Assembly (NCBI GenBank): GCA_033032175.1
Contig: JAVKPJ010000052.1
Span: 1 to 64,000 of the forward strand
Origin: Saturnia japonica
Taxonomy: Eukaryota; Arthropoda; Insecta; Lepidoptera; Saturniidae
Length of the DNA: 64,000 nt
Reading direction: 5' to 3'
Shown here piece by piece: positions 1 to 64,000 of the stretch (positions within the stretch are counted from its first letter, which is position 1; each line of letters starts with the position of its first letter). A model generated the notes under the pieces. It saw nothing but the letters and a program-made list of their open reading frames with translations, did no database searches and was not told where the DNA came from. Made by a program: the position numbers and the translations under genes.

Positions 1-372
1 CCACTATTAACCGCGAACGTTTATCGGACTCTCTAAAACCATTCACGAGGATGGAAGCCATGGTGCGCGCTCTTTTTTCGGCTTTACTGCCGTGCGTCTG
101 CACCAGTTTCTCCTGAAGATCTTTAGCTGCCTCAGTTTGGTGGTCGCCACTGCGTCTCTCTCCACATCGAAGTTCCTCACCAGCCACGTCGTCTTTCCGC
201 AACCTGGGACCCCATTTGTCCACTCAATCGTTGGTATTGCCTCAGTGCACATTGTAGGAGTCAAGACCCTCGAGACGGCTTTCACCTTCTCGATAATCCT
301 GTCATCCAACATGATCTTGGTGCACCGGGCCACCACGACAATAGGATCGTTGGGGGGGTCTGGAACCTCAGC
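1..372 (-). pseudogene. Endogenous RNA-virus element: superfamily 1 helicase N-terminal part, cut by window edge
   Basis: Read on the minus strand, an open frame (about 372 down to 43) carries a classical Walker A motif of the form GxPGCGKTT, about 28 residues after a hydrophobic strand. This arrangement is typical of the superfamily 1 helicase of alphavirus-like/virga-like plus-strand RNA viruses. Only the first part of the helicase is visible; the frame stops near 43 and the rest, if present, lies left of the window. It is one frame off the 375-codon ORF directly upstream (282-1409), so the two are separated by a frameshift around 370-400. A cellular AAA or SF1 protein is less likely because the motif comes directly after a long virus-like region and the locus is repeat-rich and broken. 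The family call is moderately sure; virus genus cannot be given. Confidence 0.6.
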
Positions 373-1409
373 TTTGGATCTGGTTCCTGCGAATCGTCCT
401 CTTCCCGCAAAACGAAGCCACTTGTGGAGTTAAAAGCTGCCATGTAGCTGCCCGACATCTTTCCTGCGAGTGTCTGGGCAGTATCGTTGTTGTAGATGGC
501 AGCTTCTGCTTCCTCAAGTCTCGCCTCCATTGAAGCCACGATACCCAGATGATAGTCTTCTAGGATCTTCTTACAAGTCAATGTGTTGACTTTTATCGTG
601 GCCTCCAGGATTGCCTTAAACTCGAGGATCGCGTTCTCCATATGGTCCAGTGGCCCCGCAATCGGGATCTGAACTGGCGCAGTCACCTGTCCCATATCAA
701 CTCTGGTTCTCTTCGGTTGTGGGTCCGGTCTCACTGTTGGAACTCTCTTTCGAAAGCGGTCAATGGCGGCTTGTTGTGGGTTATATTGTGTTGTGTGTGT
801 CTGGGTTATTAAAGTCTGTGTAATGGTCAAAGATGGTCCTCTCTCTGGACTGTCGCCTATAGCTGTTCTAGCGGCTTCTTTTCCGGCTGCTACCTTTAGC
901 TGCAGTCGCTCGGCTCCACTTAGCCCAGCAATGGGATCGGAGATGGCAGACTCCCTTTTTGGTTTATCGCGCACCAAGAACCCAAGGTTTGCACCCCTGG
1001 CCTCGTACACGACAACCTCGTGGAGTTTAGAGGCTAGCACGCATCCCAAAAGGTCTGCCACCCTGCCCTTCTCGTACTCGACCACCATTGCATCTATGCT
1101 AATTCTGCGAGGTGTAGTTTCCTCAACCGATCCCTCCTCACTAATACGGGACAGCAATGAGCATGCCTGCGCGAATGGCGTCCTGGTTCCCCATGCTAGC
1201 AGCGCTATGACCTTATTTTTGGTCCGCACCAATTTGCACGAGGTTCCCAACACCACTGTTGTCGGCAGGGCGTCATAGATCTTACGCCTCATCGCCGTTC
1301 TTTCTGTACTACCGTTCAGTATTTTGGATAGACCGGGCGAAATCGCAATGTGGCTCCGAGTTCCTACAAGGCAGAAACTTATGCCCAACGATTCATAATT
1401 GTTATCCAT
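282..1409 (-). pseudogene. Endogenous RNA-virus element: region upstream of the helicase (375 codons)
   Basis: A 375-codon minus-strand ORF, uninterrupted over about 1.1 kb. I recognise no catalytic motif in it. The C-terminal third is helical and acidic. It leads, after a one-base frameshift near 370-400, into the Walker A region of a viral-type SF1 helicase, so it is most simply the replicase segment just before the helicase. The middle (about residues 170-230) is low-complexity, rich in Thr, Gln, Pro and Arg. The ORF start at 1409 overlaps the end of the retrotransposon ORF by a few bases, so the first residues may belong to the junction and not to the virus. Non-viral origin is possible; the assignment rests on position. 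Confidence 0.45.
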
Positions 1410-2553
1410 GAAGAGGGGCCACCCCCCGAACTCTTATCCCAGATTCCCCTCTCTGCCCACTAGACAACAGATGATCTATTGTCATGGTGCGGGCCAATTG
1501 GGGCTGCAATACCGGGTCCGGATCGTTGGCCAGTGTGTATGTAGTGTTTTGGGGGTCTGCTGATGTTGTTGGTGTTGTAGGTGTTATAGTTTTGTTTCTC
1601 ACTGCCGCCACACGGAAGATCTTCTCCGCGAAAGCTAGTAAAGGCTGCCTACTGGACTGCTCCGCCAGCAAAACGTGCATATTGGGCAGCTCCAGCGGCA
1701 TATCCAGCTGCGACTGAAGGTCGTATCTGGCGGCTGAGAACCTTGGGCAATCAATAAGTAGATGCCACACTGTTTCCCTTTTCTGCGAATCACACTCACA
1801 TCCTGGATCCGCCTTCAGCTTGAACCTGTGGAGGTATTCGCTCAAACCCCCATGCCCCGTCAAGATCTGCACATGAGTCGGAGACCACTTTACCTTCCTC
1901 GTCAGCCGATATGCGTCGGCTATATTAGGGAGGAAGATCTTCGTGATACTACCAGTGCTGGAGGAGTCATACCGGTCCTGCCAACGCAGGACCGACTCTT
2001 CTCTGATCTTCCTTTTGACAAAGGACACAGGGACCAAGTCGTAGTCTAGGGGTGCGTCACTGAGCGCTGCCGATTTCGCGAGCTCGTCCGCTCGCTCATT
2101 CCCGGCAGTTCCGACGTGTGCCCTCAACCAAAACAGCTGAATATCTGCTCCAGCCTCTCGTATGTCCTCTAGGCATCCCCATATGGCCTTTTGTATGGGA
2201 TGTGTTAGAATCGGGTTACTTAAGAGGTCCAGGGCTGATCTGGAATCACTCCAGATTGAGGCCCCGGTTTCCCTACTGTCCCTGATTACTTGAACAGCCC
2301 TAAAAAGCGCATAAAGTTCCGCCTGGAACACAGTACAAGCTTGGTGCAAGCTGAATCTGAGGGAAAATACCTCACTTTCACCTTTCCAACAACTGACGGC
2401 AGCTCCTACCTTACCTTCTATCTTGCTACCATCAGTGTAATATCTTGAGCCGGTAGTCTGGCTGAGGAAAGGTGTTCTGGTATCTGGTTCCTCCTGGAGA
2501 TCGAACTTGATGTTAATTAGTTCGGATGGGTGTGGACGCTCTACGTAGCTCAC
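1402..2553 (-). pseudogene. Non-LTR retrotransposon ORF2 C-terminus with RNase H domain
   Basis: This 383-codon minus-strand frame holds a complete RNase H1-type domain. The catalytic acids are visible at D41 (YTDGSK), E79 (QAELYAL), D103 (SDSRSAL) and D156 (NERADELAK), with a conserved His at about 146. Downstream is a Cys/His cluster (CECD...H...CPRF) typical of the C-terminus of insect non-LTR ORF2 proteins. The telomeric elements in this window have no RNase H domain, so this is a different family of the I/R1/LOA-like group and lies on the opposite strand. It is one frame off the upstream thumb fragment (2513-2809) through an indel near 2545. No poly(A) or 3' UTR is visible; it runs straight into the virus-like ORF. 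Confidence 0.8.
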
Positions 2554-2810
2554 TCACTCGCTGCTCTAGCTTTGTCCCCGGTGGAATAAAGTCCTGGGAT
2601 AGACCCCGCTTCGCACAATAAAGTGCTGCGGCCTCCTGTATCCTCAGGTCTAAGGGGAGTAAGCCCGCCAACGCGAGGGCTGAGGTGAGGGAGACAGTGC
2701 GGTACGCCTTACAAACCTTTTGCGCGAAACCCCTCTGTAAAGTGTTAAACTGTGAGATGTTATATACTAAACCCGCTTTTTCGAACCATACGCTTGCAGC
2801 ATACGTCATG
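2513..2810 (-). pseudogene. Non-LTR retrotransposon ORF2 fragment: region after the RT catalytic core, truncated by telomeric repeat
   Basis: About 98 codons on the minus strand resemble the thumb/connection region of insect non-LTR reverse transcriptases (YAASVWFEKA..., then a QRGFAQKV...YRTVSLTSALALAGLLPL block). It continues into the RNase H ORF after a one-base shift. The catalytic fingers and palm are missing: the coding sequence ends abruptly at 2810-2811, where (AGGTT)n begins. The fragment is therefore broken at its 5' side exactly at the telomeric array. Confidence 0.75.
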
Positions 2811-2855
2811 AGGTTAGGTTAGGTTAGGTTAGGTTAGGTTAGGTTAGGTTAGGTT
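2811..2855 (+). repeat. First telomeric TTAGG array, nine units (subtelomere/telomere boundary)
   Basis: Nine perfect AGGTT units between the broken RNase H retrotransposon and the first telomeric element. Everything to the left is non-telomeric; everything to the right is TTAGG plus telomere-targeted elements. Confidence 0.97.
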
Positions 2856-2858
2856 GGG

Positions 2859-2935
2859 GGGGTGCGATGTCAGAAACCTCCTCGTGGTGCACCCCGGGCA
2901 ACGTCGACCAGTTTGGTCGGCGGCTAATATCTGAC
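2859..2935 (+). ncRNA. HDV-like self-cleaving ribozyme at the 5' end of E1
   Basis: The sequence folds as an HDV-type double pseudoknot. P1 is GGGGTGC with GCACCCC (2889-2895). P2 is GTCAGA with TCTGAC (ends 2935). P3 is ACC with GGT, closed by the loop TCCTCGT. The invariant-looking GGGCAAC follows P1. P4 is GTCGACC with GGTCGGC, and the J4/2 strand is GGCTAATA, whose C is the expected catalytic cytosine. HDV-like ribozymes are known at the 5' ends of R2 and several other non-LTR elements; they cleave just before the first P1 nucleotide. Here that is 2859, three G after the telomeric GGTT. Fold made by eye. Confidence 0.87.
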
Positions 2936-3173
2936 GCGCTCTTTCCGGTACCCCTCTGCTTATCAGAGGGGACTGTGGAGGAGCGCCGGCTGGAGGGCCG
3001 TTAAAAGCTCCTGGGTTGGCGTGTGAGCAGCGCACCCCAGTACCGGGCTGGGGCCGATGAGGGCTCAGTTTGAGCCCCAAGGGCCCAGTTCCGGGTAGCG
3101 GCTGGCGGGATCGGTTGTTTTATACCGATCCCGGCAGGCGTACTGCGAACTAGACGGTTCACGGGAGTTAAGA
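2936..3173 (+). promoter_or_regulatory. E1 structured 5' UTR (possible internal ribosome entry region)
   Basis: The leader between ribozyme and ORF1 is full of hairpins: CCCCTCT/AGAGGGG near 2951, CTGGG...CCCAG with the GTGTGAGCAGCGCAC core near 3010, GGGCTCA/TGAGCCC near 3061, and a long CGGGATCGG/CCGATCCCG stem near 3106. The last three recur in family TB with paired substitutions, for example GGGCTCA/TGAGCCC becomes GGACTCA/TGAGTCC at 28658-28674. Equivalent regions: 8494-8728, 12681-12919, 53712-53948, 56518-56754, 59438-59678, 62255-62491 (alpha). A ribozyme-cut RNA has no cap, so internal initiation is a reasonable guess, not shown. Confidence 0.5.
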
Positions 3174-5217
3174 ATGGACGCAAGATTTAAAAAATTATTA
3201 CCCCAGGAGGGTACCAGCTCTGCTGGAGAATCCCTCCCCGAGCCCAGCTCGGGCAGCCCCTCGTTCTCTGGGGGGGCAGAATTCTGCGTAGTTCTTTTAA
3301 AAATAACACGACTTTGGCACATGAACAACGGAAAACTGATTTGCCTATCGTTACGGTGGAGAGAAATCCGTCGCTGGATAAATTCTCGGTTCGACTTGGA
3401 CGGACAGTGTAGGGAGTTCGATCTCAACGACTAGCTTGGACAGTAGGAAGCGGTCGCTAGCTGACCATGGAGACGAGGTAGCTGTGGTGGAGAACCCTCC
3501 TGCCAAAGTCTCGACAGCAGGAAGAGGGAGATCCCGTGACAAGGGGTCGACTCGTGCAACGAAAGCTGGAAAGGCCGATGGGTCACATGACTGTGCTATT
3601 GCCACACCAATTAAGGATGAGCCGTCGGAAAGCGCCGATGTAGGAGTGCTCGGGGAATAGAGTTGCTCGACCCTGATAGTCTGAGGGCTCTTGCGAAGGA
3701 GAATGTTGATGAGATCCTTGAGGTTGCCAAAAGATCTGGCAAACCTCAAGGGTACCTACATCAAATCGCTCAAAGAAGCAGCATGGACGCTGCGAGAAGT
3801 AACGGCCACCGCTCTAACCGCACGGTGACTTCAGAGAATCTTCTCCTGCGCCGGAGACGGGGAGGCTGCGTCGTGAAGTCGAGGAGCTGAGGGCGGAACT
3901 TGCGTCGTCACGTGGTCGGGCGGAGTGTCCACCTCCGTCACCGTCACCATTGCCACAGGTGTTACCTCAGGCTTCACCGCAGGTGGATCTGGAGTTGTCC
4001 AGCGGAGTGACAGATATCCTGCCAAAGACACTGCTCAAGGTGCTGGATGGATACATGGACAGGATGGAGAGATCTCTCCGGCTGTCGTTGGGGAGATGAT
4101 ATCCGCACGTCTGGACGATCGTCTACCACCCTCCGAAGTGGTCCGCCCGCCCTTAAGTGCGGACAGAGGGTTGGCTCCGGGTCCTTCTGGATCTCAGCCT
4201 GTAGGGCGAAAGGCCGCGAGGTCCAAAGCTGCAAAGCCTAAGGCTTCGATGCCCATCCCTGATGTGACAACGCCAGTCCATCCACAGGAGGCCGTGCCTG
4301 CTGCTCCTTCCCAAGATCAGGCTGGAGCTGGATCGGGTGGACCCGTAACCAAGCGACGGAAAAAGAAGGAAAAGGCCTCATCGAATCTGAAGGCAACTGC
4401 GGGGGTGATTTCCACTCATAAGGGAATGCCTGGGCCCAAGCCCAAGCCTAAGCTTCCTTCGGCACCGCGCTCGGCTGCAGTGCTCCTTGCACTGCGGCCT
4501 GAGGCTGTGGCGGAGGGGCTATCGTATAGTGAGGCTCTACTTAGAGCACGGGACCGTCTCCCTTTGTCTGACCTGGGGATCGATAAAATATCTATTCGGT
4601 GTACTGCCTCGGGCAGCCGTATTATTGAGATACCGGGTGCCCGGGGAGAGAGAGGGGATCAATTAGCCCTAAAGCTAAGTGAGATTATGGCAGATGTAGC
4701 CACAGTGGCGAGGCCCATTAAAAGAGCAGACATCCGAATCATTGGATTGGAGGACTCCGTCTCGGCGCATGAAGTCGTAGCGGCAGCGGCGGCTAAAGGC
4801 GGTTGCGAGCCAACCCTTATTAGGGCTGGTGAGATACGTCCCTACGGGAGAGGCAATGGCGCAATTCACTTGTCACTCCCAGTCGCCGCTGCCAGGACAT
4901 TGGTGCAGTTAGGTCGTCTCCTTGTTGGCTGGAGTATGGCACGCGTCCGTCTCCTGCAAGGGGGGCCTTTGAGATGTTTCAGGTGTCTGGACGTGGGCCA
5001 TACCCGGCCCACATGCCCTTCGGCAGTTGATAGGGGAGGCCTTTGCTTCCGTTGTGGACAGCCTGGCCACAAGGCGCAAGAGTGCACAGCTGCAAAGCTG
5101 CACTGTGCCCTGTGTGCCGACGCCGGAAGGCAGGCGAAACATTTCATGGGAGGTGCGAAATGTAGGCCACCCGTCCAAAAGACGGGGAGAGCGCCTGCAG
5201 CGCCAAGACCCCCTTAG
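3174..5217 (+). pseudogene. E1 ORF1 (gag-like, three CCHC knuckles), frameshifted
   Basis: It starts with MDARFKKLLPQEGT. Frame is lost after about 3285, where the G run ending the structured block has 7 G; intact copies have 8. Readable in-frame pieces resume at 3436-3660 (RG-rich motif KVSTAGRGRSRD), at 3663-3740 (coiled-coil start), and at 3925-5217. The last piece is 430 codons and holds the linker, the GLEDSV-type RNA-binding-like domain and three zinc knuckles (CFRC...H...C, CFRC...H...C, CALC...H...C, about 4977-5165), ending TGRAPAAPRPP. The stop is followed directly by 3' UTR, with no ORF2. It would act as an RNA-binding nucleocapsid protein. Confidence 0.85.
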
Positions 5218-5467
5218 GGGGTTAGCGTAGACGATGGGCAGTACGTGGAGGTGTTTAACCGCCTCTTTCCTCTGCCCTTGCTGGACCAGGGGAGACGGGT
5301 CGGGGGGCCCGTCTTCCCATTGCACTGGCTCAGCCGTCTGGGAGACAGTTGGGGTTGTACCAGACTGTCTCTCTTTAGCGCCGGGGCCCGACTGGGGCCG
5401 GCCGCCGGGGCGTTGCGGCAGATTGCAACCGCAGTGCCCGCGCGCCCCACTATGGCGGCCGATGGTA

Positions 5468-5549
5468 CACCGTGGAGTTTTAGTGAGTAGGAGTCTCAAT
5501 AACCACTCGTCCCCCCGGGCGGGTGTGTACCCATGACGGGTTTCTCCAC

Positions 5550-5552
<3 letters not shown>
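5468..5552 (+). other. E1 3'-terminal three-stem RNA structure
   Basis: CGTGGAG pairs with CTCCACG and encloses GTGAG/CTCAC and CACTCG-type arms; the poly(A) follows directly. See the E5 and E7 entries for the comparison between families. Confidence 0.75.
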
Positions 5553-5613
<61 letters not shown>

Positions 5614-5615
<2 letters not shown>

Positions 5616-5617
5616 TT
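5614..5617 (+). repeat. Minimal telomeric spacer GGTT
   Basis: Only GGTT separates the E1 poly(A) from the E2 5' end. This is the shortest spacer expected if E2 inserted at the first TT/AGG site after E1. Confidence 0.85.
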
Positions 5618-5695
5618 GGGGCACGAGTCAGGAACCTCCGCGTGGTGTGTCCCGGGCAACGTCAACCGCTTCACGGTCGGCGGCGAATACCTGAC
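5618..5695 (+). ncRNA. HDV-like ribozyme at the 5' end of E2
   Basis: P1 is GGGGCAC with GTGTCCC, a different pairing from alpha (GGGGTGC/GCACCCC), so P1 covaries apart from one G-U. P2 is GTCAGG/CCTGAC. The loop is TCCGCGT, followed by GGGCAAC. P4 is GTCAACCG/CGGTCGGC with one mismatch. J4/2 is GGCGAATA, identical at GGCGAAT to classical HDV. Confidence 0.85.
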
Positions 5696-5700
5696 AGGGG

Positions 5701-5702
<2 letters not shown>

Positions 5703-5757
<55 letters not shown>
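5703..5757 (+). repeat. 55-nt T tract in the beta 5' UTR
   Basis: A pure T run 7 nt after the ribozyme. The only counterpart is in the other beta copy (15484-15532); alpha, TA and TB lack it. In the RNA it is a long U-tract facing a poly(A) tail of similar length. ORFs reading Phe or Lys runs here are artefacts. Confidence 0.95.
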
Positions 5758-5758
<1 letters not shown>

Positions 5759-6171
5759 GGTTGCTTCCTCCGTCGTTACATCCCTCTGATTAGCAGAGGG
5801 AGTGACTGGACGGGGGATGGCGGGCCCGGCGAGCACTAACCTGCCGTCGGGCAGGTAAGTGGGGCTTTTCTCACTGCCTCCGTCATTCTCGTAATCCCAT
5901 CGAAGTGTCGTGGTCATGTCTCGCGGCTTCGATGGGACCGAGGGTCTCGGCTTCACCGCCCGGACCGCGAGGAAGAAAATCTCTATAAAAAATCACCCCA
6001 ATCCCAAGTGGCGGCGCACCACGAGGGGATGCGTGGCTGGGGGGAGTCCAGTCACGAGTGCGACCCCCGTCAGAGAACCGGCCGACTCTCTGACGGGTTA
6101 CGTTAGGCTTACCCAGGCACAGGGGCACTGCCTGGGTGGACCTTCTCTTCCCCCACTTCGTGGGAATAACA
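5758..6171 (+). promoter_or_regulatory. E2 5' UTR, TA-type leader
   Basis: It contains a CCCTCTGATTAGCAGAGGG hairpin, a block around 5890-6000 (CATCGAAGTGTCGTGG..., CTCTATAAAAAATCACCC) and GGCGGCGCACC. The same blocks occur in TA elements E7 (about 18370-18510), E11 and E12, so beta and TA share leader ancestry. No function is demonstrated; a role in uncapped translation is possible. Confidence 0.5.
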
Positions 6172-8003
6172 ATGAGTGAAACTAACCCAAAAATTTTAAC
6201 ACTTAGGTTTAAGGAATGTCGTGGAAATGTGGTGAGTGACGAGGGAAGTGCGGGGGGTCTAAAGCGGGTAGGGGAACCGCTTACATTAGATCCAGTAATA
6301 GCCCCGAAAGTAACAACGGCCCAGAGGGGTAGGGCACATGACCCAGGGTCTTCGGCGGGTCAGAGGCATGCAGATTCTGGCGATGCAGCTTCCTGGAAAG
6401 GGCCAGAGGTTGATGGGAGAAGGGAGCTAGTGAGGAGCTCTGGGTTGAGGAGGAACAGGCGATCGAAACCCTTGACCCAGATATGCTAAGAGCTCTGGCT
6501 GGCGAAAAGATTGCCAAGATATACGACGTCTGCAAGAAGTCTGGCAATCTAAAAGGGACGTCTATTAAAGACCTGAAGGGATCGGCCAGTGTCCTACAAG
6601 AGATTGTGTCCACGGCGTTGACACGCACTGTGACCGAGGAGACGCTTTGCCTTCGGCGCATGATATCGAGGCTCCGCCGAGAGCTCGTGCAGGTTAAGGC
6701 AGAGATTCTGGATATGCGTCAGGAGGCCGACGCGAGAAAGGAGGTTCCTCCACCATCTCCTGAGCCTCTGTCAGGGCCTCAGGGGCAGGAGTCCATAGCG
6801 GTTGCTATCCAGGGCCTGGAGCGTACATTTCAGAAGTCTTTTGGTGAGATGAACGCCCGCCTGGTGGTTTAGAGGACCGCTTAGTCCCAGTGACTCGTCC
6901 TCGTCCTCCTTTGGCCGCAGACAAGAGACCGACGGCTGCCAGCACCACTGGAACAAAGACTTCAGGTCCCAAGCCTGTGCCTCGCGCGATGCCTTCGCTC
7001 TGCGATGCCGGGCTGACGGCGTCCTCTCAAGTGCCTGTCCTGGGGATGGAATGGGCACGCCTTCCGGCACCGACGGATTCCGATGCGGCGTGGACCACGG
7101 TTGTGGCTCGTCGCAAAAAGAAGAAGAAGGTGGCGACACATTCGGTGCCAGCGGTGGCTACGCCGGCTGCTCCTGCTCTCCAGAAGGGTACACCTGGGCA
7201 AAAGCCGAAGCCTAAGCTCCCCTCGCCCCCACGCTCCGCAGTGCTTATAACGCTGCAGCCTGAGGCAGTGGCTCAGGGGGTGAGCTACAAGGAGGCCTTT
7301 CTGAGGGCACGATTGGCGTCTGACTTGCCCGCCCTGGGCATCGAGGATTTATCGGTCAGAGAGACCGCTACGGGAGCCAGGGTCATTGAGATCACCGGAG
7401 CCCAAGGCGCGGCACAGGCCGATAAGTTGGCACATTGCCTCCGGACAGCATTAGAGGGCGTGGCCACTATAGGCAGGCCAATGAAGCGTGGAACGTCCGC
7501 ATCGTTGGCCTGGATGACTCGGTGTCGAAGGAAGAGGTGGTGGCAGCTGTCGCGACCAAGGGAGGGTGCGCGACAGATGAAATTAGGGTGGGGGAAATCC
7601 AGACCTCGGGGGGACCTTGGGAAGAGTCCATATGTCCCTCCCTGTCACCGCGGCGAAAGTACTAGTTGAGGGGGGACGCCTCCTGGTAGGATGGAGTTCG
7701 GCCCGAGTCCATCTCCTGGAGCAAAAGCCTCTGAGGTGCTTCAGGTGTTTGGGCTTGGGTCATACGCGGCCTACTTGCCCGTCGACGGTTGATAGGGGGG
7801 GGCTGTGTTTCCGGTGCGGGAAGCCGGGTCACAGAGCGCAAGAGTGTGAGGCTGAGGCGCTTCATTGCGCCTACTGTGCCGATAGCGGGAGGCCAGCAGG
7901 CCATTACATGGGGGGCGTCAGCTGTCGGCCACCTCCCGTAAAAGGGCGGGTTCAGCCAGTGCTGAGTCCTCCGCTGGACATTAGCGCAGACGTTGGGCAG
8001 TAG
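6172..8003 (+). pseudogene. E2 ORF1 (gag-like), frameshifted
   Basis: Start chosen at MSETNPKILTLRF, matching the TA start MSETSKK. Segments: 6172-6420 (N-terminus with KVTTAQRGRAHDPG), 6483-6870 (coiled-coil region, LAGEKIAKIYDVCKKSGNLKGT...), about 6870-7480 (EDRLVPVTRP... linker and RNA-binding-like domain), 7435-7620, then 7617-8003 with three zinc knuckles (CFRC...C, CFRC...C, CAYC...H...C). Compared with E6 the breaks are single-base changes near 6415, 6868, 7480 and 7600. Gag role as for the alpha ORF1; no ORF2 follows. Confidence 0.85.
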
Positions 8004-8226
8004 GTGGGGGGTGCTTACACGCCTCTCTCCTCTGTCCTTGCTGGACCAAGGGGAACGGGTCGGGGGGCCCGTCTTCCCATTGCACTGGTTCAGCCGTCTG
8101 GGAGACAGTTGGGGTTTACCAGACTGTCTCTCTTTAGCGCCGGGGCCCGACTGGGGCCAGCCGCCGGGGCGTTGCGGCCGATTGCAACCGCAGTGCCCGC
8201 GCGTCCCACTATGGCGGCCGATGGTA

Positions 8227-8308
8227 CACCGTGGAGTTTTAGTGAGTAGGAGTCTCACATAACCACTCGTCCCCCCGGGCGAGTGGTACCCATGACGGGT
8301 TTCTCCAC

Positions 8309-8311
<3 letters not shown>
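8227..8311 (+). other. E2 3'-terminal three-stem RNA structure
   Basis: Same fold and nearly same sequence as the alpha copies (GTGGAG/CTCCAC, GTGAG/CTCAC), showing that alpha and beta share the 3' end despite different 5' leaders. Confidence 0.75.
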
Positions 8312-8362
<51 letters not shown>

Positions 8363-8364
<2 letters not shown>

Positions 8365-8416
8365 TTAGGTTAGGTTAGGTTAGGTTAGGTTAGGTTAGGT
8401 TAGGTTAGGTTAGGTT
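8363..8416 (+). repeat. TTAGG array (about 11 units)
   Basis: Perfect GGTTA repeat between E2 poly(A) and E3. Confidence 0.97.
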
Positions 8417-8493
8417 GGGGTGCGATGTCAGAAACCTCCGCGTGGTGCACCCCGGGCAACGTCGACCAGTTTGGTCGGCGGCTAATATCTGAC
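8417..8493 (+). ncRNA. HDV-like ribozyme at the 5' end of E3
   Basis: P1 GGGGTGC/GCACCCC, P2 GTCAGA/TCTGAC, P4 GTCGACC/GGTCGGC, J4/2 GGCTAATA. The predicted cleavage site coincides with the telomere/element junction, with no extra base. Confidence 0.88.
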
Positions 8494-8837
8494 GCGCTCT
8501 TCCCGGTACCCCTCTGCGTATCAGAGGGGACTTTGGAGGAGCGCCGGCTGGAAGGCCGTTAAAAGCTCCTGGGTGTGGCGTTGAGCAGCGCACCCAGTAC
8601 CGGGCTGGGGCCGATGAGGGCTCAGTTTGAGCCCCAAGGGCCCAGTTCCGGGTAGCGGCTGGCGGGATCGGTTGTTTTATACCGATCCCGGCAGGCGTAC
8701 TGCGAACTAGAAGGATTGAAATTTGATGATGGACAAGGCAAAGTTAAAAAGTTTAATACCCCAGGAGGGTACCCGCAAGGGAGAATCCCCCCGAGCATAG
8801 TCGGGCTGCCCCACGTTCTCTGGGGGGGGCAAAATTT

Positions 8838-10787
8838 TTGCGCGACTCCGATAAAACTACGACTACGGCAAGAACACGGGAAACCGATTCCATCAAGAAA
8901 ATGACGACTACGGACAAACGCACACTGGCTGCTGATCAGCCTGTTGTTCGGATTCTCAGGGATCTCTCACTGGACCGTTTTTCGGTCAGACACTGGTCTG
9001 AGAGCCCCGATATTACAACGACGGAAGCTGTGTCTGACAGGAAGCGGACACATGAAGATAAACCGGGTGTTACTGGTGGGGACGCTACGCCTAGTAAGGT
9101 AACAACGGCCCAGAGAGGAAGAGCACGTGACCGGGGTGGTTCAACTAGGTCAACGAGTGTTCCAGGGGGTGCGGTTGAGTCGCGGGATGAGAGTTCCTCT
9201 GTCCGCGGTAACACTCTGCAGAAGTTACCTGCAGAGCCGCCTCTAGACTTTGAGGCTCTCGACCCGGAGAGCCTGAGGGCTCTGGCGACAAGTAAAGTTG
9301 ACACTATCCTTGAGGTATGCAGAGTGTCTAGCAACCTCAAGGGTACGTGCATAAAGGCGCTGAAGGAGGCAGCTAGAACCCTCCAGGAGGTGACGGCAAC
9401 TGCGCTTAGGCGCACGGTGGCAGAAGAGACTTTACTCTTGCGGCGAGAAACGCGGAAGCTTCGCGAAGAAGTGGTAGAGCTGAAGACGGAGCTCGCTGCT
9501 CTACGTGGCAGGGCAGATGCTCTACCTCTGCCACCAGTGCCGGCACTGCGGCCGGAGTCTTCCAGTCAGGAAGAACATACTTTGCCGCAGAACGTGCAAG
9601 ACGTATTGGCGGATCACATGGTGCGCATGGAGCGGTCGCTTCGGCTCTCCTTGGGTGAGGCAATGTCCGCCCAGATTGAGGCGTTGGGAGACCGTTTCCT
9701 GCCCGCTAAGGTGGTCCGCCCACCCTTGAATGCAAACCGCAAGGCGACTCCCGGGCCCACAGTACCCAAGCCTGTAAGGGCTAAGACTGCAGGACCTAAG
9801 TTGACAAGGTCTCTCCCTGCGGTGACTACCAGTCCGAAGGGAGTACACTGCGAACCGCTCCCTGGATCCGCTCCTGCTCCTGCTCCTCCAGTGATGCCTG
9901 ACGGGGAGTGGACAATTGTAGCTCGTCGCCGACGCCGAAACAAGAAGCCCACTAAGGCTTCGATGGTAGCGGCTTCCATCCCACCTGGAGGCAAGCCTAA
10001 GCCTAAACCAAGGGCGAAGCTCCCTTCGACACCGCGCTCGGCTGCGGTTGTTATTACGCTGCAGCCGGGAGCTGTGGCGGAGGGATTTAGCTATAAGGAC
10101 GCTCTTTTAGAAGCGAGGGACCGAGTGAGTATGGCAGAGCTCGGTATAGAGGATTTCTCGTGGCGCCCCTCTGCCACTGGATCCAGGATCGTAGAGATTC
10201 GGGGCGATCAAAGTTCGGAGCAGGCCGATAGGCTGGCGGAGCGCCTCCAGGAAGAGTTGTCGGGGTTGGCTGTGGTGACTCGGCCCGTTAAAAGGGCCCA
10301 TATCCGAGTCATAGGACTGGATGAATCCGTCTCGGTGGAGGAAGTCGTTGCGGCTGCAGCGACTAAGGGAAGTTGTGAGCCAGCTCTAATCAGGGCTGGC
10401 TCTATTAACACCTATGGCAGGGGCAGCGGCGCAGTCCATCTTGCGTTACCTGTAGCCGCTGCCAAGGTGGTGGTGGAGGCGGGTCGCCTCCTAGTCGGGT
10501 GGAGTGCGGCTCGTGTGCGCCTCCTGGAGGGTGGGCCCATGCGGTGTTACCGCTGCATGGAGGTAGGCCACACGCGTCCGCTCTGCCCATCAACGGCGGT
10601 CAATAGAGGAGCACTGTGCTTCCGATGCGGAGAGCCTGGCCACAAGGCGCAAGCGTGCACTGCTGAAAAGCTGCACTGCGCCTTGTGTGCCGACGCCGGA
10701 AGGCCGGCGGGGCACTACATGGGGGGTGCCCAATGTAGGCCCCCTGAAAAGAGAGGAAGGGCACCGCCTGCACCACCACCTCCGTAG
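8838..10787 (+). CDS. E3 ORF1: gag-like nucleic-acid-binding protein, longest intact gag-only ORF (649 codons)
   Basis: The likely original start is the ATG at 8729 (MDKAKLKSLIPQEGT), but a deletion of a few bases inside the structured block puts it out of frame with a stop near 8800; the open frame resumes at 8838. Order in the protein: TTT-rich segment; LRDLSLDRFSVRHW motif (about 35-48); KVTTAQRGRARDRG basic motif; coiled-coil-prone region (about 145-225, RALATSKVDTILEV...LRRETRKLREEV); LGDRFLPAKVVRPPL linker; basic RRRRRNKK stretch; RNA-binding-like domain (VITLQPGAV..., then VIGLDESVSVEEV); three zinc knuckles (C570-C583, C594-C607 both CX2CX4HX4C; C614-C633, CX2CX8HX6C); Pro-rich tail. 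This layout is that of ORF1 in R1/TRAS/SART-type elements, which packages its RNA. No ORF2 follows. Confidence 0.92.
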   Translation: MRDSDKTTTTARTRETDSIKKMTTTDKRTLAADQPVVRILRDLSLDRFSVRHWSESPDITTTEAVSDRKRTHEDKPGVTGGDATPSKVTTAQRGRARDRGGSTRSTSVPGGAVESRDESSSVRGNTLQKLPAEPPLDFEALDPESLRALATSKVDTILEVCRVSSNLKGTCIKALKEAARTLQEVTATALRRTVAEETLLLRRETRKLREEVVELKTELAALRGRADALPLPPVPALRPESSSQEEHTLPQNVQDVLADHMVRMERSLRLSLGEAMSAQIEALGDRFLPAKVVRPPLNANRKATPGPTVPKPVRAKTAGPKLTRSLPAVTTSPKGVHCEPLPGSAPAPAPPVMPDGEWTIVARRRRRNKKPTKASMVAASIPPGGKPKPKPRAKLPSTPRSAAVVITLQPGAVAEGFSYKDALLEARDRVSMAELGIEDFSWRPSATGSRIVEIRGDQSSEQADRLAERLQEELSGLAVVTRPVKRAHIRVIGLDESVSVEEVVAAAATKGSCEPALIRAGSINTYGRGSGAVHLALPVAAAKVVVEAGRLLVGWSAARVRLLEGGPMRCYRCMEVGHTRPLCPSTAVNRGALCFRCGEPGHKAQACTAEKLHCALCADAGRPAGHYMGGAQCRPPEKRGRAPPAPPPP

Positions 10788-11039
10788 GGGGGGTAGCGTA
10801 GACGTTGGGTGTTAGGAGGGAGTGTTTTTCGCCTCCTTCCTTCACCTTTGCTGAACCAAGGGGAGACGGGTCGGGGGGCCCGTCTTTCCATTGCACTGGT
10901 TCAGCCGTCTGGGAGACAGTTGGGGTTGTACCAGACTGTCTCTCTTTAGCGCCGGGGCCCAATTGCGGCCGGCCGCCGGGGCAACGCGGCTGATTGCACA
11001 CCGCAGTGCCCGCGCGCCCCACTATGGCGGCCGATGGTA

Positions 11040-11123
11040 CACCGTGGAGTTTTAGTGAGTAGGAGTCTCACATAACCACTCGTCCCCCCGGGCGAGTGTG
11101 TACCCATGAAGGGTTTCTCCACG

Positions 11124-11125
<2 letters not shown>
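11040..11125 (+). other. E3 3'-terminal three-stem RNA structure
   Basis: GTGGAG/CTCCAC closing stem, GTGAG/CTCAC arm and CACTCG/CGAGTG arm immediately before poly(A). Confidence 0.75.
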
Positions 11126-11152
<27 letters not shown>

Positions 11153-11154
<2 letters not shown>

Positions 11155-11196
11155 TTAGGTTAGGTTAGGTTAGGTTAGGTTAGGTTAGGTTAGGTT
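11153..11196 (+). repeat. TTAGG array (about 9 units)
   Basis: Perfect repeat between E3 poly(A) and truncated E4. Confidence 0.97.
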
Positions 11197-11197
11197 A

Positions 11198-12190
11198 CCG
11201 AGAGGGTCCCAGATCATCGTGGGAGGCGTCCCAATCGGCATCCAGTCCAATATGAAATATCTTGGACTCGTTCTGGATAGCCGATGGGACTTTGTAGAGC
11301 ACTTCAGGCAGCTGACCCCCCGTCTTATGGGCGCTGCGGCCGCGTTAGCGCGGCTGTTGCCCAACCTGGGGGGTCCAAATTCCGCGTGCCGAAGGCTCTA
11401 CATGGGGATCGTGCGGTCCATGGCCCTTTACGGGGCCCCGGTGTGGGCTGAGAACCTGGCGGCCCGTAATATCGCCGCTCTGCGCAAGCCGCAGAGAGCG
11501 ATGGCCGTCAGAGCAGCCCGGGGATATCGCACGATCTCCTTCGAGGCAGCCTCCCTACTGGCCGGATCTCCGCCATGGGATCTGGAGGCGGAAGCCCTCG
11601 CGTCGCTCTACAGGTGGCGCGGGGAGGCGTTGGAGAGAGGAATACGACCTGCGCCTCGTGAGATCGAGGCGCGGAGGGCAGAGCTCCACCAGATCATAGT
11701 CATGGCGGAGTGGGACCGACGACTGGAGCACCCCAGCGCCGGCGTGACGACCGTCGAGGCCGTGAGGCCTCATTTGACGGCGTGGGTACGGAGGCGGCAC
11801 GGCACCCTAACCTTCCGGCTGACGCAGGTGCTCTCGGGACACGGATGTTTCGGGAGTTACCTGTGTCGTATAGGCCGAGAGCCAACAACTGGGTGCCATC
11901 ATTGTGGCTGCGAGGTCGATAACGCGCAGCACACACTGACCGCCTGTCCCGCATGGGACTCGTCACGCCGCGACCTCATCGCGGCTATAGGGCCCGATCT
12001 CTCACTCCCGACCGTCGTTTCGTCCATGGTTGCGAGTGAGAGCGGGTGGAACTCCGTCGCCTCATTCTGCGAGGACGTCATGCTCGCAAAGGAGGCGGCG
12101 GAGAGGGAGAGGGAGCAGACGTCAGAGCTCCCCTCCCGCGGTCGACGAACCCGGCGGCGTAGGGTCAGGAATGACCTCCTGCCGCCGTAA
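11198..12190 (+). pseudogene. E4 ORF2 C-terminal fragment (after the RT core)
   Basis: 331 codons, uninterrupted, equal to the last third of E7 ORF2: the RT connection/thumb region (YLGLVLDSRWDFVEHF...), the CHHCGCEVDNAQH...C zinc motif, and the basic tail RRTRRRRVRNDLLPP. It lacks endonuclease and RT catalytic residues, so it is not functional as an enzyme. Confidence 0.93.
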
Positions 12191-12428
12191 AAAACGGCCT
12201 GCGGGTGTCGGACGCGGGCACGTCCTTCGCCCTTGCAGCCAATGCACAGGCCCGAGGCGAGGCGCATCAGTGTTCGATGCGCCCCTCGTAGGTTCGTCGG
12301 AGGGTGTCACACATCTCGACCCCTCAGACCGCTGAAGGTGGCCCCTTATGAGGGGCCTACACCCGTCGGGCGAGTAGAAGTAATGCGCAAGCTGTCCCTA
12401 CTCCCCGGCCAAATGGGTGAAAGAGTAA

Positions 12429-12517
12429 CACCGTGGGGTTTTAGTCAGTAAGAGTCTGACATACCCCTCTCGAGCTGCCCGGCTCGGGAGGCGGATCCAT
12501 GTAGGATTTCCCCACGT
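12429..12517 (+). other. E4 3'-terminal three-stem RNA structure (TA type)
   Basis: CGTGGGG/CCCCACG, GTCAG/CTGAC and the CTCTCGAGC/GCTCGGGAG arm, as in E7. Confidence 0.78.
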
Positions 12518-12539
12518 AAAAAAAAAAAAAAAAAAAAAA

Positions 12540-12598
12540 GGTTAGGTTAGGTTAGGTTAGGTTAGGTTAGGTTAGGTTAGGTTAGGTTAGGTTAGGTT
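12540..12598 (+). repeat. TTAGG array (about 12 units)
   Basis: Perfect repeat between E4 and E5. Confidence 0.97.
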
Positions 12599-12603
12599 GG
12601 GGC

Positions 12604-12680
12604 GGGGTGCGATGTCAGAAACCTCCTCGTGGTGCACCCCGGGCAACGTCGACCAGTTTGGTCGGCGGCTAATATCTGAC
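12604..12680 (+). ncRNA. HDV-like ribozyme at the 5' end of E5
   Basis: P1 GGGGTGC/GCACCCC, P2 GTCAGA/TCTGAC, loop TCCTCGT, GGGCAAC, P4 GTCGACC/GGTCGGC, J4/2 GGCTAATA. Confidence 0.87.
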
Positions 12681-12919
12681 GCGCTCCTCCTGGTATCCCT
12701 CTGATTATCAGAGGGGACCATGGAGGGGCGCTGGCTGGAGGGCCGTTAAAAGCTCCTGGGTGTGGCATGTGCGCGGCGCACCCAGTACCGGGCTGGGGCC
12801 GATGAGGGCTCACTTTTGAGCCCCAAGGGCCCAGTTCCGGACAGCGGCTGGCGGGATCGGTAGCTTTTATACCGGTCCCGGCAGGTGTACCGCAAACTTG
12901 ACGTAGATCCGTAGCTAAG

Positions 12920-15024
12920 ATGGAAGGTGCAAAATTAAAAAAAGAACTACCCCAGGAGGGTACCAGCTCCTCAAGAGCTGGAGAATCCCTCCCCGAGCAT
13001 AGCTCGGGCTGCCCCGCGTTTTCTGGGGGGGGCAGAGTTTTGCGCAGTTCGAAAACACAAACAACGACCATGGCGAGCACAAGGACACATGATATCCAAC
13101 AAACGAAGACATTGGCAACCCCAATACGGACAACTGATTCTCCACGTGTTGTTCTGGAGAAGAAAGCGGAGCTTGACTCTTTTGCGGTCAAGCACTGGGC
13201 TATTGCTGACAGCGCTGGTAGCACAACGCCTTTGGCGTTTGATAACAGGAAGCGGCCGCGTCTGGTTGATGTGACTAGTGGGAACGGAGTGGATACTCCT
13301 CCCTTCAAAGTCAACACAGCCCGAAGAGGAAAGGCGCACGACCCTGGGTCATCGGCCGGGTTACTCGTGCGACTGCTGTTGGGGAGGCAGGTCTCCCTGC
13401 CGCACCGTCCTGCAGTGTTGAGGCGTGTGACGAGGCGAAAGTGGAAGTGCTCGATGACATCGAGTTGCTCGATCCTGCAAGGCTCAGTGCGCTTGCTAAC
13501 GAGAAGGTGGACGCGATCCTTGAGGTTGCCAAGAGATCTGGCAACCTCAAGGGTACTTTCATCAAGTCTCTGAAGGAGGCGGCCTGGACCTTGCAGGAGG
13601 TTACATCTACTGCCCTGACTCGTACTGTGTCGAGCGAAACGCTTCTCCTCCGCAGGGAGACACGTAGGCTGCGCCAGGAGGTCACGGAGCTCAGGGCGGA
13701 GCTTGACGCACTGCGTAGATCAACCACGGCGCTACCATTGTCGCCAGTGATAGGGGCGCAGCCAGAACTGCAGCCGGAGTCCCAGCCGGAGCCTTCCTGC
13801 CAGGAACTTGACGTCTTGCCGAAACCTATGGCTAACTTTTTAGATAAACACTTGGTGGGGATGGAGCGGTCGCTCCGACTATCTTTGGGGGAGGTTATTA
13901 CGGCCCGCATAGAGGGCTTGGAGGACCGTCTCCTCCCCGTTAAAGTGATCCGACCACCATTGGCGGCAAATAAGAAGGTGTCAGGCTCTGCAGCTCCTAA
14001 GGTTGCAAGATCCAAGACTACGCGATGCAAGTCTCCAGAGCCTCTGGAAATGGAGTTGGTCCCACCTCCGGTACCGACTTCGGCTCCAGGCACCGTTCCT
14101 GTTCCAGGACCTGAGAAAGATGGCTGGACCACTGTGTCCCGCCGTCATAAGCGCAGAGGTAAAAAGGCACCAGCTGCGGCACAGTCGGTTGCTGCGGCAA
14201 AAGCTCCGTCTTCAAATGGGAAGAAGGCGCCTGGGAGTAAACCCAAGAAGGGGCTCCCTTCTACGCCGAAATCGGCTGCAGTGATTGTTACACTGCGGCC
14301 TGAGGCGGTGGAGAGGGGAGTTACTTACAAGGCGGCCCTTATGGGGGTGAGCCGGGCTGCGGTAGCCGAACTCGGCATAGAGAACCTGTCGCTTCGCCCT
14401 GCGGCCACGGGATCTAGAATCATACAGATTCCTGGCGCCCGTGGTCGGGAGCAGGCTGACGGGTTGGCCCAAAAGCTCCGGGAGGCGTTGGCGGATGTGG
14501 CCACTGTGGCCATACCGGTGAAAAGAGCAAACGTCCGGGTCATAGGGCTCGACGAGACGGTTACGGTGGCAGAAGTCGTTGCTTTGGCGGCGGCGAAAGG
14601 TGGCTGTGAGCCATCGCTTATTAGGCCGGGCGAGATACGCCCCTACGGGAGGGGCAGTGGAGCGATCCACCTGTCGCTCCCAGTCGCCGCTGCCAAAGCA
14701 CTGATGGAATCTGGTCGCTTCCTCGTGGGCTGGAGCTCTGCTCGCGTTCGCTTGTTGAAGGGGGGACCACTTAGGTGCTATCGGTGCCTTGACGTTGGCC
14801 ATACCCGGCCTATTTGTACGTCGGTTGTCGACCGAGGGACATTGTGTTTCCGGTGCGGGGAACCTGGACACAAGGCACAGCAGTGTACAGCTAAAAAGCT
14901 GCATTGTGCCCTGTGTGCCGACGCCAATAGGCCGGCGGATCATTATATGGGTGGCGCCAAGTGTAGGCCTCCCGACCAAAAGAAGGCACCGCCTACAGAC
15001 TCGAGCACCATAGGGGATGCGTAG
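12920..15024 (+). pseudogene. E5 ORF1 (gag-like), one main frameshift
   Basis: Start MEGAKLKKELPQEGT at 12920. The N-terminal frame is readable to about 13370 (PQEGT block with an 8-G run, SFAVKHW motif, KVNTARRGKAHDPG). After a shift at about 13370-13440 the second frame, about 13441-15024 (527 codons), carries the coiled-coil region, a Pro/Glu linker, the RNA-binding-like domain (VIGLDETVTVAEV) and three zinc knuckles near the end. It ends DSSTIGDA. About 700 residues if undisturbed, similar to TA ORF1. Confidence 0.88.
12949..13035 (+). other. E5 structured coding block (PQEGT module)
   Basis: Codes for PQEGTSS...GESL...GCPAFSGGG. As RNA it forms a GGAGGG/CCCTCC hairpin with an inner AGCTC/GAGCT stem, then CCGAGC/GCTCGG, then TGCCCC/GGGGCA. 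See the E16 copy for details. Confidence 0.65.
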
Positions 15025-15263
15025 ACGTTGGGCAGTAGGTGGGGGTGCTTAACCGCCTCTTTCCTCTGCCCTTGCTGGACCAAGGGGAGACGGGTCGGGG
15101 GGCCCGTCTTCCCATTGCACTGGTTCAGCCGTCTGGGAGACAGTTGGGGTTGTACCAGACTGTCTCTCTTTAGCGCCGAGGCCCGACTGGGGCCGGCCGC
15201 CGGGGCGACGTGGCAGATTGCAACCGCATTGCCCGCGGCGTCCCGCTATGGCGGCCGATGGTA

Positions 15264-15346
15264 CACCGTGGAGTTTTAGTGAGTAGGAGTCTCACATAAC
15301 CACTCGTCCCCCCGGGCGAGTGTGTACCCATGACGGGTTTCTCCAC

Positions 15347-15349
<3 letters not shown>
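15264..15349 (+). other. E5 3'-terminal three-stem RNA structure (gag-only reference)
   Basis: Reference for the alpha/beta 3' end. Closing stem CGTGGAG/CTCCACG. First arm GTGAG-TAGGAGT-CTCAC. Second arm CACTCG-TCCCCCCGGG-CGAGTG. Against TA (GTGGGG/CCCCAC; GTCAG/CTGAC) and TB (CATGGGG/CCCCATG; CCGG/CCGG) both sides of the stems change together. A 3' UTR stem-loop is needed for mobility of the Bombyx telomeric element SART1, so a role as the ORF2 recognition site is plausible. Confidence 0.8.
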
Positions 15350-15385
<36 letters not shown>

Positions 15386-15387
<2 letters not shown>

Positions 15388-15394
15388 TTAGGTT
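15386..15394 (+). repeat. Short telomeric spacer GGTTAGGTT
   Basis: Fewer than two repeats between E5 and E6. Confidence 0.9.
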
Positions 15395-15472
15395 GGGGCA
15401 CGAGTCAGGAACCTCCGCGTGGTGTGTCCCGGGCAACGTCGACCGCTTCACGGTCGGCGGCGAATACCTGAC
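15395..15472 (+). ncRNA. HDV-like ribozyme at the 5' end of E6
   Basis: P1 GGGGCAC/GTGTCCC, P2 GTCAGG/CCTGAC, P4 GTCGACCG/CGGTCGGC (the mismatch present in E2 is paired here), J4/2 GGCGAATA. Confidence 0.88.
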
Positions 15473-15479
15473 AGGGGGG

Positions 15480-15483
<4 letters not shown>

Positions 15484-15532
<49 letters not shown>
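15484..15532 (+). repeat. 49-nt T tract in the beta 5' UTR
   Basis: Same position as in E2, followed by CTTTTCTGGGG. The length differs from the 55 T of E2. Confidence 0.95.
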
Positions 15533-15957
15533 CTTTTCTGGGGTTTCTTCCTCCGTCGTTACATCCCTCTGATTAGCAGAGGGAGTGACTGGACGGGGCG
15601 ATGGCGGGCCCGGCGAGCACTAACCTGCCGTCGGGCAGGTAAGTGGGGCTTTTCTCACTGCCTCCGTCATTCTCGTAATCCCATCGAAGTGTCGTGGTCA
15701 TGTCTCGCGGCTTCGATGGGACCGAGGGCCTCGGCTTCACCGCCCGGACCGCGAGGAAGAAAACCTCTATAAAAAATCACCCCAATCCCAAGTGGCGGCG
15801 CACCACGAGGGGATGCGTGGCTGGGGGGAGTCCAGTCACGAGTGCGACCCCCGTCAGAGAACCGGCCGACTCTCTGACGGGTTACGTTAGGCTTACCCAG
15901 GCACAGGGGGCACTGCCTGGGTGGACCTTCTCTTCCCCCACTCTCGTGGGAACAACA
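15533..15957 (+). promoter_or_regulatory. E6 5' UTR, TA-type leader
   Basis: Same hairpin and TA-like blocks as E2 (5758-6171); no gene seen. Confidence 0.45.
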
Positions 15958-17798
15958 ATGAGTGAAACTAACCCAAAAATTTTAACACTTAGGTTTAAGG
16001 AATGTCGTGGAAATGTGGTGAGTGACGAGGGAAGTGCGGGGGGTCTAAAGCGGGTAGGGGAACCGCTTACATTAGATCCAGTAATAGCCCCGAAAGTAAC
16101 AACGGCCCAGAGGGGTAGGGCACATGACCCAGGGTCTTCGGCGGGTCAGAGGCATGCAGATACTGGCGATGCAGCTTCCTGGAAAGGGCCAGAGGTTGAT
16201 GAGGAGAAGGGAGCTAGTGAGGAGCTCTGGGTTGAGGAGGAACAGGCCATCGAAACCCTTGACCCCGATATGCTAAGAGCTCTGGCTGGCGAAAAGATTG
16301 CCAAGATATACGACGTCTGCAAGAAGTCTGGCAATCTAAAAGGGACGTCTATTAAAGACCTGAAGGGATCGGCCAGTGTCCTACAAGAGATTGTGTCCAC
16401 GGCGTTGACACGCACTGTGACCGAGGAGACGCTTTGCCTTCGGCGCATGATATCGAGGCTCCGCCGAGAGCTCGTGCAGGTTAAGGCAGAGATTCTGGAT
16501 ATGCGTCAGGAGGCCGACGCGAGAAAGGAGGTTCCTCCACCATCTCCTGAGTCTCTGTCAGGGCCTCAGGGGCAGGAGTCCATAGCGGTTGCTATCCAGG
16601 GCCTGGAGCGTACATTTCAGAAGTCTTTTGGTGAGATGAACGCCCGCCTGGTGGTGTTAGAGGACCGCTTAGTCCCAGTGACTCGTCCTCGTCCTCCTTT
16701 GGCCGCAGACAAGAGACCGACGGCTGCCAGCACCACTGGAACAAAGACTTCAGGTCCCAAGCCTGTGCCTCGCGCGATGCCTTCGCTCTGCGATGCCGGG
16801 CTGACGGCGTCCTCTCAAGTGCCTGTCCTGGGTATGGAATGGGCACGCCTTCCGGCACCGACGGATTCCGATGCGGCGTGGACCACGGTTGTGGCTCGTC
16901 GCAAAAAAGAAGAAGAAGGTGGCGATACATTCGGTGCCAGCGGTGGCTGCGCCGGTTGCTCCTGCTCTCCAGAAGGGTACGCCTGGGCAAAAGCCGAAGC
17001 CTAAGCTCCCCTCGCCCCCACGCTCAGCTGCAGTGCTTATAACGCTGCAGCCTGAGGCAGTGGCTCAGGGGGTGAGCTACAAGGAGGCCTTTCTGAGGGC
17101 ACGATTGGCGTCTGACTTGCCCGCCCTGGGCATCGAGGATTTATCGGTCAGAGAGACCGCTACGGGCGCCAGGGTCATTGAGATCCCCGGAGCCCAAGGT
17201 GCGACACAGGCCGATAAGTTGGCACATTGCCTCCGGACGGCATTAGAGGGCGTGGCCAACTATAGGCAGGCCAATGAAGCGTGTGGACGTCCGCATCGTT
17301 GGCCTGGATGACTCGGTGTCGAAGGAAGAGGTGGTGGCAGCTGTCGCGACCAAGGGAGGGTGCGCGACAGATGAAATTAGGGTGGGGGAAATCCAGACCT
17401 CGGGGAGAACCTTGGGAAGAGTCCATATGTCCCTCCCTGTCACCGCGGCGAAAGTACTCGTTGAGGGGGGACGCCTCCTGGTAGGATGGAGTTCGGCCCG
17501 AGTCCATCTCCTGGAGCAAAAGCCTCTGAGGTGCTTCAGGTGTTTGGGCTTGGGTCATACGCGGCCTACTTGCCCATCGACGGTTGATAGGGGGGGGCTG
17601 TGTTTCCGGTGCGGGAAGCCGGGTCACAGAGCGCAAGAGTGTGAGGCTGAGGCGCTTCATTGCGCCTACTGTGCCGATAGCGGGAGGCCAGCAGGCCATT
17701 ACATGGGGGGCGTCAGCTGTCGGCCACCTCCCGTAAAAGGGCGGGTTCAGCCAGTGCTGAGTCCTCCGCTGGACATTAGCGTAGACGTTGGGCAGTAG
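15958..17798 (+). pseudogene. E6 ORF1 (gag-like), two frameshifts
   Basis: Start MSETNPKILTLRF. The frame is open from 15958 to about 16905, where a six-A run (five A in E2) shifts it. It continues in the 16871-17260 frame, shifts again near 17260 (GGCCAACTATAGG), and continues in the 17274-17798 frame with the GLDDSVSKEEV domain and three zinc knuckles. In the N-terminus EEKGASEELWVEEEQAIETLDPD is intact, which shows where E2 is broken. About 613 residues if undisturbed. Confidence 0.88.
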
Positions 17799-18021
17799 GT
17801 GGGGGGTTTACAGGCCTCTCTCCGCTGTCCTTGCTGGACCAAGGGGAGACGGGTCGGGGGGCCCGTCTTCCCATTGCACTGGTTCAGCCGTCTGGGAGAC
17901 AGTTGGGGTTGTACCAGACTGTCTCCCTTTAGCGCCGGGGCCCGACTGGGGCCGGCCGCCGGGGCGTCGCGGCCGATTGCAACCGCAGTGCCCGCGCGCC
18001 CCACTATGGCGGCCGATGGTA

Positions 18022-18104
18022 CACCGTGGAGTTTTAGTGAGTAGGAGTCTCACATAACCACTCGTCCCCCCGGGCGAGTGTGTACCCATGACGGGTTTCT
18101 CCAC

Positions 18105-18106
<2 letters not shown>
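18022..18106 (+). other. E6 3'-terminal three-stem RNA structure
   Basis: Same stems as E5; followed by poly(A). Confidence 0.75.
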
Positions 18107-18153
<47 letters not shown>

Positions 18154-18155
<2 letters not shown>

Positions 18156-18167
18156 TTAGGTTAGGTT
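18154..18167 (+). repeat. Short TTAGG spacer (14 nt)
   Basis: GGTTAGGTTAGGTT between E6 and E7. Confidence 0.93.
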
Positions 18168-18245
18168 GGGGTGCGAGTCAGGAACCTCCGCGTGGTGCAT
18201 CCCGGGCAACGGCGGCCGCTTCTCGGCCGACGGCTAATACCTGAC
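18168..18245 (+). ncRNA. HDV-like ribozyme at the 5' end of E7
   Basis: P1 GGGGTGC/GCATCCC (one G-U), P2 GTCAGG/CCTGAC, loop TCCGCGT, GGGCAAC. P4 is GC-rich (GGCGGCCG with CGGCCGAC), unlike the alpha P4. J4/2 is GGCTAATA. The fold is retained although P4 has changed on both sides. Confidence 0.86.
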
Positions 18246-18665
18246 GGGGGGGCGACGTTTACCGTTCATCTTCTATTTAGAGGGTTCGAAGACGTAGCGT
18301 GTTGGCGGGCTCGGCGTGCACTCACACTGCCGTCGGGCGGGCAGGTTGGACAACTTGTTCGGCTTGTCGCCGACGATCTCGTAATCCCATCGGAGTGTCG
18401 TGGTCATGTCTCGCGGCTTCGCATGGGACCGAGGGTCTTGGCTTCACCGCCCGGACCGCGAGGAAGAAAACCTCTATAAAAAATTACCCTAATCCCAAGC
18501 GGCGGCGCACCGCGAGGGGATGCGTGGCTGGTGGGAGACCAGTCACGAGTGCGACCCCCGTCAGAGAACCGGCCGACTCTCTTGACGGGTTACGCTAGGC
18601 TTACCCAGGCACAGGGGGCACTGCCTGGGTGGACCGTTACTTCCCCCACAATCGTGGGAACAAAA
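18246..18665 (+). promoter_or_regulatory. E7 5' UTR (TA leader)
   Basis: No ORF of note. It contains CTCTATAAAAAATTACCC, GGCGGCGCACCGCGAGG, a CCGTCAGAGAACCGGCCGAC segment near 18560, and CCCAGGCACAGGGGGCACTGCCTGGG, which can fold as a hairpin (near 18605). Shared with beta, E11 and E12; lacks the beta T tract. Confidence 0.45.
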
Positions 18666-20842
18666 ATGAGCAAACCTTTTAAAAAAACCTCTGTAAATAT
18701 TGTAAATATACCTAGTTTTAAGAAGGACGAGGACGGTGGCTCCACTAGTGGAGTTACGTGCGAGGAGAGAAAAGTGGATGGTCGCGAAGGTGAATTCAAC
18801 CCCGTTGTGGCTATCGTAAGGGACCCTTCACTAGACAGGTTGTCAGTGTGTAGCGAGTCAAGCGAGGCCTCTATGGTGACGGTAGGGTCTTCTGAAAACC
18901 CTCTGTCTGGCGCTGAGGACGCTCCGCCAAGCTCCTTCTGGCGGAAAAGGAAGGTCGAAGGTGCTGACCAGACGCAAACGCCAGTTTCTATCCCCAAAAA
19001 GGGTAGGGGGCGGCCCCCAACTACAGGAGAATATGTGGGGTTGGCAAAGGTGAAGGAAGATTATATCCGGAAGAAAGAGGAGTTGCTTCGCTTAACAGCT
19101 GAAGAAGAGTTGGCGGAGGAGGCATCGCGGGCACGATACAACAGGTCCGCTAAAGAGATTGCCACTGCTCCCGGAGGAAGAGCTCTCCTCCCAATTAAGT
19201 GAAAGGGTGCTGGGCGACGTGGAGGTGATCCTCAAAGTCGCCAAAAAATCGGCGAACCTAAAAGGCACTTTCCAGAAGGCCCTCAAGGATGCGGCTGTGT
19301 CCATTAAGGATGCAGTGGAACAATACCGCAGTCGGACCACCACCGAGGAGTTGGCGAGGGTCCAAGCAGCGTACGCAAGGCTAGAGGAGACGAACACCAG
19401 ACAAGCGGAAGAACTGGCAGAGCTTCGGAAGGAGCTCACGTTAATGAGAGCAGACCTGAATAAGGTCCGCCAGCCATCGCCAGGAGCTGAAATCTCTCTA
19501 GTCACAGCGACAGAGACAGGACTGGACCCTTCAACTTCTCCGGCTCCAAGGAGGAGGGAGGAGTTTCCGCCGTTGCCAGGGAGGCCTCGGAGCGAGAATT
19601 CTGACATTGACCAGAAGTTCGAGCGCATACTCAACATAATGAGTGCTCGCTTCGAGGCCTTGGAGGATAGGCTTCTCCCAGAAAGACAACTCCGCCCTCC
19701 ATTGGCGGCGGATAGAAAGGCTGCGCAGATTGCGAAAACGAGAGCACCTAAAAGTGGTCCTCCGCGGCAGCCTGAATCCCGGCAAGCAGCTGAGAAGAAT
19801 GGCAGAGAAAAAGCGGGGAAAGCCGGTTCCAAGTCGACGACTACACCCGCCCCTCAAGCTTCCTACAGCGAGAAGGTGGCCACTCCTAAACCCACTCAAG
19901 GGGAGTGGGTGTTAGTAGGTAAGGGGGGTAAGGCCACAAAGAAGAATAAGAAAAAGGCGGCTACAAAAGCACCTCCAAAAAGGAACAGAGCCCCCAAACT
20001 TCGCACCTCCAAATCCACTGCGGTGGTTATAACACTTCAACCTGAGGCTGCGAAGAGGGGCATCACCTACAGGGAGGTGCTAACGAAAACATGGGAGCAG
20101 GTCGACCTTGGCGCTCTAGGCATTGAGGGCGTCAACTATAGAAGGGCGGCAACAGGGGCTGCCCTCTTAGAGGTTCCAGGTGCCACGAGTGATCTGCAAG
20201 CAGACGCCCTTGCAGAAAAAAATTAGGGCGTCCTTTCCAGCTGAGGATATACGAGTAACCAGGCCGATGAGGTGTGCAGACGTGCGCATCTCAGGCCTTG
20301 ATGACTCCGTTACAGTGGAGAAGCTAATTGCCGCCGTTGCACGTGCTGGGGAATGCCCCCCAGAGCACGTTAAGGCAACTGATCCACGCCCCAGCTTTGA
20401 TGGGGCTGGAACGGCCGTGGTTTCGTGCCCAGTGACGGTGGCCAAAAAACTCGGCGACGGCCGTAAGCTATTGGTGGGTTGGGTGTCGGCGCGAGTAAAA
20501 GTCTTGCAGCCCCGCTCACAGAGGTGTTTCCGCTGCCTTCAGGCCGGTCATCTGGGGGCAAAATGCTCCTCAGAAGTTGACTGCAGTGCACTCTGCTATC
20601 GCTGCAGTCAACCCGGCCATAAGGCGGCAGGCTGTACAGCGGACCCGCATTGTTTAATATGTGCAGGTGCGGGTAAACCTGCTGGGCACCGGGTGGGCGG
20701 CAAGACATGCGTTGCGTCGTCGCCACCCAAGAAAAGAAGGAGGGGGAAGAGGGGAAAAGCCCCGACACAGCCCCTGACCTCGTCGGCTGTTCCTAAAGCG
20801 CTGACGACGGTCCAGACGGAGGAGATGGAAGAAGCCAATTAA
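18666..20842 (+). pseudogene. E7 ORF1 (gag with AT-hook-like motif and three zinc knuckles), two frameshifts
   Basis: Start MSKPFKKTSVNIVN at 18666. Segments: 18666-19170, about 19159-20220, 20180-20842. The second break is in an A run (GCAGAAAAAAATTAG, about 20216-20222), a likely sequencing-error site. Order: N-terminus; RDPSLDRLSVCSESS motif; AT-hook core RGRP at residues 114-117 within KKGRGRPPTTGEY; charged helix; coiled-coil region (ERVLGDVEVILKVAKK...); ALEDRLLPE linker; RNA-binding-like domain (SGLDDSVTVEKL); three knuckles (CFRC, CYRC, CLIC). The AT-hook is absent from gag-only ORF1s. TAA at 20840-20842 is two bases before the ORF2 ATG. Confidence 0.9.
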
Positions 20843-20844
20843 TA

Positions 20845-23800
20845 ATGTCTATTCGTATTCTCCAAGGGAATCTGAACCACTGTGCCAGTGCGCAGGACCT
20901 GCTAGTCCAAAGCATGGCACAGTGGTCAATCAGCGTCGCCGTGATAGCCGAGCCATACTTTGTGCCGCCCCGAGATAACTGGGCGGGGGATCGAGATGGC
21001 TCGGTTGCCATTATTTCCCAGCCCGCCACTGGCTCCCCACCCTTCGCTACCATCAAGAAGGGCCAGGGATACGTGGCGGCGCGTCTCGGTGACATTGTGG
21101 TGGTGGGGGTGTACGCACCCCCTCGGTGGAGTCTCGCCGAATTTGAGGCTTTCTTGGTGGAGTTGGTCACTGTCGTCTCGGGCAGCCACCCTCGCCCCGT
21201 CCTAGTCCTCGGGGACTTCAACGCCAAATCTACGGCTTGGGGTTCCCCATCCACGGATAATAGGGGTGAGGCGCTGGAAGAGTGGGCCGTAACATCAGGC
21301 CTACTCGTCCTTAACAGGGGCTCCATAAACACGTGCGTGCGACCGCAGGGCGAATCCATAGTGGACATATCGTTCGCTAGCCCTGCAATAGCACGCCGTG
21401 TTCGGGACTGGAGAGTCCTGGAGGGGGTAGAGACACTTTCGGACCATCTATACATACAATTCGAAGTGTCCGCTCAGACCACGGGACGACCGGTCCCGAG
21501 AGCCCTGGAAGAGGACAGTCCACGTTGGGCTCTGGGACGCCTCGATCGCGAGGTGTTCCTCGAGGCTGCCATCGTGCAAGCCTGGGTGATGGATGGAACA
21601 CCCGAGAGGCCTGCCGATGTCGAAGATGGGGCGGAGCGACTGCGAGCCGCCGTGTCGCATATGTGTGACGCGGCGATGCCGAGAGTTGGGCGTCGTCCAG
21701 CTAAGCGCCAGGTGTACTGGTGGAACGCTGAAATCGCGCAGCTGCGCGCACTTTGCGTAGCAGCGCGCCGCCAGTACACCAGGATAAGGCGCAGACGACG
21801 TCATTCGCAGGTCGCAAGCCCCGGAGAGGCGGAGCTGCATGAGGGTTACAGAGCAGCTAAGCTCACCCACCGACGGGCCATTGAGCGCGCAAAAGCTCTG
21901 GCCAGAGAGGAATTCCTGGAGACGCTCAATCGGGATCCGTGGGGCCGCCCGTACAGGATGGTACGCGGCAAACTTCGCCAATGGGCCCCCCCGGTTACCC
22001 AGAGTCTCCAGTCAGAGTTCCTCGAGGAGGTGGTGAGCGCTCTGTTTCCCTCCAGGGAGGAGTTTTCACCTCCCCACATGGCTCCGCCCGCGGCCGAGCC
22101 CGACGTGGACCGAGACGACGTGCCCGACGTGACCCGGGAAGAATTGAGGGCGGCGGTGAAACGCCTCGCGGCCAAAAACACCGCCCCAGGGCCCGACGGC
22201 CTGCCTGGTCGAGCGTGGGTCCTGGCCCAAGAGGTCCTCGAGCCCCGACTATTGGGACTCCTCAGCGTGTGTCTGGAGCAGGGCCGGTTTCCGTCGAAGT
22301 GGAAAACCGGCCGTCTAGTCCTGCTCCAAAAGCCGGGGCGCCCGGCGGACTCGCCGTCCGCGTACCGCCCCATTGTGCTGCTCGACGAGGTGGGCAAACT
22401 CTTCGAGAGAGTGATTGCAAACCGCCTCGTCGGCCATTTAATGCACGTGGGGCCGGATTTGGCGTCGAACCAGTTCGGTTTCCGCAGAGGGCGCTCCACG
22501 ATTGACGCGATCGCGCAAGTGAGGAGTCTGGCGGAGGAGGCCATTGCTCGGGGCGAGGTGGTGATAGCGGTGTCTTTAGACATCGCAAATGCCTTTAACA
22601 CCTTGCCCTGGGCCACAATTAGAGAGGCGCTCCGATTTCACGGAGTGCCGTCCTACCTCCGCCGCATAGTCGGGGCGTACCTCTCCGAGAGGTATGTAGT
22701 CTTCCCGGGTCGGAGTGGAATGTGTCGGCGAGACGTCGTATCCGGTGTTCCCCAGGGGTCAGTTTTGGGCCCTCTTCTCTGGAACATCGGATACGACTGG
22801 GTGTTGCGCGGTGCGCTCCTCCGTGGCCTCAGTGTCGTATGTTATGCCGACGACACACTGGTCACGTCGAGAGCTAAGTCGCACCGCGAAGCCGCGATAT
22901 TGGTAACAGCTGGGGTGGCACACGTCGTCGGTCGGATTCGGCGTCTGGGACTAAAAGTGGCGCTGCAAAAATCTGAGGCTCTGTGTTTCCATGGGCCTCG
23001 GAATGCGCCACCGAGAGGGTCCCAGATCATCGTGGGAGGCGTCCCAATCGGCATCCAGTCCAATATGAAATATCTTGGACTCGTTCTGGATAGCCGATGG
23101 GACTTTGTAGAGCACTTGAGGCAGCTGACCCCCCGTCTTATGGGCGCTGCGGCCGCGTTAGCGCGGCTGTTGCCCAACCTGGGGGGTCCAAATTCCGCGT
23201 GCCGAAGGCTCTACATGGGGATCGTGCGGTCCATGGCCCTTTACGGGGCCCCGGTGTGGGCTGAGAACCTGGCGGCCCGTAATATCGCCGCTCTGCGCAA
23301 GCCGCAGAGAGCGATGGCCGTCAGAGCAGCCCGGGGATATCGCACGATCTCCTTCGAGGCAGCCTCCCTACTGGCCGGATCTCCGCCATGGGATCTGGAG
23401 GCGGAAGCCCTCGCGTCGCTCTACAGGTGGCGCGGGGAGGCGTTGGAGAGAGGAATACGACCTGCGCCTCGTGAGATCGAGGCGCGGAGGGCAGAGCTCC
23501 ACCAGATCATAGTCATGGCGGAGTGGGACCGACGACTGGAGCACCCCAGCGCCGGCGTGACGACCGTCGAGGCCGTGAGGCCTCATTTGACGGCGTGGGT
23601 ACGGAGGCGGCACGGCACCCTAACCTTCCGGCTGACGCAGGTGCTCTCGGGACACGGATGTTTCGGGAGTTACCTGTGTCGTATAGGCCGAGAGCCAACA
23701 ACTGGGTGCCATCATTGTGGCTGCGAGGTCGATAACGCGCAGCACACACTGACCGCCTGTCCCGCATGGGACTCGTCACGCCGCGACCTCATCGCGGCTA

Positions 23801-24003
23801 TAGGGCCCGATCTCTCACTCCCGACCGTCGTTTCGTCCATGGTTGCGAGTGAGAGCGGGTGGAACTCCGTCGCCTCATTCTGCGAGGACGTCATGCTCGC
23901 AAAGGAGGCGGCGGAGAGGGAGAGGGAGCAGACGTCAGAGCTCCCCTCCCGCGGTCGACGAACCCGGCGGCGTAGGGTCAGGAATGACCTCCTGCCGCCG
24001 TAA
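20845..24003 (+). CDS. E7 ORF2: endonuclease-reverse transcriptase of a telomere-targeted non-LTR retrotransposon (1052 residues)
   Basis: Intact. Residues 1-210 are an APE-type endonuclease: N9 (QGNLN), E36 (AEPY), Y90, D124/N126 (GDFNAKS), D174 (VDISFAS) and SDH at 199-201. The central part is the reverse transcriptase: FRRGRSTIDA, catalytic D579 in SLDIANAF, GVPQGSVLGP from 634, and the active-site YADD at 667-670. A C-terminal zinc motif C955-X2-C958-X8-H967-X4-C972 and a basic tail (RRTRRRRVRNDLLPP) follow. No RNase H domain. This is the standard layout of R1-clade/TRAS-type ORF2; it nicks TTAGG repeats and primes cDNA synthesis there. ORF1 stop and ORF2 start are arranged TAATAATG, suggesting termination-reinitiation as described for SART1. 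It may also mobilise the gag-only elements. Confidence 0.97.
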   Translation: MSIRILQGNLNHCASAQDLLVQSMAQWSISVAVIAEPYFVPPRDNWAGDRDGSVAIISQPATGSPPFATIKKGQGYVAARLGDIVVVGVYAPPRWSLAEFEAFLVELVTVVSGSHPRPVLVLGDFNAKSTAWGSPSTDNRGEALEEWAVTSGLLVLNRGSINTCVRPQGESIVDISFASPAIARRVRDWRVLEGVETLSDHLYIQFEVSAQTTGRPVPRALEEDSPRWALGRLDREVFLEAAIVQAWVMDGTPERPADVEDGAERLRAAVSHMCDAAMPRVGRRPAKRQVYWWNAEIAQLRALCVAARRQYTRIRRRRRHSQVASPGEAELHEGYRAAKLTHRRAIERAKALAREEFLETLNRDPWGRPYRMVRGKLRQWAPPVTQSLQSEFLEEVVSALFPSREEFSPPHMAPPAAEPDVDRDDVPDVTREELRAAVKRLAAKNTAPGPDGLPGRAWVLAQEVLEPRLLGLLSVCLEQGRFPSKWKTGRLVLLQKPGRPADSPSAYRPIVLLDEVGKLFERVIANRLVGHLMHVGPDLASNQFGFRRGRSTIDAIAQVRSLAEEAIARGEVVIAVSLDIANAFNTLPWATIREALRFHGVPSYLRRIVGAYLSERYVVFPGRSGMCRRDVVSGVPQGSVLGPLLWNIGYDWVLRGALLRGLSVVCYADDTLVTSRAKSHREAAILVTAGVAHVVGRIRRLGLKVALQKSEALCFHGPRNAPPRGSQIIVGGVPIGIQSNMKYLGLVLDSRWDFVEHLRQLTPRLMGAAAALARLLPNLGGPNSACRRLYMGIVRSMALYGAPVWAENLAARNIAALRKPQRAMAVRAARGYRTISFEAASLLAGSPPWDLEAEALASLYRWRGEALERGIRPAPREIEARRAELHQIIVMAEWDRRLEHPSAGVTTVEAVRPHLTAWVRRRHGTLTFRLTQVLSGHGCFGSYLCRIGREPTTGCHHCGCEVDNAQHTLTACPAWDSSRRDLIAAIGPDLSLPTVVSSMVASESGWNSVASFCEDVMLAKEAAEREREQTSELPSRGRRTRRRRVRNDLLPP

Positions 24004-24240
24004 AAACGGCCTGCGGGTGTCGGACGCGGGCACGTCCTTCGCCCTTGCAGCCAATGCACAGGCCCGAGGCGAGGCGCATCAGTGTTCGATGCGCCCCTCG
24101 TAGGTTCGTCGGAGGGTGTCACACATCTCGACCCCTCAGACCGCTGAAGGTGGCCCCTTATGAGGGGCCTACACCCGTCGGGCGAGTAGAAGTAATGCGC
24201 AAGCTGTCCCTACTCCCCGGCCAAATGGGTGAAAGAGGAA

Positions 24241-24329
24241 CACCGTGGGGTTTTAGTCAGTAAGAGTCTGACATACCCCTCTCGAGCTGCCCGGCTCGAG
24301 AGGCGGATCCATGTAGGATTTCCCCACGT
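24241..24329 (+). other. E7 3'-terminal three-stem RNA structure (TA reference)
   Basis: Closing stem CGTGGGG (24244-24250) with CCCCACG (24322-24328). Arm 1 GTCAG (24256-24260) with CTGAC (24268-24272). Arm 2 CTCTCGAGC (24279-24287) with GCTCGAGAG (24294-24302), a perfect 9 bp. The poly(A) starts two bases later. Confidence 0.82.
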
Positions 24330-24352
24330 AAACAAAAAAAAAAAAAAAAAAA

Positions 24353-24456
24353 GGTTAGGTTAGGTTAGGTTAGGTTAGGTTAGGTTAGGTTAGGTTAGGT
24401 TAGGTTAGGTTAGGTTAGGTTAGGTTAGGTTAGGTTAGGTTAGGTTAGGTTAGGTT
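24353..24456 (+). repeat. Longest TTAGG array in the window (about 21 units)
   Basis: 104 nt of perfect repeat between E7 poly(A) and truncated E8. Confidence 0.97.
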
Positions 24457-26456
24457 CTCCAGTCAGAGTTCCTCGAGGAGGTGGTGAGCGCTCTGTTTCC
24501 CTCCAGGGAGGAGTTTTCACCTCCCCACATGGCTCCGCCCGCGGCCGAGCCCGACGTGGACCGAGACGACGTGCCCGACGTGACCCGGGAAGAATTGAGG
24601 GCGGCGGTGAAACGCCTTGCGGCCAAAAACACCGCCCCAGGGCCCGACGGCCTGCCTGGTCGAGCGTGGGTCCTGGCCCAAGAGGTCCTCGAGCCCCGAC
24701 TATTGGGACTCCTCAGCGTGTGTCTGGAGCAGGGCCGGTTTCCGTCGAAGTGGAAAACCGGCCGTCTAGTCCTGCTCCAAAAGCCGGGGCGCCCGGCGGA
24801 CTCGCCGTCCGCGTACCGCCCCATTGTGCTGCTCGACGAGGTGGGCAAACTCTTCGAGAGAATGATTGCAAACCGCCTCGTCGGCCATTTAACGCACGTG
24901 GGGCCGGATTTGGCGTCGAACCAGTTCGGTTTCCGCAGAGGGCGCTCCACGATTGACGCGATCGCGCAAGTGAGGAGTCTGGCGGAGGAGGCCATTGCTC
25001 GGGGCGAGGTGGTGATAGCGGTGTCTTTAGACATCGCAAATGCCTTTAACACCTTGCCCTGGGCCACAATTAGAGAGGGCGCTCCGATTTCACGGAGTGC
25101 CGTCCTACCTCCGCCGCATAGTCGGGGCGTACCTCTCCGAGAGGTATGTAGTCTTCCCGGGTCGGAGTGGAATGTGTCGGCGAGACGTCGTATCCGGTGT
25201 TCCCCAAGGGTCAGTTTTGGGCCCTCTTCTCTGGAACATCGGATACGACTGGGTGTTGCGCGGTGCGCTCCTCCGTGGCCTCAGTGTCGTATGTTATGCC
25301 GACGACACACTGGTCACGTCGAGAGCTAAGTCGCACCGCGAAGCCGCGATATTGGTAACAGCTGGGGTGGCACACGTCGTCGGTCGGATTCGGCGTCTGG
25401 GACTAAAAGTGGCGCTGCAAAAATCTGAGGCTCTGTGTTTCCATGGGCCTCGGAATGCGCCACCGAGAGGGTCCCAGATCATCGTGGGAGGCGTCCCAAT
25501 CGGCATCCAGTCCAATATGAAATATCTTGGACTCGTTCTGGATAGCCGATTGGACTTTGTAGAGCACTTCAGGCAGCTGACCCCCCGTCTTATGGGCGCT
25601 GCGGCCGCGGTTAGCGCGGCTGTTGCCCAACCTGGGGGGTCCAAATTCCGCGTGCCGAAGGCTCTACATGGGGATCGTGCGGTCCATGGCCCTTTACGGG
25701 GCCCCGGTGTGGGCTGAGAACCTGGCGGCCCGTAATATCGCCGCTCTGCGCAAGCCGCAGAGAGCGATGGCCGTCAGAGCAGCCCGGGGATATCGCACGA
25801 TCTCCTTCGAGGCAGCCTCCCTACTGGCCGGATCTCCGCCATGGGATTTGGAGGCGGAAGCCCTCGCGTCGCTCTACAGGTGGCGCGGGGAGGCGTTGGA
25901 GAGAGGAATACGACCTGCGCCTCGTGAGATCGAGGCGCGGAGGGCAGAGCTCCACCAGATCATAGTCATGGCGGAGTGGGACCGACGACTGGAGCACCCC
26001 AGCGCCGGCGTGACGACCGTCGAGGCCGTGAGGCCTCATTTGACGGCGTGGGTACGGAGGCGGCACGGCACCCTAACCTTCCGGCTGACGCAGGTGCTAT
26101 CGGGACACGGATGTTTCGGGAGTTACCTGTGTCGTATAGGCCGAGAGCCAACAACTGGGTGCCATCATTGTGGCTGCGAGGCCGATAGCGCGCAGCACAC
26201 ACTGACCGCCTGTCCCGCATGGGACTCGTCACGCCGCGACCTCATCGCGGCTATAGGGCCCGATCTCTCACTCCCGACCGTCGTTTCGTCCATGGTTGCG
26301 AGTGAGAGCGGGTGGAACTCCGTCGCCTCATTCTGCGAGGACGTCATGCTCGCAAAGGAGGCGGCGGAGAGGGAGAGGGAGCAGACGTCAGAGCTCCCCT
26401 CCCGCGGTCGACGAACCCGGCGGCGTAGGGTCAGGAATGACCTCCTGCCGCCGTAA
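24457..26456 (+). pseudogene. E8 ORF2 fragment (RT and C-terminus), two frameshifts
   Basis: It starts LQSEFLEEVVSALF and holds the whole RT and zinc motif but no endonuclease. One extra G near 25078 (GAGAGGGCGC versus GAGAGGCGC in E7) moves it into the 25040-25610 frame, which has YADD. An extra G near 25609 (GCCGCGGTTAGC) moves it into the 25623-26456 frame. Otherwise almost identical to E7. Confidence 0.92.
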
Positions 26457-26693
26457 AAACGGCCTGCGGGTGTCGGACGCGGGCACGTCCTTCGCCCTTG
26501 CAGCCAATGCACAGGCCCGAGGCGAGGCGCATCAGTGTTCGATGCGCCCCTCGTAGGTTCGTCGGAGGGTGTCACACATCCCGACCCCTCAGACCGCTGA
26601 AGGTGGCCCCTTATGAGGGGCCTACACCCGTCGGGCGAGTAGAAGTAATGCGCAAGCTGTCCCTACTCCCCGGCCAAATGGGTGAAAGAGGAA

Positions 26694-26780
26694 CACCGTG
26701 GGGTTTTAGTCAGTAAGAGTCTGACATACCCCTCTCGAGCTGCCCGGCTCGGGAGGCGGATCCATGCAGGATTTCCCCAC

Positions 26781-26782
<2 letters not shown>
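26694..26782 (+). other. E8 3'-terminal three-stem RNA structure
   Basis: As in E7, with a G-U pair in the second arm (GCTCGGGAG). Confidence 0.77.
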
Positions 26783-26817
<35 letters not shown>

Positions 26818-26819
<2 letters not shown>

Positions 26820-26864
26820 TTAGGTTAGGTTAGGTTTTAAAGGTTAGGTTAGGGGTTTTAGGTT
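26818..26864 (+). repeat. Degenerate TTAGG repeat before the gap
   Basis: GGTTAGG units interrupted by TTTTAAA and GGGGTTTTAGG. This is the only irregular array in the window and it ends at the N run, so it may be poor assembly. Confidence 0.8.
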
Positions 26865-26964
26865 NNNNNNNNNNNNNNNNNNNNNNNNNNNNNNNNNNNN
26901 NNNNNNNNNNNNNNNNNNNNNNNNNNNNNNNNNNNNNNNNNNNNNNNNNNNNNNNNNNNNNNNN
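26865..26964. other. Assembly gap of exactly 100 N
   Basis: A run of 100 N, the usual placeholder for unknown gap size. Order and copy number across it are not secured. Confidence 0.99.
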
Positions 26965-28072
26965 AGCCGCGATAATTGGGCAACCGCTGGGGTGGCACAC
27001 GTCGTCGGGCGGATCCGGCGTCTGGGACTAAATGTGGCGCTGCAAAAATCTGAGGCTCTGTGTTTCCATGGACCTCGGAATGCGCCACCGAGAGGGTCCC
27101 AGATCATCGTGGGAGCGTCCCAATCGGCATCCAGTCCAATATGAAATATCTTGGACTCGTTCTGGATACCGATGGGACTTTGTGGAGCACTTCAGGCAGC
27201 TGACCCCCCGTCTTATGGGCGCTGCGCTGCGTTAGCGCGGCTGTTGCCCAACCTTGGGGGTCCAAATTCCGCTTGCCGAAAGCTCTACATGGGGGTCGTG
27301 CGGTCTATGGCCCTTTACGGGGCCCCGGTGTGGGCTGAGAACCTGGCGGCCCGTAATATCACCGCTCTGCGCAAACCGCAGAGAGCGATGGCCGTCAGAG
27401 CAGCCCGGGATATCGCACGATCTCCTTCGAGGCAGCCTCCCTACTGGCCGGATCTCCGCCATGGGATCTGGAGGCGAAAGCCCTCGCGTCGCTCTACAGG
27501 TGGCGCGGGAGGCGTTTGAGAGAGGAAGACGACCTGCGCCTCGTGAGATCGACGCGGAGGGCAGAGCTCCACCAAGATCCAGGTCATGGCGGAGTGGGAC
27601 CGACGACTGGAGCACCCCAGCGCCGGCGTGACGACCGTCGAGGCCGTGAGGCCTCATTTGACAGCATGGGTACGGCGGCAACGGCACCTAACCTTCCGGC
27701 TGACGCAGGTGCTCTCGGGACAACGGATGTTTCGGAGTTACCTGTGTCGCATAGGCCGTGAGCCAGCAACTGGGTGCCATCATTGTAGCTGCGTGGTCGA
27801 TAACGCGCAGCACACACTGGCCGCCTGTCCCGCATGGACTCGTCACGCCGCGACCTCATCGCGCTATAGGGCCCGATCTCTCACTACTCCGACCGTCGTT
27901 TCATCCATGGTCGCGGGTGAGAGCGGGTGGAACTCCGTCGCCTCATTCTGCGAGGACGTCATGCTCGCAAAGGAGGCGGCGGAGAGGGAGAGGGAGCAGA
28001 CGTCAGAGCTCCCCTCCCGCGGTCGACGAACCCCGGCGGCGCAGGGTCAGGAATGACCTCCTGCCGCCGTAA
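26965..28072 (+). pseudogene. E9 ORF2 C-terminal fragment, many single-base deletions
   Basis: The same region as E4 but with about ten one-base losses in 1.1 kb (for example GTGGGAGCGTCCC for GTGGGAGGCGTCCC near 27109, CTGGATACCGATGG near 27164, and others near 27226, 27409, 27510 and 27725), so no long frame survives. The tail NDLLPP and its stop (28072) are present. The density of indels beside the gap suggests low-quality consensus. Confidence 0.85.
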
Positions 28073-28309
28073 AAACGGCCTGCGGCGTCGGACGCGGGCA
28101 CGTCCTTCGCCCTTGCAGCTAACGCACAGGCCCGAGGCGTGGCGCATCAGTGTTCGATGCGCCCCTCGTAGGTTCGTCGGAGGGTGTCACACACCTCGAC
28201 CCCTCAGACCGCTGAAGGTGGCCCCTTATGAGGGGCCTACACCCGTCGGGCGAGTAGAAGTAATGCGCAAGCTGTCCCTACTCCCCGGCCAAATGGGTGA
28301 AAGAGGAAC

Positions 28310-28397
28310 ACCGTGGGGTTTTAGTCAGTAAGAGTCTGACATACCCCTCTCGAGCTGCCCGGCTCGGGAGGCGGATCCATGCAGGATTTCCCCACGT
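28310..28397 (+). other. E9 3'-terminal three-stem RNA structure
   Basis: TA-type stems GTGGGG/CCCCAC and GTCAG/CTGAC retained. Confidence 0.75.
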
Positions 28398-28417
28398 AAA
28401 AAAAAAAAAAAAAAAAA

Positions 28418-28768
28418 GGCGTGATGAGGTACTTGTATCTCTGATCTGCAGGGGGTGGACCCACAGGCGCAATACAGCTCTTTCCTTTCGGAGAGAGCCT
28501 TAGCCTGCCACCTCAAGACCGTAGTGCGTGGTGAAGAGCCACATCCTTCTCGAGGTGACCCTGTCTCGCTGAACACTACGGATCTAGGCTGGAGAGCCGA
28601 TAAACACTCCTGGGTGTGGCGTGTGAGCAGCGCACACAGTACCGGTTGGGGCCGACGAGGACTCAAGTTGAGTCCCAAGGGCCCATTTCCGGACAGCGGC
28701 TGGCGGGACTGGTGGTCTTCATACTGGCCGGCAGGCGTACTGCGAACTGGAGGAGGAGTTAAAAAAGG
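28418..28768 (+). promoter_or_regulatory. E10 5' UTR
   Basis: The first about 180 nt are TB-specific. From about 28600 the leader matches alpha (CTGGGTGTGGCGTGTGAGCAGCG..., GGACTCA/TGAGTCC, GGGACTGG...). No ribozyme-like fold was recognised. Confidence 0.45.
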
Positions 28769-28897
28769 ATGGACGGTACAAATATAATAGTACTACCCCA
28801 GGAGGGTACCAGCTCCTCAGGAGTTGGAGAATCCCTCCCCGGGCTTAACCCGGGCTGCCCCACGTTTTCTGGGGGGGCAGATTTGTACATGAACTGA
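28769..28897 (+). CDS. E10 short leading ORF (42 codons) over the first PQEGT block
   Basis: It starts MDGTNIIVLPQEGTSSSG and stops after DLYMN. In E13 the same block is in frame with the rest of ORF1. Here the G run is 7 (8 in E13), which closes the frame early. It is probably the broken N-terminus of ORF1, not a separate gene. Confidence 0.5.
   Translation: MDGTNIIVLPQEGTSSSGVGESLPGLNPGCPTFSGGADLYMN
28792..28879 (+). other. E10 PQEGT structured block, first copy
   Basis: Stem CCGGGC/CCCGGG replaces the alpha CCGAGC/GCTCGG, a compensatory change. AGCTCC/GGAGTT has one G-U. Confidence 0.62.
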
Positions 28898-28908
28898 ACT
28901 TAAATACG

Positions 28909-31276
28909 ATGACTTTGGCACGCAAATGGATCTCCGAGCAAGAAGATTCCACGACGACTCTGGCATGCACACGGACCGCTGAAATCAATGATGGAATAAT
29001 GGATAGTGCAAAATTAAAAAATAAACTACCCCAGGAGGGTACCGGCTCCAACGGAGCAGGAGAATCCCTCTCCGGGCCTAGCCCGGACTGCCCCGCGTTT
29101 TCTGGGGGGGGCACAATTTTGCGAGGTGAAGATGTAACGACGACTTTGGCATCCAACAGGACAACCGATGCAATGCCGATTGTGCTCATAGAAAGATGCG
29201 AGTCAATTGACCGTCTGTCTATGAGCAGTGACGGCAGTACAAACACAATGGAGACGGTGGATAGCGTCGAAGGTAGAGAATCTCCTTCTCAGGGTAAATT
29301 TTTCCAAAGGAAAAATAAGCGAAAGGGCTCTGAATTATTGATGATGGTGCTGCTTCAGACTTTGGCTCTCTTTCTGACTCTGGCGAAGTTTCGTTGAAGG
29401 GTTGCATAAACACACCAAAAAGAGGTAGGGGCCGTCCCCCGACCACCGGGGAATACATTGGCCGAGCTGCGGCGAAAGAGATGTACATCCGTTCTGAAAG
29501 GGAGGAGCTTCGGTTAAGGGCGGAAAAAGACATGGAAGAAATGGCTTCCGAGGCAAGACGGCTGCGTGCATCCACGTGGTCGAAAAAAACCAAAGAAGAT
29601 GAGACCCGCGATCTGAGAGAGATTGTGAAATGTGACATCGGGGTCATTCTCGAGGTAGCAAAAAATTCAGGGAACTTGAAGGGCACCTATCAGCGTTCCC
29701 TAAGGATGCGGCAAAATCTCTTACGGCGGTATTGGAGGAATATCGTCACCGAACCGCCTCAGATGAGACTTCCCGCCTAGAGGCTGAGAACGCCCGCATG
29801 AGAGCAGATCTCGAACGTCAACAGGCGGAAATAGCTGAGCTCCGAAGAGAGCTCGCTGAGATGAAAAAGAATTTCGAAGGACTACGCTCTGAAAGATCTG
29901 CGGCGTCTCTGCTTAGCGTGTCCGAAACTGGTGTGAGAGAATCTAGTTCTCTTCCAAAGAGAGTAGTAAGACAGGAATTCCCACCGCTGCCTAAGCGGCT
30001 TCAGGATAGTACTCAAACCGATGTCCTCTCGGAAGTTCGTTCTATATTCGAGGAGACGTTGCGCTCGGAATGAGTCAAATTAGGAGCATTATGAACGCTC
30101 GATTTGAGGGAATAGAGGATAGACTTCTTCCCGAAGAACGTTTACGCCCTCCATTAGCTGCAGACCGGCAGAAGGACTGCTAATGATGCAGCGCCAGGAG
30201 CAAGGGTGCCTAAATTGCCTGCTGATGCTCCAGCCGGAATTAAACAGGCAAAGAAGATAAAGAAAAAGCCTGCTACGACAGCTAAAACAAGTGAGCCGCC
30301 ACCGATAATGCATTTACCTCCTTCGGCACCTATAGTACAGGAAGAAAATGTGGACAACGGTAGTGAAGAAGGGCGCCAAGAAACGTTTAGATCAGAGAAG
30401 GGCACAAAAATCTAGACTGACTCCAGCCAAATTGTCTATCCCGCGGTCCTCGGTAATTGTGTTGACTCTTCAGCCGGGTGCAGGGGATAGAGGTATAGAT
30501 TATAAAAAGGTTATCACAGTGGCTAAAGACAAGGTGGATGTTGCCAGTTTGGACATTCCGTACCTTAATATTAAGAGACGGCTACCGGCGCTCGTAAACT
30601 TGAGGTGCCCGGAGTAACGAGCGCTGAAAAAGCAGATCGGGTTGCTGAAAAGCTGACAGCGACCTTCGCCCAGGTCTTTGGAGAAGGGATGGTTGAAGTG
30701 TCCAGGCCTAGTAAATGTACTGATCTTCGTATTATGGGCCTGGATGACTCAGTGACCAAGGAGGATATAGCGGCAATAGTGGCGACAAAGGGCGGCTGTA
30801 CCGTGAATCAGATTAAAGTGGGAGAAATACGCCGGCTCCACATGGTACTGGAACCGCATGGTTGCGCTGCCCAGTGGAGGCAGCAAAGAAGGTGGCTCAA
30901 GAGGGCAGGCTGTTAATTGGCTGGGCTGCGGTACGAGTTAGGCTGCTAGAGCCAAGAGTTGCGAGATGTTTCCGCTGCTTGGAGGTTGGACACGTTATGC
31001 AGAAGTGCACTTCAATAGTGGACCGCAGTGGACAGTGCTTCCGCTGTGGAGAGGCAGGCCATAAAGCCTTAAGCTGCTCGGCTACTCCGCATTGCTCGGT
31101 ATGTGCTGAGACGCAAAACGTCCGCTAATCATCGTTTAGGGAGCAGGCCATGCGCTCCGTCATCGAATATGCGGAAGGCAACGGTCAAAAGATCGCAGCC
31201 ACCAAAGGAATCTGCAGCTGAGGCTGCTCCTGGTACGTCTATGATGTCCAGGGTAGGAGGAGATATGGAAACGTAG
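28909..31276 (+). pseudogene. E10 ORF1 (TB gag), frameshifted
   Basis: Readable pieces: 28909-29330 (second PQEGT block, ERCESIDRLSMSS motif), 29394-29700 (AT-hook-like KRGRGRPPTTGEY, then coiled-coil start), 29732-30070, 30070-30180 (RFEGIEDRLLPEERLRPPL), 30206-30415, 30430-30600, 30605-30850 (MGLDDSVTKEDI domain) and 30862-31128 (knuckles CFRC, CFRC, CSVC). TAG at 31274-31276, eight bases before the ORF2 ATG. Confidence 0.82.
29028..29115 (+). other. E10 PQEGT structured block, second copy
   Basis: GGCTCC/GGAGC replaces AGCTCC/GGAGCT. CTCCGGGC/GCCCGGA is retained as a stem. The peptide reads PQEGTGSNGAGESLSG. Confidence 0.62.
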
Positions 31277-31284
31277 TGATCAGT

Positions 31285-34200
31285 ATGGCCCATAAGTTTT
31301 TGCAGGTAAATATCAACCACTCGGCCGTGGCACAGGATCTTCTTGTTCAAACCATGGCCGAATGGTCGATACAGGTAGCGATTGTCTCTGAACCGTACTT
31401 TATCCCTTCAAGGGATAATTGGGTCGGGGATACAACAGGTGCGGCAGCCATCGTATCTGTAAATACTGTGGGGTCTCCAATTATGACCATCCTCAAGAGG
31501 GATACTGGATATGTCGCGGTACGGTGGGGAGAACTAGTTCTCATTAGTGTTTACTTCTCTCCAAACAGAACTCTTGTGGAGTTTGAAGAGTTCCTGGACC
31601 GCGTAGGAACTTTCATTACACGGATTTTGCCCTGTCCCATATTGGTGGCGGGGACTTCAATGCTAAGTCTTCGGCGTGGGGATCTCCCGTCACGGATATG
31701 CGTGGTAGGGCCTTAGAAGAATGGACAGTAGAAACTGGCCTCTCCATAATGAATCGAGGGTCTGTAAACACTCTGCGTTCGACAACAGGGCGGATCCATT
31801 GTGGATCTCACTTTTGGTACATCTGTCGTCGCTCAACGAACTCAAGATTGGAGAGTTGTGGAAGAGGCAGAGTCTTTGTCAGACCACCAATATATTAGGT
31901 TTGACATCAGTCTCTCTGTATCGAACCGAAATTTCAATTCAGATTTGTCATCATCACCTAGATGGGCTGTAAAGAGGCTTAATAGTGATTTGCTGGCTGA
32001 AGCCTCTATAGTTGCGTCTTGGCCACCAATTCCTGATGGACCGGTGGACATTGTCGAGAAACACGTTGGTTCAGGGATGCGATGACGCGCATTTCCGATG
32101 CTGCCATGCCACGGGTCCGACATCAACCAGCAAGACGTCGCGTATATTGGTGGTCTACTGAGATTGCACGGTTGCGGGCTGTATGCGTGGCTGTAAGGCG
32201 CCGATACACCCGATACCGTAGGTTGCGTCGAGGACGGGATGTCACGGTTGAGGCACAATTACACGAAGCATATAGAGAGGCCAAAAAAGCACTGAAGATC
32301 CGATTAGGAGAGCCAAAACTCAAGCAAGGGAGGACCTTCTGGAGACTCTGGACAGTGATCCGTGGGGACGCCCTTATCGAATGGTGTTGAGCTTCTTGCG
32401 CCCTTGGGCTCCCCCAATCACGCAGAGTCTCCAGCCGCAACTTTAGAGGCCATTCTATCTGTGCTCTTCCCGCAAAGGTCAGAGCATACGCCTCCTTTTT
32501 TGGCTCCATCCATACCGAATGGACAGGATAATTACGATGAGGTGCCTCCAGTATCTGAGGTGGAATTGGACGAGGCCGTGAAACGGCTCCGTGCTAAAAA
32601 TACTGCTCCGGGGCCCGATGGAATCCCAGGTCGCGCCTGGGTACTTGCACTGGAATTTTTAGGTGACAGGTTGAGGAGGCTTTTTAGTGCCTGTTTACAG
32701 TCAGGTCAGTTTCCTCCTCAGTGGAAGACAGGCCGTCTCGTCCTTCTAAGGAAACAGGGTCGTCCTGCGGACTCGCCGTCTGCCTATCGGCCTATTGTCC
32801 TCCTTGATGAGGCAGGAAAACTTTTGGAGCGTGTCATCTCGCGGCGTCTCGTTAAACACCTGACCCGCATTGGACCCGACCTATCAGAGGTACAGTTTGG
32901 TTTCCGACAGGGTCGGTCTACGGTTGACGCGATTTTACGAGTTAAGACCCTCTCGGACGAAGTTGTTTCCCAGGGCGGAGTGCTGTTGGCTGTGTCTTTG
33001 GATATAGCCAACGCCTTTAACAGCTTGCCCTGGGAATGCATAATGGAAGCGTTGAGATATCACGGGGTACCCCATTATCTGTGTAGGATCGTCCAGTCCT
33101 ACTTAGAGTATAGGCGTGTCACATGCGTCGGGCAGGATGGAAGCGCCCACCAAAGGGAGATGTCGTGCGGTGTTCCACAGGGGTCAGTCCTCGGTCCGCT
33201 CCTGTGGAACATCGGGTATGACTGGGTGCTGCGAGGTGCTCTCCTGCCTGGCGCAGCAGTGACATGCTATGCTGATGACACTCTCGTTACGGCTCGCGGA
33301 AACACCCTGAGAGATGCAATTCGTTTGGCAACTGCGAGTGTTGCACAAGTTGTGGGGAGAATCAGGCTACTAGGGTTAGAGGTCGCTCTTAATAAGACGG
33401 AAGCCATATGCTTTGACGGCTCACGTAAAGCACCTCCGCGTGGCACCCATCTGATCATTGGTGGAGTTCAAATCGAAGTTGGATCCACTATGAAGTACTT
33501 AGGATTAATCTTGGACAGTCGCTGGACCTTTTGTGAGCATTTTTCGTCAAATGGCTCCAAAAGTCTTAAGGAGTGCCTCAGCACTGGCAGGTCTCCTTCC
33601 CAACCTCGGAGGTGCTGGTGATGGCTGCCGGTCTCTGTATTTGGGAGTTATCCGGTCAATGTTATTGTACGGAGCGCCGGTGTGGCATGAAGCCCTGACG
33701 GCTGGTAATTCTGCAGTTTTGCGGAATCTGCAAAAAGTTATGGCTGTTAGGGTGGTGCGTGGCTACCGCACTATATCATATGAGGCAGCGTGCCTGTTGG
33801 CAAGAACCCCACCGTGGGAACTGGTGGCGCATGCATATGCCGCCATGTATACGTGGCGTGCAGAGAAAATCGCTCGCGGCGAGATCTTTCCGCCCAGGGA
33901 GGAAGAAGCACAAAAGTCTCACATCCAGCGAGTAGTGCTGATGACGTGGAAGGAGAGACTCTCTTCAACAAGTGTCGGCGTCAAGACTATCGAGGCAATT
34001 CGCCCAGTACTTACGGAATGGGTGGAAAGGACACATGGAACACTTACATTCCGGCTGGTGCAGATGCTTAGTGGCCACGGCTGTTTTGGTAAGTATCTGC
34101 ACCAAATAGCAAGGAAGGAACTTACACCTAGATGCTTCCATTGTGACGGGTGTGACGTGGACACGGCAGAACATACTTTGGAGCACTGCCCTGCATGGGC

Positions 34201-34448
34201 GGAACAACGTGGTGACCTCACTGCGATAGTTGGTAATGATCTTTCTCTACCGACCCTCATCCGAGAAAATGGTTAGCAGTGAGAGATCATGGAGCGCCGT
34301 TTTGACATTCTGCGAGGCTGTCCTCTCTGTAAAGGAAGAGACAGAAAGAGCCAGGGAAAGGGATCCCGCAGCTCCGACAGCGCGTCGAGAGAGAGGACGC
34401 GGAAGAAGGAGGAGGGGAAGGGGTGCTCATCATGCACTACCTCCCTAA
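31285..34448 (+). pseudogene. E10 ORF2 (TB endonuclease-reverse transcriptase), frameshifted
   Basis: Start MAHKFLQVNINHSAVAQD at 31285 (matching E13 50072; an upstream ATG at 31276 is less conserved). The endonuclease is readable to about 31650, where one base is lost in the GDFNA motif, then 31801-32070, 32082-32290, and 32400-33540. The last piece holds the whole RT: FRQGRSTVDA, SLDIANAF, GVPQGSVLGP, YADD near 33268. It continues 33533-34276 (thumb, zinc motif CFHCDGCDVDTAEH...C) and 34280-34448 (basic tail ending HALPP). Clearly homologous to, but diverged from, TA ORF2. Confidence 0.88.
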
Positions 34449-34680
34449 CAACCTTAAGGTAACGGACGCGGGGGCGTTCGTTACTGCACATTGAAGGCCC
34501 GTGACGACGAAGCACGGTTTTGCCGCCGCTTCATCTGAGAAGCGTGGGAGAGTGCTATTAAACTCCCCGAGATGAGGGTCCCCGTTATTTTACTATCTGC
34601 GGGTGACCCGAGCGCGTGAATGGGGCCGCGGTGCATGCTTGCCGCGTTTCCCGAGACCCTGTTCACACACGCGCCGATGC

Positions 34681-34771
34681 GGCCATGGGGTTTTAGGCCG
34701 GTAGGAGTCCGGCATAACCCTCTCGCTGTCCCCCGACGCGGAGGTGTATCCAATGTAGGATTTCCCCATGT
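34681..34771 (+). other. E10 3'-terminal RNA structure (TB type)
   Basis: Closing stem CATGGGG/CCCCATG and arm GCCGG/CCGGC. Same layout as TA and gag-only, with different paired bases. Confidence 0.75.
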
Positions 34772-34794
34772 AAAAAAAAAAAAAAAAAAAAAAA

Positions 34795-34809
34795 GGTTAG
34801 GTTTAGGTT
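34795..34809 (+). repeat. Short TTAGG spacer (one T insertion)
   Basis: GGTTAGGTTTAGGTT. Confidence 0.88.
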
Positions 34810-34815
34810 CTGCGG

Positions 34816-34892
34816 GGGGTGCGAGTCAGGAACCTCCGCGTGGTGCATCCCGGCAACGGCGGCCGCTTCACGGCCGACGGCTAATACCTGAC
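34816..34892 (+). ncRNA. HDV-like ribozyme at the 5' end of E11
   Basis: P1 GGGGTGC/GCATCCC, P2 GTCAGG/CCTGAC, GC-rich P4 as in E7. The joining strand reads GGCAAC with one G fewer than all other copies. J4/2 is GGCTAATA. Confidence 0.8.
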
Positions 34893-35314
34893 AGGGGGGG
34901 CCTCGTTTCTCTACTCTCTGCTCCTCAGAGCTGACGAAGGACATGGCTTGTTGGCGGGCTCGGCGTGCGCTCACACTGCCGTCGGGCGGACAGGTTGGAC
35001 ACGTTGTCCGGCTTGCCACCGTCGATCTCGTAATCCCATCGGAGTGTCGTGGTCACGTCTCGCGGCTTCGTATGGGACCGAGGGTCTTGGCTTTACCGCC
35101 CGACCGCGAGGAAGACAACCTCTATAAAAAATTACCCCAAATCCTAAGCGGCGGCGCACCGCGAGAGGATGCATGGCTGATGGGATGTTCAGTCTCTAGT
35201 GCGACCCCCGTCATAGAACCGGCCGACTCTCTTGACGGGTTACGCTAGGCTTACCCAGGTACAGGGGGCACTGCCTGGGTGGACCGTTACTTCCCCCACA
35301 ATCGTGGAACAAAA
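34893..35314 (+). promoter_or_regulatory. E11 5' UTR (TA leader)
   Basis: TA leader with the CTCTATAAAAAATTACCCC block near 35120; nothing coding seen. Confidence 0.4.
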
Positions 35315-37529
35315 ATGAGCGAAACTTCTAAAAAAAACTGTAAATATTGTATATAGCCCTAATTGTAATTCTAGTTTTAAGGAAAATGTGGAGGGTGCCT
35401 CCAGCAGTGGAGGTACGTTAGATGTGGAAGCGGCGGTGATGAATCCCGTCGTGATAATCGAGAGGGACTTATCGCTGGACCGGGTGTCGGTCTGCAGCGA
35501 ATCCAGTCAGGCTTCCATGATTACAGTGGAGTCCACCGAGGACATTCCTTCTGGCGCCTTCTGGGACACAAAGAGGGGCGAAAAAAGGAAAGGTGGTAGC
35601 TTGGACCGGGTGGAGGCTGAAGATACTGGCTCGGAGTCCGATTCCCAGCCAGTGGAATTAGGGTGTACCACTCCTGTTCCAAAGAAAGGAAGGGGTCGCC
35701 CCATTACAACAGGCGAATACGCAGGCCTAGCCAAACAAAAGCCGAATACTTGCGTCTAAAGGAAGAGGGTATCCGCCTCTCAGCCGAGGAGGAGATTGCG
35801 AAGGTGGCAGCACGGACGCGGCAAAATAGGACCGTGAAAGATATCGCAACTGCTCCGGAGGAGGAACTCTCCTCCCACTTAACAGACAGGTGCTGGGTGA
35901 CGTTGAGGTGATCCTCAAGGTCGCTCAAAAGTCGACGAACCTCAAGGGCACGTTCACAAAAGCCCTCAAGGATGCAGCTGCTTCCATTAAGGACGCAGTG
36001 GAAAAATTCAGCAATCGGACCACCACCGAGGAGTTGGAGAGGGTCCAAGCTGCATACACGCGAGTAGAGGAGAGAAACAGAAGGCAGGCAGAAGAACTGG
36101 CAGAGCTCCGCAAAGAGCTCGCGGAGTTAAGAGCGGACTTCTTGAAGGTCCGCCAGCCAGTGCCTGAAGCCAACGTCTCTTCCGTTGTCGCGCCACCCTC
36201 TTCACCTCCAAGAAGACTTTCAAGGGAAGAGTTTCCTCCTTTGCCTCAGAGGCAACAAAAGCGTCCTCGGAGCGACACTTCGGATATTGATGGGAAATTC
36301 AGGGAGATTCTCAATATAATGAGTGCACGCTTCGAGGCGTTGGAGGATAGGCTCCTCCCGGAACAACGACTTCGCCCTCCTTTAGCGGCGGACAGAAAGG
36401 CTGCACAGCTCTCGTCGAAACCGGTAGTTCCCGAAACTCGGCCTCCACGGCTGGCAGACTCCCGGCAAGCGGCTGTGAAGAAGAACAGCTCGAAGGTAGG
36501 GAAAGCAGTACCTATGTCAGCTGCACCCAATTCTCGTCCCTCCTCCTACAGCGAGAAGCTGGCTGCTCCCAAGACCTCCGAGGGGGAATGGGTGTTAGTC
36601 GGCAAGGGGGGCAAAAAGGCGTCAAGGTCCAAGAAGGCAAAGCCTAAGGCAGCGCCTCCTAAGAAGGGTAAAAAGACTCGTAGACTTCGTGCCTCAAAGT
36701 CCACTGCAGTGGTAATCACGCTGCAGTCGGAGGCGGTAACGAGAGGTCTTACGTACAAAGAGGTGCTGTCCAAAACCTGGGATAGTGTAGACCTAAACAC
36801 CCTCGGAATCGAGGGTGTGAATTACAGGAGGGCGGCGACTGGAGCAGCTATATTGGAGGTACCTGGTGCTGACAGCAATGATAAAGCTGATGCTTTGGCG
36901 GACAAAATAAGACTGTCCTTCCCAGCGGAGGATATTAGGGTGTCCAGGCCGGTAAGAAGCGCAAGCGTGCGTATCGCAGGCCTTGACGACTCGGTCACGG
37001 CCGAGAAACTAATCGCAGCCATCGCCTCAGCTGGGGAGTGCCCACCTGGACAAGTGAAAAGTAGCGAGCCGCGTCTTGGACCTGATGGTACAGGAACAGC
37101 CATAGTAACTTGTCCAGTGGCGACGGCGAAAAAGCTTGGCGATGGTCGACGGTTACTGTGGGTTGGGTGTCGGCGCGGGTGAAGATCCTGCAGCCTCGCC
37201 CACAACGGTGTTTCCGCTGCTTCCAGGTTGGCCACGTCGGGCTTAATTGTACTTGTGATGTTGACTACAGTCAGCTATGTTATCGCTGTAGTCAACCTGG
37301 CCACAAAGCTGGAGGCTGTACAGCGGACCCACACTGTGCTGTCTGCGCACGAGCGGGTAAACCAGCGGGACATCGGATGGGGGGCGGAGCGTGTGTGACG
37401 CCGACACCCAAGTCAAAGAAAGTAAAGAGGGTTAGGAGGGGAAAAGCCCCGACACAGCCCCCGACCTCACAGGCTGTTCCTAAAGCGCCGACGACGGTCC
37501 AGACGGAGGAGATGGAACAAACCAGTTAA
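35315..37529 (+). pseudogene. E11 ORF1 (TA gag), frameshifted
   Basis: The ATG at 35315 (MSETSKK) falls out of frame in an A run. Frames: 35388-35750 (RDLSLDRVSVCSESSQ, AT-hook-like KKGRGRPITTGEY), 35750-35890, 35890-37140 (coiled coil, linker, RNA-binding-like domain, 430 codons open) and 37110-37529 (knuckles CFRC, CYRC, CAVC). TAA 37527-37529 is two bases before the ORF2 ATG. Confidence 0.88.
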
Positions 37530-37531
37530 TA

Positions 37532-40500
37532 ATGGCCATCCGTCTCCTCCAAGCGAATCTAAACCACTGTGCCAGTGCGCAGGACCTGCTAGTCCAAAGC
37601 ATGGCACAGTGGTCAATCAACGTCGCCGTGATAACCGAGCCATACTTCGTGCCGCCCCGAGATAACTGGGCGGGTAATCGAGATGACTCGGTGGCCATCA
37701 TTTCCCGGCCCGCCGCCGGCTCCCCGCCCTTCACTAACATCAAGGAGGGCCAGGGATACGTGGCGGCGCGTCTCGGCGACATCGTGGTGGTGGGGGTGTA
37801 CGCACCCCCTCGATGGAGTCTCGCCGACTTCGAGGCACTTTTGGTAGAGTTGGGCACTGTCGTCTCGGGCAGCCACCCTCACCCTGTCCTAGTCCTCGGG
37901 GACTTCAACGCCAAATCTACGGCTTGGGGTTCCCCGTCCACGGACGCTAGGGGTGAGGTGCTGGAAGAGTGGGCCATAACATCAGGCCTACTCGTCCTTA
38001 ACAGGGGCTCCATAAACACGTGCGTGCGACCGCAGGGCGAATCCATAGTGGACCTATCGTTCGCAAGCCCTGCAATAGCACGCCGTGTTCGGGACTGGAG
38101 AGTCCTGGAGGGGGTAGAGACACTTTCGGACCATCTTTATATACAGTTCGAAGTGTCCGCCCAGACCTCGGGACGACTGGTCCCGAGAGGCCCGGAGGAG
38201 GACAGTCCACGTTGGGCTCTGGGACGCCTCGATCGCGAGGTGTTCCTTGAGGCCGCCATCGTGCAAACCTGGGTGATGGATGGAACACCCGAGAGGCCTG
38301 CCGATGTCGAAGATGGGGCGGAGCGACTGCGAGCCGCCGTGTCGCATATGTGTGACGCGGCGATGCCGAGAGTTGGGCGTCGTCCAGCTAAGCGCCAGGT
38401 GTACTGGTGGAACGCTGAAATCGCGCAGCTGCGCGCACTTTGCGTAGCAGCGCGCCGCCAGTACACCAGGATAAGGCGCAGACGACGTCATTCGCAGGTC
38501 GCAAGCCCCGGAGAGGCGGAGCTGCATGAGGGTTACAGAGCAGCTAAGCTCACCCTCCGACGGGCCATTGAGCGCGCAAAAGCTCTGGCCAGAGAGGAAT
38601 TCCTGGAGACGCTCAATCGGGATCCGTGGGGCCGCCCGTACAGGATGGTACGCGGCAAACTTCGCCAATGTGGCCCCCCCGGTAACCCAGAGTCTCCAGT
38701 CAGAGTTCCTCGAGGAGGTGGTGAGCGCTCTGTTTCCCTCCAGGGAGGAGTTTTCACCTCCCCACATGGCTCCGCCCGCGGCCGAGCCCGACGTGGACCG
38801 AGACGACGTGCCCGACGTGACCCGGGAAGAATTGAGGGCGGCGGTGAAACGCCTCGCGGCCAAAAACACCGCCCCAGGGCCCGACGGCCTACCTGGTCGA
38901 GCGTGGGTCCTGGCCCAAGAGGTTCTCGAGCCCCGACTATTGGGACTCCTCAGCGTGTGTCTGGAGCAGGGCCGGTTTCCGTCGAAGTGGAAAACTGGCC
39001 GTCTAGTCCTGCTCCAAAAGCCGGGGCGCCCGGCGGACTCGCCTTCCGCGTACCGCCCCATTGTGCTGCTCGACGAGGTGGGCAAACTCTTCGAGAGAGT
39101 GATTGCAAACCGCCTCGTCGGCCATTTAACGCACGTGGGGCCGGATTTGGCGGCGAACCAGTTCGGTTTCCGCAGAGGGCGCTCCACGATTGACGCGATC
39201 GCGCAAGTGAGGAGTCTGGCGGAGGAGGCCATTGCTCGGGGCGAGGTGGTGATAGCGGTGTCTCTAGACATCGCAAATGCCTTTAACACCTTGCCCTGGG
39301 CCACAATTACAGAGGCGCTCCGATTTCACGGAGTGCCGTCCTACCTCCGCTGCATAGTCGGGGCGTACCTCTCCGAGAGGTATGTAGTCTTCCCGGGTCG
39401 GTCGGAGTGGAATGTGTCGGCGAGACGTCGTATCCGGTGTTCCCCAGGGGTCAGTTTTGGGCCCTCTTCTCTGGAACATCGGATACGACTGGGTGTTGCG
39501 CGGTGCGCTCCTCCGTGGCCTCAGTGTCGTGTGTTATGCCGACGACACACTGGTCACGTCGAGAGCTAAGTCGCACCGCGAAGCCGCGATATTGGCAACC
39601 GCTGGGGTGGCACACGTCGTCGGTCCGGATCAGGCGTCTGGGACTAAATGTGGCGCTGCAAAAATCTGAGGCTCTGTGTTTCCATGGGCCTCGGAATGCG
39701 CCACCGAGAGGGTCCCAGATCATCGTGGGGAGGCGTCCCCAATCGGCATCCAGTCCAATATGAAATATCTTGGACTCGTTCTGGATAGCCGATGGGACTT
39801 TGTAGAGCACTTCAGGCAGCTGACCCCCCGTCTTATGGGCGCTGCAGCTGCGTTAGCGCGGCTGTTGCCCAACCTTGGGGGTCCAAATTCCGCGTGCCGA
39901 AGGCTCTACATGGGGATCGTGCGGTCCATGGCCCTTTACGGGGGCCCCGGTGTGGGCTGAGAACCTGGCGGCCCGTAATATCGCCGCTCCTGCGCAAACC
40001 GCAGAGAGCGATGGCCGTCAGAGTAGCCCGAGGGATATTCGCACGATCTCCTTCGAGGCGACCCCCTACTGGCCGGATCTCCGCCATGGGATCTGGAGGC
40101 GAAAGCCCTCGCGTCGCTCTACAGGTGGCGCGGGGAGGCGTTGGAGAGAGGAAGACGACCTGCGCCTCGTGAGATCGAGGCGCGTAGGGCAGAGCTCCAC
40201 CAGATCCTGGTCATGGCGGAGTGGGACCGACGACTGGAGCACCCCAGCGCCGGCGTGACGACCGTCGAGGCCGTGAGGCCTCATTTTGACGGCATGGGTA
40301 CGGAGGCGGCACGGCACCCTAACCTTCCGGCTGACGCAGGTGCTCTCGGGACACGGATGTTTCGGGAGTTACCTGTGTCGCATAGGCCGAGAGCCAACAG
40401 CTGGGTGCCATCATTGTGGCTGCGCGGTCGATAAACGCGCAGCACACATTGGCCGCCTGTCCCGCATGGGACTCGTCACGCCGCGACCTCATCGCGGGCT

Positions 40501-40704
40501 ATAGGGCCCGATCTCTCACTCCCGACCGTCGTTTCGTCCATGGTTGAGAGTGAGAGCGGGTGGAACTCCGTCGCCTCATTCTGCGAGGACGTCATGCTCG
40601 CAAAGGAGGCGGCGGAGAGGGAGAGGGAGCAAGAGTCAGAGCTCCCCTCCCGCGGTCGACGAACCCGGCGGCGCAGGGTCAGGAATGACCTCCTGCCGCC
40701 GTAA
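37532..40704 (+). pseudogene. E11 ORF2 (TA endonuclease-RT), frameshifted
   Basis: The endonuclease is intact from 37532 to about 38668, where an extra T (CAATGTGGCCC) shifts frame. RT continues in the 38526-39395 frame. A four-base duplication GTCG near 39399 shifts it to the 39412-39630 frame (GVPQGSVLG, YADD). Further indels near 39630, 39728, 39943, 39990 and later break the C-terminus, although the zinc motif and basic tail can still be found (stop 40702-40704). Confidence 0.88.
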
Positions 40705-40946
40705 AAAAACGGCCTGCGGGTGTCGGACGCGGGCCACGTCCTTCGCCCTTGCAGCTAATGCACAGGCCCGAGGCGTGGCGCATCAGTGTTCGATGCGCCC
40801 CTCGTAGGTTCGTCGGAGGGTGTCACACACATCTCGACCCCTCAGACCGCTGAAGGTGGCCCCTTATGAGGGGCCTACACCCGTCGGGCGAGTAGAAGTA
40901 ATGCGTAAGCTGTCCCTACTCCCCGGCCAAATGGGTGAAAGAGGAA

Positions 40947-41037
40947 CACCGTGGGGTTTTAGTCAGTAAGAGTCTGACATACCCCTTCTCGAGCTGCCCG
41001 GCTCGGGAGGCGGATCCATGCAGGGATTTCCCCACGT
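40947..41037 (+). other. E11 3'-terminal three-stem RNA structure
   Basis: TA type; extra T (CCCCTTCTCGAGC) and G in loop regions. Confidence 0.73.
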
Positions 41038-41061
41038 AAAAAAAAAAAAAAAAAAAAAAAA

Positions 41062-41065
41062 GGTT
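41062..41065 (+). repeat. Minimal telomeric spacer GGTT
   Basis: Only GGTT lies between the E11 poly(A) and the extra bases of E12. Confidence 0.85.
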
Positions 41066-41070
41066 CTGCG

Positions 41071-41148
41071 GGGGTGCGAGTCAGGAACCTCCGCGTGGTG
41101 CATCCCGGGCAACGGGGGCCGCTTCACGGCCGACGGCTAATACCTGAC
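41071..41148 (+). ncRNA. HDV-like ribozyme at the 5' end of E12
   Basis: P1 GGGGTGC/GCATCCC, P2 GTCAGG/CCTGAC, GGGCAAC, P4 with GGGGGCCGC/CGGCCGAC, J4/2 GGCTAATA. Confidence 0.83.
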
Positions 41149-41414
41149 AGGGGGGGCCTCGTTTCTCTACTCTCTGCTCCTCAGAGCTGACGAAGGACAT
41201 GGCTTGTTGGCGGGCTCTATAAAAAATTACCCCCAAATCCTAAGCGGCGGCGCACCGCGAGAGGATGCATGGCTGATGGGATGTTCAGTCTCTAGTGCGA
41301 CCCCCGTCATAGAACCGGCCGACTCTCTTGACGGGTTTACGCTAGGCTTACCCAGGTACAGGGGGGCACTGCCTGGGTGGCCGTTACTTTCCCCCACAAT
41401 CGTGGGGAACAAAA
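41149..41414 (+). promoter_or_regulatory. E12 5' UTR with internal deletion
   Basis: GGCGGGCTC joins directly to TATAAAAAATTACC; in E11 these are separated by about 160 nt (about 34961-35121). CTC is present on both sides in E11, so short homology may have mediated the loss. Confidence 0.6.
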
Positions 41415-43629
41415 ATGAGCGAAACTTCTAAAAAAAAAACTGTAAATATTGTATATAGCCCTAATTGTAATTCTAGTTTTAAGGAAAATGTGGAGGGTGC
41501 CTCCAGCAGTGGAGGTACGTTAGATGTGGAAGCGGCGGTGATGAATCCCGTCGTGATAATCGAGAGGGACTTATCGCTGGACCGGGTGTCGGTCTGCAGC
41601 GAATCCGTCAGGCTTCCATGATTACAGTGGGTCCACCGAGGACATTCCTTCTGGCGCCTTCTGGGACACAAAGAGGGGCGAAAAAAGGAAAGGTGGTAGC
41701 TTGGACCGGGTGGAGGCTGAAGATACTGGCTCGGAGTCCGATTCCCAGCCAGTGGAATTAGGGGGTACCACTCCTGTTCCAAAGAAAGGAAGGGGTCCGC
41801 CCCATTACAACAGGCGAATACGCAGGCCTAGCCAAACAAAAGGCCGAATACTTGCGTCTAAAGGAAGAGGGTATCCGCCTCTCAGCCGAGGAGGAGATTG
41901 CGAAGGTGGCAGCACGGACGCGGCAAAATAGGACCGTGAAAGATATCGCAACTGCTCCGGAGGAGGAACTCTCCTCCCACTTAACAGACAGGGTGCTGGG
42001 TGACGTTGAGGTGATCCTCAAGGTCGCTCAAAAGTCGACGAACCTCAAGGGCACGTTCACAAAAGCCCTCAAGGATGCAGCTGCTTCCATTAAGGACGCA
42101 GTGGAAAAATTCAGCAATCGGACCACCACCGAGGAGTTGGAGGGGTCCAAGCTGCATACACGCGAGTAGAGGAGAGAAACAGAAGGCAGGCAGAAGAACT
42201 GGCAGAGCTCCGCAAAGAGCTCGCGGAGTTAAGAGCGGACTTCTTGAAGGTCCGCCAGCCAGTGCCTGAAGCCAGCGTCTCTTCCGTTGTCCGCCACCCT
42301 CTTCACCTCCAAGAAGACTTTCGAGGGAAGAGTTTCCTCCTTTGCCTCAGAGGCAACAAAAGCGTCCTCGGAGCGACACTTCGGATATTGATGGGAAATT
42401 CAGGGAGATTCTCAATATAATGAGTGCACGCTTCGAGGCGTTGGAGGATAGGCTCCTCCCGGAACAACGACTTCGCCCTCCTTTAGCGGCGGACAGAAAG
42501 GCTGCCAGCTCTCGTCGAAACCGGTAGTTCCCGAAACTCGGCCTTCACGGCTGGCAGACTCCCGGCAAGCGGCTGTGAAGAAGAACAGCTCGAAGGTAGG
42601 GAAAGCAGTACCTATCTCAGCTGACCCAATTCTCGTCCCTCCTCCTACAGCGAGAAGCTGGCTGCTCCCAAAACCTCTGAGGGGGAATGGGTGTTAGTCG
42701 GCAAGGGGGGCAAAAAGGCGTCAAGGTCCAAGAAGGTAAAGCCTAAGGCAGCGCCTCCTAAGAAGAGTAAAAAGACTCGTAGACTTCGTGCCTCAAAGTC
42801 CACTGCAGTGGTAATCACGCTGCAGTCGGAGGCGGCAACGAGTGGTCTTACGTACAAAGAGGTGCTGTCCAAAACCTGGGACAGTGTAGACCTAGGAAGC
42901 CTCGGAATCGAGGGTGTGAATTACAGGAGGGCGGTGACTGGAGCAGCTATATTGGAGGTACCTGGCGCTGACAGCAATGATAAAGCTGATGCTTTGGCGA
43001 ATAAAATAAGGCTGTCCTTCCCAGAGGGGTACATTAAGGTGTCCAGGCCGGTGAGGAGTGCAAGCGTTGCGCATCTCAGGCCTGGACGACTCGGTCACGG
43101 CCGAGAAACTAATCGCAGCCGTCGCCTCTGCAGGAGAATGCCCACCTGGACTGGTAAAAAGTAATGACCCGCGTCCCGGACCGGATGGGACTGGAACGGC
43201 CATAGTGACTTGTCCAGTAGCAAACAGCGAAGAAGCTTGGTGACGGCCGACGGTTACTGGTGGGATGGGTGTCGGCGCGGGTGAAGATCCTGCAGCCTCG
43301 CCCACAACGGTGTTTCCGCTGCTTCCAGGTTGGCCACGTTGGGCTTAATTGTCCCTGCGATGTTGACTACAGTCAGCTATGTTATCGCTGTAGTCAACCT
43401 GGTCACAAAGCTGGAGACTGTAAAGCGGACCCACACTGTGCTGTCTGCGCACGAGCGGGTAAAACCAATGGGACATCGGATGGGGGGTGGAGCGTGTGTT
43501 TCGTCGACACCCAAGTCAAAGAAAGCAAAGAGGGTTAGGAGGGGAAAAGCCCCGACACAGCCTCTGACCTCGTCGGCTGTTCCTAAAGCGCCGACGACGG
43601 TCCAGACGGATGAGATGGAACAAAACTAG
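41415..43629 (+). pseudogene. E12 ORF1 (TA gag), frameshifted
   Basis: Start MSETSKKKTVNIVYSPN at 41415, the clearest TA start in E11/E12. Frames: 41415-41605, 41701-41800 (AT-hook region, shifted), 41852-42145 (coiled coil), 42170-42280, 42342-42505, 42660-43060, 43058-43205, 43240-43460 (knuckles CFRC, CYRC) and 43330-43629. TAG 43627-43629; the ORF2 ATG follows at 43633. Confidence 0.85.
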
Positions 43630-43632
43630 TTA

Positions 43633-46600
43633 ATGGCTATCCGTCTCCTCCAAGGGAATCTGAACCATTGTGCCAGTGCACAAGACTTGTTAGTCCAAAG
43701 CATGGCACAGTGGTCAATCAGCGTCGCCGTGATAGCCGAGCCATACTTCGTGCCGCCCCGAGATAACTGGGCGGGAGATCGAGATGGCTCGGTGGCCATC
43801 ATTTCCCGACCCGCCGCCGGTTCCCCGCCCTTCGCTAACATCAAGGAGGGCCAGGGATACGTGGCGGCGCGTCTCGGCGACATTGTGGTGGTGGGGGTGT
43901 ACGCACCCCCTCGATGGAGTCTCGCCGACTTCGAGGCACTTTTGGTGGAGTTGGGCACTGTCGTCTCGGGCAGCCACCCTCACCCTGTCCTAGTCCTCGG
44001 GGACTTCAACGCCAAATCTACGGCTTGGGGTTCCCCATCCACGGACAATAGGGGTGAGGCGCTGGAAGAGGGGCCGTAACATCAGGCCTACTCGTCCTTA
44101 ACAGGGGCTCAATAAACACGTGCGTGCGACCGCAGGGCGAATCCATAGTGGACCTATCGTTCGGTAGCCCTGCAATAGCACGCCGTGTTTCGGGACTGGA
44201 GAGTCCTGGAGGGGGTAGAGACACTTTCGGACCATCTTTACATACAGTTCGAAGTGTCCGCCCAGACCTCGGGACGACCGGTCCCGAGAGCCCTGGAAAG
44301 AGGACAGTCCACGTTGGGCTCTGGGACGCCTCGATCGCGAGGTGTTCGTCCGGAGGCCGCCATCGTGCAAGCCTGGGTGATGGATGGAACACCCGAGAGG
44401 CCTGCCGATGTCGAAGATGGGGCGGAGCGACTGCGAGCCGCAGTGTCGCATATATGTGACGCGGCGATGCCGAGAGTTGGGCGTCGTCCAGCTAAGCGCC
44501 AGGTGTACTGGTGGAACGCTGGAAATCGCGCAGCTGCGTGCACTTTGCGTAGCAGCGCGCCGCCAGTACACCAGGATAAGGCGCAGACGACGTCATTCGC
44601 AGGTCGCAAGCCCCGGAGAGGCGGAGCTGCATGAGGGTTACAGAGCAGCTAAGCTCACCCTCCGACGGGCCATTGAGCGCGCAAAAGCTCTGGCCAGAGA
44701 GGAATTCCTGGAGACGCTCAATCGGGATCCGTGGGGCCGCCCGTACAGGATGGTACGCGGCAAATTTCGCCAATGGGCCCCCCCGGTAACCCAGAGTCTC
44801 CAGTCAGAGTTCCTCGAGGAAGTGGTGAGCGCTCTGTTTCCCTCCAGGGAGGAGTTTTCACCTCCCCACATGGCTCCGCCCGCGGCCGAGCCCGACGTGG
44901 ACCGAGACGACGTTACCCGACGTGACCCGGGAAGAATTGAGGGCGGCGGTGAAACGCCTCGCGGCCAAAAAACACCGCCCCAGGGCCCGACGGCCTGCCT
45001 GGTCGAGCGTGGGTCCTGGCCCAAGAGGTCCTCGAGCCCCGACTATTGGGACTCCTCAGCGTGTGTCTGGAGCAGGGCCGGTTTCCGTCGAAGTGGAAAA
45101 CCGGCCGTCTAGTCCTGCTCCAAAAGCCGGGGCCCCGGCGGACTCGCCGTCCGCATACCGCCCCATTGTGCTGCTCGACGAGGTGGGCAAACTCTTCGAG
45201 AGAGTGATTGCAAACCGCCTCGTCGGCCATTTAACGCACGTGGGGCCGGATTTGGCGGCGAACCAGTTCGGTTTCCGCAGAGGGCGCTCCACGATTGACG
45301 CGATCGCGCAAGTGAGGAGTCTGGCGGAGGAGGCCATTGCTCGGGGCGAGGTGGTGATAGCGGTGTCTTTAGACATCGCAAATGCCTTTAAACCTTGCCC
45401 TGGGCCACAATTAGAGAGGCGCTCCGATTTCACGGAGTGCCATCCTACCTCCGCCGCATAGTCGGGGCGTACCTCTCCGAGAGGTATGTAGTCTTCCCGG
45501 GTCGGAGTGGAATGTGTCGGCGAGACGTCGTATCCGGTGTTCCCCAGGGGTCAGTTTTGGGCCCTCTTCTCTGGAACATCGGATACGACTGGGTGTTGCG
45601 CGGTGCGCTCCTCCGTGGCCTCAGTGTCGTGTGTTATGCCGACGACACACTGGTCACGTCGAGAGCTAAGTCGCACCGCGAAGCCGCGATATTGGCAACC
45701 GCTGGGGTGGCACACGTCGTCGGTCGGATCCGGCGTCTGGGACTAAATGTGGCGCTGCAAAAATCTGAGGCTCTGTGTTTCCATGGGCCTCGGAATGCGC
45801 CACCGAGAGGGTCCCAGATCATCGTGGGAGGCGTCCCAATCGGCATCCAGTCCAATATGAAATATCTTGGACTCGTTCTGGATAGCCGATGGGACTTTGT
45901 AGAGCACTTCAGGCAGCTGACCCCCCGTCTTATGGGCGCTGCGGCCGCGTTAGCGCGGCTGTTGCCCAACCTGGGGGGTCCAAATTCCGCGTGCCGAAGG
46001 CTCTACATGGGGATCGTGCGGTCCTTGGCCCTTTACGGGGCCCCCGGTGTGGGCTGAGAACCTGGCGGCCCGTAATATCGCCGCTCTGCGCAAACCGCAG
46101 AGAGCGATGACCGTCAGAGCAGCCCGGGGATATCGCACGATCTCCTTCGAGGCGGCCTCCCTACTGGTCGGATCTCCGCCATGGGATCTGGAGGCGGAAG
46201 CCCTCGCGTCGCTCTACAGGTGGCGCGGCGAGGCGTTAAAGAGAGGAATACGACATGCGCCTCGTGAGATCGAGGCGCGAAGGGCAGAGCTGCACCAGAT
46301 CCTGGTCATGGCGGAGTGGGACCGACGACTGGAGCACCCCAGCGCCGGCGTGACGACCGTCGAGGCCGTGAGGCCTCATTTGACGGCATGGGTACGGAGG
46401 CGGCACGGCACCCTAACCTTCCGGCTGACGCAGGTGCTCTCGGGACACGGATGTTTCGGGAGTTACCTGTGTCGCATAGGCCGAGAGCCAACGACTGGGT
46501 GCCATCATTGTGGCTGTGCGGTCGATAACGCGCAGCACACACTGGCCGCCTGTCCCGCATGGGACTCGTCACGCCGCGAACCTCATCGCGGCTATAGGGC

Positions 46601-46797
46601 CCGATCTCTCACTCCCGACCGTCGTTTCGTCCATGGTTGCGAGTGAGAGCGGGTGGAACTCCGTCGCCTCATTCTGCGAGGGCGTCATGCTCGCAAAGGA
46701 GGCGGCGGAGAGGGAGAGGGAGCAGACGTCAGAGCTCCCCTCCCGCGGTCGACGAACCCGGCGGCGCAGGGTCAGGAATGACCTCCTGCCGCCGTAA
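43633..46797 (+). pseudogene. E12 ORF2 (TA endonuclease-RT), about ten frameshifts
   Basis: The endonuclease N-terminus is readable 43633-44070. Indels against E7 lie near 44070, 44190, 44300, 44350, 44520, 44913, 44970, 45133, 45391 (ACC lost in AACACC), 46045 and 46578. The RT core (GVPQGSVLG, YADD) is in the clean stretch 45395-46040 and the zinc motif in 46047-46580. Stop at 46797. Confidence 0.87.
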
Positions 46798-47034
46798 AAA
46801 CGGCCTGCGGGTGTCGGACGCGGGCACGTCCTTCGCCCTTGCAGCTAATGCACAGGCCCGAGGCGTGGCGCATCAGTGTTCGATGCGCCCCTCGTAGGTT
46901 CGTCGGAGGGTGTCACACACCTCGACCCCTCAGACCGCTGAAGGTGGCCCCTTATGAGGGGCCTACACCCGTCGGGCGAGTAGAAGTAATGCGTAAGCTG
47001 TCCCTACTCCCCGGCCAAATGGGTGAAGAAGGAA

Positions 47035-47123
47035 CACCGTGGGGTTTTAGTCAGTAAGAGTCTGACATACCCCTTTCGAGCTGCCCGGCTCGGGAGGCGG
47101 ATCCATGCAGGATTTCCCCACGT
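47035..47123 (+). other. E12 3'-terminal three-stem RNA structure
   Basis: TA type stems retained. Confidence 0.75.
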
Positions 47124-47149
47124 AAAAAAAAAAAAAAAAAAAAAAAAAA

Positions 47150-47163
47150 GGTTAGGTTAGGTT
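47150..47163 (+). repeat. Short TTAGG spacer (14 nt)
   Basis: GGTTAGGTTAGGTT. Confidence 0.93.
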
Positions 47164-47625
47164 GGGCAGCTGCCCGCCAGACATAACACCCGTCTGGTCG
47201 GAGGATCCTCCCTTTTCGATGGTTCTTCTACAAATAAAACAGATATTATAGATAAATTTTAGGGGTCGAGCAGGCGTGATGAGGTACTTGTATCTCTGAT
47301 CTGCAGGGGGTGGACCCACAGGCGCAATACAGCTCTTTCCTTTCGGAGAGAGCCTTAGCCTGCCACCTCAAGACCGTAGTGCGTGGTGAAGAACCACATC
47401 CTTCTCGAGGTGACCCTGTCTCGCTGAACACTACGGATCTAGGCTGGAGAGCCGATAAACTCTCCTGAGTGTGGCGTGTGAGCAGCGCACTCAGTACCGG
47501 GTTGGGGCCGATGAGGGCTCAAGTTGAGTCCCAAGGGCCCAATTCCGGAGAGCGGTTGGCGGGACTGGTTGTCTTCATATCGGTCCTGGCAGGCGCACTG
47601 CGAACTGGAGGAGGAGATAAGGAAG
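47164..47625 (+). promoter_or_regulatory. E13 5' UTR; no HDV-like fold recognised
   Basis: The first 109 nt are absent from E10 and include GGGCAGCTGCCC, CCAGAC...GTCTGG, and an AT-rich stretch near 47230-47262. From about 47460 the leader has the alpha-type hairpins with paired changes (CTGAGTG/CACTCAG for CTGGGTG/CACCCAG). Confidence 0.5.
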
Positions 47626-47653
47626 ATGAAGTGTACACGTTCAATAGAATTAC

Positions 47654-47739
47654 CCCAGGAGGGTACCAGCTCCTCAGGAGCTGGAGAATCCCTCCCCGGG
47701 CATTGCCCGGGCAGCCCCTCGTTCTCTGGGGGGGGCAGA
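47654..47739 (+). other. E13 PQEGT structured block, first copy
   Basis: CCGGGC/GCCCGG stem with ATT loop; AGCTCC/GGAGCT stem; GCCCC/GGGGC stem; 8-G run. Confidence 0.63.
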
Positions 47740-47876
47740 TTTGTACACGAGTTAAATATTGATACGATGACTTTGGCACCCAAGTGGATTTCCGATGCAA
47801 ACACGACGACCCAGGCAGAATTACGGATTACTGAGCTCAATAGAACTATGGCAGGTGCAAGAAAACAAATAGAAAT

Positions 47877-47963
47877 ACCCCAGGAGGGTACCAGCATTTC
47901 AGATCCTGGAGAATCCCTCCCCGGGCCTGGCCCGGGCTGCCCCTCGTTTTCTGGGGGGGGCAA
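47877..47963 (+). other. E13 PQEGT structured block, second copy
   Basis: CCGGGC/GCCCGG stem kept. The inner AGCTCC/GGAGCT stem is weakened here (AGCATTTCAGATCCT). The duplication is seen only in TB. Confidence 0.58.
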
Positions 47964-50071
47964 CTTCTTGCCTAAGGTGGTTCTTACAAGGATGCCGTCT
48001 CTAGATAGACTATCAGGGACAAAGTGGAAGCAGTCACGCTACCATGATCTCGGTGGGGTCTTTTGAGGGAGAGAATCTCCTGCTTTCGGGAAATTTTACC
48101 AGAGCAAACAGGATGGAGAATGCAGTGCAGAGTCGGACGTGGCCTCTGGGGACGAAGTTGGCTCTGATACTGAGGCGCTGAGTGAACCGCCTCCTAAGAA
48201 AGGGAGAGGCCGTCCCGCGACAACGGGTGAGTATAGGAACTTAGCCAAAGCTAAGGAAGAACTCCTCCGCCTGGACAGAGAAGAGCTCCGACTCCAATCG
48301 GAGAAAGATGTTGTTGAAATAGCCTCTCGGGCGAGGCTTAGGAGGACTGCACAGAATGCCAAGGTTCCAGCAACGGAAGAGCAGCTGGCTCTGGATCTAA
48401 AACAGGGAATACTTGACGACGTCGATGCGATCCTGGGTGTCGTCCTAAAATCGAGGAATCTAAAAGGAACCTCTCAGCGTGCCCTTAAAGACGCTGCTGC
48501 TTCTATTGCGGATAGGGCCGTGTCACTAGCTGAGAGGAATACCTCTGATGAAATGAGGAAGCTACAGGAAGCCTATGAAAAACTTAAACAGAGTGAGGCA
48601 AAGCAGGCGAAGGAGATTGCTGAGCTTCGCAAACAGTTAGCCGAGCTAAAAGCAGGCCTCCAGACAAACCGCCTATTAGACATCCAGATTGGTACAGTTG
48701 TCCCATCTACTTCTAACAAAGTAAGGGAAGGATGGGAAGAAGTTCAGGAGAATGCAACCCCTCCGCCTCGCAAGAGAGTGATGAGGGAGGAGTTTCCTCC
48801 TCTGCCGAAACAACGGGAAGCGACACTGACAAGACAGCCTCAGTCGGTTGTCACCAGCCAAATGCTGGACAGGGCGATAACTCAGGCTACGCAGGAGATG
48901 GGAAATCAGATGAGAGCCTGTATGAATGCTCTCGAGGGGAGGCTATTGAGGCCTCCTCTGGCCGGTGATCAGAGAGGAGTACAATTGCCGGAGGTGCGGC
49001 CTCCTAAGCTACCCACTTCTGGTACCTCGACTGTAAAGAAGGGGAACAAGAATAAGAAATCTTTGGCAGCACAGGAGGCGGAGGCATCAATTATGCATCC
49101 GTCAACTTCGCGGCCGATTCCGGTAGTTCAAGAAGGATGGTCGACGGTAGTGAGGCGCGGAGGTAATGGACGCGCCACTCAGAGGAAGGCACCGCCGGCG
49201 AGAATAACTCCCGCCAAACTCTCCATACCGCGGTCATCAGTAGTCATTCTGACACTCCAGCAAGAGGCGATAGACAATGGCATCGATTATATGAAGTTGG
49301 TGTCGGTTGCTAAAAATAAGGTAGCTGTGGCCGACCTTGACATCCCTTTCATTAATATCAAGGAGACGGCTTCCGGTGCGCGCAAACTGGAAGTGCCAGG
49401 TAGTACGAGCTCGGAGAAGGCGGACCGTCTGGCCGCAAGGTTAACGGCGATCTTTGCCGAAACATTTGGCCAAGGGATGGTCGTAGTATCTAGACCTACA
49501 AAATGTGCGGAGTTGCGCATAACGGGATTGGACGATTCGGTCACGAAAGAGGAGGTGGCAACCACGGTGGCCACAAAAGGGGGCTGCGCTGTTGAACAAG
49601 TAAAGACAGGAGACGTGCGGCGAGCTCCCCATGGTACTGGCACTATTGGGTGCGTTGCCCGGTGGCAGCTGCGAAGAAGGTGGCGCAAGAGCGTCGACTC
49701 TTACTCGGGTGGGTAGCTGTGCAGGTGAAACTGCTGCAGCCTAAGGCTTCAAGGTGTTTTCGCTGTCTAAAGCTGGGCACATAAAACAGCGATGCGTGGC
49801 ATCAGTGGACCGCAGCGAACTCTGCTTCCGCTGCGGCAAAACTGGCCACAAAAGGCTGTGAATGTTCTGCAGATCCACACTGCCCAGTGTGTGCGGATGC
49901 AAAAAGGTTGGCGAACCACAGGCTAGGTAGCAATGCCTGTATCTCCTCGACAAGGAAAGGGGGTAAAGGGTCAAAAAAGGGCCACACCCCTAGCAATGTT
50001 GCAGCTACTGCTGAACCCAGAGACTCTGTGAGGCCTGAGGAAGAGCTGGATATAGACGGCTAGGAATTAAT

Positions 50072-53000
50072 ATGGCTCATAGGTTCCTCCAGGCTAACAT
50101 CAATCACTCGGCTGTGGCTCAGGATATTTTGGTTCAAACTATGGCCGAGTGGTCGATCCAGGTGGCGGTGGTGGCTGAGCCCTACTATGTCCCTCCCAGG
50201 GATAACTGGGTTGGGGATGTGACGGGCACAGTAGCCATTGTCTCTGTGCCGTCAGTCGGAACTCCTATTCTGACTATAAAAAGGAAGGGCTCCGGCTACG
50301 TTGCGGCTCAATGGGGGCAGATAGTAGTCATTGGAGTATATTTTTCACCCAACAGGACCCTTGCTGAGTTCGAAACATTCCTCAGCGATCTTGGAGCTTT
50401 TATCGGACAGACTTTACCCTGTCCTGTCTTGTTGGCAGGGGATTTTAACGCCAAGTCATCGGTGTGGGGATCACCTGTCACCGATGGGCGGGGCAGGGCA
50501 TTACATGAATGGACAATAGTCACCGGCCTCTCTGTCATCAACAGAGGCTCGGCGAATACCTGTGTGCGACAGCAGGGAGGGTCCATTGTTGACCTTACAT
50601 TTGCCTCCCTGCTGTAGCAAGACGTATAAGTGACTGGAAAGTCGTGGAGGAACTGAAAACCCTATCAGACCATCTCTACATCAGGTTTGATGTCTGCTTC
50701 TTACCAACGACCCCAGTCCCAAACCCGGATTTGACATCGACCCCCAAGTGGGTCCTAAAAAACTTGAAAAGAGACATCGTGGTTGAGGCTTCGATAGTTG
50801 CATCCTGGCCACCACTACCGGACGGACCTGTGGACGTCGCTAGAGAGGTGGACTGGTTCCGGGGAACCATGACCGCGCATCTGTGACGCCGCCATGCCCA
50901 GGGCTCGGGCTCGGCCCCTAGGCGACAGGTGTATTGGTGGTCTCAGGAAATTTCACGATTGCGGGTTTCGTGCGTAACCGCGAGACGCCAATATGCCAGA
51001 CACCGTAGACTTCGACAGGGTCGGGATGCGACTGTTGAGACACAACTATACACGGGCTATAAGGATGCTAAGAAGGCTCTCCAGATTGCCATTAAAAGAG
51101 CTAAAGCTAGGGCGAGGGAGGAGCTTATGGAGACTCTGGACGGTGATCCGTGGGGACGCCCCTACCGTATTGTGTTGGGTTTTCTACGCCCCTGGGCTCC
51201 CCCGATCACTCAGAGTCTCGAACCCCTGCTACTGGAGAATATAATGTTCTCGTTGTTCCCGCAAAGGACGGAGTACTCGCCACCTTTTAGGGCCTTGACC
51301 AGTTTTTCGGGATCAAACGCTGCCGAAGGTGTGCCTCCAGTGACTGAAGCAGAACTAGACGTGGCCGTGAGACGGCTCCGAGCGAAAAACACTGCTCCGG
51401 GGCCGGACGGAGTTCCAGGCCGCGTCTGGGTTCTTGCAATTAACGAAATGGAGGAGAGACTCAGACGGCTGTTTAACGGCTGTCTAGAGTTGGGACAGTT
51501 TCCTCCCCAATGGAAAATAGGCCGGCTTGTTCTGTTACGGAAGCAGGGACGCGCTGCAGACTCTCCGTCAGCTTACCGTCCAATAGTCTTGCTGGACGAG
51601 GTTGGAAAGTTGTTTGAGCGAATCATTGTGCGCCGGCTGGCTCAAATCTGGTCGGGGATAGGGCCTGACCTATCAGCGGTGCAGTTTGGTTTCAGAGAGG
51701 GCCGTTCGACGATCGACGCGATTTTACGCGTCAAGACCCTCTCGGATGAAGCAGTTTCCCAGGGTGGAGTGCTGTTGGCTGTGTCATTGGACATAGCCAA
51801 TGCTTTCAACAGCCTCCCCTGGGAATGTATCATGGAGGGACTGAAGTACCATGGGGTACCTTTATATCTGCGTCGTATAATCGGGTCCTACTTAGAAGGT
51901 AGACATGTAACTTACGTCGGACAGGATGGACGAACCCATCACAGAGGGATTTCGCGCCGGTGTTCCACAGGGGTCAGTACTTGGCCCACTCCTGTGGAAC
52001 ATCGGGTATGATTGGGTACTGCGTGGCGTACTACTGCCTGGTGCTGCTGTTACATGTTACGCCGATGATACTCTTGTGACTGCGCGCGGTAAAACTGTCC
52101 GGGACGCCATTACGATTAGGCACGGTGAGTGTGGCACAGGTGGTTCGAAGGATCCGGCTACTTGGGTTGAGGTGGCTCTCAACAAAACGGAAGCTATATG
52201 TTTTCACGGGCCTCGGAGAGCACCTCCTTTGGACACACACATAATTGTCGGTGGAGTCCGCATTGATGTGGGCTCCAAAAATGAAGTATTTAGGACTTAC
52301 ATTAGATAGTCGTTGGAAAGTTTGAGGAGCATTTCCGTCTGCTGGGCCCTAAGGTTATGCGCTGTGCTTCTGCGCTCTCAGGCCTTTTGCCCAATCTTGG
52401 TGGAACTGGTGCCGGAATGCCGTTCCCTATATATGGTAGTAGTGCAATCGATGGCTCTGTATGGGGCCCCAGTTTGGCATGGATCCTTGACATCGGGTAG
52501 TGTCGCCATTTTGCGGAAATTGCAGCGGTTGATGGCACTCAGAGTTATTCGTGGTTATCGCACGGTGTCTTATGAGGCTGCGTGCCTGCTGGCGTGCACG
52601 CCGCCTTGGCAGCTCGTTGCTCACTCACATGCTGAGCTCTATAACTGGTGCGCCGAGAGGGCCGTCGGGGCGAGAACATTGCTCCAAGAGAAAAGGAAAT
52701 GCGTAGAATCCTCTAAGGGAAGTGATGCTGCGATCATGGCAGGAAGATTTGGCCTTACCTAGTGCTGGCCACGTTACAATCGATGCAGTCCGCCCAGTGT
52801 TCTGGGAATGGGTGAACAGAGCGCACGGTACGCTTACATAAGGCTAGTACAGATTCTGACTGGCCACGGCTGTTTTGGCAAATACTTACACCAGATTGTC
52901 AGAAAGGAGTCAACACCCAGATGTCACCACTGGATAGCGAACTAGACACAGCCCAGGCACACGTTCCAGCTATGCCCAGCGTGGGCTGAAGAGCGTACTG

Positions 53001-53227
53001 CACTAGCGTCTGTTGTGGATAATGATCTCCTCTATCGGCTGTGGTTCAACCATGGTTGGTGGAGAGAGGTCATGGAATGCAGTCGTCTCATTTTGTGAGA
53101 CCGTTCTATCACGCAAGGAAGAAGCGGAAAGAGAAAGGGAGAGGCGGTCGATGCACCTATGGACCGTCGTAGGGAGTCCGTCGCGGAAGAAGGGATGGAG
53201 GCAGATTTTCACCAGATGCCTCCATAA
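50072..53227 (+). pseudogene. E13 ORF2 (TB endonuclease-RT), frameshifted
   Basis: Start MAHRFLQANINHSAVAQD. The endonuclease is clean from 50072 to about 50605 (AEPYYVPP, GDFNAKS, VDLTFAS). Shifts occur near 50610, 50875 and 50910. The 50929-51955 frame has the RT N-terminal half, with FREGRSTIDA and SLDIANAF. After 51955 GVPQGSVLGP and YADD lie in the 51926-52110 frame. The C-terminus is heavily broken, with the zinc motif partly lost near 52920-52980. It probably ends at 53225-53227 after ...MPP. Confidence 0.86.
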
Positions 53228-53458
53228 TAAACCTCCAGGCGATGGATGCGGGGGCGTCCATTGCCGTGTAACGGAGGTCCCGTGAAGGAGAAGCACGGGT
53301 TGCCGCTGCTTCTAGAAGAAGCTTGGGAGAGGAGATGTCTCTCCCCGAGACGGGGGTCCCCGTTTATACCATCTACGGGTGACCCAAGCGCGTGAGCAGG
53401 GTAGCGGTCGTTTGCTTACCGCCTTTCCCGCGACCCTGCCCACATACGCGCCGATGCG

Positions 53459-53549
53459 GCCATGGGGTTTTAGCCGGTAAGAGTCCGGCATAACCCTCTC
53501 GCTGTCCCCCGATGGCGGGAGGTGTATCCAATGCAGGATTTCCCCATGT
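53459..53549 (+). other. E13 3'-terminal RNA structure (TB type)
   Basis: CATGGGG/CCCCATG and GCCGG/CCGGC arms as in E10. Confidence 0.74.
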
Positions 53550-53575
53550 AAAAAAAAAAAAAAAAAAAAAAAAAA

Positions 53576-53635
53576 GGTTTAGGTTAGGTTAGGTTAGGTT
53601 AGGTTAGGTTAGGTTAGGTTAGGTTAGGTTAGGTT
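53576..53635 (+). repeat. TTAGG array (about 12 units, first with an extra T)
   Basis: GGTTTAGG then perfect repeats. Confidence 0.96.
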
Positions 53636-53711
53636 GGGGTGCGTGTCAGGAACCTCCTCGTGGTGCACCCCGGGCAACGTCGACCAGTCTGGTCGGCGGC
53701 TGATACCTGAC
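53636..53711 (+). ncRNA. HDV-like ribozyme at the 5' end of E14
   Basis: P1 GGGGTGC/GCACCCC. P2 GTCAGG/CCTGAC, a paired change from GTCAGA/TCTGAC of E1, E3, E5 and E15. P4 GTCGACC/GGTCGGC. J4/2 GGCTGATA. Confidence 0.87.
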
Positions 53712-53948
53712 AAACTCCTCCCGGTATCCCTCTGGTTATCAGAGGGGACTGTGGAGGGGTATTGGCTGGAGGGCCATTAAAAGCTCCTGGGTGTGGCATG
53801 TGCGCGGCGCACCCAGTACCAGGCTGGGGCCGATGAGGGCTCAATCTGAGCCCCAAGGGCCCAGTTCCGGACAGCGGCTGGCGGGATCGGTAGCTTTTAT
53901 ACCGGTCCCGGCAGGCGTACCGCAAACTGACGGTAGAAGGAGATAAGG

Positions 53949-56056
53949 ATGGAGGCAAAACCAAAGAAGTTATTACCCCAGGAGGGTACCAGCTCCTCGG
54001 GAGCTGGAGAATCCCTCTCCGAGCCTGGCTCGGGCTGCCCCGCGTTCTCTGGGGGGGCAAAGTTTTGCATAGTAAGAAAACGACGACCTTAGCAAGTAAC
54101 CGGACTGCTGATTCTCATGACGATACGACCTTGGCTTCGCCCACACGGAACTTTGAAACGCCTTTTTATAAGGCTTGACAGGAATTTGAGGCTTGATGCA
54201 TTTGCGATTAAGCACTGGGGAGAAAGCTCCGGAATGGAGACTGTGGCTTTTGACTCCAGAAAGCGGCGGCTTAAAGTTAGTAAAACGGGTTTGCTTGAAG
54301 TGGAAACACCTCCAAGCAAAGTTTCGACTGCTGGGAGGGGTAAGACTCGAGGCCCTGGCTGCTCTGTGGGGTTGGTGCATGGGGCAGTAACTGATGCGGC
54401 GCCACAGGTGTGCCCTCTTCCTGGGTCGACGAGCTCTCTTGAGGATGGTGAACCTGTGGATGAGGCTGGTGCCATTGCGGATGTGGGACTGCTTGATGGC
54501 ATCGAGCTTCTCGACCCAGAATGCTTAGAGCACTCGCAAAGGAGAAGGTAGATGATATCCTTGGGGTTGCCAAGAAGTCTGGCAACCTCAAGGGTACGTT
54601 TGTCAAAAAACTTAAGGAGGCGGCATGGACGCTCCGGGAAGTTACTGCCACTGCTCTCACGCGTACGGTGGTGGAGGAGACCCTCGTTCTGCGGCGCGGA
54701 CGGGGAGGTTACGTCGGGAGATCGAGAGTCTCAAGGCGGAGCTCTCCTCGTTACGTAGTCGGGTCGAGGTTGCTCCTGTGCTGCCGTCGTCACAAGGGCT
54801 GCCGGATCTAGGGCAGAGTCAAGATCCTTTGCCGAAGGCGTTGGTGGAAGCGCTGGGGGTCCACATGGCGGGGATGGAGCGGTCTCTCCGGGTCACGATG
54901 GGGGAGGTCGTGACCGCCCAAATTGAGGCCCTGGAGGACCGCCTCCTTCCCGCCAAAGTGGTTCGCCCCCCTCTGGCCGCCGAGAAAAAGAAGAGGAATG
55001 GTCCCACATTATCCAAGCCTACTAGGGTAAGGCTGTGGAACGAAAGAGCGTAGAGCCTCTGGGAATAGAGTTGGGCTCATTTCCGGCCCTGAATCCTGTT
55101 CCCATCCCGGCTCCAAATCCCGACCCTATAGTGGGCCCTGAACAAGAGGATGGGTGGACTACCGTGGCCCGTCGCCGTAAACGCCAGGCCAGGGAAGCCC
55201 GGAAAGATCCAGCTGTTACTCAGTCGGCTGCTGAAACTGTAGCTCGTGCATCTAGCACAAAATTGCCGGCTACCAGAGGCAAGAAGAAGCTCCCCTCGTC
55301 ACCGCGCTCTGCTGCAGTGCTTATTACGCTGCAGCCTGGGGCGCTGGCGGGGGGAGTCAGCTACAAGGCGGCTCTGTTGAAGGCACAGCAACATGCCGTG
55401 ATGTCGGATTTGGAGCTTGACAACATTCGCTTCGGCTCTCAGCAACGGGGGCTAGAATTGTCGAGATCTCAGGTGCCCGTGGAGACGAACAGGCTGACCG
55501 GCTTGCCGAAAAACTTCGGGTGGCGATGGCCGACGTGGCCACTATAGCCAGGCCGGTCAAAAAGGCCGATATCCGCATCGTGGGCCTAGACGAAACGGTG
55601 TCGGTGGAGCAGGTTGTGCTTGCTGCGGCAACGAAGGGAGGCTGCGAGGCAGCACTCATTCGGGGGGGGAAATTCGACCTTATGGCAGGGGCAGTGGAGC
55701 GGTACATTTATCGCTCCCAGCTGCCGCTGCTAAGGCCTTAATTGAGGCGAAACGGCTTCGGGTTGGGTGGAGTTCGGCGCGAGTACGCCTCCTGGAGGAC
55801 GGGCCCATGCGGTGTTTCCGCTGTATGGAGGTGGGCCACACGCGCCCACTCTGCCCATCAACGGCTGTGGATAGAGGAACCTTGTGCTTCCGCTGCGGAG
55901 AGCCTGGCCACAAGGCGCAACAGTGTACAGCTGAAAAGCTGCATTGCGCCTTGTGTGCCGACGCCGGCAGGCCGTCGGGGCATTATATGGGGGGAGCGGC
56001 CTGCAGGCCGCCAGAAACCAGCGAAGAGAGCTGCACCGGCACCGAGACCTCCGTAG
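53949..56056 (+). pseudogene. E14 ORF1 (gag-like), frameshifted
   Basis: Start MEAKPKKLLPQEGTSSSGAGESL at 53949. Breaks against E16: a 7-G run near 54056, an extra T near 54165, and indels near 54515, 54690, 55030, 55430 and 55665-55735. The coiled coil (54521-54690), linker (54700-55030), basic RRRKRQ segment (55170), RNA-binding-like domain (55520-55670) and three knuckles (55807-55990) can all be read in pieces. Ends at TAG 56054-56056. Confidence 0.85.
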
Positions 56057-56309
56057 GGGGGTTGCGTAGACGTTGGGTGGCAGGAGGGGGCGGTTTACTC
56101 GCCTCCTTCCTCCGCCCTTGCTGGACCAAGGGGAGACGGGGGGGGGGCCCGTCTTCCCATTGCACTGGTTCAGCCGTCTGGGAGACAGTTGGGGTTGTAC
56201 CAGACTGTCTCTCTTTAGCGCCTGGGCCCGACTGGGGCCGGCCGCCGGGGCGTCGCGGCAGATTGCAACCGCAGTGCCCGCACGTCCCCCACTATGGCGG
56301 CCGATGGTA

Positions 56310-56395
56310 CACCGTGGAGTTTTAGTGAGTAGGAGTCTCACATAACCACTCGTCCCCCCGGGCGGGTGTGTACCCATGAAGGGTTTCTCCACGTT
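56310..56395 (+). other. E14 3'-terminal three-stem RNA structure
   Basis: Gag-only type; CGTGGAG/CTCCACG, GTGAG/CTCAC. Confidence 0.75.
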
Positions 56396-56422
56396 AAAAA
56401 AAAAAAAAAAAAAAAAAAAAAA

Positions 56423-56440
56423 GTTAGGTTAGGTTAGGTT
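56423..56440 (+). repeat. Short TTAGG spacer
   Basis: GTTAGGTTAGGTTAGGTT; one G fewer than the matching spacer 62160-62178. Confidence 0.92.
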
Positions 56441-56517
56441 GGGGTGCGATGTCAGAAACCTCCTCGTGGTGCACCCCGGGCAACGTCGGCCACTTTGGTC
56501 GACGGCTAATTTCTGAC
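56441..56517 (+). ncRNA. HDV-like ribozyme at the 5' end of E15
   Basis: P1 GGGGTGC/GCACCCC. P2 GTCAGAA/TTCTGAC. P4 GTCGGCC/GGTCGAC, a double change from GTCGACC/GGTCGGC that keeps the stem. J4/2 GGCTAATT. Confidence 0.88.
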
Positions 56518-56754
56518 GCGCTCCTCCTGGTATCCCTCTGCTTATCAGAGGGGACTATGGAGGAGCGCAGGCTGGAGGGCCGTTAAAAGCTCCTGGGTGT
56601 GGCGTGTGAGCAGCGCACCCAGTACCGGGCTGGGGCCGATGAGGGCTCAGTTTGAGCCCCAAGGGCCCAGTTCCGGGTAGCGGCTGGCGGGATCGGTTGT
56701 TTCATACTGATCCCGGCAGGCGTACTGCGAACTGGACGTGGAGAATCAGGAGTG

Positions 56755-58936
56755 ATGGAAGCAAAATTAAAAAGAATGATATACCCCAGGAGGGTACCAG
56801 CTCCACAGGAGCTGGGAATCCCCCCGAGCCTAGCTCGGGCTGCCCCACGTCTTCTGGGGGGGGCAGAATTTTGCGTTCAAGGATATCTACGACGACCATT
56901 GCGAGCACAAGGACAGATGATAACACAAAAATGACGACTCAGGCTAACCTAAATAGGACAACTGAAAGACCCGTTGTGGTTTTGAATAGGGATCCGGCGT
57001 TGGAACTGTTCGCGGTTCGGCACTGGGGTGAGAATCCAAGTAGTTCAGGGACGGTGTTTTTAGCGACCGCAGAAAAACGGGCCCATCTGCTTGATGAAGA
57101 TGGATTGGAGGAGGTGGAAAATCCACCACCCTGCAAGGTCACGACGGCCCGCAGGGGTAAAACCCGTGACCGGGGATCAACTGCTGGGTTTGACGCATGC
57201 AGAAGTCATCGGAGAGGCGGTGTGTCGACGGACTGTCCCTCTGCCGAACCGTCCTGCAATGTTGAGACTGTGACGTGGCGGACGTTGGAGTGCTCGATGG
57301 CATCGAGTTGCTCGATCCTGCAAGTCTCAGTGCGCTTGCTAAGGAGAAGGTGGACGCGATCCTTGGGGTTGCCAAAAGATCTGGCAACCTCAAGGGTACG
57401 TTCATCAAGGCTCTGAAGGAGGCGGGCCTGGGACCTTGCAGGAGGTTACATCTACTGCCCTGACTCGTACTGTTTCGAGCGAAACGCTTCCCTCCGCAGG
57501 GAGACACGCAGGCTGCGCGAGGAGGTCGGGGAACTCAGGGCGGAGCTTGTCACCCTGCGTAGTAAGACGACGGTATTACCATTGTCGCCTGAGCCACAGC
57601 CGCAGCCAGAACCACGGCTGCAGCCAGAGCTGCAGCTGGAGTTGCAGCCGGAAGCTTCCTGTCAGGAACCGGATGCTTTGGCTAAAGCCCTATTTGACGC
57701 GTTGGACAATCACGTAGCGAGGATGGAGCGGTCGCTCCGGATATCTTTGGGCGATGTAATTACCGCCCGCATAGAGGGTTTGGAGGACCGTCTCCTTCCC
57801 GCCACGGTGATTCGGCCACCACTGGCGGCAGATCAAGGAACAGTGTCTGGTTCCGCAGCTCCCAAGGCTGCAAGGCCTAAGACTGCGGCTTCACGAAGAG
57901 TGAAGCCTGCTACTAAGCCTCCATCTGAGGGCACGATAGCGGATATCTCGCCTCAGGCACCCCTGGGGATCGAGAAGGCCCAGCTTCAGGCTACTGACCC
58001 TGCTCGGCCTACAGATCATGACGAAGGCTGGTCAACTGTGGTACGCCGTCGCCGTAAGGCGAAAAAGAAAACCACTCTTGCGGCTCCAACGGCGGTAGCG
58101 ACAGCGCCTCCTGTGACTCGTGGAAAAGACTGTGCCGCCCAAGCCGAGGAAGAGGCTCCCCTCAGCGCCGCGGTCGGCCGCAGTGCTCATTACATTGCGG
58201 CCGGGGGCGGTGGCGGAAGGGATGACCTACAGCGCTGCTTTGGCGAAGGTGCGGGACTCCATTCCGCTAGCTGATCTCGGCATCGACAATCTGTCACTCC
58301 GTCATACTGCCTCGGGGTCAAGTTAATTGAAATTCCTGGCGCCCGAGGCCCAGAGCAGGCGGATGGCCTGGCGCAGAGGGTCCAAGTGGTATTGGGTGAC
58401 GTAGCCACGGTAGTCAGACCTATTAAACGGGCTGACATTCGGGTCATGGGTCTGGATGATTCTGTGTCGGCAGAGGAAGTCGTCGTGGCAGCGGCGACAA
58501 AAGGTGGCTGCAACCCAGCCCTTATTAGGGCAGGGGAAATACGCACCTACGGGAGGGGTAGTGGAGCAATCCATCTATCGCTCCCTGTCGCCGCTGCCAG
58601 GGTGCTGGTGGACGCTAAGCGATTTTTGGTTGGGTGGAGCGCAGCGCGTGTCCGGCTTCTTGAGGGGGGGCCTCTGAGGTGCTACCGGTGTCTCGATGTA
58701 GGCCATACCAGGCCTTTCTGCACATCAGACACAGACCGAGGAGCGCTGTGCTTTAGATGCGGGCAGCCCGGCCATAAGGCGCAAGAGTGCACAGCTGCAA
58801 AGCTGCACTGCGCCTTGTGTGCCGACACTGGGATGCCGGCTGAGCACTACATGGGGGGGAAAAAGTGCAGGCCTCCTGACAAGAAAAGAGACGACACCAC
58901 CACCAGCGCCAAGACCCTTATAGGGATCGAGCGTAG
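56755..58936 (+). pseudogene. E15 ORF1 (gag-like), frameshifted
   Basis: The ATG at 56755 (MEAKLK) shifts within the A run before PQEGT. Pieces: 56780-57165 (PQEGTSSTGAG, ELFAVRHW, KVTTARRGKTRDRG), 57275-57430 (coiled-coil start), 57582-58130 (linker with Gln/Pro repeats, VRRRRKAKKK), 58130-58320 and 58386-58930 (MGLDDSVSAEEV, three knuckles CYRC, CFRC, CALC). A final indel makes the last frame read through into the 3' UTR to 59201; the ancestral stop is TAG 58934-58936. Confidence 0.86.
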
Positions 58937-59178
58937 ACGTTGGGTGGTAGGAGGGGGGCGGTTCACTCGCCTCCTTCCTCCGCCCTTGCTGGACCAAGGG
59001 GAGACGGGTCGGGGGGCCCCGTCTTCCCATTGCACTGGTTCAGCCGTCTGGGAGACAGTTGGGGTTGTACCAGACTGTCTCTCTTTAGCGCCGGGGCCCG
59101 ATTTGGGCCAGCCGCCGGGGCGACGCGGCAGATTGCAATCGCAGTGCCCGCGGCGTCCCACTATGGCGGCCGATGGTA

Positions 59179-59261
59179 CACCGTGGAGTTTTAGTGAGTA
59201 GGAGTCTCACATAACCACTCGTCCCCCCGGGCGAGTGTGTACCCATTAAGGGTTTCTCCAC

Positions 59262-59264
<3 letters not shown>
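59179..59264 (+). other. E15 3'-terminal three-stem RNA structure
   Basis: Gag-only type stems retained. Confidence 0.75.
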
Positions 59265-59315
<51 letters not shown>

Positions 59316-59317
<2 letters not shown>

Positions 59318-59349
59318 TTAGGTTAGGTTAGGTTAGGTTAGGTTAGGTT
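59316..59349 (+). repeat. TTAGG array (about 7 units)
   Basis: Perfect repeat between E15 poly(A) and E16. Confidence 0.96.
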
Positions 59350-59360
59350 GGGGTGCGAGT

Positions 59361-59437
59361 GGGGTGCGATGTCAGAAACCTCCTCGTGGTGCACCCCGGG
59401 CAACGTCGACCAGTTTGGTCGGCGGCTGATACCTGAC
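59361..59437 (+). ncRNA. HDV-like ribozyme at the 5' end of E16 (P2 mismatch)
   Basis: P1 and P4 are intact. P2 combines GTCAGA (E1/E15-type 5' strand) with CCTGAC (E14-type 3' strand), leaving one A-C mismatch, as expected of a chimera. J4/2 GGCTGATA. Confidence 0.8.
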
Positions 59438-59678
59438 AAAACTCCTCCCGGTATCCCTCTGGTTATCAGAGGGGACTGTGGAGGGGTTATTGGCTGGAGG
59501 GCCATTTAAAAGCTCCTGGGTTGTGGCATGTGCGCGGCGCACCCAGTACCAGGCTGGGGCCGATGAGGGCTCAATCTGAGCCCCAAGGGCCCAGTTCCGG
59601 ACAGCGGCTGGCGGGATCGGTAGCTTTTATACCGGTCCCGGCAGGCGTACCGCAAACTGACGGTAGAAGGAGATAAGG

Positions 59679-61795
59679 ATGGAGGCAAAACCAAAGAAGT
59701 TATTACCCCAGGAGGGTACCAGCTCCTCGGGAGCTGGAGAATCCCTCTCCGAGCCTGGCTCGGGCTGCCCCGCGTTCTCTGGGGGGGGCAAAGTTTTGCA
59801 TAGTAAGAAAACGACGACCTTAGCAAGTAACCGGACTGCTGATTCTCATGACGATACGACCTTGGCTTCGCCCACACGGAACTTTGAAACGCCTTTTATA
59901 AGGCTTGACAGGAATTTGAGGCTTGATGCATTTGCGATTAAGCACTGGGGAGAAAGCTCCGGAATGGAGACTGTGGCTTTTGACTCCAGAAAGCGGCGGC
60001 TTAAAGTTAGTAAAAACGGGTTTGCTTGAAGTGGAAACACCTCCAAGCAAAGTTTCGACTGCTGGGAGGGGTAAGACTCGAGGCCCTGGCTGCTCTGTGG
60101 GGTTGGTGCATGGGGCAGTAACTGATGCGGCGCCACAGGTGTGCCCTCTTCCTGGGTCGACGAGCTCTCTTGAGGATGGTGAACCTGTGGATGAGGCTGG
60201 TGCCATTGCGGATGTGGGACTGCTTGATGGCATCGAGCTTCTCGACCCAGATATGTTAGAGCACTCGCAAAGGAGAAGGTAGATGATATCCTTGGGGTTG
60301 CCAAGAAGTCTGGCAACCTCAAGGGTACGTTTGTCAAAAAACTTAAGGAGGCGGCATGGACGCTCCGGGAAGTTATGCCACTGCTCTCACGCGTACGGTG
60401 GTGGAGGAGACCCCTGTTCTGCGGCGCGAACGGGGAGGTTACGTCGGGAGATCGAGAGTCTCAAGGCGGAGCTCTCCTCGTTACGTAGTCGGGTCGAGGT
60501 TGCTCCTGTGCTGCCGTCGTCACAAGGGCTGCCGGATCTAGGGCAGAGTCAAGATCCTTTGCCGAAGGCGTTGGTGGAAGCGCTGGGGGTCCACATGGCG
60601 GGGATGGAGCGGTCTCTCCGGGTCACGATGGGGGAGGTCGTGACCGCCCAAATTGAGGCCCTGGAGGACCGCCTCCTTCCCGCCAAAGTGGTTCGCCCCC
60701 CTCTGGCCGCCGAGAAAAAGAAGAGGAATGGTCCCACATTATCCAAGCCTACTAGGCGTAAGGCTGTGGAACGAAAGAGCGTAGAGCCTCTGGGAATAGA
60801 GTTGGGCTCATTTCCGGCCCTGAATCCTGTTCCCATCCCGGCTCCAAATCCCGACCCTATAGTGGGCCCTGAACAAGAGGGATGGGTGGACTACCGTGGC
60901 CCGTCGCCGTAAACGCCAGGCCAGGGAAGCCCGGAAAGATCCAGCTGTTACTCAGTCGGGCTGCTGAAAACTGTAGCTCGTGCATCTAGCACAAAATTGC
61001 CGGCTACCAGAGGCAAGAAGAAGCTCCCCTCGTCACCGCGCTCTGCTGCAGTGCTTATTACGCTGCAGCCTGGGGCGCTGGCGGGGGGAGTCAGCTACAA
61101 GGCGGCTCTGTTGAAGGCACAGCAACATGCCGTGATGTCGGATTTGGAGCTTGACAACATCTCGCTTCGGCTCTCAGCAACGGGGGCTAGAATTGTCGAA
61201 GATCTCAGGTGCCCGTGGAGACGAACAGGCTGACCGGCTTGCCGAAAAACTTCGGGTGGCGATGGCCGACGTGGCCACTATAGCCAGGCCGGTCAAAAAG
61301 GCCGATATCCGCATCGTGGGGCCTAGACGAAACGGTGTCGGTTGGAGCAGGTTGTGCTTGCTGCGGCAACGAAGGGAGGCTGCGAGGCAGCACTCATTCG
61401 GGCGGGGGAAATTCGACCTTTGGCAGGGGCAGTGGAGCGGTACATTTATCGCTCCCAGCTGCCGCTGCTAAGGCCTTTAATTGAGGCGAAACGGCTTCGG
61501 GTTGGGTGGAGTTCGGCGCGAGTACGCCTCCTGGAGGACGGGCCCATGCGGTGTTTCCGCTGTATGGAGGTGGGCCACACGCGCCCACTCTGCCCTCAAC
61601 GGCTGTGGATAGAGGAACCTTGTGCTTCCGCTGCGGAGAGCCTGGCCACAAGGCGCAACAGTGTACAGCTGAAAAAGCTGCATTGCGCCTTGTGTGCCGA
61701 CGCCGGCAGGCCGTCGGGGCATTATATGGGGGGAGCGGCCTGCAGGCCGCCAGGAACCAGCGAAGAGAGCTGCACCGGCACCGAGACCTCCGTAG
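59679..61795 (+). pseudogene. E16 ORF1 (gag-like), frameshifted
   Basis: Start MEAKPKKLLPQEGTSSSGAGESL. Frame is intact to about 60015 (LDAFAIKHWGESSG, RKRRLKV), where one A more than E14 shifts it; the 59923-60260 frame continues (KVSTAGRGKTRG). Further breaks lie near 60255, 60375 (one base lost), 60890, 60965, 61320-61340, 61425 and 61595-61675. Knuckles are in 61550-61740. TAG 61793-61795. Confidence 0.85.
59705..59790 (+). other. E16 structured coding block (PQEGT module, reference)
   Basis: Codes for PQEGTSSSGAGESLSEP...GCPAFSGGG. By eye, the RNA folds as GAGGG (59712-59716) with CCCTC (59743-59747) enclosing CCAGCTCC (59719-59726) with GGAGCTGG (59730-59737). Then CCGAGC (59749-59754) pairs with GCTCGG (59758-59763), and TGCCCC (59766-59771) with GGGGCA (59785-59790). 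Other copies: 3203-3285, 8757-8841, 12949-13035, 53974-54059, 56781-56872, 62516-62601, plus two in each TB element. Confidence 0.65.
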
Positions 61796-62047
61796 GGGGG
61801 TTGCGTTAGACGTTGGGTGGCAGGAGGGGGCGGTTTACTCGCCTCCTTCCTCCGCCCTTGCTGGACCAAGGGGAGAGGGTCGGGGGGCCCGTCTTCCCAT
61901 TGCACTGGTTCAGCCGTCTGGGAGACAGTTGGGGTTGTACCAGACTGTCTCTCTTTAGCGCCTGGGCCCGACTGGGGCCGGCCGCCGGGGCGTCGCGGCA
62001 GATTGCAACCGCAGTGCCCGCACGTCCCACTATGGCGGCCGATGGTA

Positions 62048-62133
62048 CACCGTGGAGTTTTAGTGAGTAGGAGTCTCACATAACCACTCGTCCCCCCGGG
62101 CGGGTGTGTACCCATGAAGGGTTTCTCCACGTT
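62048..62133 (+). other. E16 3'-terminal three-stem RNA structure
   Basis: Gag-only type stems retained. Confidence 0.75.
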
Positions 62134-62159
62134 AAAAAAAAAAAAAAAAAAAAAAAAAA

Positions 62160-62178
62160 GGTTAGGTTAGGTTAGGTT
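62160..62178 (+). repeat. Short TTAGG spacer (19 nt)
   Basis: GGTTAGGTTAGGTTAGGTT. Confidence 0.94.
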
Positions 62179-62254
62179 GGGGTGCGATGTCAGAAACCTC
62201 CTCGTGGTGCACCCCGGGCAACGTCGGCCACTTTGGTCGACGGTAATTTCTGAC
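62179..62254 (+). ncRNA. HDV-like ribozyme at the 5' end of E17, catalytic C missing
   Basis: P1, P2 and P4 are as in E15, but J4/2 reads GGTAATT where E15 has GGCTAATT. The deleted C is the expected catalytic base, so this copy should be inactive unless the deletion is a sequencing error. Confidence 0.75.
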
Positions 62255-62491
62255 GCGCTCCTCCTGGTATCCCTCTGCTTATCAGAGGGGACTATGGAGG
62301 AGCGCAGGCTGGAGGGCCGTTAAAAGCTCCTGGGTGTGGCGTGTGAGCAGCGCACCCAGTACCGGGCTGGGGCCGATGAGGGCTCAGTTTGGCCCCAAGG
62401 GCCCAGTTCCGGGTAGCGGCTGGCGGGATCGGTTGTTTCATACTGATCCCGGCAGGCGGTACTGCGAACTGGACGTGGAGAATCAGGAGTG

Positions 62492-64000
62492 ATGGAAGCA
62501 AAATTAAAGAATGATTACCCCAGGAGGGTACCAGCTCCACAGGAGTGGAGAATCCCCCCGAGCCTAGCTCGGGCTGCCCCACGTTCTTCTGGGGGGGGCA
62601 GAATTTTGCGTTCAAGGATATCTACGACGACCATTGCGAGCACAAGGACAGATGATAACACAAAAATGACGACTCAGGCTAACCTAAATAGGACAACTGA
62701 AAGACCCGTTGTGGTTTTGAATAGGGATCCGGCGTTGGAACTGTTCGCGGTTCGGCACTGGGGTGAGAATCCAAGTAGTTCAGGGACGGTGTTTAGCGAC
62801 CGCAGAAAACGGGCCCATCTGCTTGATGAAGATGGATTGGAGGAGGTGGAAAATCCACCACCCTGCAAGGTCACGACGGCCCGCAGGGGTTAAAACCCGT
62901 GACCGGGGATCAACTGCTGGGTTGACGCATGCAGAAGTCATCGGAGAGGCAGGTGTGTCGACGGACTGTCCCTCTGCCGAACCGTCCTGCAATGTTGAGG
63001 ACGTGTGACGTGGCGGACGTTGGAGTGCTCGATGGCATCGAGTTGCTCGATCCTGCAAAGTCTCAGTGCGCTTGCTAAGGAGAAGGTGGACGCGATCCTT
63101 GGGGTTGCCAAAAGATCTGGCAACCTCAAGGGTACGTTCATCAAGGCTCTGAAGGAGGCGGCCTGGACCTTGCAGGAGGTTACATCTACTGCCCTGACTC
63201 GTACTGTTTCGAGCGAAACGCTTCTCCTCCGCAGGGAGACACGCAGGCTGCGCGAGGAGGTCGGGGAACTCAGGGCGGAGCTTGTCACCCTGCGTAGTAA
63301 GACGACGGTATTACCATTGTCCGCCTGGCCACAGCCGCAGCCAGAACCACGGCTGCAGCCAGAGCTGCAGCTGGAGTTGCAGCCGGAAGCTTCCTGTCAG
63401 GAACCGGATGCTTTTGGCTAAAGCCCTATTTGACGCGTTGGACAATCACGTAGCGAGGATGGAGCGGTCGCTCCGGATATCTTTGGGCGATGTAATTACC
63501 GCCCGCATAGAGGGTTTGGAGGACCGTCTCCTTCCCGCCACGGTGATTCGGCCACCACTGGGGCAGATCAAGGAACAGTGTCTGGTTCCGCAGCTCCCAA
63601 GGCTGCAAGGCCTAAGACTGCGGCTTCACGAAGAGTGAAGCCTGCTACTAAGCCTCCATCTGAGGGCACGATAGCGGATATCTCGCCTCAGGCACCCCTG
63701 GGGATCGAGAAGGCCCAGCTTCAGGCTACTGGACCCTGCTCGGCCTACAGATCATGACGAAGGCTGGTCAAACTGTGGTACGCCGTCGCCGTAAGGCGAA
63801 AAAGAAAACCACTCTTGCGGCTCCAAAGGCGGGTAGCGACAGCGCCTCCTGTGACTCGTGGAAAGACTGTGCCGCCCAAGCCGAGGAAGAGGCTCCCCTC
63901 AGCGCCGCGGTCGGCCGCAGTGCTCATTACATTGCGGCCGGGGGCGGTGGGGCGGAAGGACTGACCTACAGCGCTGCTTTGGCGAAGGTGCGGGACTCCA
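62492..64000 (+). pseudogene. E17 ORF1 (gag-like), frameshifted and incomplete
   Basis: The ATG at 62492 (MEAKLK) loses frame before PQEGT, as in E15. Pieces: 62520-62800, 62763-62890 region (shifted), 63005-63310 (coiled coil EKVDAILGVAKRSGNLKGTF, then TRRLREEV), 63330-63410 (Gln/Pro repeats), 63420-63560 (VARMERSLRISLGDVITARIEGLEDRLLPATVIRPP), then linker. Breaks near 62890, 63058, 63322, 63415, 63560 and 63730. The zinc knuckles lie beyond the window. Confidence 0.82.

Follow-up and report, generated by a model that had tools for sequence, protein, structure and literature searches.

Gag-only telomeric elements in the TTAGG repeats of Saturnia japonica: a probable old branch of a SART-like LINE class

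HeT-A of Drosophila belongs to the Jockey clade. As described, HeT-A and TAHRE resemble the system reported here, in that telomeric LINEs with gag and without pol occur beside a rarer relative that has a similar gag together with pol, and the gag-only 'HTR' half-elements of Drosophila add the likeness that such forms arise in several groups (PMC5537684, PMC10088271). HeT-A-type elements are known from a fly that has lost telomerase repeats and in which HeT-A attaches to chromosome ends (PMC5537684, PMC10088271). In Bombyx mori, SART1Bm is described as inserting between T and A of TTAGG (T|A), ending in poly(A) and encoding an ORF1 RNA-binding protein, and its proteins mobilise an EGFP/3' UTR donor in trans; unlike the elements described here, it has an ORF2 (PMC7265360). 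In the searches made, we recognised no gag-only SART. The fungus Magnaporthe oryzae offers another parallel, since the RT-less MoTeR2 shares its 5' and 3' ends with the RT-bearing MoTeR1 in head-to-tail arrays within telomere repeats; according to the account consulted, MoTeR2 has in place of the RT an unrelated sequence of 786 bp without evident function, and MoTeR1 carries a restriction-enzyme-like endonuclease (PMC7367193). HAL1 half-L1s, LINE derivatives of several origins that encode ORF1p alone, differ in descending from mammalian L1 (PMC5753468). R2 and R2/R1 SIDEs are likewise non-autonomous, with a 5' ribozyme, a parental 3' end and an origin by internal deletion, and the hybrids seem to rely on the machinery of another element, but these SIDEs are short and target rDNA (PMC3414825).

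Nine gag-only elements in telomeric repeats

The window, meaning the whole 64,000-nucleotide stretch analysed, holds 17 elements, and 9 of them are gag-only. As the original prediction stated, E1, E2, E3, E5, E6 and E14-E17 carry an ORF1 with three zinc knuckles (8/8 copies extending to that region) and lack ORF2. Queries with ORF2 protein (the whole of TA and two pieces of TB) gave no same-strand match to any of the nine, and just two antisense matches (E 0.50 and 0.61). One layout is common to all: a 5' HDV-like ribozyme, a Gag ORF, a 3' UTR and poly(A) over 2.7-2.9 kb, with E17 reaching the window edge at 64000 and its 3' half lying outside the data. We take these elements to be R1-like. 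HAL1 is not known to be telomeric or to carry a ribozyme, and we know of no gag gene in R2 or R2/R1 SIDEs. The gag-only elements and the ORF2-bearing elements of classes TA and TB are as follows.

2856..5613, + strand: E1, gag-only (alpha)
5618..8362, + strand: E2, gag-only (beta), with a TA-like 5' UTR containing a 55-nt T tract
8417-11152, + strand: E3, gag-only (alpha), running from HDV-like ribozyme through ORF1 and 3' UTR to poly(A)
12597..15385, + strand: E5, gag-only (alpha)
15396..18153, + strand: E6, gag-only (beta), 98.0% identical to E2
18168..24352, + strand: E7, TA class, full length, with ORF2 (endonuclease and RT) at 20797-24003
28418..34794, + strand: E10, TB class, with ORF1 and ORF2
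34795..41061, + strand: E11, TA class
41062..47149, + strand: E12, TA class
47165..53575, + strand: E13, TB class
53636..56422, + strand: E14, gag-only (alpha)
56441..59315, + strand: E15, gag-only (alpha), with an ORF2 scar
59348..62159, + strand: E16, gag-only (alpha), 98.7% identical to E14
62179..64000, + strand: E17, gag-only (alpha), a near-copy of E15 cut at the window end

The alpha (E1, E3, E5, E14-E17) and beta (E2, E6) groups are set by 5' UTR type, and both types also occur on ORF2-bearing elements. TA ORF2 matched the TRAS1 endonuclease 1wdu (E 5e-9) and database RTs at 49-69% among the 120 of 298 matches listed, whose named hosts are mostly Lepidoptera, plus two ants and one bee. 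Because the gag-only elements lack the ORF2 that TA and TC (below) keep, they are derivatives of SART-type telomeric LINEs rather than full members.

E3 is the one gag-only copy with an unbroken ORF1. Its parts and flanks are these.

8363..8416, + strand: upstream telomeric repeat, (AGGTT)11, directly adjoining the E3 5' end
8417..8494, + strand: HDV-like ribozyme at the element 5' end (Rfam HDV-F-prausnitzii and fold count)
8901..10787, + strand: ORF1 (Gag), 628 aa, from the first in-frame ATG at 8901 in the stop-to-stop frame 8757-10787
10807..10851 (approximate limits), + strand: spacer that aligns as homologous to the E14/E15 scar
10846..11125, + strand: strongly folded 3' UTR, common to TC (z-score -5.25 on 10820-11125)
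11043..11125, + strand: terminal 3' RNA fold, common to the gag-only, TA, TB and TC classes
11126..11152, + strand: poly(A) tail, followed by GGTTAGG
11153..11197, + strand: downstream telomeric repeat, (AGGTT)9, adjoining the poly(A)

An Rfam HDV-like match with E <0.5 falls at 9/9 gag-only 5' ends, and two of these matches exceed the gathering score; the E3 match to HDV-F-prausnitzii (E 1.5e-4, 42.7 bits) lies under the 44-bit gathering score. Across 12 five-prime ends, the HDV-like fold comprises 25 pairs, with 99.0% of cells paired and 5 pairs changed on both sides. The gag-only 5' ends contain a double pseudoknot of P1, P1.1, P2, P3 and P4 with a catalytic C, the helix names and the position of the C following the HDV family; E17 lacks the catalytic C through one indel. 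A separate candidate, the CCCCAGGAGGG motif upstream of ORF1, is not supported as a covarying RNA, with 3/28 pairs changed on both sides and a positive covariation term.

GGTT directly follows the poly(A) in 7/8 gag-only copies with a 3' end (GTT in E14), and the 5' ends come after ...GGTT, from which a few additional bases separate them in E1, E5 and E16. The elements insert where SART1 does, between T and A of TTAGG, and TA and TB use this site too. The gag-only copies occupy a fixed phase within TTAGG tracts and are not attached to chromosome ends; in this SART-type position within TTAGG, and in their 5' HDV-like ribozyme, they differ from HeT-A. Of the 12 scored matches on assembly contigs >1 Mb, 8 are no more than 100 kb from the end of their contig.

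Relationship to the TC class and loss of ORF2

We consider it probable, at about 0.77, that the nine elements form an old gag-only branch, non-autonomous, of TC, a class of SART-like telomeric LINEs. The assembly search for ORF2-bearing relatives that had been proposed earlier located TC outside the window, and the candidate view that no such relative exists is thereby rejected. TC elements carry ORF2 and an ORF1 related to that of the gag-only elements, which they also resemble in ribozyme and in type of 3' UTR. In TC1 (L047 2739-8779), which shows the ribozyme fold, the ORF1 frame is open over 703 aa and ORF2 occupies two frames; its 3' UTR is 85% identical. TC1, TC2 and TC4 all support a pol-bearing relative with related gag and UTR. 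Identity between the gag-only ORF1s and the three TC ORF1s compared is only 26-49%, so the loss of ORF2 is not recent.

Two types, E14 and E15, retain a trace of the TC ORF2 end; its position in E14 is as follows.

56075..56120, + strand: scar of the TC ORF2 end in E14, matching L048 8195-8240 (TC2)

Here 37/46 nt match the TC2 ORF2 end, against 25 at the next-best place in TC2 and shuffled bests of <=28 (300 shuffles) and <=30 (200 shuffles). E15 matches at the same place at 31/47 ungapped, against shuffles up to 29. A scar clear in all six gag-only types is not borne out, as only E14 and E15 rise above chance; taken singly, E1, E2, E3 and E5 match TC ORF2 no better than chance, and any scar there appears too diverged to be distinguished from it. 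The E3 spacer, for instance, agrees with TC ORF2 at 31/44 aligned positions, and its ungapped best of 23 is at chance level (shuffles up to 26). Given the relationship to TC and the scar in two of the six types, ORF2 was probably lost from a TC-like ancestor that kept ORF1, as in half-LINEs of the HAL1 type.

Rearrangements of this kind do occur: besides the E14/E15 scar, a TC copy carries an internal deletion (L049 about 4861-6592), and in L019 the last 69 Gag codons begin where a fragment of ORF2 (TA residues 11-233, 54%) stops, which makes at least one mosaic between ORF2 and gag-only parts. One could accordingly suppose that ORF2-bearing elements have repeatedly and recently lost internal sequence to give the gag-only copies, with no lasting lineage behind them. 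Against this stand the single layout common to six types, the synonymous divergence (up to saturation) described below, and the low identity of the three TC ORF1s where recent deletions would have left matching ones; we regard it as extremely improbable. Deletion origin as such is another matter. The original prediction that the elements are not simple deletions of the TA copies in the window agrees with the ORF1 trees, which reject grouping beta with TA (AU p 7e-5) and alpha with TB (AU p 7e-4); what changes is that they are apparent deletion derivatives of TC, located elsewhere in the assembly.

In the ORF1 tree, alpha groups with P0001 (support 97-99) and beta sits weakly beside TC (65-69), so two separate ORF2 losses are possible. 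A clade of the window gag-only rows alone was not rejected in one test (AU p 0.098) but was in another (p 0.005); with P0001 added it was not rejected (p 0.18 and 0.49). Rows covering >=250 of 480 core columns were kept; one tree was built without E16, E17, P0069, P0079, P0081 and P0093, and a further one additionally without P0004, P0074, P0080, P0088, P0110 and P0115.

A 3' UTR query of the assembly returned 2380 first-look candidates, unscored and with TC-type copies among them. We examined 65 copies, drawn from the 40 best-scored candidates and their neighbours and hence biased to E3-like 3' UTRs: gag-type 3' UTRs lie directly after gag in 62/62, and TC-type after ORF2 in 3/3. This count covers matches >=200 nt in 37/38 regions (L013 has no upstream sequence) and excludes one 119-nt partial match. 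With about 40 scored matches per search, assembly copy numbers are lower bounds.

Types, age and selection of Gag

The nine copies had been described as several diverged subtypes. Diverged they are, but they amount to six types, because E2/E6, E14/E16 and E15/E17 are near-copies (98.0-98.7% identity). E14-E15 and E16-E17 look like a duplicated two-element block, each pair differing by substitutions at about 0.8% and by 22 indels of one or two bases.

Between the six types, Gag dS runs from 1.0 to saturation, and pN/pS is 0.40-0.52 in frame in 15/15 pairs, against 0.96-1.53 in the other two frames. The gag-only Gag is thus an old protein under purifying selection. The claim that the lack of ORF2 is ancient and that elements in this state propagate finds support in this divergence and selection across six types, in the 2380 3' UTR candidates and in the 62 examined copies that follow gag.

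It might still be that the copies are dead and that recombination at telomeres, or duplication in the assembly, multiplied them in place of retrotransposition. The apparent E14-E15/E16-E17 block and the E2/E6 pair would fit, as would the frameshifts that break ORF1 in the eight gag-only copies other than E3, part of which may be sequencing error. Yet tails and spacers differ by type, 5'-truncated gag-only copies lie elsewhere in the assembly (L033, L037, L038), and purifying selection on Gag requires repeated use of the protein, which leaves multiplication of dead copies very improbable.

E3 Gag contains a helical coiled-coil-like region, two RRM-like domains and three zinc knuckles. Its AlphaFold model has a mean pLDDT of 67, and only the confident parts were used. 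These match the fold of RRMs, including hnRNP A1/A2 bound to telomeric DNA; such matches indicate the RRM fold and are no sign of telomere binding. A scan of viral contigs with the gag-only Gag gave no matches, and on the gag-only side a profile search added no proteins to the nine of the first search.

Possible partners in retrotransposition

The terminal 3' fold comprises 22 pairs, with 8 changed on both sides and 99.7% of cells paired, against 24-55% in slid controls. Between gag-only and TA/TB elements the terminal stretch is 74-81% identical, the fold being retained with those 8/22 pairs changed on both sides. Between gag-only and TC elements, 90-93 of the last 93-94 positions are identical (96-99%) and the upper 3' UTR is 75-79% identical; among TA, TB and TC, only TC shares this upper part. 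Gag-only types have ends 90-100% identical despite ORF1s only about 50-75% identical, so the 3' ends may have been homogenised by recombination, and they do not date the loss of ORF2.

On our preferred reading, a branch of TC, the gag-only elements would be mobilised in trans. The ribozyme would free the RNA 5' end from a read-through telomeric transcript, and Gag would coat the gag-only RNA. An ORF2 protein from another element would then nick TTAGG and copy the RNA, starting at the folded 3' end with its poly(A). The donor is most likely TC, because the gag-only 3' end matches that of TC almost exactly. Gag was probably retained for packaging its own RNA in cis, and may also serve partners.

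TA or TB could instead supply most of the ORF2 protein. Both are the ORF2 elements found within the window and share the insertion site and the terminal fold with the gag-only elements; their lower identity over the terminal stretch and the upper 3' UTR shared only with TC make this donor unlikely.

Features of the HeT-A arrangement recur here: gag without pol, telomeric location, multiple copies and a pol-bearing relative as the TAHRE analogue. By analogy, the gag-only elements and TC resemble HeT-A beside TAHRE, but within a TTAGG telomere. That such a division of labour would be unusual in TTAGG telomeres is fair for insects, although MoTeR1/MoTeR2 set a fungal precedent in a telomerase-type telomere. 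A stronger version would be a partnership in which the gag-only Gag targets or packages for the whole community, TA, TB or TC needing that Gag and the Gag element needing their RT. Conservation of Gag despite loss of RT speaks for it, as does the gag-only majority of window elements, and in Drosophila TART and TAHRE are described as needing HeT-A Gag to reach the telomere (PMC5537684). TA, TB and TC, however, have their own ORF1, and purifying selection acts on that of TA as well (dN/dS 0.17, E7/E11), so we find the partnership distinctly doubtful. The same low standing attaches to its fullest form, a two-component system convergent with HeT-A/TAHRE/TART, in which an ancient gag-only lineage would give TA/TB/TC a telomere-targeting Gag and take their RT while 5' and 3' RNA modules are freely exchanged among all.

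An independent gag-only lineage in TTAGG, coexisting with its RT-bearing relatives, would offer a second natural experiment on why telomeric LINEs lose RT but retain Gag. For a trans-mobilisation experiment the necessary parts are now defined, namely the ribozyme, Gag, the 3' RNA fold and a candidate class of partner.

Tails and spacers vary between gag-only types. Poly(A) tails average 40.8 in gag-only and 24.8 in TA/TB elements (p 0.0037), with the E7 tail counted as 22 (pure A run 19), and the difference persists with one copy per near-duplicate pair (p 0.0053).

Structure, insertion site and selection of the gag-only elements

The window contains 17 poly(A)-tailed elements (E1–E17) arranged head-to-tail, with TTAGG tracts (plus strand) between most of them. 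Nine of the 17, comprising the alpha (E1, E3, E5, E14–E17) and beta (E2, E6) classes, carry a single ORF encoding Gag, the ORF1 product, and an ORF2 search of these nine returned no same-strand match. E3 (8417–11152) is the sole gag-only copy with an unbroken ORF1, which begins at an ATG at 8901 and encodes 628 aa with a Pfam zf-CCHC match and three knuckles. Three near-copy pairs (98.0–98.7% identical) reduce the nine elements to six types, and E14–E15 and E16–E17 look like a duplicated block. E2 and E6 also carry a ~50-nt T tract in the 5′ UTR, just past the ribozyme (5703–5757; 15484–15537), that could base-pair with a poly(A) tail. Ahead of the first TTAGG tract, 1402–2553 (minus strand) encodes RNase H (PF00075, E 1e-11) and belongs to an oppositely oriented element that may be TRAS-like.

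GGTT directly follows the poly(A) in seven of the eight gag-only copies having a 3′ end, and gag-only 5′ ends adjoin the preceding GGTT, although E1, E5 and E16 have a few additional bases in between. These junctions are the T|A insertion site described for SART1 (PMC7265360). On contigs longer than 1 Mb, 4 of 12 scored gag-only 3′ UTR matches lie more than 100 kb from a contig end (contig C1, 4.44–4.45 Mb; C6, 3.54 Mb; C25, 0.26 Mb).

All 15 pairs of the six Gag types gave pN/pS of 0.40–0.52 (upper 95% bounds up to 0.59), against 0.96–1.53 in the two other frames of the same alignments. Among types, dS is 1.03 at its lowest and reaches saturation, and dN/dS spans 0.14–0.32 in the comparisons that allowed it to be computed. 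Gag has thus been in use and under selection. Part of this history could predate ORF2 loss, and this makes the parent class important.

A parent class with ORF2 elsewhere in the assembly

We searched the assembly (580 Mb, 402 contigs, with the window as contig C52) using the E3 3′ UTR and took 38 regions. Of 40 scored matches, 39 lie in these regions and one in the window itself. Within these best 40 matches, 37 of the 38 regions yielded 65 distinct 3′ UTR copies of at least 200 nt. At 90% identity or more, gag lay no further than 130 nt upstream and ORF2 was absent from that stretch (62 of 62 copies); at 84–86% identity, ORF2 was immediately upstream (3 of 3). Copies of the ORF2-bearing class, TC, occupy the following fetched regions:

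L047 2739–8779: TC1, full element with ribozyme fold, 5′ UTR, ORF1, ORF2 and 3′ UTR
L048: TC2, 5′ end not recognised
L049 ~4861–6592: TC3, internally deleted, retaining 5′ UTR, ORF2 end and 3′ UTR
L050: TC4, alpha/TB-like 5′ UTR, cut by the limit of the fetched stretch

In TC1 the ribozyme fold scores 33 bits (under the cut-off) and the 5′ UTR is TA/beta-like; the ORF1 frame is open over 703 aa, ORF2 is split over two frames and the 3′ UTR is 85% identical to the E3 query. The internal deletion of TC3 resembles R2 SIDEs. A TC 3′ UTR query of the assembly gave at least 42 matches, a minority of which had their surroundings inspected.

In two ORF1 trees, TC grouped on the gag-only side (support 96 and 91), opposite the window classes with both ORFs (TA: E7, E11, E12; TB: E10, E13), database relatives P0003–P0009 and fused ORF1+ORF2 proteins of other insects. 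The same split appeared without TC (support 100 and 99, two trees). Grouping TC with TA or with TB was rejected (p 9e-42 and 7e-5, respectively). None of 15 fused proteins, drawn from the ORF2 relatives listed (120 of 298), grouped with gag-only ORF1s. Within the gag-only side, alpha forms a group with the database protein P0001 (50% identical, with an E3-like end; support 97, 99 and 99 in three trees), while beta was placed with TC and its sister P0002 (support 65–69; sister relationship 97–98). A single ORF2 loss with later exchange and two separate losses both fit. All six named relatives in one search are Lepidoptera, as is the majority of named sources among the ORF2 relatives listed (120 of 298), where ants and one bee also occur; a moth or butterfly is therefore the probable host.

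Two types retain an ORF2 scar, a short stretch after the gag stop resembling the end of TC ORF2. In E14, 37 of 46 nt agree with the final codons of TC2 ORF2 (next-best place, 25; best of 300 shuffles, at most 28), and E15 matches ungapped at 31 of 47 (shuffles up to 29). At this place E1, E2, E3 and E5 match at 25–31 of 44–45 aligned positions, and their best ungapped scores fall inside the shuffle range. The terminal 94 nt of the 3′ UTR is identical to TC at 90–93 of 93–94 positions; the 180–186 nt above it is just 75–79% identical. The upper 3′ UTR hairpins are conserved: 6 of 83 pairs are changed on both sides and 98.5% of cells are paired, except that a single small helix is not maintained in TC1 or TC3.

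Probable module exchange and proposed supply in trans

TA, TC1 and beta have one 5′ UTR type in common, and TB, TC4 and alpha another. Within classes, ends are much more similar than bodies. The TA copies E7 and E11 are about 58–78% identical in ORF1 and 91–99% in ORF2, and the TB copies E10 and E13 are 46–80% identical in their bodies and 96–97% at both ends. These TA and TB copies are mosaic elements. The crossed 5′ UTRs and alike ends probably arose by template switching or gene conversion. Either fits a further mosaic (L019 2840–6285, counted among the gag-type 3′ UTR copies), in which one class's ORF1 and first part of ORF2 are joined directly to an E3-type 3′ portion, made up of the final 69 codons of Gag and the 3′ UTR.

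Beyond what is shown directly (element structure, insertion site, selection on Gag, the parent class, and a scar in the E14 and E15 types), we infer the following route: the ribozyme would release the RNA 5′ end, Gag would package the RNA, and a TC-type ORF2 protein would reverse-transcribe it in trans. SART1 proteins are able to move a 3′ UTR donor in trans (PMC7265360). Poly(A) tails are longer in gag-only elements than in TA/TB (40.8 vs 24.8, p 0.0037), which would suit trans use, with age and assembly also affecting tail length. The gag-only elements resemble HeT-A beside TAHRE (PMC5537684) and HAL1 (PMC5753468), and MoTeR2 (PMC7367193) is the closest precedent inside a telomerase-type telomere. 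Among the papers listed by our searches of open-access literature, we recognised none on gag-only SART or TRAS elements.

Two further sequence features were located:

22732–22800, 25184–25252, 33159–33225, 39424–39492, 45524–45592, 51948–52015 (window) and L047 7218–7291 (TC1), minus strand: Rfam mir-3389 (RF03780) matches
3199, 8757, 12948, 28794, 29027, 47651, 47876, 53974, 56782, 59704, 62516 (window): ~80-nt motif CCCCAGGAGGGTACC...TCTGGGGGGG

In TA, TB and TC, the mir-3389 matches lie antisense to the RT region and score up to 67 bits, under the 75-bit cut-off; this microRNA family may therefore originate from such LINEs. The conserved ~80-nt motif precedes ORF1 in alpha gag-only elements and TB, twice per TB copy, and is foldable, with weak support.
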